This document shows, one piece after another, positions 1-52,981 of a stretch of DNA of 52,981 bases. The stretch's first letter is position 1. Every line of letters begins with the position of its first letter. This stretch comes from an uncultured Pseudomonadales bacterium (GTDB lineage: Bacteria; Pseudomonadota; Gammaproteobacteria; Pseudomonadales; Azotimanducaceae): positions 1 to 52,981 of the forward strand of contig CAJJAX010000017.1 of the NCBI GenBank assembly GCA_905182155.1. The letters are read 5' to 3'. The position numbers were made by a program, and so were the translations under genes. The notes under the pieces are model-generated. The model was not told the origin of the DNA. It did not search any database and was given only the letters and a program-made list of their open reading frames with translations.

Positions 1-307
1 AGGGATAGTCACTTTGAGGGTGTCGCTGCCTTGAGGTCGTGTCCGAGAATTTCTCTATAGGGGAGGAAGAGGTGCACTTCTCTCGGTCCAGTGTCCCTAA
101 GGCGGATTGCTTTCATCCCGGAGCTGCCCGCAGACGGCATCCATTTTAAAGAGATGGAAGTGGTGGTCGCGGCAAAGGGGCCCAATCCATTGGGTTGTTG
201 TTCTCTAAATTTCCGGGTGGTCGGTTTGCCGCAGTAGCGGGCGATGGCATGGTCACGATTTCATTTGATACTAGCTCTTTGGTCTCAGGACAAAGCTGCT
301 CCAACAA
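1..307. other. Left-edge region without a supported gene
   Basis: No complete gene is supported here. On the minus strand one frame stays open for about 80 codons, running towards base 10, and it reads like protein (it contains the string RDTGPREVHLFLPY). It lacks a convincing start codon and ribosome binding site near its upstream end. It could be the remnant of a gene or chance coding potential, and I do not assign a function. Confidence 0.3.
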
Positions 308-829
308 TTATTGACCCGCGGGTCCCACGAGTTCGACGAAGTTGCCATCAGGGTCCTTGACGACGGTGAGGTAGACTTTTCCGCCCGATAGAGCCACGGG
401 TCCTTTAGCGAGGATCTTGACCCCGGCCTTCTTGAGGCGGGTCACCGAGACGTCCATATTTTTCACATGAATTGTAAGATAGCGGAATCCCAACTGGCTG
501 GTGATATAAGTTTGGGACCCTTTTCTTGGGCTCTCCTTGGCCTGCATAAGCTTGATTTTGGTCGCTCCTTTTTCTTTCCCGAGAGCAAGCGTTTTGATCA
601 CAAGTGCTTCTCCGTCACCTAAGCCGGAGTCTTTCACCACTTGGGAATCAGCAGTAAAACCACCCACTACCGAGAAGCCAACGGCCTCGGTGTAAAACTG
701 AATCGATTTTTCGAGGTCTCCTACCATGACACCGAGATCAATTGTGGTCGTCTGGAATTCGGATTCTTCTGCAGAAAGAGAGGTGGCAAGAAGAGAACTG
801 ATGAGAATTAAAAGAGGCGTAAATTTCAT
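308..829 (-). CDS. Exported VOC-family (glyoxalase/bleomycin-resistance fold) protein
   Basis: The 173-residue product starts with a signal peptide (MKFTPLLILISSLLATSLSAEE, cleavage probably near residue 20), so it should act in the periplasm or outside the cell. The rest is one VOC domain: a first beta-alpha-beta unit with LGVMVGDLEKSIQFYTEAVG, and a second unit with FRYLTIHVKNMDVSVTRLKKAG ending in the typical PDGNFVELVGP. VOC proteins bind metals and act as lyases, isomerases, dioxygenases or resistance proteins; nothing here fixes the substrate. A weak Shine-Dalgarno (AGGG) lies before the ATG. It diverges from the response regulator at 949 and has no obvious operon partner. A secreted VOC protein is less usual than the cytoplasmic VOC proteins elsewhere in this window. 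Confidence 0.82.
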   Translation of the reverse strand: MKFTPLLILISSLLATSLSAEESEFQTTTIDLGVMVGDLEKSIQFYTEAVGFSVVGGFTADSQVVKDSGLGDGEALVIKTLALGKEKGATKIKLMQAKESPRKGSQTYITSQLGFRYLTIHVKNMDVSVTRLKKAGVKILAKGPVALSGGKVYLTVVKDPDGNFVELVGPAGQ

Positions 830-948
830 AGGAGTCCCTTTTTGGTGGCGTCAGGTTCATGGTTTAGGCTCGCACAAAGCGCCCTTTGGGCATAGTACAA
901 TGCGAGCGATAATTTATTATAGCGAGCGGTAGTAGATGGGACGGTTTC

Positions 949-1683
949 ATGACGATTGACTTCGAGTTCTTAGATTCCTTCGATCGAAAGCGTATCCTGC
1001 TGGTCGATGATGATCCCTTCATCCTGGGCGTCCTCGAAAAGTTGTTGGGTTTGCTGGGTATTGCAACGGTACTGCACGCGGGCGATGGCGAGCAGGCGCT
1101 AAGGCTCTTAGATCAAAATGCGGTTGACTTGTTGATTACCGATGTCCAAATGCCCAATTTGGATGGTCTGTCGCTCCTGAAGCGAATTCGTTCTGGTCAG
1201 TCCAGCGCGGCCGCTAGCCTGCCGTGTATCGTGGTCTCGAGTTTGGATGACGAGGCAACCCTTGCGACCGCCTTGGCGTTGGACGTCAACGGTTTTGTTC
1301 AAAAGCCGTTCAAGGCGCCAATCCTGATCAAGCGGCTGTTAATCGCGCTGTCCGAAACCTTTACTGAATCCCTTGATTATCAATATAGCGATGTGCCCAT
1401 TGATGTCGATCGACTTCAGCTTGGTGGGCACTATCAGCCAAAACCCGCGACCCATCAGGCGCAGCATATCCCTCTGGAGCGGCGTGAAAAGTACACGGTG
1501 GTGTCGTTGTTTCAATTACGCCCGGACATGCAGTTGGCGGAAGATATTAAAACAAAAAATGGGACGGTATTACTGTCGGCCGGGTTTACGCTGAACCAAG
1601 GCAGGGTTCATAGGATGTGGGAGCTTGAAGAAAACTTGGAAAAAACCAGTTTCAAGGTGATGGGCGGCTTTAGCGGCGGATGA
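949..1683 (+). CDS. Response regulator, REC domain with HD-GYP-type C-terminal tail
   Basis: The product has 244 residues. Residues 14 to about 135 form a receiver domain: acidic pocket at D20-D22 (LLVDDDP), phosphoacceptor D65 in LLITDVQMPNLDG, switch Ser near 97-98 and conserved Lys119 in VQKPF. The C-terminal segment (about 180-244) contains LFQLRPDMQLAEDIKTKNG and VLLSAGFTLNQ, a pattern I associate with the small domain found in HD-GYP c-di-GMP phosphodiesterase response regulators (xPGMxLAxDxxxxxGxLLLxxGxxL). No HD-GYP or DNA-binding domain is present. It probably signals by protein-protein contact or is a stand-alone adaptor in c-di-GMP or chemotaxis signalling; the partner kinase is not in the window. 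Confidence 0.85.
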   Translation: MTIDFEFLDSFDRKRILLVDDDPFILGVLEKLLGLLGIATVLHAGDGEQALRLLDQNAVDLLITDVQMPNLDGLSLLKRIRSGQSSAAASLPCIVVSSLDDEATLATALALDVNGFVQKPFKAPILIKRLLIALSETFTESLDYQYSDVPIDVDRLQLGGHYQPKPATHQAQHIPLERREKYTVVSLFQLRPDMQLAEDIKTKNGTVLLSAGFTLNQGRVHRMWELEENLEKTSFKVMGGFSGG

Positions 1684-1722
1684 AGGGCGGCGCGCCGGGC
1701 CGCAAGGGATGTGGTTTAGGCG

Positions 1723-1754
1723 CAAAGCTTGAAGACAAAGCTTGAAGACAAAGC
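1723..1754. repeat. 13-bp tandem repeat (2.5 copies)
   Basis: Two perfect copies of CAAAGCTTGAAGA (1723-1735 and 1736-1748) are followed by a partial third copy (CAAAGC). The unit is unrelated to the neighbouring arrays. Confidence 0.9.
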
Positions 1755-1914
1755 CTGCTTGCACTGTATGGCTTTGGCGCGATCACCCACGACCTTCGGC
1801 GCGGATTGTTGCGCTTGGGCTTTGGGGCGCGAGGCTTTGACAAAATGGCGCAGGCGGCGTGATGAGCAGGATCACCCATATTGGCTTACCGATCCGTATG
1901 GTCTAAAAATAGTG

Positions 1915-1955
1915 TTGTTAAAAAAGGATTGTTAAAAAAGCATTGTTAAAAAGAT
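1915..1955. repeat. 14-bp tandem repeat, TTGTTAAAAAAGS type (3 copies)
   Basis: Copies at 1915-1928, 1929-1942 and 1943-1955 share TTGTTAAAAA followed by AG and one or two variable bases. The unit is very similar to the 13-bp unit at 22813-22878, which also lies just upstream of a plus-strand gene. Confidence 0.88.
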
Positions 1956-1970
1956 TTGTTCAGAAAGCAG

Positions 1971-1996
1971 GGTCGGAAAACAGGGTCGGAAAACAG
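1971..1996. repeat. 13-bp tandem repeat (2 copies)
   Basis: GGTCGGAAAACAG occurs twice in perfect tandem (1971-1983, 1984-1996), directly before the ribosome binding site of the GH3 gene. Confidence 0.9.
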
Positions 1997-2018
1997 GGCT
2001 CAAAAAGGAAACAGGCCA

Positions 2019-4466
2019 ATGACGACAGATTCTTCATTCATTAATGTGTTGCTGGAACAGCTGACATTGGACCAGAAGGTCAAGCTCGTAACGGGCGCGA
2101 GTTTGTGGCGGACGCAACCAATCCCTGAGCTCGGAATTCCAGTGTTAAAAGTAAGTGATGGCCCCAATGGGGTGCGCGGTGATGGCGGCGCTAGTGCGGC
2201 GTCCTTTCCCGTTGGGATCTGTATGGGCGCGACCTGGAACCCAGTCTTGATTAAAAGTCTCGGGGTTGCGATTGCCGAAGAAGCGAAAACGAAAGATGTT
2301 CAGGTGGTGCTTGGGCCGACCATTAACTTGCATCGAACCCCGCTCGGGGGTCGAAATTTTGAATGTTATGCAGAGGACCCGGTCTTGTCTGGCGAGCTGG
2401 CGGCGGCATTTACCCAAGGGGTTCAAAGCCAAGGCGTTGGGGCTTGTTTAAAACATTTTGTTTGCAACGATTCTGAATTTGAACGGCACACCATTTCGGT
2501 TGATGTCGATGAGCAAACCCTGCGCGAGGTGTATCTCTTACCGTTCCAGATCGCCATTGAGAAAAGCACGCCTTGGACCATTATGGCCGCCTACAATCGG
2601 ATCAATGGGGTTTATGCGTGTTCCCACGATGAGCTGCTGAACCAGGTTTTGAAAACAGAGTGGGGCTTTGAGGGCTTGGTGATCTCGGATTGGTTTGCGG
2701 CCAAAGAAACTGTCGACAATGCGCTGGGCGGCTTGGACCTTGAAATGCCCGGGCCCAGCCGAGTTTGGTCGGATGCCTTACGGGATGCCGTGATCGCAGG
2801 TCTTGTGCCTGAGGGCGTGCTGGACGATAAGGTTCGCCGGTTATTGCGCGTGCTGCAATGGAGCGGTCGGTTTGCGGCGCCAGATGAAGCGCCCGAGCAA
2901 AGTGTTGATAACCCCGCACATCGATCGATTGCGTATCAGACGGCGGTCGAGGGGATGGTGCTGTTAAAAAATGAGGGTGTGCTGCCGTTAGCCCGCAGCG
3001 GACTGCAGAAATTGGCGGTGATTGGCCCCAATGTGACGCATTTTCGCGTGATGGGCGGTGGGTCTTCGTCACTCAAGCCGCATTACATCAGCACGCCGCT
3101 CGAGGCCTTGGGTGAACGCTACCCGCACCTGGACGTGACGTGGCAGACGGGCTGCCCAACGTACAAATATATCCCCGAGCCAGACCGCGACCTCTTAACG
3201 CCCTTAGCGGATGCGATGGATCCTGATGACGGCCAAGCTCGGGGTTTGCGGGTGCGATTTTATGCCGACCTTGAAAAGACCCAACTGATTCGGCAGCGCA
3301 TCATTAGCCAATCCACGGTGCACGCATCGCTCCTTGCGGGCGCTGCCACGGCAATGACGCTCAATGGCGACTATCTGTGTGAGACGAGCGGCGACTATAC
3401 CTTCGGCTTGCTATCAACCGGTCGCGCTCGGATGTGGGTCGATGACGAGGCGGTGATCGATAACTGGACCGCGCCCGAGCCAGGAGAGGCCTTTTTCATG
3501 CAGGGGTCAACAGAGGTTCGGGCCACTCGGTTTCTTGAGGCGGGTCGTCGTATTCGCGTTGCCATTGAATACCAGGTGAGCGCCGAAACGATGTTTAAAG
3601 GGCTGCGGTATGGGATTTTGGCGCCCCAGTTCGCAGATCCGATCGGAGAAGCCGTGCGCCTCGCGAGTACGTCGGACGCGTGTATTTTGATGGTGGGGAC
3701 CAATGATGATTGGGAAACCGAAGGCAACGACCGAGAAACCTTAAGTTTGCCCGGCGAGCAGGACGAGTTGATTGCCAGGGTGCTGGCGGTGAACCCAAAC
3801 ACGGTGGTGGTCAATAATAGTGGCGCGCCCATCTCAATGCCTTGGGTAGATGACGCCTCAGCGATTTTACAATGTTGGTTCCCCGGTCAGGAATTTGGCC
3901 GAGCCTTGGTGGACCTGCTCTTTGGCGAGGTGAATCCTTCGGGGCGATTGCCGCTGACCTTTCCCAAAAAAATCGAAGATGTGCCGGCGTTCGCCCATTA
4001 CCCGGGCAGCAATGGCCATGTCCGCTATGACGAGGGGCTTAATATTGGCTATCGGGGGTTTTATGCCGCCAAAACCGCGCCCTTGTTTGCGTTTGGACAC
4101 GGGCTGTCTTACACCACGTTTGAGTATGCCGAGGTGCACGCCGTGCTGAACGAGGCTGAGGCGGTGGTGTCGGTGTCTTTATCGTTAACGAACACCGGGA
4201 GGGTGGCAGGGCAAGAAGTGGTGCAGGTCTACCTTTGCTTTCCAGACAGTCAAGTCAACCGCCCGGCGCTGTGCTTGGCGGGATTTAACAAGGTTACACT
4301 GCCCCCCGGTGACGTTGCCCGAGTAACGGTTATGCTGCCGCTTGCGCGGTTTCAATATTGGGACGCAACCTCGCAATCATTTCAGCTCGAGGCCGGCGCT
4401 TGCACGATTCAGGTGGGCCCGTCGGCCGCTGATCTGCCCTTGACGACCACCATCGAGCTGGGCTGA
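2019..4466 (+). CDS. GH3 beta-glucosidase with PA14 insert
   Basis: This is a glycoside hydrolase family 3 enzyme of 815 residues, expected to release beta-linked terminal glucose (or xylose and similar) from oligosaccharides. The start at 2019 is chosen over the in-frame ATG at 1956 because AGGAAA precedes it and residue 1 then matches the usual family start. The N-terminal TIM barrel has KHF (145-147) and the nucleophile D224 in VISDW; the second domain has the probable acid/base E568 in ETEGNDR. A PA14 domain is inserted at about 405-535, and a fibronectin-III-like domain closes the protein (from about 690). There is no signal peptide, so it is cytoplasmic and probably acts on imported sugars or glycosides. 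It is monocistronic; the BVMO gene downstream is convergent. Confidence 0.93.
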   Translation: MTTDSSFINVLLEQLTLDQKVKLVTGASLWRTQPIPELGIPVLKVSDGPNGVRGDGGASAASFPVGICMGATWNPVLIKSLGVAIAEEAKTKDVQVVLGPTINLHRTPLGGRNFECYAEDPVLSGELAAAFTQGVQSQGVGACLKHFVCNDSEFERHTISVDVDEQTLREVYLLPFQIAIEKSTPWTIMAAYNRINGVYACSHDELLNQVLKTEWGFEGLVISDWFAAKETVDNALGGLDLEMPGPSRVWSDALRDAVIAGLVPEGVLDDKVRRLLRVLQWSGRFAAPDEAPEQSVDNPAHRSIAYQTAVEGMVLLKNEGVLPLARSGLQKLAVIGPNVTHFRVMGGGSSSLKPHYISTPLEALGERYPHLDVTWQTGCPTYKYIPEPDRDLLTPLADAMDPDDGQARGLRVRFYADLEKTQLIRQRIISQSTVHASLLAGAATAMTLNGDYLCETSGDYTFGLLSTGRARMWVDDEAVIDNWTAPEPGEAFFMQGSTEVRATRFLEAGRRIRVAIEYQVSAETMFKGLRYGILAPQFADPIGEAVRLASTSDACILMVGTNDDWETEGNDRETLSLPGEQDELIARVLAVNPNTVVVNNSGAPISMPWVDDASAILQCWFPGQEFGRALVDLLFGEVNPSGRLPLTFPKKIEDVPAFAHYPGSNGHVRYDEGLNIGYRGFYAAKTAPLFAFGHGLSYTTFEYAEVHAVLNEAEAVVSVSLSLTNTGRVAGQEVVQVYLCFPDSQVNRPALCLAGFNKVTLPPGDVARVTVMLPLARFQYWDATSQSFQLEAGACTIQVGPSAADLPLTTTIELG

Positions 4467-4704
4467 GCCCAGATGGGTTTATGGCCACCGGCGCCGATGC
4501 TGGATCAGCTTATTCGAGGGGTCAGCCATTTTTGGATTGATGCCCTGGGTTGCGATGGATATTGCTAAACCCGTCACACCGCGCTCAGCCTCAAAGGCCC
4601 TAAACTCCCTAAAACCCCTGGCCGGTGCGACAAGGGGTAGCGCCTGGCGTTAATCCCGCGACGTTAGCGCGCTGGGCGAACCTTGGCGTTGCTGCCGCTT
4701 AACC

Positions 4705-6519
4705 TTAATCCGGGAATGCCTCGGGTTTGTCGCGAAAGCTAAGCCCGGAAAACTGCCCGCAGGATCGCCATTGCTTGAGGTATTCAAAGTAGGCCGAGGC
4801 GCCCTGTGGATAGCCAACATGGAACTTAGCGCCGGGACCGGGATCCAGTCCTTCGTTGTTGTAATACCCCGGTGTGCAGTCTTGGGAGCCAATCATGCGT
4901 CCTGGTCCGGACAATAGGATCTCGACCCAGGCCGCCTCGGCGTCGTCGGTCACTTCCACTTCCTGATGACCTTGGTCCAGCGTATGCCGAACGGTTAGGG
5001 CGATGGTTTGGCCTGATTCGGTTAAATTGTGCGGAACATTCGAGATCAAATTCGCGCCCTGGGTGGGTTGAACAATAAAGGCGTTGGGGAAGCCGTGGAC
5101 GTGGGTCCCGTGTAAGGTCTTCATGCCATCGCGCCAGTGATCCGATAGCGTGTGGCCACCTCTGCCGGTTAAATCAAATCCCGCGCGGCGCTTATGTTCT
5201 GTGCCCACCTCAAAGCCCGACGCGTAAATAATGCAGTCCACCTCGTAGGTCACGCCATTGGCAACGAGGCCGGTCTCGGTGATCTGCTCAACCCCCTTGC
5301 CATCGGTATGCAGCAGGTGGGTACCGGGTTCGTTGAAACTGTCGAGGTAGTCGTCGTGAAAGCAGGGTCTTTTACACAGTTGCCGGTACCAAGCCTTGAG
5401 GCCTTCCGCGGTTTTTGGATCTTTGACAATGTCGTCAACCCGGGCGCGGATTTCATTCATTTTTTCATAGTCTGAATCTTCCCAGGCAGCCATCATGCCG
5501 TGGGGGGTCCGTTCAGCCTCAGGGAGGGTGCGGATGCGGGCTTGAATGCGGCGTGACAGGTCAGTCCAGCCATCCATCACAAGGTCTTCGCTGGCCATAC
5601 CGCCGGTTTGGTTCGCGGTGAAATTCTCAAGCCAACGCTGTTGCCAACCAGGGGTGGCGATGGTGTTGAACCAGTCCTCATCGGTCGGCTGATTGTTGCG
5701 CACATCCACCGAGGAGGGGGTCCTTTGGAAAACATAGAGGGTCTCGCAACTTTTCGCGAGATGCGGAACACACTGCACGCTCGTTGCACCGGTGCCGATG
5801 ATCGCAACCCGTTTGTTTTGTAGATTGGTCATGGGGGCGCCATTGGCGTCGCCGCCAGTGTAGTTGTAGTCCCAGCGGCTAGTATGAAACGTGTGGCCCT
5901 TGTAGTCGTTTATGCCCTTTATACCCGGAAGTTTAGGTCGGCTCAGCGGACCGTTGGCCATAGCCACATAGCGTGCGCGCATTTTGTCGCCACGGTCAGT
6001 TTCAATAATCCACTTTTAACCAGTGACCTCGGTATGAAATAGGGCTTGCTCATAGAGTTCAAATTGCTGCCCTATGCGCTGACAATGGGCCAGGATCTCA
6101 GGTCCGTGGGCGTATTTTTCGGTTGGCATGTGGCCGGTTTCTTCGAGCAACGGCATGTAGACAAACGAGGCGGTATCGCATTGGGCGCCAGGGTAGCGGT
6201 TCCAATACCAAGTGCCCCCAAAGTCGCCGCCCTTTTCAACGATGCGAACGTCAGTGATGCCCTGTTCTTTGAGGCGTGCCCCCGTGACCAAGCCAGCAAA
6301 CCCGCCCCCGATAAAGGTAAAGGTGACATGGTCGGTGACGGGGTCTCGGCCTTGAATGGGCGTATGAGGGTCTTGTAAAAATTGATCGAAGTTATTTTTG
6401 ATCTCGACATATTGCTCATTGCCTTCGACGCGTAATCGTTTGTCTCGTTCCAACAAATACTTTTCTCGCAGCTCGGCTTTTGCGGCTGAATCAAGGGTTG
6501 TTTGCTTGGGATTTGTCAT
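4705..6519 (-). pseudogene. Baeyer-Villiger-type flavin monooxygenase with an in-frame stop
   Basis: The two open frames 6519-6016 and 5982-4705 are in the same phase and together make a roughly 600-codon class B flavin monooxygenase, broken by TAA at 6016-6018. The start (6519) has GGAG upstream. The N-part has the FAD motif IGGGFAG (70-76). The C-part has a YKGHTFHTSRWDY fingerprint (FxGxxxHxxxW type) and a second nucleotide motif (IIGTGATS). Family members have about ten residues between the VT and W(I/V)xxT segments flanking the stop; here only G-stop-K is left, so about seven codons also seem to be missing. It is therefore more likely a deletion or decay product than a simple sequencing error, unless the two halves are translated separately. 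Such enzymes insert oxygen into ketones using NADPH. It follows the NhaC gene by 58 bases. Confidence 0.82.
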
Positions 6520-6577
6520 GGTGATGACTCCGCTCTTCCATCTTAATGATGGCCGAAGCATATCATGGGCAATCAAG

Positions 6578-7972
6578 TCAGTTGGTGTTGGCGGCCTTCG
6601 AATTTGACGACAGGTACCCGATGCCCAGCCAAGCCATGGCAATGCCGATGAGCGGGTTCATCCAGTTGAGCAGTGCGTAAGGGGCATAGTCTAAGCTGCT
6701 GACACCTAGAATGGCGCTGTAGAAGATAGCGGTGGTGGTCCAGGGGATGAGGGCGGCCGTCAGCGTGCTGCCTTCCTCGAGGGTTCGCGACAGCATGGCC
6801 CGGTCGATGTCATGACGGTCATAGACGTCTTGGAAGACTTGGCCGTTGAGGATGATGGCGGCATAGGGCTCGCTCAAGGCTGCATTACTGGCGGCCGCCG
6901 CGGTGGTTGATGCGGTCAGCAATTGTGCGGGGCGTTTAATGCGCTGGGTGATCGGGGCAAGAAAGGCTTTGAGTAAATTAAGTTGGCTCAGTAATGCGCC
7001 CATACCGATGGCAAGGATCGCAAGGGTTAGGGTCCATGCCATGGATCCGATCCCGCCGCGGTTGATGAGCGTATCCAGCAGGGGCGCACCGGTTTCTCTC
7101 GACACACCGGCATACAGACTGGTCAACAGTGCCGCGAGGGGCACGTCTTGAAGGCCCCAAGCGATGACGAGGCCGGCAAGCGAGGCAAGGGTCAATACGG
7201 CTTCGGGGGGCACGCGCTGCCAGCTCAGGACAAGCATGAGTGCAATGGGCATTAAGGTCACCCAATGAAGGGTGAAGCTCGCGTCAAGCGCTGTGATGAG
7301 GGCTGCCGGCGCGGCGTTGTCGACAGCCCCTGAACCATAGGTGCCGCCGAGTATCGCAAACGCGATGAGCGCGAGCACATAGCTTGGCCCGGTTGTGAGA
7401 CTCATTGCATAAATGTGTCGGTACAGATCCGTGCCGGCAGACATCGCCGCGAGATTGGTGGTGTCCGATACCGGCGACATTTTGTCGCCAAAACTCGCGC
7501 CGGCGATCACCATGCCGGCGGTAAGTGGGAGCGGAAATCCAAGGGATTCGCCAACGCTCATTAAAACAATGCCGCAGGTTGCGACCGTGCCCCAAGAGGT
7601 GCCGGTTGCGAACGACATAAAACTGCACAGCAGTAAACCGGCCGGTAAGAAAAGCTCGGGGCGAAGCAGTTGTAAGCCATAGTAAACCAAGGTGGCGACG
7701 GTGCCGGATTGAATGAAGGACGCGATCACGACGCCGATTAAGATGAAAATAATGAGCGCTGGCATGGATGAGGACAGCCCGTCAAACAGAAATTTTCGAA
7801 GCGCGCTATAGGGCACGCCTAACCACAGCCCGAGCCCCGTCAGGCTGATGAGCGCGATGAGCAACAGGCCGTGCAAGCCGGCTCCAAATACAAATAAGCC
7901 GGCCGACAGCCAGCCAAACAGTAAGGCAAGACTCCCCGCCGCGACGGAAAAGCTCGGTATTTGTTGGCTCAA
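6578..7972 (-). CDS. NhaC-family Na+/H+ antiporter
   Basis: This 464-residue integral membrane protein has about eleven to twelve hydrophobic segments spread over its whole length. It contains NhaC-family strings such as [20 protein letters not shown] and [19 protein letters not shown], the latter being the conserved polar signature in mid-protein. NhaC proteins exchange external H+ for internal Na+ (some exchange malate/lactate), supporting ion and pH homeostasis. The start is a TTG at 7970-7972; no ATG lies upstream in frame and the ribosome binding site is weak, so the exact start is uncertain. It sits 67 bases after pyrDK and 58 bases before the monooxygenase, all on the minus strand and possibly co-transcribed, although the functions do not obviously match. 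Confidence 0.9.
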
Positions 7973-8039
7973 ATTAACCCAGTCCGCGGTGCTCGACAGG
8001 AAAACGGCGTGCCGTATCCCGCTGACGTTGCCCAGTGGG

Positions 8040-9672
8040 TCATGCGCTTGCTGAAACCACTGGTGGGTTTAGGAAGGGGCCATCCACACATAACCGTTGG
8101 CCGTCAGGGGTTGCGCAAGCGCCGCAGATGCCCACGCCGCATTTGGTCAAGTAATCGATTGCGCTGAAAATCTGGTGCGGTTGAGCGTAGCGGGTTTGCA
8201 CGGCAACGGCCGCATGAACCATGGGCTCGGGTCCGCAATTGTAAAAAACAAGCGTCTTTGAGGTCTGCCGCCGGGAGGGTTCGTAGGTAGTCCTCTAACA
8301 GCTCAGTTACGCGGCCTGAAAATCCTTCCGAGCCGTCATCGGTTGCAACGTGCACGTTTGCAATGTCCCGGCATTCGTTCAGGTAATACAATCGCTCGGC
8401 CGTTCGAGCTCCGGTAAAGACTTCAGAGTCTGGGTGGTCGCGCGCAATCTGATAGACCGCGGCCAAGCCGGTGCCGCCGGCGACCGCAATAACTTTTTGG
8501 TGAGGCAAGGGCACAACCGCCTGCCCGTAGGGGCCACGAAGATAGGTTTCTTGGCCGGGTTCAAGATCGATTAAGGCCTCTGTAAACTCGCCAACATTGA
8601 TCGCAACGAGCTGCAGGGGTCGATCACACAAAACCGAGAAAGGTTTTTCGCCAACACCGGGAACCCAAAGAAAAACAAATTCGCCAGCCTTGATCTCGAA
8701 ATTTTCTGCGAAGGTTAGCAGCACGATGTCCTCGCAGACCTTCTGGTTTTCGACCAGGGTTACCGGTTTAAAGGCCATATCAAGGTCATACCGAACTTTG
8801 GTTTCAGCGGTCTGCGCAATCAAGGGCTCAGGGCTTGCAAGCACCTCAAAATAATCTTTGATGTCGGCGGTGGTCATCCCCGTGAGGGCAGAACCAACGC
8901 CAATAATCGACGCGCCAGCATCCTGCATTGCCCTGACATCGTTTGCTGCGCTAACGCCGCCACAGCCAATGATGGGCAGATCGCAGACCGCGCGGATTTC
9001 TCTTACGCATTTGAGCGCAATCGGTAAGATGCCTTTGCCAGACAGGCCGCCGGCGCCATTACTTAAAACGGGGTGGCCATAAGCGCTGGTGTAGCCGGGG
9101 CCCACGGTGTTAATGGCGCAGAGGGCATCAGCGCCAGCGTCAAAGGCCGCGCGCACGATATCCGAAAAGCGGTCGGTGTTGGGGGTGAGCTTGGGGATGA
9201 CGGGAATGTCGACGGCGGCTTTCACCGCTTTGATAATCGCAAAGACCAGGTCCGGGTCTTGGCCCATTGCCATGCCGTAACCTTTGGCATGCGGGCAGGA
9301 TAGGTTCAGTTCTAACCCGTCCGAATAGGGCGCAAGGCACTGGGCAACGGCGACATATTCCTCAAGGCTCCCGCCGAAGATCGAGGTCAACAAAAACCGA
9401 TCCGCTGGAATCTTTAAGCCCGCCAGTAACTCAGCGCTGGCATGCATGCCGGGGTTGGTGAGCCCGACTGCATTGACGAAATTACCGGGGGCATACTGGC
9501 TCAAAATAGGTTCTCGATTACCAAGTTTCGGATCCGGGCCGATGCTTTTGGTGGTCAGGACCCCAATTTCAGGGATCTCGTCGAAAAAGTGCTGGATGAT
9601 CGAGGTGGCCGTGGTCACGATTCCGGAAGGAATGGTGAAGGGTCCGGAGAGTCGTTTGCCGAGGAAGTCCAA
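8040..9672 (-). pseudogene. Fused dihydroorotate dehydrogenase PyrD (class 1B)-PyrK, frameshifted near the C-terminus
   Basis: The N-terminal ~300 residues are a class 1B dihydroorotate dehydrogenase barrel with the catalytic Cys in LELNLSCPHAKG. The C-terminal ~230 residues are a PyrK-type FAD/2Fe-2S electron-transfer module, with KPFSV (flavin binding), VAGGTGLAAV (nucleotide binding) and a 2Fe-2S motif with four Cys (CGVGICGAC plus RLC). The reading frame changes near 8255-8263: before it the frame reads LPAAD, after it the other frame reads TLVFYNCGPEPM. Removing one base restores a 543-residue protein. The start is TTG at 9672 with AGGA upstream. The enzyme would oxidise dihydroorotate using NAD+. 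Because the frameshift is a single base, a sequencing or assembly error is plausible and the gene may be intact. Confidence 0.87.
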
Positions 9673-9778
9673 TGTTGAGTCCTGCGTTGGGGTCGATTGC
9701 GTGGCCCGATTATAGGCCTGGCATGGGCCTGAAACAAATCACTGCCCTAACCACAACGAATGAGGCCGCAATTGTGCG

Positions 9779-10186
9779 TTAGCTGGTTTGCAGCAGTTCC
9801 ACCCAATTGCCCTCGGGGTCTTCAATCATCGCAATCTCAACGCCGGGCCGAATCTGGATGGGCCCGAGCGAGATGGTGTAGCCCGCCGTTTGGCAGGCGG
9901 CAACCATCTCAGTGAGGTTGCTGATGCTGATGGTGAGGTATCGGATGCCCGTTGCGCCCCGGGGTCCGCCCGGCGCGGATCGCGCTTCGGGCGTTTTTTC
10001 ATGGGTTAGGATTTTAATCACGGTGTCACCGCAACCGAGTCGGTACATGGTGGTGCCGCCGGGCATGGCAAGGGTTGCGTCGAGCGTGAGGCCCAGGGTA
10101 TCTCTGTAAAATTGCAACATGGGTTCGATAGACTGCGCGACAAGGCCGAGATCAATGGCGGATTTGGTTAATTGTAAAACTGGCAT
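9779..10186 (-). CDS. VOC-family protein
   Basis: This is a cytoplasmic single-domain VOC protein of 135 residues. Paired beta-alpha-beta units are seen in SAIDLGLVAQSIEPMLQFYR and RYLTISISNLTEMVAACQTAG, and the end motif is EDPEGNWVELLQ. The start at 10186 is preferred over an upstream in-frame ATG at 10414 because AGGA lies at the right distance and the extra 76 upstream residues do not look like protein. It resembles the exported VOC protein at 308-829 in its end motif. Substrate unknown; it is transcribed away from the pyroglutamyl-peptidase-like gene. Confidence 0.82.
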   Translation of the reverse strand: MPVLQLTKSAIDLGLVAQSIEPMLQFYRDTLGLTLDATLAMPGGTTMYRLGCGDTVIKILTHEKTPEARSAPGGPRGATGIRYLTISISNLTEMVAACQTAGYTISLGPIQIRPGVEIAMIEDPEGNWVELLQTS

Positions 10187-10433
10187 GGTGGATCCTGATT
10201 GAAAAGGAAGATTGCGGTTATCCCACAAACCGCGGGTTGGAACAAGCGTGACGTCGGGTGCTGATGCTCGGGTTGCGTTGTGCTGCTGGATCACCTCGCG
10301 CTCAGTTGCGCGCAATCGCATCACCTGATCTGGCCTCAGTGAGAGGTGGGCGGCTGCAACATAACTAGATTGGGTTGAGCGATCGAACATTCCGATGGCT
10401 GACCGATCCGACAATCCGGCAACACAGCAACCT

Positions 10434-10489
10434 AATAACCACTAACCACTAACCACTAACCACTAACCACTAACCACTAACCGCTAACT
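10434..10489. repeat. 7-bp tandem array ACTAACC (6 perfect copies plus 2 degenerate)
   Basis: Six perfect copies of ACTAACC run from 10441 to 10482. They are flanked by one degenerate copy on each side (AATAACC at 10434-10440 and GCTAACT at 10483-10489). Such an array can change copy number by slippage. Confidence 0.95.
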
Positions 10490-10569
10490 TCAAGAATGAA
10501 CGTTCGCTGGCCACTGGTTCGGCCTTGGGTTCGTCTGAGTGACGGGATGCGTGGCGCCGGCTTAGAAAA

Positions 10570-10588
10570 GCGCGGGTTAACCCTGCGC
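10570..10588. promoter_or_regulatory. Palindrome, possible operator or hairpin
   Basis: GGGTTAACCC (10574-10583) is a perfect 10-base palindrome. It can be extended outwards as GCGC on both sides if one T is bulged (10584). It lies about 45 bases upstream of the start at 10633, where an operator could sit, but no binding protein is known. Confidence 0.25.
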
Positions 10589-10632
10589 GCAAGAATCGCC
10601 TCGAGTACTATGGCGTTTAGAGAAGGCAGAGT

Positions 10633-11874
10633 ATGCGCATGATGATTCACTTAGGTCCTAAGATTCGCAAGGGTATTTTTGCTGTTGGTTCAAGCGGGAT
10701 GGGGGTGCTTGGTCTACTCTGTTTCCAAAGTGTTTTTTTTATGAGCGAGGCGAGGGCACAGTCGATGAGCAATGAAACCTTGGAAAAAACGGTCGAAGAA
10801 GCCCGGGTGCCGAGCCTTAGATCAGCTGACGGGGGTATTGCGCAGCTTTTAGATCAGACCACCGAGCGCTTGTCGCCGAAAATAAAGGCGATTGTGAACG
10901 GCAAGGCCCTGCTTGAATTGGCATTAGAGGAAGGGCTAGGCCTTTGGCGGCAGGCACGACAACGATTTCAAGCCGATGCGATGGTGGATGACCGGCCCTT
11001 GTATTGGCAACGCTTGGTAATTGCCCCGATGATCCGCGCTCAGGCAAAACACCTTGGCTTAGCGTCAGCGAAGGTTGCGCAGTTGATGGCGTCCTTCGAG
11101 CAGGCCAGCCGGGGTCAGACCGATGTGGTTTGGGCAAAGCCGAATGCGCGGCGCGTCTTGATCACCGGCTTTGATCCGTTTTCGTTGGATAACCACATTG
11201 GGCAAAGCAATCCGTCCGGGGCGGTTGCCTTGGCATTGGACGGACGGCTCTTCGAGGTTGATGGGGTTATGGTTGAAATCAATGCGGCGGTGTTTCCAGT
11301 GCGATACCCTGATTTCGATGCGGGCATTCTGGAGCAGTGGCTCTCGCCGCACCTCACCAACGACTCACTCGACCTGTTTGTGTCGGTCTCGATGGGGCGC
11401 GATCAATTTGATTTGGAGCGCTTCCCAGGGCGGCGGCGTAGTTCGAGTGCGCTGGGTAACTTGCAAGAACATACCGGCGGCACCGCGGCATCACCCAAAC
11501 CCGGGTTGCTGGATGGTTTGCCTTTGCAGGGTCCTGAATTTGTCGAGTTTTCACTGCCGGCCGCAGTAATGCAGCGAGCGCAAGGTGACTTTAAAATTCG
11601 GGATAATCATCGTGTCACCACGCTGAAGGGTGGCTCCTTTGAAGCCGCGAGCCTTGCCGCGCTGCGCGGTCAAACCGCTGTGCAAGGCAGTGGCGGTGGT
11701 TATTTGTCCAATGAAATCTCATATCGTTCGATCCGGTTGGCGAATGAACTGGGTATCACGCTACCCATGGGGCATATCCACACACCAAGATTTGAAGGCA
11801 AGGATGATCCGGACAAGCTGCTGGGTATCTTGGCACAGGTACAAGAGATGATCTTGCTGGCTGCTTTGAAGTGA
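10633..11874 (+). CDS. Exported pyroglutamyl-peptidase-like protein (C15 fold) with Ser at the nucleophile position
   Basis: The 413-residue product has an N-terminal signal sequence (hydrophobic stretch about 14-35, then SEARAQ), a helical region, then a C15-like domain from about residue 170. The domain start VLITGFDPF and NPSGAVALAL match pyrrolidone-carboxylate peptidases, enzymes that remove N-terminal pyroglutamate. The triad positions are E262 (in DQFDLERF), H383 (in MGHIHTP), but at the Cys position the sequence is GGYLSNEISY, with Ser359. It is either a serine variant or an inactive relative. The domain also contains a long insert. RBS AGAAGG precedes the ATG. It could process or bind peptides in the periplasm, which would fit the adjacent peptide-related block, but there is no shared operon. 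Confidence 0.78.
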   Translation: MRMMIHLGPKIRKGIFAVGSSGMGVLGLLCFQSVFFMSEARAQSMSNETLEKTVEEARVPSLRSADGGIAQLLDQTTERLSPKIKAIVNGKALLELALEEGLGLWRQARQRFQADAMVDDRPLYWQRLVIAPMIRAQAKHLGLASAKVAQLMASFEQASRGQTDVVWAKPNARRVLITGFDPFSLDNHIGQSNPSGAVALALDGRLFEVDGVMVEINAAVFPVRYPDFDAGILEQWLSPHLTNDSLDLFVSVSMGRDQFDLERFPGRRRSSSALGNLQEHTGGTAASPKPGLLDGLPLQGPEFVEFSLPAAVMQRAQGDFKIRDNHRVTTLKGGSFEAASLAALRGQTAVQGSGGGYLSNEISYRSIRLANELGITLPMGHIHTPRFEGKDDPDKLLGILAQVQEMILLAALK

Positions 11875-12178
11875 TCAGGGTAGTGTCTTGGCTGAGGGCT
11901 TATCAAGGGTTGCCATGGCATTCGTGGCCCCATGGGCCTCAGCGTTTGGTGAGGCTGTCCGCTTGACTAAAAGAGTCGTCTCAAGCCGCCTACTTCACCG
12001 CAAGGCTGATTGTTCTATTGATTTGGCGATTTGTGCATCCCAGGTTAGGCAGGCAAAGTATCAGGTAGTCGCTGTAAAGCAGCGAGAGGGTGAAAAATCG
12101 TGTCTCGAGCGCAAAGTATTTTTGCTGGGTGGCCTGGATAACCGTTGAATACAAACGCGATGATGGGTTGGGTGTGCT
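11875..12178. other. Intergenic region without a supported gene
   Basis: No conserved frame is seen in these 304 bases. A small perfect hairpin (TCGCTG, loop TAAAG, CAGCGA; 12069-12085) is present but is not followed by a T tract, so it is not a classical terminator. The promoter of the following gene is presumably here. Confidence 0.45.
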
Positions 12179-13978
12179 ATGAAAAAAATTGATGTTAGTC
12201 GAAGTCTCAAACAAGCTCAGGAAGCCTATTTAAAGGGCAATGATAAAGTTGTTGTTGAGACGTTAAAGCCGCTGGTGGTGCAATTTAAGTCAGACCAGCA
12301 GTTTTTGAAATTGTTATCTGCCTCGGCCTTACGAGGCGGCGATTCTGAGGTTGCGATTGAAGCGCTTGAGTGCCTGGTCCAGCTGGTGCCCGAAGATCCA
12401 GAAGTGAATGGCGCGTTAGGGGATCTATATCGCCGTGCTGGCGCGTTCGAGGCGGCATATGCTTTTTTAATCAAGAGCGTTGAGAAAGCGCCAGATCGGC
12501 CAGAATTTTTCTACAATTTGGGCTTGTACATGATGGACTTGGGTCAGTTTAAGAGAGCTGAAGGTCTTTATCGTCAAGCGCTAGAGCTGAGAGGGCATTA
12601 CGCCAAAGCAGCATTCGGTCTAACCAATGCCTTGGAGGCCCAGCGCGATTATTTTGGTGCGGCGCTCGTTTTGGATTCAATGCTAGTGGATCGCCTGAGT
12701 GATCCGGTTGTTTGGTTTCGGCTTGCTCGAATCCAGTTCAAGATCAAACAACCCGAAAAAGCGATTGAATCGTTACTCAGAACCAAAGGTTTGACGCCAG
12801 AAGATCCAGGTATCGTCGTTGAATCTGTTCGGCTTTTTTTAGCCCTAGGGCGAGTTGAAGACGCTACATCTTGGCTCGCGGAATGTGTGGATCGCGGAAT
12901 GCTCGATCGCGCGCTGTATAAGCTGAAGGCTAGTCTCGCTTATGAATTAGGTTCAGATGGTTTCCTTGCATCCTATGAGCGCCTAGATTATTCGAGCCTG
13001 CCTTTAGACTTGCAAGCAGATTACCTCAATTTTTTGGTGTCTACGGGTGAGTATGCCCGTGCGCAGCAGTTGATTGATCTGGCCTCAGGCGCATTGTTAA
13101 CGGATGCGCGAGACTTAATGCTGGCTCAGCTCAACTTGTGGAATAGCACAGGATGCTTCTCTGAAATGATGCAGTTGATTGCGTTACAGTCAGATGATTA
13201 TGGCGAATGGCTGGCGGTTGCGCTGATGGGGCAAGGTCACTTTGCTGCGGCAATAGAGGTTATTGAGCGGTTGCTCGATCAAGATGCAAATCAACAATAT
13301 TGGCTGGCGTTGTTAGAAACAGCATTGAGAATCGTTGATCCTGAAAAACACCGCAGGCTATTTTTTGATGCAGTGCCTTTTCAAGTTGTAGATCTTGGCG
13401 ATAGCGTTGGCAATGCTGAGCTCTTTCGGCTTAATACGCTGCTTGAGGTTTGGCTGAATGATCAGCATTGCTTTCAACGAGCGCCCCTGGGGCAAAGTGT
13501 TCTCGACGGTACGCAGACCGCCGGAAATTTGTTCGACCTAAGTTTTTCGCCGCTGAATCGTCTGTGGCGCGTGCTTGAGCAAGAAATTTTAAGTTTTTTA
13601 CAAACAACGCCTGGATTCGGCGGCGTCTATTTTGACGGGAGGAAAACCGGCGGTGTAAGACTCGAATCCTCCTGGTCGATTAAAGTTGCTGAGCTGGGTC
13701 ATCATGTGCCCCACGTTCATAGCAAAGGCTGGTTGAGTTGTGTGTATTACGTCAGTGTTCCAGAAGCCATCGAGCAGCGCAATGGCGAAAACGAGGGATT
13801 CTTAGGCCTCGGTCGACCGGGCGTTACCGTGCCGAGTCATCTTTCGCCCAGTGCGTTTGTTGAGCCAAAGCCTGGTAGATTGGTCGTATTCCCGAGTTAC
13901 TTGTGGCATGAGACCGTAGCCTTTATCGGAAAGGGGGAGCGAATGGTGATCGCCTTCGATGTATTGCCGAGTCCTTAA
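12179..13978 (+). CDS. TPR-repeat protein fused to a putative 2OG-Fe(II) oxygenase domain
   Basis: The product has 599 residues and no signal peptide. Residues 1 to about 400 are tetratricopeptide-like helical repeats (one clear repeat is PEFFYNLGLYMMDLGQFKRA). The C-terminal ~150 residues resemble the PF13759-type 2-oxoglutarate/Fe(II) oxygenase family: HVPHVHSKGWLSCVYYVSVP around residues 508-524 and GRLVVFPSYLWHETVAF around 563-580. The likely metal ligands are a His in the HVH segment and the His of LWHET. Such proteins are predicted to hydroxylate proteins or peptides, with the TPR part binding the substrate; this is inference. It precedes a TonB receptor, a methyltransferase and an S9 peptidase on the same strand. 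Confidence 0.82.
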   Translation: MKKIDVSRSLKQAQEAYLKGNDKVVVETLKPLVVQFKSDQQFLKLLSASALRGGDSEVAIEALECLVQLVPEDPEVNGALGDLYRRAGAFEAAYAFLIKSVEKAPDRPEFFYNLGLYMMDLGQFKRAEGLYRQALELRGHYAKAAFGLTNALEAQRDYFGAALVLDSMLVDRLSDPVVWFRLARIQFKIKQPEKAIESLLRTKGLTPEDPGIVVESVRLFLALGRVEDATSWLAECVDRGMLDRALYKLKASLAYELGSDGFLASYERLDYSSLPLDLQADYLNFLVSTGEYARAQQLIDLASGALLTDARDLMLAQLNLWNSTGCFSEMMQLIALQSDDYGEWLAVALMGQGHFAAAIEVIERLLDQDANQQYWLALLETALRIVDPEKHRRLFFDAVPFQVVDLGDSVGNAELFRLNTLLEVWLNDQHCFQRAPLGQSVLDGTQTAGNLFDLSFSPLNRLWRVLEQEILSFLQTTPGFGGVYFDGRKTGGVRLESSWSIKVAELGHHVPHVHSKGWLSCVYYVSVPEAIEQRNGENEGFLGLGRPGVTVPSHLSPSAFVEPKPGRLVVFPSYLWHETVAFIGKGERMVIAFDVLPSP

Positions 13979-14253
13979 ACGGATTGTTTTAGGCAAAAGG
14001 TTTGGCAATAACGAGGCGAAGGTTCTTTAGAAAGAATGAAAAAATTAGCAAATAAAGATTGAATTCTTAAGATTACTCCAGATAGAACTTCAGGGTGCAA
14101 TACCCTTGCCGGTTAGGGGAGTTATTCCAGCAAGGATACCGCCAAAAAATGGCCATCGACCTTGATTCTGCATTGCTTTTTTTAAAGTATAGCAAGCGTA
14201 ATCGAGGGATGATGGAAAAAGAATGGGAAGTTACGTTAAAGAGAGTAAGTCTT

Positions 14254-16860
14254 ATGTTTAGAAAAGATAGTCTTAGAACATGCGTTCGACTAGCACTGGG
14301 CCTTTCTACTGGTCTGGCAATGGGGCACAGCGGTTTGGTTCTCGCTGAAGAAGGCGATGATGCGGATGCGTTAGAGGAAGTGGTTGTTACCGGTTCGCGC
14401 ATTAAGCGAACGCTGAACTCAGCTTCTCAAGAAGTGATCACGATTACAGCTGAGGATATGCGAATTACCGGGGATATTTCGGTCGCCGATGCCTTAAGAA
14501 CGTCTAACCTAAACTCGTTCGGTTCGTTTCGAGAATCCTCAGGTAACGGCGCGCAGTCGAACGCGACATTCAACCTTCGCGGATTGGGTGCGTCACGAGC
14601 ACTAGTGCTCGTGAATGGTAAGCGGATAACTGGCTCTCCATCTTTGGGTGGGGGTGGTTCGGTTAACTTGAATATGATCCCTTTCAGCGCCGTTGACCGG
14701 ATAGAACTAATCGCGGATGGTGCGTCTGCGGTATACGGTTCAGACGCGGTAACCGGTGTAATCAATATCATCATGCGAAAAGGCTATGATGGTTTCAGGC
14801 TCAATGCCCGTTACGGTGATCGAGATCGTGATGGTGGGGTTGAAGAGAGTTTGTCATTGCAAATCGGTGCTTCATCCGATCGTGGCAGTGTTTCAGTTGC
14901 CATAGAGTACGATGCGCGAGACGAGGTTTATGATGGTGATCGCTCATTTACGGCAGCAAGAAAGAGCGATTCAGATGGTGATGGCTACATTACGGGTTAT
15001 GCAGAAACGGAAGGCATATCGTTTTATGGTTATACGTTGTATCCAAATCCGATCTATACCGGTGCGGCGTTTGATCCAACTGACGAAACGACTTGGCAGG
15101 TTCATCCGGGTGGGAATTGTTCAGAAGAAAACGGTTTCCAAGGCCCAATGAAATCTGACCTTGTGTTTGGTCCGGATACTGGCTTTTATTGTGGCTATGC
15201 TTATGCGCTGGTATCTGCAAACCGTGCGAGCGTCCATCGCTTAAATGCCTATGTCAATGCAGAGTATGAGTTGACGGACGATATTGATGCGACCGTTGAT
15301 ATTTTGTTTGCTAACAACGAGTCCTTTGGACGTTATGCGCCACCTGCAGCGCCCGGGCCTACGATCCCTGGTGATCCAAGAAACACGGTTGGTGCAACGG
15401 GCGGATACTTTCGTTGGACGGATATCGGAACCCGCGATAACGTGGTTAACGATGATCTGATTAACATTGATATCGGTTTAGACGGCGACCTTTCTGACGA
15501 CATTAGCTGGGAAGTGTACGCAACTTTTTCCGAGTACCGCTCGATGTCAGTAGGTCGGTCTTATCTGAGTTATGCAGGTCTGGAATACAACATCGCATAT
15601 GATATTTCTGATTTCGACACGTTCGTTGCGAACTTGAAAGCAACAACACTCGACGATAATAAGCAGAAGATGACCAAATATTTCGGTGGTATCCAGTGGG
15701 ATCTCTTCGAAATGGGTGGTGGTACAGCTCAGACTTATTGGGCAATGGAGTACTTTGAAGTTGATTATGCTGCGCTCGTTGATGCACAGTCTGAAGCGGG
15801 TCTCATTGGTGGCTCTGCTGGAAACTCAGCGCAAGGCTATCGCGATGTCACCGCCTTCAGTGCTGAGGCAATCTTCCCAGTCACCGATTGGTTAGAGATT
15901 GATGCGGCAGTTCGTTTCGATGACTACTCAGACTTTGGTAATGCAACGTCGCCAAGGCTTGGTGCAATTGCACAAATCCCAGGCGTTGAGGGTTTGACTG
16001 TTAAAGCGTCTTGGGGAGAAGGCTTCCGGGCCCCGAATCTGTCAGACATGTATGGTCTGACGTCTTTTTCAGCCTCGGGCGCGACGGATAACTGGGGTTG
16101 TCAGTTGGCAGGACAGGATCCTTGTCCCTCACGGCAGTTTGATACCTATATTGGTTCCAATCCAGACCTTGAAGCAGAAGAGTCCGAAACTTTCTCCTTT
16201 GGTGTTGAATATGCATTCTTCGATAATTGGAAAGCTTCTGTAAACTACTTTGACGTTACTTTGAGTAATGCAATCGAGAATATCTCGGCGCAAGATCAGT
16301 TGAACGTCGATTTTAACTCTGGTGGTAATAACCCAGCGGTACAGCGAAATTCCAATGGTTTGGTTATTGAGATTAGCGCAGGCTTCCAAAATGGCGGCAC
16401 GGAGTTTAACTACAACGGCGTCGATTATCAGTTGGCTGGGATGCTTGAAACCAGTTTTGGTGAGTTCCGACTTGCCATGAACGCCACTCAATATATGACC
16501 TACGAGTACGAATTGACCTACGGTGGAGGCGATCTAGCGGATGCTATAGGGACACTCGGTACCCCAGAATGGAAATCAAATGCTTCCGTTAGCTACACGC
16601 TCGATAAGTTCTTTGCGAACCTAGCCGTTGATTATATCGGTGAGTCGGGAGATAGGGTCAGTGATGAGAAGTACGATTCCTGGCATATGCTGAACGCATC
16701 AATGGGTTACGATCTTGATACGTTGGGGACCTTTAAAATTGGTGCCAACAACTTGACGGATGAAAGCCCATTGTTGAACCAGTTTGGTAGCATGGCTGAT
16801 GAAAATCAGTATCCGATTACGGGTCGAGTGGTTTATGTGGATTACACGCTCGAGTTCTAA
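14254..16860 (+). CDS. TonB-dependent outer-membrane receptor
   Basis: I place the start at 14254 rather than the in-frame ATG at 14095. From 14254 the product begins with a clear signal peptide (MFRKDSLRTCVRLALGLSTG through LVLAEE) and a GAGAG-like Shine-Dalgarno precedes it. The mature N-terminus carries the TonB-box-like EEVVVTGSRIKR, followed by a plug domain (FNLRGLGASRALVLVNGKRI, IELIADGASAVYGSDAVTGV) and a beta-barrel of about 650 residues ending in aromatic VYVDYTLEF. It is an energy-coupled importer; the ligand is unknown. Neighbouring peptidase and oxygenase genes suggest a peptide or peptide-derived ligand, which is inference. A strong terminator follows at 16891-16922. Confidence 0.92.
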   Translation: MFRKDSLRTCVRLALGLSTGLAMGHSGLVLAEEGDDADALEEVVVTGSRIKRTLNSASQEVITITAEDMRITGDISVADALRTSNLNSFGSFRESSGNGAQSNATFNLRGLGASRALVLVNGKRITGSPSLGGGGSVNLNMIPFSAVDRIELIADGASAVYGSDAVTGVINIIMRKGYDGFRLNARYGDRDRDGGVEESLSLQIGASSDRGSVSVAIEYDARDEVYDGDRSFTAARKSDSDGDGYITGYAETEGISFYGYTLYPNPIYTGAAFDPTDETTWQVHPGGNCSEENGFQGPMKSDLVFGPDTGFYCGYAYALVSANRASVHRLNAYVNAEYELTDDIDATVDILFANNESFGRYAPPAAPGPTIPGDPRNTVGATGGYFRWTDIGTRDNVVNDDLINIDIGLDGDLSDDISWEVYATFSEYRSMSVGRSYLSYAGLEYNIAYDISDFDTFVANLKATTLDDNKQKMTKYFGGIQWDLFEMGGGTAQTYWAMEYFEVDYAALVDAQSEAGLIGGSAGNSAQGYRDVTAFSAEAIFPVTDWLEIDAAVRFDDYSDFGNATSPRLGAIAQIPGVEGLTVKASWGEGFRAPNLSDMYGLTSFSASGATDNWGCQLAGQDPCPSRQFDTYIGSNPDLEAEESETFSFGVEYAFFDNWKASVNYFDVTLSNAIENISAQDQLNVDFNSGGNNPAVQRNSNGLVIEISAGFQNGGTEFNYNGVDYQLAGMLETSFGEFRLAMNATQYMTYEYELTYGGGDLADAIGTLGTPEWKSNASVSYTLDKFFANLAVDYIGESGDRVSDEKYDSWHMLNASMGYDLDTLGTFKIGANNLTDESPLLNQFGSMADENQYPITGRVVYVDYTLEF

Positions 16861-16890
16861 TCAAGCTTAACGATGTACCTTGATAAGGAA

Positions 16891-16922
16891 GGCTCACTCG
16901 AAAGAGTGGGTCTTTTTTTTTT
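16891..16922 (+). terminator. Rho-independent terminator of the TonB receptor gene, abutting the next start codon
   Basis: A 9-bp stem (GGCTCACTC with GAGTGGGTC, two G-U pairs) closes on a GAAA tetraloop at 16900-16903 and is followed by ten T residues (16913-16922). The ATG of the methyltransferase starts at the next base. Confidence 0.92.
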
Positions 16923-17876
16923 ATGAAAGAACAAGAACATTGGACTGCGTTCTGGAAACAGGGCCATACAACAACGTTTGGTGACTTCTTTAAAGAAGGT
17001 TACCGAGGGGCGATTGGGCAATGGTTAGTTGATCAGCAAGATCAATGGCCTAAAACTGGCGTGCTGCTTGATATCGGGTGCGGCAATTGTGCTCTGTTGA
17101 CCGGTTTACTCGCCAGCAATAGTCGGCTTGACTATATAGGCCTGGACCCCGCTGAAATATCTGTTAATGAACAAGCTCGGAAGTTCCTTGTTAATTGCCG
17201 TAACGAGGTGTCTTTGGTCACAGGTAAAGGTGCGGAAGAAACCGGGCTCGGGAATGAGGCAGTGGGTATTGCAGTCTCGGTCTTCGGGTTTGAGTATAGC
17301 GATACGGCCGTGTCGGTCAAAGAGCTTGCCAGGGTGCTCAAGCCGCGGGCGCCCTTTGCCTTTTTGCTTCATCATAGCGACTCCGTTGTGACGCGGATGT
17401 CTGGCCGGGCGCTTGCTGAGTATAAAGACGAAGAAGTTAAAATGGTGCTTGGCGCTTTGTCTACGATCAGCGAACGAGCAGAGCATGTTGCGCTCGCCGA
17501 GCTAAAAAACGATGAGAAAGCCGAAGCGGCAAGAATGCGACTCAACGATTTCGCTAGCCGGTACCTAGGACAACCTACGTCGGGTGAGCCGAATGTCACG
17601 ATGTTTGAGTTTATGACGTCAGCGCTTCGGTTTTTTCAGGTCGTAAAACAGCCCTTGGAGGAAAGATTGGCATTTATTTCGGACTTGCAAATGGAATATG
17701 ATCATTACTGTGCGCGATTTCAACAAATGATCTCGGTTGCGAGAGACGAGACGTCGATTCAACAACTTTCAGAACACTTTGTGAAGGCCGGTCTTGAGGT
17801 TGAAGTGCTACAGGTATTAATGGACGAGAGAGGTTTATTGGCATGGGAAATTTCTGGCAAAAAGCAAGCGGGTTAG
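16923..17876 (+). CDS. Class I SAM-dependent methyltransferase
   Basis: The 317-residue protein begins EQEHWTAFWKQGHTTTFGDFF and carries the SAM-binding motif I VLLDIGCGNCALLTGLL (about residues 42-58), an acidic motif II (DYIGLDPAEIS) and VSVFGFEYSD, all typical of class I methyltransferases. The methyl acceptor is unknown. The ATG directly follows the T tract of a terminator, and no Shine-Dalgarno is available except GAGTGGG inside the terminator stem, so expression may depend on read-through or a leaderless transcript. It overlaps the next gene by 34 bases, which suggests coupling. Occurrence beside a TonB receptor and a TPR-oxygenase suggests a shared role. Confidence 0.85.
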   Translation: MKEQEHWTAFWKQGHTTTFGDFFKEGYRGAIGQWLVDQQDQWPKTGVLLDIGCGNCALLTGLLASNSRLDYIGLDPAEISVNEQARKFLVNCRNEVSLVTGKGAEETGLGNEAVGIAVSVFGFEYSDTAVSVKELARVLKPRAPFAFLLHHSDSVVTRMSGRALAEYKDEEVKMVLGALSTISERAEHVALAELKNDEKAEAARMRLNDFASRYLGQPTSGEPNVTMFEFMTSALRFFQVVKQPLEERLAFISDLQMEYDHYCARFQQMISVARDETSIQQLSEHFVKAGLEVEVLQVLMDERGLLAWEISGKKQAG

Positions 17877-18307
17877 TGCTTGGCCTTTTATTATTTAGCG
17901 ATGTGGTTGGCAGTGAGACCATTATAAGTTGCGCATCAATCAGTGACGTCACCAAACGATTGGCTTGCTACGATGCGATGGCCGGCAGGGTGGAAAAAAA
18001 GATGGCCGAAGCGAAAGCCCCCGCCGTTTCAACTCAAAAAAGAATTGTTATTCGGCAAGCCGCGGCTGCTGTAGTGATTGGTGATATAGCCGAGACGGAT
18101 GGGTTTCGGGTCGTCCGAGTGATTTGGTCCAGGACATTGCGAGCGACGTATGTCGCGGATGACGGACGTCGGTTTTCAGATCAGTCTTCACGCCGTTATG
18201 GGTTGAAAAAAGGTGATCTCGTTGAGTTAAAGGCTGGATTTTTAGGTTCAAAACGATTGGTCAGGAGTGATGGGTTTCAGGTCAAGGTCAAAGAAGTCAC
18301 TCGGTAA
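17843..18307 (+). CDS. Small exported protein of unknown function
   Basis: The product has 154 residues. It starts with a signal peptide (MGNFWQKASGLVLGLLLFSD, cleavage near residue 24) and then shows SCASISDVTKRLACYDAMAG, a Cys-x-SIxDxxxRLxCYDxxAG pattern found in several exported proteins such as VasI-like proteins. The second half (about 70-150) is beta-rich with Arg/Lys residues (DLVELKAGFLGSKRLVRS) and could bind nucleic acid or peptidoglycan, but this is not known. The start lies inside the methyltransferase frame (34-base overlap), so the two are probably co-translated. It contains no second hydrophobic segment. Confidence 0.65.
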   Translation: MGNFWQKASGLVLGLLLFSDVVGSETIISCASISDVTKRLACYDAMAGRVEKKMAEAKAPAVSTQKRIVIRQAAAAVVIGDIAETDGFRVVRVIWSRTLRATYVADDGRRFSDQSSRRYGLKKGDLVELKAGFLGSKRLVRSDGFQVKVKEVTR

Positions 18308-18496
18308 AGTTGCTCACTGCTTTGTTGCGTAACGCATGGCGAGTTGGGGCGATGAATAGGCTCGGTCTTGCTCGTAGGACCTACTAACCCATTGCTCGGC
18401 GGTGATGGTGTTTAATCGCAGATCAACAATGGTAAAATTATTAGGGCCATGCTGCAGGCCTGTTAGCTAGCAAGTTTAAAAAGGGAAGGATCTCAA

Positions 18497-20527
18497 ATGT
18501 TAAAACGACTATCGGTATTTACCGCTGAACTCAGAGTTTTGTGCGCCGCTTTGATATTGAGTGTTTCGGTCTCGGCTTCTGATGCCCCTTCCAGGTTTCT
18601 GGATGAATCGTTCATTAAATCTATTTCTGAGCGGTCTGATATCTGGACAACCAGAATATCTCCGAACGGTAAACTGTTGGCGCTGGGCTTCCTGAGCACT
18701 GAAAAAAAGAACGGGAAACGGCGGCAAGGGGTTCATATTTTAGACACCAGAACTTTTAAAACCGTTAACACGATAGGTTTTAAAGATGGGAGCGATATTT
18801 CTCGAGTAGTCTGGCTCACAAGCAAGAAAATACTCATCAATATTCGAAAAGATAGTAAGAAGTCTGAATCGGGTAAAAATTTGCTTCGTTATTATGTGAT
18901 GGATTTCACGGGGAAGAATAAATTCGAAGGCTTTGGATCCTTTGAGGGCCGATATAGCGAAAATGAGATTATAACGTCGGTCTTTAATTACAGTTCGCGG
19001 CGGGTCGATTACTTTATTGATCGTATTGATCGTAAGCCAGGTCGCCCCTCTGTATTAGAGCGCCAGAACTGTTCTGCCCTTAAAGCCTACACAAAAAAGT
19101 GCAGCAGCAAGGAATTTGAAACGTTGCCGCTGCTTGGTCAAGCCCTTTTTTCACGCTCTGAAGATGGCCTGTATCGAAAAGAAATGAGGTTTGCATATGG
19201 TATAGACGATAACTCCCGAGGACGATTTTATTATAGAGGCCCCGGTGCAGCAGCCTGGATAGAAAAAGAAAGTCCGTTCCGTAAAGAGCTTATCGGTTAT
19301 GGCGCCACGCCGCTTGATGTCCTGGCGAACGGCAACCTTCTTGTTTCGGCGGCGCTACCCGGTGAGTCGATAAAGAGCCTTTTTGAATGGAATCCAGAGA
19401 CGGATGAAGTCCTTCGGGTTTTTCAGGACGCGACTGCCGATCCTGGCCGGCGGTTCAGTCATCGAGGGCATTTAATTGCCGTCGAGACCGAGACCAATTA
19501 TCCAGAAGTGCATATGCTTGATCGCAATCATGAACTGGCAGCGATCTTGGGTGCAATCATGAAAAGCTTCCCAAATTATGGCATTGGTCGAGTGAGTTTT
19601 TCGGATGACTTCAAGAAAGTTGTTTTTTCCGTCTACTCCGGCTCGGAGCCAAGTATGGCTTATTTCTTTGATCGGGCCACTGGGCAAGTCCAGTTAATCG
19701 CGAAAGCGCTGAATCAAGTGGACCGATCGCTTCTTGCAGAAACCGAAGCCGTGACCATTAAGGCGCGTGATGGGGTGCCGCTTCACGGGTATATTACTTT
19801 TCCGAAAACCGGAGAAAGTAACAATCCACTGGTTATTATCCCGCACGGTGGTCCAAGAGCAAGGGACACTTGGGGGTTTGATTCAGAAACCCAAGTGCTG
19901 GCGCATCATGGGTACATGGTGATGAAGATCAACTTTCGGGGGTCGGACGGCTATGGGCTTGATTTTATGCATATGGGCGATGGTGAGTGGGGCAGGAAAA
20001 CACAATATGACATCATCGATTCGGTTCGTTGGGCAATTAATCAAGGGTATGCAGACCCCGAAAAAATTGCCATCGTCGGTGCCAGCTTTGGTGGTTACTC
20101 TGCACTTCAATCCCCTATTTTGGAGCCGGATCTTTTCAAAGCGGCTGTAGGCTATGTTGGCGTTTACTCGCTACCGATGCTTTATACGAAAGGCGATATC
20201 GGTGGGAACACCGGTAATTATCGGTTTCAAAGAGGCGGTAGTATTTACTTGGATGAAACGCTTGGAAGCGACAAAGCCGAACAAATACGACAATCGCCAG
20301 TCGTCAACATTAGACGGCTAAAAGCGCCAGTTTTGATCGTGCATGGTAAGGATGATGATCGCGCACCAATCGAGCATGCGGAGCTGCTAATGAAAGCCAT
20401 GGATGAGGCCGGTAAGTCTTATGAGACTTTGATTCGAGATAAGGAAGGGCATGGGTTTTTCAGCGAGGATAACAGAAAGGATTACTTCACTTTGCTGGTT
20501 CGTTTCTTGAATAAGCATTTGGAATGA
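18497..20527 (+). CDS. S9-family prolyl oligopeptidase-like peptidase, exported
   Basis: This 676-residue protein has an N-terminal signal-like hydrophobic segment (LRVLCAALILSVSVSASDA), a beta-propeller region (about 40-410) and a C-terminal alpha/beta-hydrolase domain. Catalytic motifs are visible: PHGGPRARDTWGF (oxyanion region), GASFGGYSA with the nucleophile Ser, GKDDDRAP with the Asp and DKEGHGFF with the His. S9 enzymes cleave short peptides, often after Pro or from the N-terminus. A good RBS (GGAAGGA) precedes the ATG. With the TonB receptor and the oxygenase it may digest imported peptides in the periplasm; a role like that of lasso-peptide isopeptidases is possible but no lasso synthetase genes are present. 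Confidence 0.88.
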   Translation: MLKRLSVFTAELRVLCAALILSVSVSASDAPSRFLDESFIKSISERSDIWTTRISPNGKLLALGFLSTEKKNGKRRQGVHILDTRTFKTVNTIGFKDGSDISRVVWLTSKKILINIRKDSKKSESGKNLLRYYVMDFTGKNKFEGFGSFEGRYSENEIITSVFNYSSRRVDYFIDRIDRKPGRPSVLERQNCSALKAYTKKCSSKEFETLPLLGQALFSRSEDGLYRKEMRFAYGIDDNSRGRFYYRGPGAAAWIEKESPFRKELIGYGATPLDVLANGNLLVSAALPGESIKSLFEWNPETDEVLRVFQDATADPGRRFSHRGHLIAVETETNYPEVHMLDRNHELAAILGAIMKSFPNYGIGRVSFSDDFKKVVFSVYSGSEPSMAYFFDRATGQVQLIAKALNQVDRSLLAETEAVTIKARDGVPLHGYITFPKTGESNNPLVIIPHGGPRARDTWGFDSETQVLAHHGYMVMKINFRGSDGYGLDFMHMGDGEWGRKTQYDIIDSVRWAINQGYADPEKIAIVGASFGGYSALQSPILEPDLFKAAVGYVGVYSLPMLYTKGDIGGNTGNYRFQRGGSIYLDETLGSDKAEQIRQSPVVNIRRLKAPVLIVHGKDDDRAPIEHAELLMKAMDEAGKSYETLIRDKEGHGFFSEDNRKDYFTLLVRFLNKHLE

Positions 20528-20639
20528 CGCACCGCGCTCGATTTGTGTCAATCTAGCTTACGGAACGAGAATGCTGTATAAAACAATCAGCGCGGACTGT
20601 TTTGAAATGCGCGTTCTTATCTAAATAAAGGGAGGCCGT

Positions 20640-21233
20640 ATGGCTAAAACAACAGACCACGAAATTGTTTCGATCTATCCATTTTCCGAGGAACAAGTTG
20701 ACCAGATGATGCACAACTCTATGGAGTGTGTGCTCATGTGGGCGACCAAGGATTCCTGGCCTGTGGGGGTCACCCACGCCTTTGTTTGGGAAGGCGATAA
20801 GATTTGGATCACGTTTAGCGAGCATCGGCATCGTACAGCCGCGATAAAGCGCAATCCCAAAGTGTCGGTTAATGTCAGTAGCAAAGGCTATAACGACGGT
20901 GTATCCGCCGATCTGCCGGGTGGCGCGATCACGTTTAAAGGCACCGGTGAGTTTCACAATGATGAAGAAACCAAGCTCTGGTTTTACCGGTTGCTCGCCA
21001 AAAAGCTAAATCCTGGCAATCCAGACGGTGAAGCCTATTGGGTGGATTTCTTAGATTCTCCTTTAAGAACGGTCTTGTCCGTAACCTCCGTGAAGAAAAT
21101 TATGTACAACAGCAAGCTCGCGGGTGCTCATATGGCCGGTACGGTTAAGGAAGAAGACCTCGGCGAGCGCTTGAGTTCTGATTCCGTCAGAATGAACAAG
21201 TCGCGCGAAGACAAGGGACTTGCGCCGCGCTAG
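20640..21233 (+). CDS. Pyridoxamine 5'-phosphate oxidase-like (split-barrel flavin) protein
   Basis: The 197-residue protein shows the split beta-barrel pattern of PNPOx-like flavoproteins: CVLMWATKDSWPVGVTHAFVW and KIWITFSEHRHRTAAIKRNP, the latter resembling the conserved xSxxxRKxxNLxxNP region. Members bind FMN, heme or F420 and reduce or oxidise small molecules; the exact substrate is unknown. A very good RBS (AGGGAGG) precedes the ATG at 20640. It stands alone between the peptidase gene and a minus-strand GST. Confidence 0.75.
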   Translation: MAKTTDHEIVSIYPFSEEQVDQMMHNSMECVLMWATKDSWPVGVTHAFVWEGDKIWITFSEHRHRTAAIKRNPKVSVNVSSKGYNDGVSADLPGGAITFKGTGEFHNDEETKLWFYRLLAKKLNPGNPDGEAYWVDFLDSPLRTVLSVTSVKKIMYNSKLAGAHMAGTVKEEDLGERLSSDSVRMNKSREDKGLAPR

Positions 21234-21298
21234 TCTTTGTAAGGATGACCCAGGCTCCCCGGATCAGCGCGGAGCTTGAGTCGGTTTAAAGCCCCTGC

Positions 21299-22078
21299 CT
21301 ATTCCGGAAACCTTATTTCTGCAATCACTGCTTTGCCTGCGGCTTTAAAGCCCGCCACGGCGGCTTTGGGTAACCAGTTTGTAATCGCTATTTGGTAGCT
21401 GGCACGTTGTTGGATACGGTGGTACCAGCCCTTCACGCCTGGGTAGCGATCAGTAACGGTGTCCAACGCCAAGTGCTCGAGACGAAGCAGATAAGGCGCC
21501 AAGCCATAGTCGGCAAGACTGATCTGCTCGCCTGCGAGATAAGGCGTTTGAGCCAATCGCGCCTCGGCGCGCCCCAAAATTTGAAGATACTGTGCGAGGG
21601 CTGTCGTGAAGATTGGGGCATGAATGCCTTCTTTGATCACCATGGCTCTATGGGTTCGGCGAGCCTCATCTGGAATATTATTAATCAGTGCGTCGACTTC
21701 CGCCTTCGGCTTGGCCAGTAAACCGGGTCGCGCGCCGATGGCGTAGGTGATCACAGCGCAGGCAGGATGTAACACCTCATCCAATTGCTTGCAAAAGGCG
21801 CGCATCTGATACCGCTCGATGGCGGTATTGGGCAGCAGGGAGGGTTCTGGGTAACAGTCCTCAAGATATTCATTGATGAGCGTTGACTCCGTTACGGATC
21901 TTGCTTCATGGATCAGGGTTGGCACAACGGCTTGGGGGTTGAGTTTCAGATACCCAGGGTCAAATTGTGCGCCGCTTTGTAAGTCGAGCACCACGGATTC
22001 GAATTCGATTTTTTTTTCAGCTAAAACCAGTCGTACTTTCTGAGAGCAGGTTGACATTGGATTGTGGTATAACTTCAT
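21299..22078 (-). CDS. Glutathione S-transferase family protein
   Basis: This 259-residue protein starts with a thioredoxin-fold domain: MKLYHNPMSTCSQKVRLVLA (active Ser/Cys near residues 9-12), the conserved cis-Pro segment NPQAVVPTL and the glutathione-binding TES in SVTESTLINEYLE. An all-helical C-terminal domain follows (about 90-240). GSTs conjugate or reduce substrates with glutathione, often in detoxification or catabolism. It is longer than typical bacterial GSTs (about 200-220) because of an extended helical part with a PEPSLLPN-containing linker. It is transcribed opposite to the flanking catabolic genes. Confidence 0.87.
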   Translation of the reverse strand: MKLYHNPMSTCSQKVRLVLAEKKIEFESVVLDLQSGAQFDPGYLKLNPQAVVPTLIHEARSVTESTLINEYLEDCYPEPSLLPNTAIERYQMRAFCKQLDEVLHPACAVITYAIGARPGLLAKPKAEVDALINNIPDEARRTHRAMVIKEGIHAPIFTTALAQYLQILGRAEARLAQTPYLAGEQISLADYGLAPYLLRLEHLALDTVTDRYPGVKGWYHRIQQRASYQIAITNWLPKAAVAGFKAAGKAVIAEIRFPE

Positions 22079-22325
22079 GGGTTGGACTCAAGCGTTGGAC
22101 GTGCTTCAGTCTAAGCGGCGGTGTTTGATGCCTGCAAGACGTCAATCACGGCTGGGTCAGGCGATCGGGTCAGACTTAGGTGCTTTTGGGTGGCAAAAGG
22201 CGCGAACTACTTTCCGATCGGGTCGAAAAAACAGGCGGCGAGCCCGTTGGTTCAGGGTTGTAGTGCAAACCCTCTTGCAAGGTCTAGCAAGATGGGTTGT
22301 ACGGACATAAAAGGAGTGCTGTCGT

Positions 22326-22787
22326 GTGATTAAAGGTATCCACCATATTGCCATTGGCGTACCGGATCTGAACGCGGGGATGGCATTTTATACCGCGGCG
22401 TTTGGGTTCGAGGTGCTTCAGCGAAGCACGTTGGCCAATATGCCGTTGGTCGATCAAGCGATCGGCTTGACCGGTGTTGACGCCGACATGGCGATGTTAA
22501 AAACCGCGAACTGCTTTATCGAGCTCTGGCAGTACCGTTCGCCTGATGGTCGTGACACCACATCCAGACCCTGTGACCTGGGTTACCCGCATTTTGCAGT
22601 GGAGGTCGAGGACATCGATTCGGAATATAAACGACTCATGGCTTGTGGCATGCGCTTTGTTGGCGAGCCCGTTGATTTCGGCGACGCAAGCGCGGTCTAT
22701 GGTCAAGACCCCTTTGGGAATACGATCGAAATCTATGAAATCCGGAATCCTGAAAAACCGCGGTTGAATGCGGGTCATGGCCTTTAG
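22326..22787 (+). CDS. VOC-family protein (methylmalonyl-CoA-epimerase-like size)
   Basis: The 153-residue protein starts at a GTG (22326) with AAAGGAG upstream. It has two VOC units: IHHIAIGVPDLNAGMAFYTA with the metal-ligand-type His at the start, and HFAVEVEDIDSEYKRLMACG with the second His, ending in DPFGNTIEIYEI where the final Glu could be the third ligand. Thus metal-binding residues are kept. Related proteins are epimerases, lactoylglutathione lyases or ring-cleavage dioxygenases. It is the first gene of a plus-strand run with two acyl-CoA dehydrogenases and an FAH-family protein. Confidence 0.83.
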   Translation: MIKGIHHIAIGVPDLNAGMAFYTAAFGFEVLQRSTLANMPLVDQAIGLTGVDADMAMLKTANCFIELWQYRSPDGRDTTSRPCDLGYPHFAVEVEDIDSEYKRLMACGMRFVGEPVDFGDASAVYGQDPFGNTIEIYEIRNPEKPRLNAGHGL

Positions 22788-22812
22788 CGTGATGGGATAT
22801 TGACCTGAAACC

Positions 22813-22878
22813 TTGTTAAAAAGGCTCGTTAAAAAGGCTCGTTAAAAAGGCTTGTTAGGAAAGGCTTGTTAGAAAAGG
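22813..22878. repeat. 13-bp tandem repeat, TTGTTAAAAAGGC type (5 copies)
   Basis: Copies at 22813-22825, 22826-22838, 22839-22851, 22852-22865 and 22866-22878 have the consensus T(T/C)GTTAAAAAGGC, the last two slightly diverged. The array ends about 46 bases before the next start codon (22925). The unit is shared with the array at 1915-1955. Confidence 0.93.
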
Positions 22879-22924
22879 TTTTAAAAAATTATTAAAAAGC
22901 GAATAAAGAAGGAATAAACCATCC

Positions 22925-24028
22925 ATGAATTTTGACTTTTCCAGCGAGGATCGAATGATCCAAGAGCAGGTTCGCAGATTCCTGAGCGAACAAAGCCCTT
23001 TAAGCATGCACCGTTCGGTGATGGAGGGAGAAGCCTTGCAAGCAACCGAGGTTTGGCGAGGCCTGGCCGAGTTAGGCCTGCAAGGCACCGCCATTCCAGA
23101 AGCCTATGGTGGCGTTGGCGCGGGCTACTTGCCTTTGTGCTTGGTCGCCCAGGAGTTGGGCGCGGTTCTGGCTGCCGTGCCTTTTTCATCCTCGATCTAT
23201 CTTGCTGCGGAGGCCATTACCTGTTTCGGGTCAACAGACCAAAAGGAGCGCTATTTGCCGAAACTGGCCTCTGGCGAATGGATTGGAACCCTAGCCTTGA
23301 GTGAAGGGCCCGAAGCGCCAACGCAGACCAATCTCAAAGTCGCTCGGTCAGCTGACACCCTCTCGGGTAAAAAGCTGGTCGTGCCCCACGGCCTTGCTGC
23401 AGACTTTGCGGTGGTGCTGGTCGCGAGTGCTGCCGGCACCGATTTGGTGATTGCCGGGCTTGAAGGTGTTGAGCGGGTTGCCATCGAGATCGTCGATCCG
23501 TCCATTGCCGCGGCGAGCCTCCATTTTGAGCAGGCCCAATGTGAAGGGTTAGGCAACCCTGGCGAGGGTTGGGCGATGCTTGAAACCCTGCAACACCGGG
23601 CTGCCGTGTTGTACGCCTTTGAGCAGATTGGTGGGGCTGAGCAAGCGCTCAATATGGCGGTGGCGTATGCCAAGGAGCGCTTTGCCTTCGGTCGGCCGAT
23701 TGGCTCCTTTCAGGCGTTAAAGCACATGATGGCCGATATGTATGTGGCGTTGAAACTGGCGGAGTCCAATGCCTATTATGCGGCTTGGGCGCTGCAGAAT
23801 GACGCCCCAGATTTGCGGTTAGCGGCGGCGACCGCGCGGGTTTCCGCAACCCAAGCTTTTCAGCTGTGCGCGCGGGACAATATTCAGGTTCATGGTGGCA
23901 TGGGCTTCACCTGGGCATTTGATTGCCATCTATTTTATCGGCGCTCGAATTACCTTGCCTTGGCATTGGGTGGCCTAAACGAGTGGGAAAATAAATTAGT
24001 CGATGCCCTGCCGAGCGCAGTGGCCTAG
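22925..24028 (+). CDS. Acyl-CoA dehydrogenase, subunit of a probable paired (heteromeric) enzyme
   Basis: This 367-residue protein has the three-part acyl-CoA dehydrogenase fold: N-terminal helical domain, beta domain (FGSTDQKERYLPKLASGEWI then GTLALSE) and C-terminal helical domain (YAKERFAFGRPIGSFQALKH and NIQVHGGMGFTWAFDCHLF). It oxidises acyl-CoA at alpha-beta using FAD. It is shorter than usual and does not show the standard catalytic Glu motif ahead of its end, while the next gene does (EGGTDQI); such pairs form alpha2beta2 enzymes in steroid side-chain degradation of actinobacteria, so the pairing is inference. The gap to the next gene is 9 bases. Confidence 0.88.
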   Translation: MNFDFSSEDRMIQEQVRRFLSEQSPLSMHRSVMEGEALQATEVWRGLAELGLQGTAIPEAYGGVGAGYLPLCLVAQELGAVLAAVPFSSSIYLAAEAITCFGSTDQKERYLPKLASGEWIGTLALSEGPEAPTQTNLKVARSADTLSGKKLVVPHGLAADFAVVLVASAAGTDLVIAGLEGVERVAIEIVDPSIAAASLHFEQAQCEGLGNPGEGWAMLETLQHRAAVLYAFEQIGGAEQALNMAVAYAKERFAFGRPIGSFQALKHMMADMYVALKLAESNAYYAAWALQNDAPDLRLAAATARVSATQAFQLCARDNIQVHGGMGFTWAFDCHLFYRRSNYLALALGGLNEWENKLVDALPSAVA

Positions 24029-24037
24029 GAGTAGATT

Positions 24038-25288
24038 ATGGATTTTAGCGACACACAGACCGAGACGGAATTTCGCCAGACCGCGCGAGTTTGGATTCAA
24101 GACAATGCGCCGGCTTACTTACAAGCTCCGCTCTCAGGTAGTGGCTTTGGCTCAACCCGGACCGGCGATTTTGATCCGATTGCCGAGGCCAAAAAATGGC
24201 AGAAAACCAAAGCCGAAGCGGGTTGGGCCTGCATCCAGTGGCCGAAGGAATATGGTGGTCGCGGTGCGACACCGATTGAAAGTGTGATCTGGGGCCAGGA
24301 GGAAGGGGTCTATGGCAAATTGAGCGGGACCTTCATCATCGGCCAAGGCATGTGCGCGCCGACGCAGGTGGGTACTGAAGAACAGAAGCAGCGCCATATT
24401 CCGAAAATTGTCAGTGGCGAAGTGGCTTGGTGCCAAGGCTATAGTGAACCAGGCGCGGGTTCCGATCTCGCTGCATTGCAAACTAAAGCCATCATCGATG
24501 GGGACAACTTTGTTATCAATGGCCAGAAAATCTGGACCTCCGGCGCCCAGCATAGTGATTACGGTATTCTCATCACCCGTACGGACTCCGAGGTTGCCAA
24601 ACACCGGGGCCTCACGATGTTTTTCTTGGACATGAAAAGCGAGGGCGTGGATATCCGGCCGATTAAGCAGGCCAATGGTGACAGCGGGTTCAACGAGGTG
24701 TTTTTTGACAATGTTCGAATTCCCGACGTGCAGCGTCTTGGCGACGTCGGTGATGGCTGGAAAGTTGCGCTCACAACCTTGATGAACGAGCGGCTCGCCA
24801 TTGGCGGTAGCATTGCCACTGGTTTTCCTGAAATACAGGCTTTGGTGTCTGAACTGATCATTGCGAGCGGGCCGGCAAACGACAATCAAGCGGTGCGATC
24901 GAAGCTGGCAGATTGGTATGCCAAAAGTGCTGGGTTAAAAAACACCGGCGCGCGCGCGATTTCAGCGCTGTCAAAAGGCGAGGTCCCAGGCCCCGAGAAC
25001 AGTATTGGCAAATTGGTCGCGGGGGGGATGATGCAAGACATTGCTAAGTTCGCCGTGGATTTGCAGGGCTTGGGTGGTCTGGTTACGGACCCAGCCATCG
25101 CCCGCAGCCAAGCCCAAATTCAAGCGATGTTGATGCGATCGCCGGCCGTTCGGATTGAAGGCGGAACCGATCAGATCCTGCGCAATATTATTGCCGAACG
25201 CGTGCTGGGCTTGCCAGAGGATATGCGGGCCGATAAGGGGATCGCTTTCAGTCAAATTCCGTCGAGCCAGAACACGGGGGCGCGCTGA
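24038..25288 (+). CDS. Acyl-CoA dehydrogenase, partner of the preceding gene
   Basis: The 416-residue product has all acyl-CoA dehydrogenase features: GWACIQWPKEYGGRGATPI near the N-terminus, the flavin/substrate segment YSEPGAGSDLAALQTKA, WTSGAQHSDYGILITRT, FNEVFFDNVRIPD and a C-terminal IEGGTDQILRNIIAERVLG where the Glu is the probable catalytic base. It lies 9 bases after the shorter dehydrogenase, so the pair is almost certainly co-transcribed. It probably dehydrogenates a bulky acyl-CoA, for example a steroid or branched fatty acid; the substrate is not established. Confidence 0.9.
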   Translation: MDFSDTQTETEFRQTARVWIQDNAPAYLQAPLSGSGFGSTRTGDFDPIAEAKKWQKTKAEAGWACIQWPKEYGGRGATPIESVIWGQEEGVYGKLSGTFIIGQGMCAPTQVGTEEQKQRHIPKIVSGEVAWCQGYSEPGAGSDLAALQTKAIIDGDNFVINGQKIWTSGAQHSDYGILITRTDSEVAKHRGLTMFFLDMKSEGVDIRPIKQANGDSGFNEVFFDNVRIPDVQRLGDVGDGWKVALTTLMNERLAIGGSIATGFPEIQALVSELIIASGPANDNQAVRSKLADWYAKSAGLKNTGARAISALSKGEVPGPENSIGKLVAGGMMQDIAKFAVDLQGLGGLVTDPAIARSQAQIQAMLMRSPAVRIEGGTDQILRNIIAERVLGLPEDMRADKGIAFSQIPSSQNTGAR

Positions 25289-25455
25289 TTCGACGTCGAG
25301 AATCGGTCAAGCCTTGATCAGGTTCTCGATTGCCAAGGGCGCCGCGCGTCGTGCAGCAAGGGCTGCGCGGCTAGCAGATGGTTCTTGGCCGTGAGTGAGT
25401 GCAACAGCACTATTTTAAAATCGATGCGCACGAAAGGACGAAAGGAAGAAAGCGT

Positions 25456-26328
25456 ATGCAATTAGTGACGTTTAGCGAATCGGGTCAATCCCGGGTGGGT
25501 CTTCTCAGCGGCGAGGGCGTCATTGATTTGTCGATCGCCTGCCCTGACCTACCCACCGAAATGTTATCGCTGATTCAAGCTGGGCCCGATGCCCTTGCAA
25601 TGGCGTCAAAGGTCAGTGATCAGGCGCCGCATTTTGCACTGGCAGGGGTCTGCCTGGAGTCGGTCATCAAACGACCACCGAAAATTATCGCAATTGGTTT
25701 GAACTATCGAGCCCATGCGGAAGAGTCGAATATGGCGCTGCCCGAGGTGCCGCTGGTGTTTACCAAACAATCAACCTCGGCCAATGGGCCAAACAGTCCG
25801 ATCTATTGGTCCGAGGAAGGCCAGGCGATGGATTATGAAGGCGAGCTCGCCTTGGTCATTGCCAGAAATTGTCGACGGGTTTCGCGCGATCAGGCCAAAG
25901 GCGTCATTCTCGGATTTTGTGTGGCCAATGATGTCAGTGTTCGAGATTGGCAAATGCGTGTGCCCACCTTTCAGATCGGCAAGTCTTTTGATACCCATGG
26001 TCCGATGGGTCCATGGCTGGTAAGCCCTGATGAAGTCGGCAACCCTCATGACCTCGACATCCTGTGTACCGTAAACGGTGAGCAAAGACAAAAATCGAAT
26101 ACCCAACATCTAATTTTTGACTGCTATCAGCTGATCGAGTTTTTATCGACCGCTTTTACTTTGGAAGCCGGTGACGTGATTCTAACCGGTACCCCAAGCG
26201 GGGTTGGCTTTGCTCAGCGTCCACCGGCGCGGCTCATACCGGGGGACCGGGTTCGAGTTGAGATCGAGGGGTTGGGTGCCATCGAGAACGAGGTGATTGT
26301 CGAGCCCGAGGCGGCGGCGCGGTTTTAG
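25456..26328 (+). CDS. Fumarylacetoacetate hydrolase (FAH) family protein
   Basis: I use the ATG at 25456 (AAGGAAG upstream) rather than the upstream ATG at 25399. The product has 290 residues. Metal-binding acidic residues are visible in MDYEGELALVIARNC (E-x-E) and in ANDVSVRDWQMR (Asp), and the fold-specific KIIAIGLNYRAHAEE and ILTGTPSGVGFAQRP are present. FAH-family enzymes cleave or decarboxylate dicarbonyl compounds or hydrate 2-oxo-dienoates, usually late in aromatic-compound catabolism. It follows the dehydrogenase pair by 167 bases on the same strand, which supports a catabolic role. Confidence 0.9.
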   Translation: MQLVTFSESGQSRVGLLSGEGVIDLSIACPDLPTEMLSLIQAGPDALAMASKVSDQAPHFALAGVCLESVIKRPPKIIAIGLNYRAHAEESNMALPEVPLVFTKQSTSANGPNSPIYWSEEGQAMDYEGELALVIARNCRRVSRDQAKGVILGFCVANDVSVRDWQMRVPTFQIGKSFDTHGPMGPWLVSPDEVGNPHDLDILCTVNGEQRQKSNTQHLIFDCYQLIEFLSTAFTLEAGDVILTGTPSGVGFAQRPPARLIPGDRVRVEIEGLGAIENEVIVEPEAAARF

Positions 26329-26419
26329 TCTGCCCGAGGGCAATACAAGTGGCGCGCTCAAAGCGCAGGCCGCCGCCCAACTTGTGCTGAAACGGCGGCG
26401 CGCGTTAACGCTTGAGGGG

Positions 26420-26941
26420 TTAGCCGCCCATACGCATTTTTCCAAGAAAATCCATTTTGCTCAGTTTCACGCCCTGCATTCGGAGCAGGTCATAACCCGT
26501 TGTGGCGTGGAAATAAAAGTTCGGGAGTGAAAAACTGAGCAAATAATTTGCAGCGGTAAACGGCATTTCGCGACTGCCCATGCGGAACACCACGGGGTTG
26601 TCAGCTCGAGCATCTAAGGCCGCAAGGTCCGCGCTATTCACCGCGTCCAGGGCCGACTGAACATGGCTGGTGAGCCCAGCGTAATCAAACGCGAGCGAAA
26701 AATCAGGCGGGCCCGCGTCCCCGGTTTCGGTGCTGACCAAGGCATTCATCGAATGATGAACCACCGACACCATTTGAAAGTGCAGGGGCTGCATGTCTTC
26801 TATCAGTTTTAATTGAACCGCATCGTTGATGTCGTCGCCGGCCGCTTCATAGTGGGCGCGGGCTTTTTCAAGATAGCCCAGTACGGCGGGTAGGATTTGT
26901 TGATAGGTGGGGATAACGGCGGCAGATAAGGTCAGGCTCAT
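26420..26941 (-). CDS. DUF1993-family protein
   Basis: The 173-residue protein matches the DUF1993 pattern: an all-helical DinB/YfiT-like small protein beginning MSLTLSAAVIPTYQQILPAV and ending with LPNFYFHATTGYDLLRMQGV, where a His is conserved in the C-terminal helix. Function is unknown; related proteins are common in bacteria with oxidative or detoxification genes. It faces the FAH gene (convergent) and is followed leftwards by nothing in its own direction. No signal peptide. Confidence 0.8.
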   Translation of the reverse strand: MSLTLSAAVIPTYQQILPAVLGYLEKARAHYEAAGDDINDAVQLKLIEDMQPLHFQMVSVVHHSMNALVSTETGDAGPPDFSLAFDYAGLTSHVQSALDAVNSADLAALDARADNPVVFRMGSREMPFTAANYLLSFSLPNFYFHATTGYDLLRMQGVKLSKMDFLGKMRMGG

Positions 26942-27001
26942 TGGATCGACTCGTTGGTTAGGAGCGCTCAGTCTAGCAAAATCAATCCTTGCAGGGCCAA
27001 C

Positions 27002-28168
27002 CTATCGCAAGGACGCTCCTAAGAGTTCGCGGGCAATCACGTGGCGCTGAACTTCACTCGGGCCTTCACCAATCCGGCGGATCCGCATTTCTCGATACCA
27101 GCGCTCAAAGGGCAGGTCTTTGGCAACGCCGAGGCCGCCGAACATCTGCATACAGCGGTCCACGACCCGCCCGCCGGCTTCGGTTGCGACCAGTTTTGCC
27201 ATGGCGGCTTCTTTACGATACGGCAAGCCTTGGCTCGCCTTGCTGGCCGCTTCAAGGGTGATCCAGAGTGATTGTTTGATATCGATATCATTGTCGACCA
27301 GCATCCACTGAATGGCTTGGCGTGAGGCCAGAGGCGCGCCAAAGGTTTCCCGTTGGGGCACATAGTCGAGGGCCATTTCTTGCGCTTTGATGGCGACCCC
27401 AATGCAGCCGGCCGCGTAGGGAATGCGTTGGCGGGTCAATCGGTCATTGGCAATGGCAAAGCCCTTATTCACCTCGCCCAAGATGTTGCTGTGGGGCACG
27501 ACCATGTCCTCAAACTGCAGCTCGGTCGCGTAGTGCGCCGAGCGAAGCGTGTGCACGATACGCCTGACATGAAACCCAGGGGTGTCGGTATCAACGATAA
27601 AACAGGTGACGCCATTGCGACCCTTGTCTTGGCTGGTCCGTGCGAAAACAAGTCCAAAATCGGCGCGGTCAGCGCCGCTGATCCACAGTTTAGCGCCGTT
27701 GATGATCCAGTCATCACCAACCCGAACGGCTTTGGTTTCGATGGCTCTGGCGGGGTCTGATCCGCCGGAGGGTTCAGACAGACCAAAAAACCCGCGTTTT
27801 TCGCCCCGGAGTGTTGGGTAAAGGTAGGCTTCTTTTTGGGCGTCGGTCGCTTCGAATAATTGCGCGAGGCCCGCGCCACCAAAGGCGCCATAACAAGGCG
27901 CATACAGCCCCGCTCGATGTTGCGCCATCTCGACAGCGATAAGGGTTCGGGTAATCAGGTCAATATCGGGCCCACCATATTCTGGCGGAATATCAAGCCC
28001 ATACAGCCCCATCGATTTTGTGATGCCGATCAATCGCGCTTGGTCCTCGGGTTCGAGCGAATCGGCATCCGGGTCGATGTTGATTTCCAGCGGTAGAATT
28101 TCTTCTCGAACAAAACGCCGCACCATGGCGATAATGAGGGTTTGTTCGTCGGTGAGTTCAAGGTTCAT
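27002..28168 (-). CDS. Acyl-CoA dehydrogenase
   Basis: A full-length 388-residue enzyme with LYGLDIPPEYGGPDIDL, LSEPSGGSDPA, WISGADRADFGLVFART and the C-terminal RIGEGPSEVQRHVIARELL carrying the catalytic Glu (EGPSE). It oxidises an acyl-CoA ester with FAD and passes electrons to electron-transfer flavoprotein. Its ATG overlaps the stop of the upstream small gene (ATGA), and that gene overlaps the thiamine-pyrophosphate enzyme gene, so all three are translationally coupled. The substrate may be a 2-hydroxyacyl- or branched-chain acyl-CoA, but this is inference from the neighbour only. Confidence 0.9.
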   Translation of the reverse strand: MNLELTDEQTLIIAMVRRFVREEILPLEINIDPDADSLEPEDQARLIGITKSMGLYGLDIPPEYGGPDIDLITRTLIAVEMAQHRAGLYAPCYGAFGGAGLAQLFEATDAQKEAYLYPTLRGEKRGFFGLSEPSGGSDPARAIETKAVRVGDDWIINGAKLWISGADRADFGLVFARTSQDKGRNGVTCFIVDTDTPGFHVRRIVHTLRSAHYATELQFEDMVVPHSNILGEVNKGFAIANDRLTRQRIPYAAGCIGVAIKAQEMALDYVPQRETFGAPLASRQAIQWMLVDNDIDIKQSLWITLEAASKASQGLPYRKEAAMAKLVATEAGGRVVDRCMQMFGGLGVAKDLPFERWYREMRIRRIGEGPSEVQRHVIARELLGASLR

Positions 28169-28482
28169 AAGATGGGACTCAGTCGGCCTAGGGGAATGTT
28201 GGGGTTCTCGGGTGGCAGTTCACCGTGATAGGCCTTGTGCAGCATTAGCAGTTCGCGGTATCGACTGAGATAGCTGGCGGTAATCTCAATCCGAATCTGG
28301 CAGGCGCGAGGCATCCTCGAAAACGCCTTTTGAATTTCACCCCGTAAACCGAAGGCTGAGTTGCCGCCGGCATAACCGATATACAGGCTCTCGCCTTCAC
28401 GACCGCCTATTTCGAAAACACCGAGATGCCCATGAATGTTCGGCAAGGCGGTTTTGATGTCTTGCCAAGGCTTATGTCGCAT
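28165..28482 (-). CDS. Small unknown protein, coupled between TPP enzyme and acyl-CoA dehydrogenase
   Basis: I choose the ATG at 28482 (105 residues). It overlaps the end of the TPP enzyme by 11 bases (ATGCGACATAA) and ends overlapping the dehydrogenase start. The sequence contains GHLGVFEIGGREGESLYIGYAGG and FGLRGEIQKAF, which resembles the start of a GIY-YIG-like fold (GVFEIG, then LYIGYAGG, then an Arg-containing helix). I have no strong match and do not assign a nuclease function. The tight coupling suggests it works with its neighbours in acyl-CoA metabolism. Confidence 0.6.
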   Translation of the reverse strand: MRHKPWQDIKTALPNIHGHLGVFEIGGREGESLYIGYAGGNSAFGLRGEIQKAFSRMPRACQIRIEITASYLSRYRELLMLHKAYHGELPPENPNIPLGRLSPIL

Positions 28483-30154
28483 GGGGTGCTTCTGGCCGCA
28501 GATTGGCATCCACTTCGTAGTCTTGTTTCGGCATGATGGAAATCTCCATCGGGTCAAAATGCGCCATATCGATATCAATCAGATAGGGGCCGCTCGTGGC
28601 CATCGCCTCGGTCAGCGCGCCTTCGAAGGCGTCAAGACTCTGAACCCGTTGGCCCGGCACGCCCATGCTGCGCGCCATGGTGGCAAAGGCAACCTTGCCG
28701 AGGTCCGTCTCATTGATTCGACCAAACCGCGTCTCTTGCAGCCAACGTAAGACGCCGTAACCCGAATCGTTGAAGACGCAGATGATGAGGGGCACTTGGT
28801 ATTGTGCGGCGGTGGCAAGTTCGGTGGCATGAAACATAAAACCGCCATCGCCATGGACCACGAGGGTTTGCTTGCCAGAGCCAATCGCCGCCCCCAGCGC
28901 CATTGGGAACCCGGGGCCGATGGCGCCAGAGGTTGGGTTGATGGAGGTGCGGGGGTGCAGAATTGGAAACTGCTGGTTCCCCCAGTTATAGGCTGAAATG
29001 GTTTGGTCTCGTACAAACACGCCATCATCCGGCAGTTTCGCCCGAATGAGGTCCATGATGATTGGGAAGTCTTGGCCTAGACGCCGGCGCATGGAGGCCC
29101 GCAAGCCATCCCGGGCTTCCCAAAGGGTTTGGTTGAACTGATCGTCGTTGACGTCCACGTCCGGTAGGGCGTCGATCAAGGCTTGCAGGGCCGCTTTTGC
29201 ATCGGCCAAAACGGGAAATGCCGCCGCATGGGTTCGCCCAATCATCGGCCCATCGATATCAATTTGAATCAGATCGCCGGGTGGCGTTTGCGCTTGAAAC
29301 TGGCCATCCACCCCAACCGCGAAGCGGGTTCCGATCGCGAGGGTCACGTCGGCCTCATGAAGGCTTTTATACAGGCCTGCGCTATTGTAGTAGTTGCCAA
29401 TGCTGCGCGGGTCGGTCTCCGCAATCGCGCCGCGACCATCAACAGTGGTGATCACGGGGCAGTCTAGTTTGGTGGCCAAAGCCTGAAGTTCATCACTTGC
29501 ACCCGCGGCAATCACGCCGCCACCGGCGATAATGATCCGCCGTTTTGAGCGGGTAATTCGGTCAGCAGCGGCGCGAATTTGTTGTGGGTCAGGCGGGTAG
29601 TGGGTGCCCGTTGGATAAGACAGTTGCACCGGGTTGGCCGCGGCATATTGCAGATCAATCGGAACTTCAATGGCGCCTGGCGCCGGCCTGCCGGTAAATA
29701 AGTCAGCGATCAGCAGCTGCAAGCAAGGGCCCAGTTGCTCGATATGGCGCGGACTCTCGACGCGGCGACAGACTGTTTTCAGCATCGCCACTTGGTTCTC
29801 CGCTTCATGCACATAACCCACGCCCCGGCCATAAAAAGCCGTCTCTGCTTGGCCGGTAATGACCAAAACCCGAGACGAGCCGTATTGCGCCTCATAGAGG
29901 CCCGTGACTGTGTTCGAGGTGCCTGGGCCGGTTGAGGCAATCATGACGCCCAGTTTTCCGGTCGCGCGCGCGTAACCGTCGGCGGCATGGGTGCCAGCTT
30001 GCTCATGCCGAACGTTAATGATCTGGGTTTTCCCCAAGCGATTGATCGCATCAAAGATGGGCATGTTGTGTATGCTGACAATGCCAAAGACGTGTTCGAC
30101 GCCCAATTGGACCAAGCTTTCAGCGATTAAATCAGCACCGGTAAAGTCGTTCAC
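28472..30154 (-). CDS. Thiamine-pyrophosphate enzyme, acetolactate-synthase/2-hydroxyacyl-CoA-lyase type
   Basis: The 560-residue protein has the three domains of the family: N-terminal pyrimidine-binding domain with the catalytic Glu in NVRHEQAGTHAADGYARATG (about residue 51), central domain (RRIIIAGGGVIAAGAS) and C-terminal ThDP-pyrophosphate domain with HGDGGFMFHATELATAAQY (the GDG motif, with Asn in VFNDSGYG). Members make acetolactate, cleave 2-hydroxyacyl-CoA or decarboxylate oxalyl-CoA. The start is GTG at 30154 with AGGAG upstream. It heads a coupled three-gene operon with an acyl-CoA dehydrogenase, which favours a role in acyl-CoA or keto-acid catabolism over amino-acid synthesis; no regulatory subunit gene (IlvH) is nearby. 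Confidence 0.85.
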   Translation of the reverse strand: MNDFTGADLIAESLVQLGVEHVFGIVSIHNMPIFDAINRLGKTQIINVRHEQAGTHAADGYARATGKLGVMIASTGPGTSNTVTGLYEAQYGSSRVLVITGQAETAFYGRGVGYVHEAENQVAMLKTVCRRVESPRHIEQLGPCLQLLIADLFTGRPAPGAIEVPIDLQYAAANPVQLSYPTGTHYPPDPQQIRAAADRITRSKRRIIIAGGGVIAAGASDELQALATKLDCPVITTVDGRGAIAETDPRSIGNYYNSAGLYKSLHEADVTLAIGTRFAVGVDGQFQAQTPPGDLIQIDIDGPMIGRTHAAAFPVLADAKAALQALIDALPDVDVNDDQFNQTLWEARDGLRASMRRRLGQDFPIIMDLIRAKLPDDGVFVRDQTISAYNWGNQQFPILHPRTSINPTSGAIGPGFPMALGAAIGSGKQTLVVHGDGGFMFHATELATAAQYQVPLIICVFNDSGYGVLRWLQETRFGRINETDLGKVAFATMARSMGVPGQRVQSLDAFEGALTEAMATSGPYLIDIDMAHFDPMEISIMPKQDYEVDANLRPEAPHAT

Positions 30155-30574
30155 AGCAGAGCTCCTGGTTTGTGAAGATAATTTTATTGGTTACAGCCAG
30201 GGCGAGATCGCGCGTAAAAACTAAGAGGCGATGGCTTATAGCGCTTTGATCGGGCCGTGGTGGGCTGGACAGACCACGATCCGGTGCGGCCTTTGGTTGG
30301 CGGCCGCTATTGAACGGAAACAATTTGACCGCCGAAAACCAAACTAGATGTTGTCCTGCGGGTTTTGAGCGCTTGTCGCGAGTTGAAAACCCATGGGCCC
30401 ATGGTAGGGCGCCCGGGGATGGGGCTGGCCCAGCAGGCCAAGGGGGTGAAGCAGAAGGGGGTTTTTAAAAGCGTCATCTTTTTTTTATCGGCCGAGTTGC
30501 TCTGACCTTCTCACCCTGGGCTGCGTTCGTCAATTCGGGGTTTCGGCCCTTTCTATGACGGTTTGAGCAAGGCC
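30155..30574. other. Intergenic region without a supported gene
   Basis: These 420 bases separate two minus-strand genes. They contain one short T run (8 T at about 30480-30487) and no conserved frame. The promoter of the TPP-enzyme operon should be near 30160-30250, but no convincing -35/-10 pair was identified. Confidence 0.4.
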
Positions 30575-32008
30575 TTATCGTTTGAGCAGTGCCCCGAGTA
30601 ATTTTGGTGATTGCACGAAGCCGATAGCCGCCGCGACCCGAAGGGCGGTATTCATCGGGTAGGGCAAGGTGTGGATGCCGCCATGGACCCGAATGCAGCC
30701 GGGCTGGGGCGCTGTTGGATGCAGCCAGTCATGCACGGCTAGCAGTCCGTTCAGCGTCTGCGATTGGACCGGGGTGAAGGTTTGCACACCAAGTGCGGCC
30801 GAGCCGCCAAAAGCCGCATCGAAGACTGGATGGGCGATGGAGCGAGTTTGGGTAATCGGCGCCGTGTTGGCAGACACCCGCAGCGGCGCCCGTTGATCGC
30901 TCGGAAATTGGCCCTGTTGAACCCAAGTCTCGGCCGTCATGAGTTTGGCCAGATACTGGGCCGCTTGATAGCTTGCACCTTGCGTTCCCACGATCGTTCG
31001 GCTCGCCCCAAGGTCGCCCTGTCGTACAACGCCGCCACCGCTGCCGAGCAAGCCCAGCTTGTCGAGCGCCGCTTCCCAGCCTGGCCGGCTGTCTTTTCGG
31101 TGGGTCAGTGCAAGCAAATCAACGGAATCTAAGGGCGTCGCCGTCGTCGGTGACAAGAGCATCGTGGCGCTCTGAATGAGCGCGCTGGGCAAGGCGTTAA
31201 CGATGGCATTCATGGCGGCGGCGAGCCGCATTTCTCGCGCTTGGCCCGGGGCGTAAGCGTAAAGGCAAAGATCAAGCGGTTGGCCCTCGGCAAAGGCCAA
31301 GATGGTGGCAAGGATCTCGGCGGGTTGGGTCAGTAAATCAGCGCCGTCGACAGGAAACTGTACGCCACCGCCCCGAAACAGGGAGGTCGCAAGCACGGTT
31401 GGCGGCGCAAGATCTAACCAAAGAATCTCAGCGCCCGCTGCGCTGAACTGTGCGGTGGGCGCCATCTCTGCGCTGGCGCCAAAGATCACAACCTTGCGCT
31501 CGGATAAGTCGAGCTGATGCGGTTCACCCAAATGCTGCGCCAGCCAGTCCAGGGCCACCTTGGCATTCTGAGAGACGATGTTGGCTGATAACAGCGCTTG
31601 GCCAAGGCAGGCAAGGTCCGCCCAGTCTTGTTTGAGGAAATGCAGGTTGGGTTGCCAGCCTGGGTCACAATTTGGTGGCAGACGCTCGAGCAGTAGTGGT
31701 TTCGCGGGACGCGTTAGGTGTTCCTGCAGGGGGTGGGTGCCTTCATCGTTTGCGTAAACCAAGTGCGCCTGAAACGTTTCAGCCAGTAGCCGAGCAATGT
31801 CTGCCCGGGCCGGATGGTTGATTCTTGCGGCTTCAAAACGAGGCAGTGTCGTCACGTAGCGGCGTTTAAAATCCGCCGCGCTCTTGGGAAAATCAATCTC
31901 AGCAAAAGCCGAAGGATGCGCCTGAACGGCGGTATCTAGGCAGCGGTATAGGATTTCGCTTGCCGAGCTACCGGGTCGAAGTTGGATTCCGTATTCTGCA
32001 GTTTTCAT
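30575..32008 (-). CDS. Unknown 477-residue protein with a Rossmann-like segment
   Basis: I do not recognise this family. The mid-part has a nucleotide-binding look: DLSERKVVIFGASAEMAPTA (about residues 170-188) resembles the beta1-loop-helix start of an NAD(P)-binding Rossmann fold, and AGAEILWLDLAPP could be the second beta strand. No obvious catalytic triad, transmembrane segment or signal peptide is seen. The frame is long, uses common codons and has a clear start near 32008, so it is a real gene. The C-terminal region has many small residues and several Pro, which may be a second domain. Neighbours give no clear hint (TPP enzyme, GST). Confidence 0.6.
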   Translation of the reverse strand: MKTAEYGIQLRPGSSASEILYRCLDTAVQAHPSAFAEIDFPKSAADFKRRYVTTLPRFEAARINHPARADIARLLAETFQAHLVYANDEGTHPLQEHLTRPAKPLLLERLPPNCDPGWQPNLHFLKQDWADLACLGQALLSANIVSQNAKVALDWLAQHLGEPHQLDLSERKVVIFGASAEMAPTAQFSAAGAEILWLDLAPPTVLATSLFRGGGVQFPVDGADLLTQPAEILATILAFAEGQPLDLCLYAYAPGQAREMRLAAAMNAIVNALPSALIQSATMLLSPTTATPLDSVDLLALTHRKDSRPGWEAALDKLGLLGSGGGVVRQGDLGASRTIVGTQGASYQAAQYLAKLMTAETWVQQGQFPSDQRAPLRVSANTAPITQTRSIAHPVFDAAFGGSAALGVQTFTPVQSQTLNGLLAVHDWLHPTAPQPGCIRVHGGIHTLPYPMNTALRVAAAIGFVQSPKLLGALLKR

Positions 32009-32332
32009 GGTTCGTGTTGTGCCTGATTGGGTGAGCGATTTGGGTTCCGGGTTTGGGCCTTCGTCTTTTGAGTTCAGTCATCATCAAGGCTAAGGCTGGC
32101 ATGTTACCTTAGTCAGGGTGTTATGCGGGTTATTGGCGTCGGATGACCCTGCAAGCGCCTCGGATTTGCGCAATCGATTTTTTGACCGGCTACTGGGGGA
32201 TCGGGCTTAGCACATCTTGCCGAGTCCTAAGATAATCGGTTCCGCTAAAAACCAGTGATGGCGCTGATCGACGCGGCTTTCAGGTCGATTGCCGTGCGCT
32301 CAGGATGCTGGCTCGCAACGGTCAAGGTTTTC
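32009..32332. other. Intergenic region without a supported gene
   Basis: No frame, repeat array or clear hairpin was seen in these 324 bases between two minus-strand genes. Confidence 0.4.
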
Positions 32333-32965
32333 TTAAGCACTGCCTGACGCGGGCGCCTGGCGTTGCGCGACTTGGGCGCGCTGGAACCCCGATCGCGCTT
32401 TAAGTCGTTCGAGGTAGGAAAGGGTCGGCGCTTTATACGCTTCTGAAATACCGAGGTTCTCGCCTAAATACAGGGCGTAGCCGCAAGCAATATCGGCGAT
32501 GGTAAAACGATCAGCAACCAAAAATTCGTGATCGGTGACCCGGGCATTCAGCATTCGCAGCCGCGACAGGTACCACTTCTTATAATCTTCACCGACGAGC
32601 GCTTTGGTTTCATCGGGCTCGAGTTGGGTGTACCGCAGGTAGAGCGTTTGCGGAAAGGTCAGCGTTGCATCGCTGTGGTACAGCCAATTCAGGTAAGCGC
32701 CGTATTCAGGCGCCTCCGGCCTGACCCCAAAAAGATATTGCTGATGGGCTTCAACGAGGTAATGACAAATCCCCGATGACTCGGTCATATGATGATCGCC
32801 ATCCACAAAGTAAGGCACCGTGCCAAGCGGGTTCACCGCGAGATAGCCATCGTGGAGAAATCTGGGCGGAAATGGCATGACTTCCAACTCGTAAGGCAGG
32901 CCCATTTCTTCCAAGGCCCAAAGCGCCCTGAGTGATCTTGCATCATGACAGTGCCAAAGTTTCAT
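32333..32965 (-). CDS. Glutathione S-transferase family protein
   Basis: This 210-residue protein has the usual GST layout: thioredoxin-like domain (MKLWHCHDARSLRALWALEE with Ser11, NPLGTVPYFVDG with the cis-Pro, TESSGICHYLVE as glutathione-binding motif) and helical C-terminal domain ending around residue 200. The start at 32965 has AGGAG upstream. It is unrelated in detail to the GST at 21299-22078. The likely role is glutathione conjugation in detoxification or catabolism; no substrate can be inferred. It is transcribed alone on the minus strand. Confidence 0.88.
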   Translation of the reverse strand: MKLWHCHDARSLRALWALEEMGLPYELEVMPFPPRFLHDGYLAVNPLGTVPYFVDGDHHMTESSGICHYLVEAHQQYLFGVRPEAPEYGAYLNWLYHSDATLTFPQTLYLRYTQLEPDETKALVGEDYKKWYLSRLRMLNARVTDHEFLVADRFTIADIACGYALYLGENLGISEAYKAPTLSYLERLKARSGFQRAQVAQRQAPASGSA

Positions 32966-33232
32966 ATAATGCTCCTAGCAGCCTGGATAGATTGTGTTCT
33001 TGGGCGGGGTGCTTCGGCAAACCAATCTAAAAATGCCGCCAGCATGGTTTGAGTTGATACCGGTAAGTTTGACATCCAATGTCCTTATAACGGCCGCGAC
33101 CTAAACGCCGTTAAAACCCCTGCTGACGCCAATTAAATTCAGGCTCTTTAAGGTCGCTGCCAGTATCTCGGCGATGTCGCGCTGTCTAGGACTTTGGCGT
33201 CGCCTCGTATGATGATGCCGCTAAGCAGCCCA

Positions 33233-33535
33233 CTAATCAGGCTTGCGAGTGCCTTCAAAGGTCGCCTGACCAAACGCGCCTAATTTAGCAGTGCCCGAAA
33301 TGCTATCGCCCGAGATCACAGCTTGGCACTCAATGGTCATGGGCATTGGCTGTGTCATCGCAATGTTAAACGTCAAAGTATCGCCGTCGACCGTGCCGTC
33401 GCTAAATGCCTGTTCACCCTGAGGGCCTGCCATCGAGCCAGACAGCACGCCATTGTCATCCGTCAGGGACAACGTTGCATCTTGCGCGCCCATCGGGGAT
33501 TTCATTGTGACCGCCCATTTACCGGTTGCTGACAT
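33233..33535 (-). CDS. Small beta-rich protein of unknown function
   Basis: The 100-residue product has alternating polar/hydrophobic strands (GKWAVTMKSPMGAQDATLSL, VDGDTLTFNIAM, TIECQAVISGDSISGTAKLG), suggesting a small beta-barrel of lipocalin-like topology, and no signal peptide. The start at 33535 has a strong AAAGGAG. No family is recalled. Its small size and clear RBS support it as a real gene. It lies between a GST and a sulfotransferase gene without visible coupling. Confidence 0.7.
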   Translation of the reverse strand: MSATGKWAVTMKSPMGAQDATLSLTDDNGVLSGSMAGPQGEQAFSDGTVDGDTLTFNIAMTQPMPMTIECQAVISGDSISGTAKLGAFGQATFEGTRKPD

Positions 33536-33684
33536 AGTGATCTCCTTTTAGTTGTCTTGTTTGCTGAGCATACCCCAGCGACTCGGGCGCCAACACCCTT
33601 GATTGGCCAAGAACAAATGCCGAATCCGTCGCGCTTCCTGCATCACCTTAAGCTCAGCAAGGCTTAACAAATATCGGGCGGGCT

Positions 33685-34323
33685 CTATTGTTTTTCTGAG
33701 GCCTTGTGCCAGATGCTTTTAAAATCCTCGGTTGAGTTGACCCGGGGATAGGGCTCGCTGGGGAGGTCCTTGCCTAAAAAGTTACACAAAGCTGGCCAGC
33801 CACTGGCTGCTTCAAAAACCAACAATTTGGCAGGGTCCACGGCTTTTATCACAGCTTCATTGTGCCGGTTAAAAACATCAATCACATGTTGCCGATCGTC
33901 CATGCGGCTGTCAAAAACTCGGTTCCAAATGATCTCCATCGCCCATTCGCCGGCGGCATGATTAGCGGGTTCATCACTGTCAAAGCGCGCCTTGGATGAG
34001 GCATAAATGGTGTTCATCACGCTGTCGTACCACTTCTCAGGATCTCGAAGCGACAAGATGATTTTAGCGTCAGGGTAGGCCGCGCTGAGTTCCTGCCAGA
34101 GATTGCAACTGGGCCAGTCGACCGTTGCGGTATAGCCTGAAAACAAGGCTGGCCAGTCGACCGCTTCACCCAGGTGAGCCGCCTTCCAGAGCGCTTGATG
34201 GTCCGGATGATGTCGCAGTTCCATCATGTGATAGCACTGGTTATAGCCCAGCATTTCGAGCCCATACTTGAGCGAGAGCGTGCCGGTTCTGCCAAATCCG
34301 GCACCGATGACTTCAAGTGACAT
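33685..34323 (-). CDS. Sulfotransferase-family protein
   Basis: From the ATG at 34323 (AAGGA upstream; the ATG 78 bases further out is less good) the product has 212 residues. It begins with the P-loop-like motif GAGFGRTGTLSLKYGLE that binds the 5'-phosphosulfate of PAPS, and has LSLRDPEKWYDSVMNTIY, the 3'-phosphate motif with Arg-Asp-Pro and Ser. Substrates of such small sulfotransferases include lipids, steroids and carbohydrates; the true substrate here is unknown. No operon partner. The short tandem array at 34534 lies upstream of it. Confidence 0.86.
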   Translation of the reverse strand: MSLEVIGAGFGRTGTLSLKYGLEMLGYNQCYHMMELRHHPDHQALWKAAHLGEAVDWPALFSGYTATVDWPSCNLWQELSAAYPDAKIILSLRDPEKWYDSVMNTIYASSKARFDSDEPANHAAGEWAMEIIWNRVFDSRMDDRQHVIDVFNRHNEAVIKAVDPAKLLVFEAASGWPALCNFLGKDLPSEPYPRVNSTEDFKSIWHKASEKQ

Positions 34324-34699
34324 GTGGTTTCCTTGCATTACTTTAAGGTTAGGGCAATGTGATTGCGCGCTCACTACACCATAAAAACCACAGCCGCTCA
34401 ATCAACCCGTGCCGCTTGGCAGATGGGTTGCCGGCGCGGGTAAATCGCATGTGTGATCCGCGCGCACGCGTCTGAGCCGTCAGCACTGCGTTGAATCGCG
34501 CGCTGTCGCCCTATTTCTTTGGGCTAGGTCGTTCAACCGATGCTTTGCAACCGATATTTTTGCAACCGATGTTATTGCAACCGATGTTATTGCATCGGGG
34601 GCCCGTTCAAACGAGCCTAAACCGTCTGTCCGCCCGACCTCACGCCAAACCCAGCTGAGCGAGCTTAAAGTGGGTTGGGGCGTCGCCTTGTTGGCCCCT
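34324..34699. other. Intergenic region with a 15-bp array
   Basis: The 376 bases between the sulfotransferase start and the selenoprotein-candidate stop hold no supported gene. They contain the CAACCGAT-type array at 34534-34592. Confidence 0.5.
34534..34592. repeat. 14-15-bp tandem repeat CAACCGATGTTATTG type (4 copies)
   Basis: Four copies: 34534-34547, 34548-34562, 34563-34577 and 34578-34592. The last two are identical and the first two slightly diverged. A partial CATCGG follows. Confidence 0.92.
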
Positions 34700-35807
34700 T
34701 CAGGCCTTCCAGGGCTGATAATAATTTGCCGGGCCTTCTGCGCGAATATCGGTTAGCCAATCGCCCTGGTAGGGCCACTGCTCGGGATGATCTGGGTGGG
34801 GACCTTGCCAAAATCGCTCGAACGGGCCTGCGGCTGCCACGGTTTCGAGCGACCAGGCCTGCCGGCGATAGGTCCAACTGTCCGGCACGAGCCGGTGGGC
34901 GGCTTGAAAATGTTCAACCGCAATGGCCTTCTGGTCGTGTACAACGGCTTCACAAGCGAGCTCAAAATGAGCATGGCCCAGGGCGCGTTCAGCCGATTGG
35001 GGGCCGGCCCGGGCAGTCACCGCCTCCGGCGAGAGCGCATGGGGGCTGTCAGCGCCCCGATGAATCCAATCCTGTAAGGCGGCATGGTAGCGTGCCGGGT
35101 CACTTTCGATGTGGGCAGCTTCCCCCATGATCGCCATCATGCGGGGCGGCCGCTGGCAGATCGATGTTCGGCCCGCTGTCTTCAGACGCGTCTTTGGGTG
35201 GCGCGGGTGCTGCTTCAGCAGGACGCACGATATTGCCTTGCTCATCAATCCAGATACTGCTGGGTATATTGACCACACCAAATAAGTCCGCCATAACATG
35301 ATGCTGGTCAATCAATGAAGGGTGTTGCGGCTGCGCTGCTTCAATAAAATTACGACAACCATCAGCGCCTAACGTATCTAGACCAACGGTGACGAGTTCA
35401 AAACCTTGAGTGTGTAGTTCTTGTCTGAGTGCTTGCCACACGGGCAAATCGCCAGAGCATCCTCAGTAGGGTGCCCAGGCATAAACGAGTACTTTCTTAC
35501 CCTTCAAACTGGACAGCTTGAATTCATTGCCATCGATATCTGGCAGTTGTAGTTCAGGTGCTTTCGCCGAACTCAGCGCACGCCCACCAATTGAATCCGG
35601 ACCCATAGCCCAAAGCTTCGCTTGCGGTTCATGCGCTAAGGGTAAATTCATGGCGTCGGCCAGCGCGATGGCGGGTAAGGCGTCAGTGTCCGTCGGGAAA
35701 GGCAATGGGATGCAGGTCTCTGCCTTGCAAGCGCCTTCTGGCTTGAAGGTCCATCCTGTTGCCGCCTCGAAGGCGCGTTTCTCGATTGTTTGGCCGTAGA
35801 CAATCAT
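34700..35807 (-). CDS. Thioredoxin/ResA-like selenoprotein candidate, WAPY-U-GC motif (with one frameshift downstream)
   Basis: The gene reads from ATG 35807 to TGA 34700. Residues 1-114 end with SLKGKKVLVYAWAPY, then an in-frame TGA (35463-35465), then GCSGDLPVWQALRQELHTQG and VTVGLDTLGADGCRNFIEAA. TGA sits exactly where a thioredoxin-fold ResA/TlpA-type protein has its redox-active Cys (WAxxCxxC region), and Cys follows two residues later, so it reads WAxxU-G-C. I recall a ResA-like WAxxUGC selenoprotein family with this pattern. A bacterial-SECIS-like hairpin lies at 35424-35456. The C-terminal part (HFQAAHRLVPDSWTYRRQAW) continues in another frame after a single-base frameshift near 35142-35146. 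Selenocysteine would replace the Cys and raise reactivity. The selA/selB/selC genes are not in the window. Confidence 0.8.
35424..35456 (-). promoter_or_regulatory. Candidate bacterial SECIS element
   Basis: In the mRNA, 14 bases after the TGA, UUUGCC and GGCAAG (six pairs, one U-G) close an apical loop CGUGU (35438-35442) with G at its second position. A lower helix pairs UCUG with CAGA across a 4x4 internal loop. Bacterial SECIS elements are such hairpins, with a G in the first positions of the apical loop, located about 16-37 bases past the UGA. Confidence 0.65.
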
Positions 35808-36007
35808 ATGGTCCGCTCTTTTTTTATGCTATTTCACGTAAATGTAGAGAAAATTTTAAAAAAAGAAATGCCGAAAGCGCCGCAGCACTTTACCCCTTTG
35901 CCGGTTGTTTTCATCGCGATCGCGGCGCTGGGGAAGGTCAAAATAGCGCTTATTCCTAAGAGTGAGTGTGCTACTGTCTTGGATCAGAACCAAGCAGGAG
36001 ATTGTAG

Positions 36008-36532
36008 ATGAAGGTGCTACGTTGGCTGGCCATTACGGTGCTCGCCCTCATTGTGATGATTGCGTCGGTGTTGGTTGCAATGCGGTTCTCGGATGGTCCT
36101 TACAGCATGCTGTCAGGTGGCGCTTTCTCATCGGGGGAACCTCAGCGCGGTTTGTCGGACTGGTCATTTTTAGAAGGTCGAGACGTCATTGAATTTCAAA
36201 CTCTGGCGCCTGAAACCTCCCGCACCATTTGGTTGGTGGTGGTTGATCAAAAACTCTATTTCGTGAGCGGTTACATGAATACCGCAGTGGGTAAAATCTG
36301 GAAGCAGTGGCCGAGCCATGTTACTGAGAATAATGCCATTTTGATTCGAGTGGATGGTGCCATTTATCCACAACGGCTCAAGCGGTTGTGGGATGAACCG
36401 ATGGTGCCGGCAGTGATGCGAAAATTTTCGAAGAAATATGGCCTCGGTTCTGAAGACGCCAGTGATGACGCGATTTTGACCATGGTGGGTGAGGGAGATG
36501 TTTGGCTGTTTGAGGTTGTGGCGGCTGAGTAA
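36008..36532 (+). CDS. Unknown membrane-anchored protein
   Basis: The 174-residue protein starts with one membrane segment (about residues 5-25, WLAITVLALIVMIASVLVAM) and continues with a globular part: DWSFLEGRDVIEFQTLAPE, SRTIWLVVVDQKLYFVSGYM and AILIRVDGAIYPQRLKRLWD. The combination of IEFQT, SRTIW and (V/I)DGxIY is reminiscent of split-barrel nitroreductase/PNPOx-like proteins but I cannot place it. The start has a good AGGAG. It is transcribed divergently from the selenoprotein candidate and precedes the MFS gene by 108 bases on the same strand. Confidence 0.62.
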   Translation: MKVLRWLAITVLALIVMIASVLVAMRFSDGPYSMLSGGAFSSGEPQRGLSDWSFLEGRDVIEFQTLAPETSRTIWLVVVDQKLYFVSGYMNTAVGKIWKQWPSHVTENNAILIRVDGAIYPQRLKRLWDEPMVPAVMRKFSKKYGLGSEDASDDAILTMVGEGDVWLFEVVAAE

Positions 36533-36640
36533 GTCATTCAGTTTTAATTACGCGGGTGCCGCGCTAAGCGGTCGCTAAGCGAAAGGCCTGCAACATTGTT
36601 GGCGTTGTTGTGTTCAATGCGCGGTAAAGGAAATCCATCG

Positions 36641-37966
36641 ATGAATCCAATTGAAAGTGAAACCGAAGCACTCTCGGATACGGGTTACAGCAAAGGCTAT
36701 CTGCGGTATGCGCTGGGCTTGTTCTTACTGATTTATATCGTCAATTTTGTTGATCGGCAGATCTTTTCAATTCTGATTGAGCCGATCAAAGAAGAGATCG
36801 ATTTAAGCGATACCCAATTGGGTCTGCTCGGCGGCATTGCGTTCGCGTTGTTTTATACCATCGCCGGCATACCGATCGCCCGATGGGCCGATGTGGGTGT
36901 GCGAAAAAATATTGTCGCCCTCGCGATTTTGATTTGGAGCGGCATGACCATGATGACCAGCACCGCCAAATCTTTTGGCGGTCTGCTGCTGGCGCGGGTC
37001 GGGGTTGGTATTGGGGAAGCGGGTTGTTCACCGCCAATCCATTCTATGATTTCTGATTATTTTCCGGAAAACAAACGGGCGACCGCCCTGGCCATCTACG
37101 CCATGGGCATCCCCATTGGTGGCGCGATTGGTACCTTAGCGGGGGGCTGGATCGGCGAATATTATGGCTGGCGAATGGCCTTTTTGTTGGTGGGCTGCCC
37201 CGGCATTATCTTGTCGGTCGTGGTTTACTTGACGATTCGCGAGCCCTTGCGCGGCCAACAGCGGCCCGTTGCGCAGCAAAAAGAACCCGAAGTGCTGATT
37301 CCGCTGAAAGAGACCATCAGCTTTATGTGGCGCTTGCGCTCCTTCCGGCATTTGTCCTTCGCCGGCTCCCTGCATGCGTTTGTGGGTTACGGGGTGGCGT
37401 TGTTTATGCCGTCTTTTTTTATGCGCGTGCATGGCTACGGCTTGGCAGAGACCTCAACGTATCTGTTTTTAATCGGATTGACCGGCGTCATTGGGACCTT
37501 CCTGGGGGGCTACTTGGGCGATCGGTTTGGGCAGAAAGATAAACGCTGGTACATGCTCTTTCCGGGTGTTGCGACCTTTCTGTCGGTGCCCTTTGCGGTC
37601 TTTTTTTATACCACCCAAGACCCGGTTATGGCGCTTATTCTGGCGGTGCCGGGGGCAATTCTTGGGCCGATGTATCTCGGCCCAACCTTTGGGATGACCC
37701 AGACGTTAGTGCCGCCGCAGATGCGCGCCACCGCCTCGGCGATTCTGCTGTTTGTGCTGAATCTGATTGGCTTGGGTTTGGGGCCGGTGTTTGCCGGCAT
37801 GCTGAGTGATTACTTTTCAGCAGACTACGGGGTTGATTCGATTCGTTATTCGCTGCTGATTCTTGCGGTTGGCGGCAACATTTGGTCTGCGCTTCATTAT
37901 TACCTGGCATCCAAGACTATTCGAGAAGATATGCTGCTGAAAGACGCTTACCTGCCGGCGCCTTAG
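36641..37966 (+). CDS. MFS transporter
   Basis: Starting at ATG 36641 (AAAGGAAAT upstream; the in-frame ATG at 36596 lacks one), the protein has 441 residues and twelve hydrophobic segments. MFS signature strings are visible: VNFVDRQIFSILIEPIKEEI in helix 1, GIPIARWADVGVRKNI in loop 2-3 (the D-R/K-rich loop) and GGYLGDRFGQKDKRWY in loop 8-9. It belongs to the group of MFS proteins (spinster-like) found in gammaproteobacterial catabolic regions; the cargo is unknown. A GC-rich hairpin follows the stop at 38061-38091. Confidence 0.92.
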   Translation: MNPIESETEALSDTGYSKGYLRYALGLFLLIYIVNFVDRQIFSILIEPIKEEIDLSDTQLGLLGGIAFALFYTIAGIPIARWADVGVRKNIVALAILIWSGMTMMTSTAKSFGGLLLARVGVGIGEAGCSPPIHSMISDYFPENKRATALAIYAMGIPIGGAIGTLAGGWIGEYYGWRMAFLLVGCPGIILSVVVYLTIREPLRGQQRPVAQQKEPEVLIPLKETISFMWRLRSFRHLSFAGSLHAFVGYGVALFMPSFFMRVHGYGLAETSTYLFLIGLTGVIGTFLGGYLGDRFGQKDKRWYMLFPGVATFLSVPFAVFFYTTQDPVMALILAVPGAILGPMYLGPTFGMTQTLVPPQMRATASAILLFVLNLIGLGLGPVFAGMLSDYFSADYGVDSIRYSLLILAVGGNIWSALHYYLASKTIREDMLLKDAYLPAP

Positions 37967-38392
37967 CCCGCGCGGATGATCTTGCTAAGGCGCGGCACGC
38001 GCCGTTGAATTCAATGGCCTCAGCCCTTAGGGCAAGGGGATGCACGCTTTGGTTCCGAAGCCCTGGGCCCGGCCGCTGGCTGGGCCCAGGGTTATCCAAA
38101 CTGGCCTAGCGCCGCTTTTGGATCTTTTTTGGCCATGCCGGTTTTATCCAGCGTTCTATTTAAAGCGCCAGTCTAGAAATAATGCTTTGCCGCATTCTTG
38201 TGGGGTCTGCTTGGACCCTGCAGGGGATAAAAATCTTTGTTGGACATTTATCCTGCAGTTTGGTAATTCTAGGTAGAGGGGAAGCAACTATAATCCCGTT
38301 GCCGTTAATCGCGGGTTGGGATAACAAACTTTATGGGCATTTGCACTGTAAGACTTTCTCATTGTGATGCAAAAATAGCTGGAGCGTGACGA
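37967..38392. other. Intergenic region upstream of the second TonB receptor
   Basis: The 426 bases hold no supported gene. A GC-rich inverted repeat is at 38061-38091. I found no riboswitch that I can defend. Confidence 0.45.
38061..38091 (+). terminator. GC-rich hairpin after the MFS gene, possible terminator
   Basis: CCCTGGGCCC (38061-38070) and GGGCCCAGGG (38082-38091) are perfect complements separated by an 11-base loop. It is not followed by a T run, so it is either a Rho-dependent pause or another structural element. Confidence 0.35.
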
Positions 38393-40819
38393 ATGACAGG
38401 AATAAAATGGGTCGGGGTTGGTGTATTGGGTTTGAGCGGCCTGTTTGGGCTAACGTCGGTGCAAGCCGAAGACGGCGTGAATCGAGTTTTTGAGGAAGTT
38501 GTGGTGACCGCGCGTAAGCGCGAAGAGACCGCCCAGTCCGTGCCGATTCCGATTACGGCGTTAGGTGCGGAGCAAATGCAAACGCGGAACATGACCGAAA
38601 TTCGCGATATTGAACGCTTGAGCCCGAATACAGATATTGATTACAGCGCCGTCAATGGCACGTCGCTCCAGGTTTTTATGCGGGGTATTGGTCAGACCAA
38701 CTGGTCTTCCACCCAAGATCCAAAAATCGGTATCTATGTCGATGGTGTTTATTTGAGTCGGCCCCAAGGCGGGCTCCTCGATTTTAATGACGTCTCGCGC
38801 GTGGAGGTGCTGCGCGGTCCCCAAGGCACGTTATTTGGCCGGAACACAACGGCCGGGCTGATCCAGATCATCAACAATCGGCCTGAACAGGAATTTGAGG
38901 CCAAGGCGCACGTTGGGGTGGGCAATGAGGGTCAGCGCACTGGCGGTTTTGTCGTGAATGCGCCGATATCAGAAAATTTAGCGGCCCGGTTTTCCTACAG
39001 CATGAACCAGGCCGATGGCATCATCACCAATGCTTTTACCGGTATGGATCGCGGTAACGAAGACTCTATGTCTTATCGTGCGGCCCTGCGCTGGGAAGAT
39101 GATGCGTTGGACGCACAGTTAACCTTTGATCATTTCGAGGCCGATGAGCGCGCGCCACTCGGCTCGTGTCGGTTTACAGGCCCAGCGGATCCGTTCGCTG
39201 CATTAGGCTTGGGTGGATTGCCCTCCGTTGCGGTCTTGTTCGGCGTTTATGGCGATATGAAGGCCAACTGTGAGAACACCAGCAGCTCGGTTTCGATGGA
39301 CACAACCAATAATGAAAATGCCATCAGCGATGTGGACGCCGTGTCGCTTCGCTTGAGTTACGATTTTGGTGGTTTTCAGATTTCGTCTATCACTGCGCAA
39401 CGTAATATTGAAAACTTCAATGGCACTTGGGGTTGGGTTATGGGCAATGGGCCAACAGTCAATTTCTTGGAAATTCTAAACAACGTCAGTGAAAATGAGA
39501 TTTTGTCGCAAGAACTCCGAATGACCGGCGCGACCGATCGGCTGGATTGGGTGGTTGGCGCTTATTGGTTTGAAGAATCGTCGCAAGAGGGCTTAGATGT
39601 GCCGCTCTTCCGCGGGGTTGGCGCGCCAACGCCTGAGCAATGGCCATTGTTTTATGCGCCGAATGGGGCGGGCGGTACCTTGGGCGGCGCCGCACTGGGC
39701 GCGCAGCTCTATGGCAGCCGTTATCAAGCCTACGACGTGGTGAATGCCAATCAGGCTTTCTTTGCAGAGATGACCTATGCGTTGACCGATCAGTTAGACC
39801 TGACCCTAGGCGCGCGTTACACCAAGGATGATCGAGATTTTACGCGGATCCAAACGCTCTATGGTGGCGCTTTTGATCCCTTTTACTTTTGCCCGGGCAT
39901 GCCAACCGTTGAGCTCGCACCCGGTGTGCCTGCAGCCGCCAGCGATCGCTGCTTCCAGACGGTTTCTTACAGCAAGACCACCCCAAGGGCCATCCTGAGC
40001 TACCAGGTGTCATCCGACATGATGGTCTACGGCAGCTACAGCATGGGTTATTCCAGCGGCGGCTTTAATCAAGATGTCAGGATGCGCGCCTACTTGCCGG
40101 AAGTTTCCGATAACCTTGAGTTCGGCGTTAAATCCGAACTGCTCAATGGCAAGCTACGACTCAACGCCACGGTGTTTAATAATACCTACAAGAACCAACA
40201 GTTGACCGTGGGCCGAATTGTGAATGGTCAGCCGACCGCGGACTTGATCAATGCCCAAGAAGCGACGCTCAACGGGTTTGAACTCGAGCTGCTGGGGCAG
40301 TTGACGGATCAATTGTCCGTGACCGTATCGGCTGGGTACTTAACAGGTGATTACGATGTGTTTACGATTGACGATAATGTCACGGTGACCGCAGAGGATG
40401 GTTCTGTCGGCAGTATCATTCAGGAGCGAGACCTATCGGGTACCGAGTTCGGTAGCGGCAATAATTTGTCCTTTGATGTGGGGCTGCTGCACATTTTGGC
40501 GCTCAATGGCGGCGGTGAGGTTGTATCCTCCATCGGCGCGACCTTTAAGGACGACCGGTTCTATACCCTGGTTAATACGCCTTCGTCTTTAGCGCCAAGC
40601 TATTGGTTATTGGACGGCCGGGTGACCTGGTTTATGCCGAACGAAAAAACCAGTGTGTCGCTCTGGGGCAGTAATCTGACGGACGAAGAATATGTTACAA
40701 CCATGTTGAGCCAATCGGGTGACCGAGAGATTGGTGGCATTGACGCGTCGCTTGGCATGACGGCTGATTATTGGGGAGAACCGAGGCGCTTTGGTTTAGA
40801 GCTAAAGCATCAGTTTTAA
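38393..40819 (+). CDS. TonB-dependent outer-membrane receptor
   Basis: The 808-residue protein has a signal peptide (MTGIKWVGVGVLGLSGLFGL, then SVQAEDG), a TonB-box-like EEVVVTARKREETAQSVPIP, and a plug (FMRGIGQTNWSSTQDPKIGI, VEVLRGPQGTLFGRNTTAGL) followed by a beta-barrel that ends in LGMTADYWGEPRRFGLELKH. The RGPQGTLFGRN motif is the usual plug signature. The ligand is not identifiable from sequence; receptors of this subclass take up siderophores, vitamins, or hydrophobic or aromatic compounds. A GGAG RBS precedes the ATG. It has its own terminator at 40838-40865. Confidence 0.93.
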   Translation: MTGIKWVGVGVLGLSGLFGLTSVQAEDGVNRVFEEVVVTARKREETAQSVPIPITALGAEQMQTRNMTEIRDIERLSPNTDIDYSAVNGTSLQVFMRGIGQTNWSSTQDPKIGIYVDGVYLSRPQGGLLDFNDVSRVEVLRGPQGTLFGRNTTAGLIQIINNRPEQEFEAKAHVGVGNEGQRTGGFVVNAPISENLAARFSYSMNQADGIITNAFTGMDRGNEDSMSYRAALRWEDDALDAQLTFDHFEADERAPLGSCRFTGPADPFAALGLGGLPSVAVLFGVYGDMKANCENTSSSVSMDTTNNENAISDVDAVSLRLSYDFGGFQISSITAQRNIENFNGTWGWVMGNGPTVNFLEILNNVSENEILSQELRMTGATDRLDWVVGAYWFEESSQEGLDVPLFRGVGAPTPEQWPLFYAPNGAGGTLGGAALGAQLYGSRYQAYDVVNANQAFFAEMTYALTDQLDLTLGARYTKDDRDFTRIQTLYGGAFDPFYFCPGMPTVELAPGVPAAASDRCFQTVSYSKTTPRAILSYQVSSDMMVYGSYSMGYSSGGFNQDVRMRAYLPEVSDNLEFGVKSELLNGKLRLNATVFNNTYKNQQLTVGRIVNGQPTADLINAQEATLNGFELELLGQLTDQLSVTVSAGYLTGDYDVFTIDDNVTVTAEDGSVGSIIQERDLSGTEFGSGNNLSFDVGLLHILALNGGGEVVSSIGATFKDDRFYTLVNTPSSLAPSYWLLDGRVTWFMPNEKTSVSLWGSNLTDEEYVTTMLSQSGDREIGGIDASLGMTADYWGEPRRFGLELKHQF

Positions 40820-40837
40820 AGGCCTCATCTGTTAGGG

Positions 40838-40865
40838 AAAAAACGGGCGGTTGCCCGTTTTTTTT
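40838..40865 (+). terminator. Rho-independent terminator of the second TonB receptor gene
   Basis: AAAAACGGGC and GCCCGTTTTT form a ten-pair stem with a GGTT loop (40849-40852), followed by further T residues. Confidence 0.93.
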
Positions 40866-40980
40866 GGGTTTGATTCGGTGCCGCCTGGCGTGGGTCAGCG
40901 GCTGCGGTGGGATCGCAGGCAGTTGTCTTTTATTGGTGAAACACCGTGATCCTGTTGCAATATGCGTGATTCGACTGCGG

Positions 40981-41019
40981 CTTTTGGTCTAGGCTTTTGG
41001 TCTAGGCTTTTGGCCGAGG
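40981..41019. repeat. 13-bp tandem repeat CTTTTGGTCTAGG (3 copies)
   Basis: Two identical copies (40981-40993, 40994-41006) and one diverged copy (CTTTTGGCCGAGG, 41007-41019). Confidence 0.93.
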
Positions 41020-41195
41020 CAGATGGCTAGGTCGCCCGTCTCGGCCAGGATGCAGAGCAGATCGAAACGATCGGTAAAAGGTCGCGAACACGAGCCTCTT
41101 GCGCTGAGGATGACCCGGATCAAAGCGTTAAGGTTACCTTTTTACTTTGGGCGCCTTGGGCACGATTGCATCGTCAGGACTGTGTACGGTGCCCC

Positions 41196-41321
41196 GACAG
41201 TGAAGACAGTGAAGACAGTGAAGACAGTGCAGACAGTGCAGACAGTGCAGACAGTGCAGACAGTAAAGGCGGTGAAGGCGGTAAAGGCAGAGAAGGCAGA
41301 AAAGGCGGTAAAGGCAGTGAT
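41196..41321. repeat. 9-bp tandem array GACAGTGAA/GACAGTGCA type (about 14 copies)
   Basis: Three GACAGTGAA, four GACAGTGCA and a run of variants (GACAGTAAA, GGCGGTGAA, GGCGGTAAA, GGCAGAGAA, and others) form about 14 units of 9 bases. The unit drifts from GACAG to GGCGG along the array. It ends 88 bases before the ATG of the next gene. Confidence 0.93.
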
Positions 41322-41408
41322 GAGGCGAATCAAGGTTAGCAAAGGCTTCCAATCGACGGCAGTCTTCGAGAAACTCTGTGTGTTGTCTCAAACAGGAATC
41401 AGGATGTT

Positions 41409-42371
41409 ATGAATACGAGCGCCAGCGCCTACCGGCCGTTTCAATGCGGCTTGCTTGCAAGCATTCTCTTTTTTGTGGGTTATACCGCGTTTGGCTGGTC
41501 AGGTTGGGGCACCCCTGCGGCCGTCGAGCAAGCTGTCGGCGAAGTCTCCCGATGGTGCGAGCGCGTGCAGCCTGGGTTGTTTCATGAGCCGGTGAACGCG
41601 CTCAGTAACCTGGGCTTTATGGTGGCTGGGCTCTGGATGCTGTGGCGTTTAGGCGGCGATGTGCGCGCGGGCCGGCAGGGGCTCATGTTTGGTCACAGTC
41701 CGGTGGCGCTGCTGTATGCGGGCGCGGCGATTTGGCTTGGGCCGGGGTCTTTACTGATGCATGGCACCCACACGGGTTGGGGCGGGTGGGCTGATAATCT
41801 CAGCATGGTGATGTATATCTTGATCCCCTGGTTGATCAATGTGGGCGCGATGGGGCGTTGGACCAGCATCCGATTGCTGACGATCTATACCGCGCTTGTG
41901 ATTATTTATGGGATCGGCCGGGCGGTTTATGGTTGGGGCTTGGGCATTAATCTTGATTTTTTTGGCTTGTCCATCGCCTTTTGGGTGATCTCGGAGGTGC
42001 TGTATCGCTTTCACTCCCAGCACTTCCGCTGGATATCCGGCTTGGTGGGGTTTGCCGTGGCCGGTATTTTTGGGATCACGCCGCTTGAGATGTGGGCCGA
42101 GCCCGCTCGGTATTGGTGGGTGGTGCTGTTTTGGGTGCCAGGCCTATTGGCTCCGAGTGCGCCAGTGGGTCGTCGCGATTATTGGCCCTGGTTCTTCCTC
42201 GGAATGGGCAGTTACCTGCTCGCGTTTGCCATTTGGCAAACGGGTAAGCCCGCGCATCCGTGGTGTAATCCAGATTCGTTGATTCAAGCGCATGGCATTT
42301 GGCACCTCTTATCGGCCGCAGCTACCGCCTGCTTTTTTGTGTTTCTGCGAACCGAGCGCAAGCTCACCTGA
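41409..42371 (+). CDS. Ceramidase-family (CREST-type) membrane protein
   Basis: The 320-residue protein has about seven to eight hydrophobic segments. Ceramidase/CREST superfamily signatures are visible: WCERVQPGLFHEPVNALSNL (Glu and Asn near the N-terminus), LLMHGTHTGWGGWADNLSMV (His and Asp) and HPWCNPDSLIQAHGIWHLLS (two His near the C-terminus). These acidic and His positions form the Zn site in alkaline ceramidases. It may hydrolyse ceramide-like amides or act as an unrelated membrane hydrolase; it is probably not a true ceramidase unless the host has sphingolipids. It follows the two arrays at 40981 and 41196. Confidence 0.83.
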   Translation: MNTSASAYRPFQCGLLASILFFVGYTAFGWSGWGTPAAVEQAVGEVSRWCERVQPGLFHEPVNALSNLGFMVAGLWMLWRLGGDVRAGRQGLMFGHSPVALLYAGAAIWLGPGSLLMHGTHTGWGGWADNLSMVMYILIPWLINVGAMGRWTSIRLLTIYTALVIIYGIGRAVYGWGLGINLDFFGLSIAFWVISEVLYRFHSQHFRWISGLVGFAVAGIFGITPLEMWAEPARYWWVVLFWVPGLLAPSAPVGRRDYWPWFFLGMGSYLLAFAIWQTGKPAHPWCNPDSLIQAHGIWHLLSAAATACFFVFLRTERKLT

Positions 42372-42766
42372 GTGGTTGGGGTTTTGTTGAACGCCAGTTG
42401 ATTGCTCTGCTAGCGCGGTCACAGAGCCGTCAGGGGGCATTCAGCAAGCGGCACGTGATTCCAAAAGTTAGGGTAAGCCGGCAAACGCAAGTGGCCGAGG
42501 GTCCCACTGCCGGCGTCCCGCTGTCAGGTTGAACCGGCTGCTGGTTGAGAGGGTGCCGCGGCACGCACAATCTTGATGTGGCAGCCTAACAAGGCTTTGC
42601 TTTGGGATATTAGGCTTTTAGATTGGCGCGCCAATGCGGCCCGACCTCGGTGAGCGTGCTTTTAAATTGGCTCGGATTGGCGGGTTAATAAAGGGCGCAA
42701 AGTGGTTGCCCTTAGGTTTTACCCCAGCGACGTCATTTAAAATTGTCGGTTTGTCTCGGCGGGGTT
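42372..42766. other. Convergent intergenic region with a palindrome
   Basis: No gene is supported in these 395 bases between two convergent genes. A 14-base perfect palindrome lies at 42622-42635. Confidence 0.5.
42622..42635. repeat. Perfect 14-bp palindrome ATTGGCGCGCCAAT
   Basis: The sequence is its own reverse complement. It lies between convergent genes, about 130 bases past the hslO stop, so an operator role there is not obvious. Confidence 0.6.
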
Positions 42767-43636
42767 TTAGTGCGCCGGTCGGTCGCCCCGCGCTTCAGCG
42801 GCAATGGCCGCGCCATCCATTTCGTATTGGGCGCCGCAGAACTCGCAATTCAAGGTCAGTTCGGTTTGTTCGGCCAGTAAGGCTTGCAACTCGGCTTCTC
42901 CCAAAGCGATCAGCGCGTTTGCCATTCGCTCGGGGCTGCAGGTGCAGGCAAATCGGAGGGCTTTGGGTGGAAACAGGGTCACCTCATCCTCAACGAAGAG
43001 CCGCTTTAACATGGCGGCTTCCGAAAGTTCAATCTGCTCGGCCTGGGTAAGCGTCGCCGCAAGAAGACTAAAGTGTTGCCATTGATTTACGCGGTTTGTG
43101 TCGTCTTTTTCTAACTGCGCCGGCAACTGCTGCAGAAGGAATCCGGTCGCGGTCTCGCCGTCCGACTGCAGCATGATTTGTGTCCCGAGTTGGTCCGATT
43201 GCCCAAAGTAGAACTCGAGGCATTGGGCCAGACTGGCGGCGGTTAGCGGCACTAAGCTCTGATATCGCTCGCCGTGCTCGGGCTCAATAGTGACCACCAA
43301 GGTGCCGGATCCCAGCAGCGCTTCAAAGTCGGGGGCATCGCGGTCCGTTAAGTCCTGGAAGCGGGCAACGCAGCGTAGGCTGCGCTCGCTGCTGGCTTCT
43401 GCGGCCAGCAGGGTGATTTTTTCAAGCCCTTTAACCTGCAACAGCAGGCGGCCTTTGAACTTAATGGTTTCAGACAAAAGCGCAGCGGCTGCAAGGAATT
43501 CGCCGAGCAAAATTCGGATTGGCCGAGGATAATCCGTCGCGCTCAGACTGTCGGCATAGGTTTGATTGAGCTGCAGCATGTAACCCCGGATATCGGCATT
43601 CGCCATTAGAAATCGACTGGAAGAATCAGATTGCAT
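42767..43636 (-). CDS. hslO: Hsp33 redox-regulated chaperone
   Basis: The 289-residue protein matches Hsp33: N-terminal IRGYMLQLNQTYADSL-like start, and the C-terminal zinc/redox switch made of two Cys pairs, C-x-C in RFACTCSPERM and C-x-x-C in LNCEFCGAQY. Under oxidative stress the four Cys lose zinc, form disulfides and the chaperone opens to hold unfolded proteins in the cytoplasm. AGGAAA precedes the ATG at 43636. It is transcribed alone on the minus strand, convergent with the ceramidase-family gene. Confidence 0.94.
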   Translation of the reverse strand: MQSDSSSRFLMANADIRGYMLQLNQTYADSLSATDYPRPIRILLGEFLAAAALLSETIKFKGRLLLQVKGLEKITLLAAEASSERSLRCVARFQDLTDRDAPDFEALLGSGTLVVTIEPEHGERYQSLVPLTAASLAQCLEFYFGQSDQLGTQIMLQSDGETATGFLLQQLPAQLEKDDTNRVNQWQHFSLLAATLTQAEQIELSEAAMLKRLFVEDEVTLFPPKALRFACTCSPERMANALIALGEAELQALLAEQTELTLNCEFCGAQYEMDGAAIAAEARGDRPAH

Positions 43637-44046
43637 CGCGTTGGTTTCCTGTTTGGCGCGTTAAAAGAGGGTCGCCACTGTCCGGGTTAGAGGGGGCGGG
43701 CAAAGCTTGCAAGCCAAGCGATGCCCGACGGCAGATTATAAGGTAATTAAGCGTCAGCGTATTTTGAATTTTGGGGCCTGGTCAGGGAACGTTCTTGGTT
43801 TTGGCGGCGCGCCCGCGTTGTGAGGCAATCTGTACTCACGGCTCGGGTGTGATTTGAAAGGCCCATGGGGGCTTTAGAATCTAGCCCGGGGTGATTGATT
43901 TGCCGCGCCCTCGGGTACAGGGCACAGGGGCCAGGGCGCGGTGGTGCGAGCCGTGTTCAAGGGCTATAGGTTCACCAATAGCCATCGCTTTGGCCCGGCA
44001 CCATCACCGGCCTTGCTCATCCCTGAAAACTTCTAGTCATCCGGTC
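43637..44046. other. Intergenic region with an inverted repeat
   Basis: No gene is supported. The 410 bases between two minus-strand genes should hold the hslO promoter. A 9-bp inverted repeat is at 43903-43941. Confidence 0.45.
43903..43941. repeat. 9-bp inverted repeat
   Basis: CCGCGCCCT (43903-43911) and AGGGCGCGG (43933-43941) are perfect complements with a 21-base loop. It could be a stem-loop or binding site; there is no T tract on either side. Confidence 0.45.
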
Positions 44047-45468
44047 TTAGGGGCTTTGCGAATCTGCCAACTGGCGTAGATTCGCCTCGTGACCCGCGCG
44101 GTTTATCTTGTACAACGACAAAACCGCAAGCGCCAGAATGTAAAAGAAGAAGATCACGGGAATGTAGTAGATCGCAAGGTCTGCAATGGTGCTCTCCGGC
44201 ACTTCGCCGGGCTTTGCCTGGGTTGGAAACTGGATTATGGCTAAAATCTGACCCGCCACGACCACCCCAAGGCCGTTCACCGCCTTCTGAGCAAAGCTGT
44301 TGGCCGCGAAGAAAATGCCTTCTGATCGGCGGCCGGTTTTGACCTCGCTGTCTTCCACAATATCGGCAATCATCGCCGCCACGAGGGACGCTGCGATGAT
44401 AATCAGCGTGACCTCAAGGGCATTGAAGACCACCAGGGTCCAGAACAGGGCGTCGGTGCCGTTTTCAGGAAACCAGCCGAGTAGTCTTAGAATATAAGGC
44501 ATGGGCGCCATACCAAACGAGATGGCAAGGGTCAGCATGCCGCCGCGTTTTTTGCCCAGCTTTGTCGAGATCCACGGTGCAATCCAAAGTGCGATCAGCG
44601 CAGACAGGAAGTAGGGCAGGTTCATGTAACCAATTTGACTGCTGGTTAATTCCCAAAAATGACGGGAAAAATAGATGCTTAAGGAGGTCGAAACCCCGGA
44701 GGCCACCGCCATGAACAAGGCCGATATAAACAGCGCAAAGAACGATCGGTTCGAAAGGGTCTCTTTCAGTTCCCCGACCGTTTTCTGAAAACTGAAATCG
44801 GTCTTGGGTGGGGGCTGCTTTAAATTCGGGATATGCCGATGCGTTCCCGCAGCAGAAACAAAGATGGAAATAAAAATAATGATCGAGGCGGTGAGGCCGT
44901 AGTTTTGCCAGCCTTGGATGTATTCCAGCCCGCCCTTTTCCTCAGGTAAAAAGACCAAGTAGTTCAAGACCGCCATGGTCAGGCCGCCCCACCAAGCAAA
45001 GAAGTATCGAAAGCTCATGAGCTTGGTGCGCTCATCGTAGTCGTCGGTGAGTTCGGCCACTAGCGCAGTGGCTGGAATCTCGTAAAAGGTGATGAAAGTT
45101 CGGATGAGCACGCTCATGCCAACAAAATATAAGAACAGTTGGGTTTCAGGTAGGTCCGGTGGCGACCAAAGAAAAAAGTATGCGGCGGCAACGGGCACCC
45201 CGGCGCCGTACATAAAGGGATGTCGGCGGCCCAGACGAGATTGGAAGTTATCCGAGATATAACCCACCATTGGGTCCGAGATCGCATCGAATACGAGTGC
45301 AATCAGAATGCCCAGCGAGACAAGGTCGGCCCGAAGCCCAATCACTTGGCTGTAATAAAACAGTAGCAGGTAGTTAAACCCATTAGCCGTCGCGCCATTG
45401 GCAACGGCGCCAAAGCCATAGTAAAGCTTGGTTGAAAAATCGACCTGGTTTTGAGTGGGTTTTGACAT
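44047..45468 (-). CDS. GPH-family sugar/cation symporter (MFS)
   Basis: The 473-residue protein has about twelve hydrophobic segments and the typical start KLYYGFGAVANGATANGFNY, with ALVFDAISDPMVGYISDNFQ (helix 2 and loop 2-3, where the GPH family has the D-P-x-x-G-x-x-(S/A)D signature) and SRLGRRHPFMYGAGVPVAAA. The GPH family (MelB-type) imports glycosides, pentosides or hexuronides with Na+ or H+. The start at 45468 has a weak RBS. It could feed the GH3 glucosidase, but the two genes are 40 kb apart, so this is only a suggestion. It is divergent from the DUF481-type gene. Confidence 0.92.
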   Translation of the reverse strand: MSKPTQNQVDFSTKLYYGFGAVANGATANGFNYLLLFYYSQVIGLRADLVSLGILIALVFDAISDPMVGYISDNFQSRLGRRHPFMYGAGVPVAAAYFFLWSPPDLPETQLFLYFVGMSVLIRTFITFYEIPATALVAELTDDYDERTKLMSFRYFFAWWGGLTMAVLNYLVFLPEEKGGLEYIQGWQNYGLTASIIIFISIFVSAAGTHRHIPNLKQPPPKTDFSFQKTVGELKETLSNRSFFALFISALFMAVASGVSTSLSIYFSRHFWELTSSQIGYMNLPYFLSALIALWIAPWISTKLGKKRGGMLTLAISFGMAPMPYILRLLGWFPENGTDALFWTLVVFNALEVTLIIIAASLVAAMIADIVEDSEVKTGRRSEGIFFAANSFAQKAVNGLGVVVAGQILAIIQFPTQAKPGEVPESTIADLAIYYIPVIFFFYILALAVLSLYKINRAGHEANLRQLADSQSP

Positions 45469-45581
45469 GTACTGCTCGTACTTTGTTTGGACGCATCATA
45501 CGTGCTTTTGAGTTACCTGGGTATGCAGGCGCTATTTGCGTCCGGGAGGTCATCGCGTCAGAATGCGGCGAACAAAATTGA

Positions 45582-46388
45582 GTGCCCAAAATGAATCCAA
45601 TGCCATCAGCAAATTTTCTTTTGCGATCATTATTGCCATCCAGTTTGTTGTTGGTGCTGCCCTTTATCCCGCTCACCGCCCTTGGGATTGTTGATGTGCA
45701 TGATGAATATTATGCCGCCCCAGAGGCCGCTACCTTGAGCGTTGTGTCCGTCGATTTCAGCGGCGCCAGCGGCAATGATTCGCGGCAGTCGTTCTCGCTG
45801 GAGGGGCATCAATTGTGGCGACGACCGGGTCAAACCATTCTGCTGATCGGTAGTTACGCCAAAGCCGATTCGGGTGGGGCGGACACCGCCGACAATCGCT
45901 TTCTGCATGCTCGGTACGTCAAAGCGTTCACCGCACGGTCGGGCATTGAGGGGTTTTTGCAAACCCAGCAGGACCGATTGCAAAAGCTCGATGCCCGTCA
46001 TTTGATTGGGGGGGGCTACCGGTTTGAAACCCGCAGCCCGGACGAGCGTCGGGTGCTATTGGGTATTGGCGGCTTTGCTGAACGAGAGCGTTTCGTGGAT
46101 TTGGCAACAACCGAAACCAATTACCGCGCCAACGTGTATCTAACCGCTGAGATTCCGCTGAACTTTACCAATGCGTCCACTTTGAGTTTGTCGGCTTACG
46201 TGCAACCAAAATTTTCTGATCCCAGCGATATCCGAAGTATTGCGATGATTAAATTCGAAACGCAGTTAACCGCTGCCTTTTCAATGGACTTAACCGTTGC
46301 TTTTGATCATGACAGCAATCCGTTATCGGGGGTCGACGCGCAAAATTTGCGGTATTCTTCTGGCATCACCTATAAATTCCAAAAATAA
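45582..46388 (+). CDS. DUF481-family outer-membrane protein
   Basis: The 268-residue protein (GTG at 45582, or ATG at 45591, three residues shorter) has an N-terminal signal peptide (LRSLLPSSLLLVLPFIPLTA, cleavage about residue 35). The remainder is beta-rich with alternating strands (RRPGQTILLIGSYAKADSGG, GGGYRFETRSPDERRVLLGI, LSAYVQPKFSDPSDIRSI) and ends in YSSGITYKFQK, with aromatic Phe close to the end as in outer-membrane barrels. The pattern fits the DUF481/YdiY-type barrel. Function unknown; related proteins are induced by salt or acid in some bacteria. RBS is weak. Confidence 0.78.
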   Translation: MPKMNPMPSANFLLRSLLPSSLLLVLPFIPLTALGIVDVHDEYYAAPEAATLSVVSVDFSGASGNDSRQSFSLEGHQLWRRPGQTILLIGSYAKADSGGADTADNRFLHARYVKAFTARSGIEGFLQTQQDRLQKLDARHLIGGGYRFETRSPDERRVLLGIGGFAERERFVDLATTETNYRANVYLTAEIPLNFTNASTLSLSAYVQPKFSDPSDIRSIAMIKFETQLTAAFSMDLTVAFDHDSNPLSGVDAQNLRYSSGITYKFQK

Positions 46389-46411
46389 TCCTGCTAAAGG
46401 GGGTTGTCGTT

Positions 46412-47701
46412 ATGCCAACGTTATCAAGCGCGCAATGCGACGCGATATTGCAGGCGGTCGACGCAACTTTCGAGGCCCAGCTGCAGTTCACCGAAGCACT
46501 GGTTCGCTTTCCTTCGACCCGAGGTCAAGAGGGTACCTGCCAGGACTTTTTGTTTGAGGCTTACCGTGACCGGGGTTACGCCGTTGATCGTTGGCGGATC
46601 GATCCGGATGACATTGCGCGCCATCCCGGGTTTTCCCCGATCGCGCACGATTACGATCAGGCCATTAATGTTGTGGCGACCCATCGGCCCCAGCAGCAAA
46701 CCGGTCGGTCGTTGATCTTGAATGGGCATGTTGATGTGGTGCCGACCGGACCAAAAAGTTTGTGGGATGCGCCCCCTTTTGAACCCCATCGAGACGGGGA
46801 TTGGCTCTACGGCCGGGGCGCTGGCGATATGAAGGCCGGCCTTGCGGCCAACCTGTTTGCACTGGATGCGCTTCGATCTTTGGGCTTTCAGCCCGCCGCA
46901 CCCGTTTATTTGCAATCGGTCACCGAGGAAGAATGTACCGGCAACGGCGCCTTGTCGGCGTTGGTTCGGGGTTATCAGGCCGATGCGGCCATTATTACGG
47001 AGCCGGTGGGCGAATCCTTAGTCCGGGCGAATGTTGGCGTGATTTGGTTTCGGGTGCACGTTCGGGGCTACCCCGTGCATGTGGCCTCGGCCAGCAGTGG
47101 CGCCAATGCCATCGATGCGGCGGCTTATTTGATGCAAGCGCTAAAGACCTTCGAGGCTGAACGCAATGCCAAAAAATCAGAGTTTCCACGATTTGCTGAG
47201 ATTGAAAAGCCGATTAATGTAAATGTTGGCAAAATTGAAGGCGGCGATTGGGCCAGTTCAGTACCGTCTTGGTGCAGCTTTGATGTTAGAACGGGCATTT
47301 ACCCTGGCGAGAATGCCAAAGAGCAGGCTCGCGTGATAGAGGATTTTCTGCAAGGCGCTGCCGGCCAACATCCTTTTTTGTCGAACAACCCGCCGGAGGT
47401 TGAATTTAATGGGTTTCTGACGGAGGGTTATGAGTTAACCCCAGGCAGTGATGCCGAGGCTTTGTTGGCCACGGTACACGAATCGGTCATGCAGACCGCC
47501 TTGTCAGAAATCACGTCACTGGCCTATCTGGATGCACGGGTCTTTGCGCTGTACGCCGACACGCCGTGTCTTGTTTATGGACCGCACTCGGACAATATTC
47601 ACGGGTTTAATGAGCGGGTTAGCATTGAGTCAATCCGGCGAATTACCAAAACCTTGGCGTTATTTACTGCGAATTGGTGTGGGCTAGAGCTGATAAGTTA
47701 G
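46412..47701 (+). CDS. M20-family peptidase/deacylase (ArgE/DapE type)
   Basis: The 429-residue enzyme has the dinuclear metal site: LILNGHVDVVPTG (His), LYGRGAGDMKAGLAANLFAL (Asp), VTEEECTGNGAL (Glu-Glu) and GPHSDNIHGFNERVSIESI (His near the C-terminus). Members remove acyl or amino groups from N-acyl amino acids or peptides (acetylornithine deacetylase, succinyl-diaminopimelate desuccinylase and others); the exact substrate is uncertain. It is transcribed in the same direction as the DUF481-type gene, 23 bases after it, and may be co-transcribed. The Shine-Dalgarno AAAGGGGG lies at the right place before the ATG at 46412. Confidence 0.9.
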   Translation: MPTLSSAQCDAILQAVDATFEAQLQFTEALVRFPSTRGQEGTCQDFLFEAYRDRGYAVDRWRIDPDDIARHPGFSPIAHDYDQAINVVATHRPQQQTGRSLILNGHVDVVPTGPKSLWDAPPFEPHRDGDWLYGRGAGDMKAGLAANLFALDALRSLGFQPAAPVYLQSVTEEECTGNGALSALVRGYQADAAIITEPVGESLVRANVGVIWFRVHVRGYPVHVASASSGANAIDAAAYLMQALKTFEAERNAKKSEFPRFAEIEKPINVNVGKIEGGDWASSVPSWCSFDVRTGIYPGENAKEQARVIEDFLQGAAGQHPFLSNNPPEVEFNGFLTEGYELTPGSDAEALLATVHESVMQTALSEITSLAYLDARVFALYADTPCLVYGPHSDNIHGFNERVSIESIRRITKTLALFTANWCGLELIS

Positions 47702-47822
47702 TGCTTACTATTAATTTTTCGTATATATGATAGGCGCTATGAGATATGTCAGGTTATCGGCAGTCGGCCCAGCGCGCTCTGCGGTGGTTTGAAGGTTAGA
47801 GCCCGCCCAGCGATTAAGCCGA

Positions 47823-47864
47823 GCGTTCGACATTGGGCTTGTGCCTAGGCCGGATATCGAACGC
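47823..47864. terminator. Imperfect hairpin between convergent genes
   Basis: GCGTTCGA (47823-47830) and TCGAACGC (47857-47864) are perfect complements with a 26-base loop that itself can fold. It lies between the stops of the M20 gene (47701) and flgN (47886), where a two-way terminator is expected, but no T tract is present. Confidence 0.3.
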
Positions 47865-47885
47865 CCTCCGGCCGCGTGTAACAGA

Positions 47886-48377
47886 TTAGGCTTTGCCGAG
47901 GCTGCGGGCCTTATGGCCTTGAAAGTTTTCGCCCTTCGCGCTGTAGCCCGTCATTTGCGTGTCTTCGCCGCGTAGCGTCGTCAGCGCGCGATGGACCTGG
48001 TGGGCTTGGCGGCGAACTTGAATCCCATTGTGCTGATTTTTGCTGACACACGCATCGGTCAGCGTCATAACCTCAAGGCGCAATTGGTCCAGTGCGCCAG
48101 TTGGATCACACCAGTCGAAGATTTCCCGAGTGCTCGCCTGCGGCATTTGTGTTTTTAAGTGCTCCACAACGGTTTTGCTTTGCTGGAGATATTTCTCAAG
48201 ATCCGCCATCAGGGTTTGTTTTTCGTTCGCGAGCTTAAAGAGGGCTTCGCTTTGGCGATTATTCAACGCCTCACGCTCGTCTTGAATACGCGCGTCGAGC
48301 GTCGTCAGCAGGCCTTGCTGCGCAGAAAGCAAATTGGCTAGCGCAGAGCGAAACTGATGGGGTTCAAATTGGTTCAT
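47886..48377 (-). CDS. flgN: Flagellar chaperone FlgN
   Basis: The 163-residue, mostly helical protein starts QFRSALANLLSAQQGLLTTL and has the long heptad-like helix QSEALFKLANEKQTLMADLE (FlgN-like), and a conserved CDP region. FlgN binds the hook-filament junction proteins FlgK and FlgL and delivers them to the flagellar export gate. The position after flgM in the order flgA-flgM-flgN on the minus strand is the standard proteobacterial arrangement and strongly supports the call; on sequence alone it would be weak. AGGAG precedes the ATG at 48377. Confidence 0.87.
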   Translation of the reverse strand: MNQFEPHQFRSALANLLSAQQGLLTTLDARIQDEREALNNRQSEALFKLANEKQTLMADLEKYLQQSKTVVEHLKTQMPQASTREIFDWCDPTGALDQLRLEVMTLTDACVSKNQHNGIQVRRQAHQVHRALTTLRGEDTQMTGYSAKGENFQGHKARSLGKA

Positions 48378-48414
48378 AAAGCACTCCTAGTGATAGGTGT
48401 GCCGATACTCGGTA

Positions 48415-48708
48415 CTAAAGCAGTTCCTGTTCCTGTTGGATCAGTTTTTCTGCGATCTTTGCCACATCGATCTGGAAAGAACCATTTTGTACCTGCTCTT
48501 TAATCGAAGCAACGCGTGCTTCATCAGAGCCGGACAGGGTTGAAAGCTTCTTCTCCATTTCAAATAAATCCTCAGCAGCACTGGTCACGGTGACCGTATC
48601 GGTCCTCGTGGAACGATCGGTCGTATCCGCTGTTGCTTCGGCCTTGAGGGGCTTTTGCATCAGTGACTGGGTGATCCCAGTTTGAGTTGGCTTAATTTCT
48701 ATGGCCAT
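48415..48708 (-). CDS. flgM: Anti-sigma-28 factor FlgM
   Basis: The 97-residue protein is short, mostly disordered at its N-terminus and has the FlgM C-terminal region RVASIKEQVQNGSFQIDVAK followed by IAEKLIQQEQ, which binds FliA (sigma-28). FlgM holds FliA inactive until it is exported through the finished hook-basal body, which then switches on late flagellar genes. A near-consensus sigma-28 promoter lies at 48760-48786 just upstream, as in enteric bacteria where flgM is partly under FliA control. AGGAAAG precedes the ATG. Confidence 0.92.
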   Translation of the reverse strand: MAIEIKPTQTGITQSLMQKPLKAEATADTTDRSTRTDTVTVTSAAEDLFEMEKKLSTLSGSDEARVASIKEQVQNGSFQIDVAKIAEKLIQQEQELL

Positions 48709-48759
48709 TTCAATTCTTTCCTATCGTTTTGCCGCCAAAGGTTTCTAGGCGTACCGTGG

Positions 48760-48786
48760 TTATCGACATTATTTCATAAAACTTTA
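48760..48786 (-). promoter_or_regulatory. Sigma-28 (FliA) promoter of flgM
   Basis: On the minus strand TAAAGTTT (48786-48779), an 11-base spacer and GTCGATAA (48767-48760) match the consensus TAAAGTTT-N11-GCCGATAA with one mismatch. The promoter starts at the flgA stop codon and lies 52 bases before the flgM start. Confidence 0.88.
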
Positions 48787-48793
48787 GTTTTTT

Positions 48794-49558
48794 TTACCAT
48801 TGCATGATGGCAACACTGCCATTGGCCTGAACTTCGCCCTGAATCGTGCGTTTTGAGGCAATATTCTGAACGCGAATCTGCTCGCCAATGGCGCCATCCT
48901 GAAGCGCTTTGCCGGTCATACGAACCGTAAATTGACCATTTCCGGCCTCGATAACGGTTTGCTCGCCTCGTTTAATGACAACCGGGGCCTGCAGGATGCT
49001 GTGCTGGAGCTCGGTGCCCTCACGCAAGGGGCGTTTTAATGCCGTACCGATGGCCTCTTCAATGTGGTTAATGATTGGCAAATGCCCCGGCGCGCGCTGT
49101 ACCAACAGCTCTTGTAGGTCGCGCTCGTTCAAAATAGTCCCGCGCGCCAAGCTTCGATTGACCCGCACCACCGTAATATCGGAGGTGATGGTTACTGGGA
49201 CGTATATCGACCAGGAGATTTGGGTCTCGCACGAGACTTTCATGGTGAGCCGGCCGCCTCGAAAGGATCGGTTCGCCGGTTCTGCAATTAAAGGCCCGGG
49301 ACAGGCGGCCAGTCGAACCCGATTATCGAGTTGGGTGCCGCTAATTTTGGGGTTCGACAAGCTGCTAATCTCCGGTAATCGCATCACGCCCTCCTGGGCG
49401 GCTGCGAAAATCGAGTCCCGGGTTTCAAACCCGGTACGATTGCCATAGCTCGGAGCAAGCGTCGCGGCGGCGGTTGCCAAAACCAGATAACGCGTCAATT
49501 TTTTGACCAATCGACGGTTGTTGATTAAGTGCTTCGGACCTGAATCTATCGTTTTCAT
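48794..49558 (-). CDS. flgA: Flagella basal body P-ring formation protein FlgA
   Basis: This 254-residue protein has a signal peptide (RYLVLATAAATLAPSYG, residues 24-40) and then the SAF-like/FlgA C-terminal domain: VRVNRSLARGTILNERDLQE, APGHLPIINHIEEAIGTALK and VIKRGEQTVIEAGNGQFTVR. FlgA is a periplasmic chaperone for P-ring assembly. It is upstream of flgM and flgN on the minus strand. The region before it (49559-49981) holds the tandem arrays and hairpin listed separately; the start has a weak RBS. Confidence 0.92.
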   Translation of the reverse strand: MKTIDSGPKHLINNRRLVKKLTRYLVLATAAATLAPSYGNRTGFETRDSIFAAAQEGVMRLPEISSLSNPKISGTQLDNRVRLAACPGPLIAEPANRSFRGGRLTMKVSCETQISWSIYVPVTITSDITVVRVNRSLARGTILNERDLQELLVQRAPGHLPIINHIEEAIGTALKRPLREGTELQHSILQAPVVIKRGEQTVIEAGNGQFTVRMTGKALQDGAIGEQIRVQNIASKRTIQGEVQANGSVAIMQW

Positions 49559-49730
49559 GTCGTTAACCTATTGAAATAAAACAATTGAAACTCAATAACG
49601 TAACTAAAAAACTACCTAAATATCTACATAAGTTTATTGTAAAACAGCCTTATGAAGAATATACTGCCCAAAATCAGGCAGTGTGGAGATCGGGGAATCG
49701 GCGAGCCTTCTCCGCATGGACTACCGAGCC

Positions 49731-49756
49731 CCTTGCCGGACGACCTTGCCGGACGA
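49731..49756. repeat. 13-bp tandem repeat CCTTGCCGGACGA (2 copies)
   Basis: Two perfect copies, 49731-49743 and 49744-49756. Confidence 0.93.
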
Positions 49757-49820
49757 CCTAGGCGCGGCCTGAAATCTTTTCGAAACCGATCAGCAAGCCG
49801 ATTATGCCTGCAATGTTTTT

Positions 49821-49913
49821 GATTGTTGGATTGTTGGATTGTTGGATTGTTGGATTGTTGGATTGTTGGATTGTTGGATTGTTGGATTGTTGGATTGTTG
49901 GATTGTTGGATTG
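49821..49913. repeat. 8-bp tandem array GATTGTTG (11 perfect copies)
   Basis: Eleven identical copies of GATTGTTG run from 49821 to 49908, followed by a partial unit. An apparent open reading frame across it is a repeat artefact. Confidence 0.96.
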
Positions 49914-49923
49914 GTCAGTCATC

Positions 49924-49963
49924 GACTCGGCCTTTGGGTTGTCTTTTTACCAAAGGCCGAGTC
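49924..49963. terminator. 14-bp perfect hairpin next to the acyl-CoA dehydrogenase stop
   Basis: GACTCGGCCTTTGG (49924-49937) and CCAAAGGCCGAGTC (49950-49963) pair perfectly around a 12-base loop. It starts 18 bases past the minus-strand dehydrogenase stop (49982), so it probably ends that transcript, although no T tract follows. Confidence 0.55.
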
Positions 49964-49981
49964 AATAACTCGGGTCAAGCC

Positions 49982-51227
49982 TTACCAGAGATCGTACTTT
50001 TGAAGCTCGGCGCGGCCCACGACCATGTGATGCACTTCATCCGGGCCATCTGCGAAGCGCAGATGCCGCATGTCGGCATACATGCCCGCCAAGGGCGACC
50101 ACTGGGAGATCCCGGTTGCGCCATGCATTTGAATGGCTTGGTCAATGATCAGGCAAACCTTCTCAGGGACCATGGCTTTGACCGCGCTCACATAGACTCG
50201 GGCTTCTTTATTACCCAGCACGTCCATTGCTTTAGCCGCTTGCAGAACCGCCAAGCGCATTGCGTTAATTTCAATCCGAGCGCGGGCGATCAGTTCAAGA
50301 TTCTTACCGAGTTTGGCAATGGGCTTGCCGAATGCCACGCGAGTGGCGGATCGTTTAACCATCAATTCGAGCGCTTTTTCAGCTTTGCCAATACTGCGCA
50401 TGCAGTGATGGATTCGGCCGGGTCCGAGTCGGACCTGAGAGATTTCAAAGCCGCGGCCTTCGCCCAGAAGAATATTTTCCTTGGGCACCCGAACATTGTT
50501 AAACCGTAGGTGATAATGCCCATGCGGCGCATCGTCATGGCCGTAAATTTGCATCGGGCGCAGCTTCCAACTCAATATCGGCCTTTGGTATGGGTATCTC
50601 TCCACGGGACGACTTGGTGCAGCATCAGGATCTGTTTGAACCATGGTGATCATAATCTTGCAGCGCGGATCACCAGCGCCGGAGATATAGAACTTCTCAC
50701 CGTTGATCACCCACTCATCGCCGTCGAGCACCGCGCTGGTGGCGATATTAGTTGCATCTGACGAGGCAACACCAGGCTCGGTCATAGCAAACGCCGAGCG
50801 GAATCTCACCAGCCAAAAGCGGCTTCAACCACTTCTCCTTCTGCGCTTCGGTACCAACACGCTCAAGCACTTCCATGTTGCCGGTGTCGGGTGCGCTGCA
50901 ATTTAAAGTTTCGGAGGCCAGTGGGTATTTACCCAGCTCGGAGGCAATGTAGGCGTAATCCAGGTTGGTTAACCCATCGCCGATATCAGAATCGGGTAAA
51001 AAGAAATTCCAAAGGCCGGAATCTTTTGCTTTTTGCTTGGCGCCGTCGAGTAGCTCTAGCTGACGGGGATGCCAAGACCAGCGATCGGTTTTTTCTTTTT
51101 CAAGGGCTTGGAACTCTTCCGTGATCGGCGCCACGTTGTCGGTTATATGCTTGGTTACGGCATCCATGAGCGGTTGCGCTTCAGCGGACATGGCAAGGGT
51201 GTACAGATCGTTAGCAATATCGGGCAT
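49982..51227 (-). pseudogene. Acyl-CoA dehydrogenase with a single-base frameshift
   Basis: From ATG 51227 (GGAG upstream) the frame runs through [18 protein letters not shown] and PLLAGEI, then breaks near 50802-50803; the other frame continues [20 protein letters not shown] to the end at 49982. The break looks like one extra base (AATC instead of ATC in the coding strand), and correction gives about 413 residues. The C-terminal part has RVPKENILLGEGRGFEISQV and AIQMHGATGISQWSPL. I mark it as frameshifted; a sequencing indel is possible. It oxidises an acyl-CoA ester with FAD, substrate unknown. It is monocistronic and divergent from the SDR gene. Confidence 0.82.
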
Positions 51228-51535
51228 GCTATAACTCCAAAAAATTGATAAGCCTGATCAAACCACGGCAACTCCTAACAGTGCAAGCAAGACCACAATA
51301 ATTGATACCCTAGTATGCACCCTAGTGATTCGGCCGATCTTTAATGAATAGAAGCGGTGCCGGTTGCGGGCACGCCTAGGGTTCTCGGTTTGGTCTTGAT
51401 GTTATGGTGGCGGTCAGGGTCAGGCGGCGAGAGCGTTGCGCTGGCGACAACCGGGGGTCATCGAAGACCCTTCGGCTTGAGTAAAGTGCGCGCCGAGTTG
51501 CGCGGGTAAACATCGATAAACGGAAGGAGTAAGCA
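51228..51535. other. Divergent intergenic region without a supported gene
   Basis: These 308 bases hold the promoters of both divergent genes. No array or clear operator was identified. Confidence 0.4.
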
Positions 51536-52334
51536 ATGTTAGATAATCTATTTGATATTCGAGGCAAAATTGCGTTGGTGACGGGCGGGTCGCGGGGCAT
51601 TGGCGAGATGATCGCCGCAGGATTCTTGGCCAATGGCGCGAAGGTGTACATCAGTTCCCGCAAAGTCGATGCGTGTGTCGCAACGGCTGCGCGTCTGCAA
51701 GAAACCTATGGCGGTGAATGCATTGCGATACCGGCGAACTTGGCGGATGTTGAGGGCTGTCAGCAGTTGGCCGCGGCGCTCGGCGAGCGCGAGACGCGCC
51801 TCGATATCCTGATCAATAATGCTGGGGTTTCCTGGGGCGCGCCGCTGGATGAGTTCCCAGAACTGGGCTGGGATAAAGTGATGAACACCAATGTTAAAGG
51901 CGTGTTTTTTTTTAACCCAGAAGTTATTACCGTTACTCCGCGCCTCGGGCACCGCAGAGAACCCGGCGCGAGTGGTCAATATTGGTTCGATCGATGGCAT
52001 CAAAAATCCGGTTTTTGAAACCTTTTCCTATGGGCCATCAAAAGCGGCGCTGCATCATTTAACGCGCGGCCTCGCGCTACACCTTGCGCCTGAAAATATC
52101 ATCGTGAATGCGATTGCGCCTGGACCCTTTCCAACGTGGATGCTGAGCACCGGTGTGGGCGGTGGCGGTGACACGGATATCGACTGGAGCAGTGTTGCCA
52201 AGAACAACCCTCGAGGCCGGGTGGGAACGGCGGAAGACATCGCCGGGCTGTCGATCTTTCTGTGTTCCAGGGCCGGCGCCTTCACCGTCGGGGAAGTAAT
52301 CACCTGTGATGGTGGCGTTGCCTATGCGACCTGA
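51536..52334 (+). pseudogene. Short-chain dehydrogenase/reductase with a frameshift in a T9 run
   Basis: The product is a classical SDR with the Rossmann motif TGGSRGIG (TGxxxGxG), NNAG and, in the other frame, the active-site Ser-Tyr-Lys in IGSIDG and YGPSKAALH. The N-terminal frame (51536 onward) and the C-terminal frame (ends 52334) meet in a run of nine T at 51905-51913; with eight T the protein reads VKGVFFLTQKLLPLL and is 265 residues. Homopolymer-length errors or true slippage (phase variation) both explain this. The enzyme reduces or oxidises a hydroxyl or keto substrate with NAD(P). AGGAG precedes the ATG. Confidence 0.85.
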
Positions 52335-52485
52335 CCAGGGGTAATCTTTTGGTCTGTTGGCCCCCAAGTATCACGCTGGACCAAGGGGCGCTGTGCAAGC
52401 CAAAGAGATTCGCACGCGCAAGGCATAGCGCGCGCTGCAAACGCTGAGGATTAAACCCCGGCTGGTCACAGGGAGACATTCGAGC

Positions 52486-52981
52486 ATGACGAAAACAAAA
52501 CCATTACCCAACGATTACGCCGCTCGGATTCGGGGCGCATGGCAAGGCCGGGTTGCAGGCTGTATGTTAGGCAAAGCGGTCGAGCGCTTTTCGATGCGAG
52601 CAGGCGCGGAGGCCCTACAAGGTTACCTGAGCAGCGTTCAGGCCTTACCGCTGCGAGATTACATTCCCTATGATCCTTATCAAGCGCCAGAGTTGCTGCT
52701 CAAAGCCTGTTGCAAGGGACAGCTCCAGGCGAGCTTACCCGATGATGATGTGAATTATTCTGTGCTGGCCTTGATGATGCTCGAAGCCAAGGGTGCAAGT
52801 CTTACGACAGAAGATGTCGCGCGGGCTTGGCTGTTGCACCTTCCGCTTGGAAGCACCTATACCGCCGAGCGGGCAGCGTATCGCACGTTACTCAGTCGGG
52901 GGCGGGAATGGTTTCCCGAAGGCGGCGCGCTTGGGTTTGATATTCTGGAATGCGCTCAAAACGATTATAACGATTGGATTG
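52486..52981 (+). CDS. ADP-ribosylglycohydrolase family protein (cut by window end)
   Basis: The open frame starts with ATG 52486 (GGGAG upstream) and runs off the window end after about 165 codons. It begins AARIRGAWQGRVAGCMLGKA, the usual start of ADP-ribosylglycohydrolase/DraG-like proteins, and contains LPDDDVNYSVLAL, the acidic metal-binding motif. The family removes ADP-ribose from proteins or hydrolyses related nucleosides. Function cannot be narrowed because the rest of the gene, including the second metal site, is outside. Confidence 0.85.
   Translation, partial: MTKTKPLPNDYAARIRGAWQGRVAGCMLGKAVERFSMRAGAEALQGYLSSVQALPLRDYIPYDPYQAPELLLKACCKGQLQASLPDDDVNYSVLALMMLEAKGASLTTEDVARAWLLHLPLGSTYTAERAAYRTLLSRGREWFPEGGALGFDILECAQNDYNDWI

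Follow-up and report, generated by a model that had tools for sequence, protein, structure and literature searches.

Selenoproteins that combine a peroxiredoxin- or TlpA-like domain with a UGC motif are already in print. The 2008 GOS survey, in its accessible part, lists 46 sequences as 'Prx-like (UGC-containing)' (pfam00578) among the previously described families (PMC2398784), and the available tables of later reviews name them 'UGC-containing Prx-like protein' (PMC9312934) and 'UGC-containing TlpA disulfide reductase family protein' (PMC13188914). One Prx-like UXC sequence is given in the accessible part of PMC1088965, and the accessible text of PMC9402790 names no such family. Our literature search found no paper on WAxxUGC or on a ResA-like selenoprotein by those names; the U itself already stands in the name of an NCBIfam family, NF041054 (WAxxUGC_long), 'ResA-like WAxxUGC motif-containing protein'. 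The published proteins share a pfam00578 or cd02966 domain and the UGC motif with the family treated here, and are equated with it by domain and motif. They differ from it in the abundance of Cys homologues, for which the GOS table gives 855 against 46 selenoproteins (PMC2398784), whereas the best 80 of 532 loci found in the present work all carry TGA.

The gene described below lies in a contig of an uncultured bacterium of the Azotimanducaceae (Pseudomonadales), all 52,981 nucleotides of which were analysed and are called the window. It is a well-supported addition to the known selenoprotein family. The reading that we hold to be very probable is that it encodes an NF041054 selenoprotein, with UGA read as selenocysteine by means of SelA, SelB, SelD, tRNA-Sec and a hairpin, and that the window copy itself is chimeric. 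An earlier note on this DNA had mentioned neither the mosaic nature of the copy nor the prior publication of such selenoproteins.

Layout of the gene

The in-frame TGA that the earlier note had placed between two open frames is indeed there, and both frames have the same phase, with 114 codons before it and 120 after it (Table 1). Each half matches an adjoining part of NF041054 with an E-value of about 1e-39, and the same-phase frames around the TGA are therefore more than chance. When translated through the TGA, the piece matches positions 1-209 of the 354 of the family model with 306.2 bits (cut-off 300), and has U before GC in the WAxxUGC motif; the ResA-like family that the earlier note named by this motif exists. 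Pfam identifies AhpC-TSA (54.4 bits) and Redoxin in the same piece.

Table 1. Positions of the gene and its parts in the window
Feature	Position	Strand	Remarks
Upstream open frame, 114 aa, ATG at 35807	35466..35807	minus	N-terminal domain with ACKAETCIP (CX4C) and start of thioredoxin-like domain; NF041054 positions 1-115, E 1.2e-39
In-frame TGA	35465-35463	minus	Within WAPY-TGA-GCSGDLPVW (WAPY-TGA-GC = 35477-35457); read as selenocysteine, U115
Downstream open frame, 120 codons + stop (TGA 35102-35100)	35100..35462	minus	NF041054 positions 122-210, E 4e-39; family match ends at about 35184
Predicted bacterial SECIS hairpin	35432..35448	minus	6-bp stem; 5-nt loop CGUGU beginning 20 nt past UGA
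Tract identical to OM182-clade MAG FRAM18_bin281, 506 bases, TGA included	35150..35655	minus	Exact run against L066 (G425:C5)
Family C-terminal part, NF041054 positions 204-353, other frame	34706..35194	minus	ORF 34703-35311: positions 203-353, E 3e-41

The span 34700-35807, proposed earlier for the gene, does contain the whole length of the family; this length is spread over two frames, and the second break had not been mentioned. The break lies near 35150-35190, where the last ~150 residues of the family are shifted to another frame, and five further TGAs are met if the first frame is read beyond 35100. The window copy differs from NF041054 in that the 354 positions of the family are not contained in one frame and in that its middle part is foreign, and in a search of the whole genome it scores 298, under the cut-off. 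Neither a membrane anchor nor a signal peptide was seen by eye in MIVYGQTIEKRAF; no tRNA genes were found in the window, and Rfam gave no match at the gathering threshold over its whole length.

A mosaic copy

On both sides of the 506-base tract the window gene follows the copies of its own genus, mostly with 70-90% identity, and in a sliding comparison the highest identity lies with the own genus at either end and with L066 in between. The next species (L067) shares no exact run longer than 47 bases with the window, and the tract is the sole long exact run among the matches of its source genome (G425) examined for window positions 28000-46000. The frame break coincides with the downstream edge of the tract.

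Such a pattern may be produced by recombination in the cell or by a consensus error in the assembly, and the two were compared in a region of 19.5 kb that contains tuf and rpo genes (L212, G000:C10:4500-24000). There, 13 exact runs of at least 40 bases link the genome of the window (G000) to G425, eight of them being 100-371 bases long, whereas G003, a genome of the same genus as the window, shares with G425 a single run of 59 bases, and the longest run between G000 and G003 is 87. In G000, rpoB is in five pieces, rpoC in three and fusA in two, and neither tuf copy is intact (names taken from the G003 proteins); in G425, rpoB, rpoC and fusA each occupy a single frame, and splits occur in one tuf copy and in two smaller genes. 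Because a living cell could scarcely survive with all of these essential genes disrupted, the breaks are best explained by a consensus error between species that occur together.

The other origin, a very recent gene conversion or transfer between genera, in which the core of the gene, with redox site and SECIS, was exchanged in register for DNA of an OM182-clade neighbour, with a broken frame as the result, we regard as improbable. It would suit the position of the tract, in register within an orthologous locus whose flanks belong to the own genus, and the upstream junction, where by eye only about 9 bases are shared, fewer than the k-mers that assemblers usually employ. Against it speak the break at the very edge of the tract and the state of rpoB, rpoC, fusA and both tuf genes of the same MAG, which have broken frames together with similar exact runs to G425 and which would hardly be viable in combination. 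The window copy is thus most likely a chimeric consensus of two species that arose in assembly and not in biology, as far as comparison of the sequences can tell: its middle 506 bases would come from the OM182-clade species, and the consensus error would have broken the frame at their downstream edge. Because this MAG has cross-species consensus in conserved genes, oddities of single genes in it need to be checked against relatives first.

Conservation of the TGA and distribution of the family

A search of genome contigs found 532 stretches encoding a relative, of which the best 80 were retained and the other 452 left out. With the codon at the site left free, TGA was found in 80/80 of these loci, all from named genomes, and the frame continues to the C-terminus of the family in 78, the other two ending at the edge of a contig. 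One of the two patterns used to scan for relatives had C at the TGA site, which, if anything, biases the search toward Cys homologues. A Cys stands at the site in one relative (L051, WASWCGC, genome G018), which scores 305.7 against NF041054. The comparison of homologues that the earlier note had called for gives TGA or Cys at this position. The copies of the same genus (L025-L030 and L032) have TGA in their own sequence, so the inference of selenocysteine is independent of the foreign tract; one of them, the intact L030, reaches 412.5 bits against NF041054.

By their titles, the records of the fetched relatives include Gamma-, Beta- and Alphaproteobacteria, the Acidobacteria (Holophagales, Thermoanaerobaculia) and the Acidimicrobiales, and odd titles of MAG records (Klebsiella, Bifidobacterium) were given no weight. 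In a manual count among the matches listed, at least 22 of 58 genomes, the own genome included, have TGA-bearing members; NF041054 matches above the cut-off occur in 13 of 58 relatives, all near full length. Across the class, three of 369 genomes (the own genome being one) contain the family at E 1e-30, which indicates a patchy distribution. When the open reading frames of the window and the 80 loci were clustered in search of a conserved neighbourhood, the largest cluster other than the gene itself and frames overlapping it comprised 15 loci and was, by eye, a glutathione S-transferase; with only 15 loci, it does not lead us to propose a partner gene.

The SECIS-like hairpin

According to the accessible part of a 2026 review, bacterial SECIS elements have a loop of 3-9 nt with a G in its first two positions, a stem of 4-16 bp, a distance of 16-37 nt from the UGA and a minimum free energy of at most -7.5 (PMC13188914). 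The hairpin predicted in the window lies within these limits as given there: counted from the T of TGA, positions 18-23 pair with 29-34, the stem starts 14 nt past the UGA, and the fold over 54 nt has -11.4 kcal/mol, the 21-nt core alone having -5.8. For five copies of the same genus (L025, L027-L030), a structure other than the hairpin has the lowest energy over the 54 nt, and the 21-nt core folds into the hairpin with -5.0 kcal/mol.

Codon use and covariation were studied in 79 distinct genes picked by their TGA pattern, so that TGA in 79/79 of them is given by construction and is no evidence. Codons U+6 to U+10, in the region of the hairpin, are nearly fixed and their synonymous sites nearly frozen. 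The Val codon of the hairpin is GTG in 66/66, against a codon sharing of 0.54 in the next-best Val column; the Pro codon is CCC in 62/66 (sharing 0.88, next-best Pro column 0.51); and the Leu codon is only ever CTG (62) or TTG (17), in 79/79. No other such column tested matches this uniformity. Stem pair 19-33, formed by position 1 of the Leu codon and position 3 of the Gln/Arg codon, covaries, with CG in 52, TA in 11 and TG in three of 66 distinct sequences and no mismatch, and none of 5000 shuffles, which ignore relatedness, reached the observed Watson-Crick count. The frozen synonymous codons and the covarying stem constitute evidence at the level of RNA for selenocysteine insertion across the family.

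Selenocysteine genes of the host and decoding of the TGA

The genome of the window is 72.7% complete and is distributed over 49 contigs. The search for sel genes proposed in the earlier note detected in it a tRNA-Sec of 93 nt with anticodon TCA (ARAGORN), which Rfam misses at its gathering threshold (45.8 bits, threshold 47), together with selA (561.9 bits, cut-off 267.9) and selD (256.8 bits, cut-off 125); selB is represented by its first 71 positions (111 bits), at one end of the contig that carries selA. The selD gene (L048, G000:C43:30953-31858) sits in an open frame of 775 codons, a length compatible with the Ndh-SelD fusions that the accessible part of PMC2398784 describes. Among the matches listed, with the own genome included and relatedness ignored, selA occurs in 20 of the 22 genomes with TGA-bearing members versus 15 of the 36 others (Fisher p 0.0002). 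Two genomes of the same genus that have TGA-bearing members, G003 and G007, contain neither selA nor selB above the cut-off, and both possess tRNA-Sec(UCA); in G425, the source of the tract, no selA, no selB above the cut-off and no tRNA-Sec (best 35.4 bits) were found. These gaps probably reflect incomplete assemblies.

Homologues and the sel genes of the genome together support the earlier reading of the TGA, which in the window gene is almost certainly a codon for selenocysteine, to the extent that sequence can decide. A true stop, which would make the two frames a pseudogene in decay or a pair of short proteins, we consider very improbable: the second break in the window copy and an in-frame TAG with a scrambled stretch in a paralogue of the same genome (L050, in C24) would fit such decay, and the retention of TGA in 80/80 fetched relatives (with most of them reading on to the family C-terminus), the frozen codons behind it and the presence of Sec genes in the genome argue against it. 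That the organism reads TGA throughout its genome as another residue, for example Trp, is a possibility with practically no weight, since several copies in relatives terminate with TGA after the family C-terminus, so that TGA is still a stop there, and the site aligns with Cys in L051. The UGA would accordingly be decoded as selenocysteine during translation by SelA, SelB, SelD and tRNA-Sec of the host, with the hairpin behind it presumably directing the insertion.

Fold and proposed function

In an alignment of 44 relatives, including five distant ones of 27-33% identity, C27, C32, U/C115 and C117 are invariant (U being written as C). In the AF2 model of an intact copy, L078 (pLDDT 94.0, pTM 0.91), the N-terminal part carries the CX4C motif flanked by strands, the ResA-like domain has U115 immediately before helix 116-134, and the C-terminal part is helical. 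The thioredoxin-like domain extends over positions ~81-200; its best PDB matches, by sequence as well as by fold, are ResA/TlpA proteins, the best match of the model being ResA 2f9s (E 4.9e-10, TMt 0.78), which places it among thioredoxin-like folds. The family differs from ResA/TlpA in the active site, where UGC, with Ser or Ala at U+3 in the WAPY copies, takes the place of CxxC, and in its additional N-terminal CX4C part and helical C-terminal part.

These features make a function as thiol-disulfide oxidoreductase most likely. The selenolate of U115, which sits where the first long helix of the thioredoxin-like domain begins, would attack a disulfide or a peroxide, and C117 of the UGC motif or the N-terminal pair C27/C32 may act as the resolving group.

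A paralogous set

A second, paralogous set of genes with WASWUGC or WSSWUGC comprises L033, L057-L064 and the own-genome paralogue with the TAG, L050 (G000:C24:41132-42037). The TGA-bearing paralogues tested (L033, L057 and L064) score 236.7-283.5 bits, below the NF041054 cut-off of 300, and none of the 8 distinct sequences of the WSSW type forms the two outer pairs of the stem. Some members of the set have, by eye, a start resembling a signal peptide, and the set may deserve a family model of its own.
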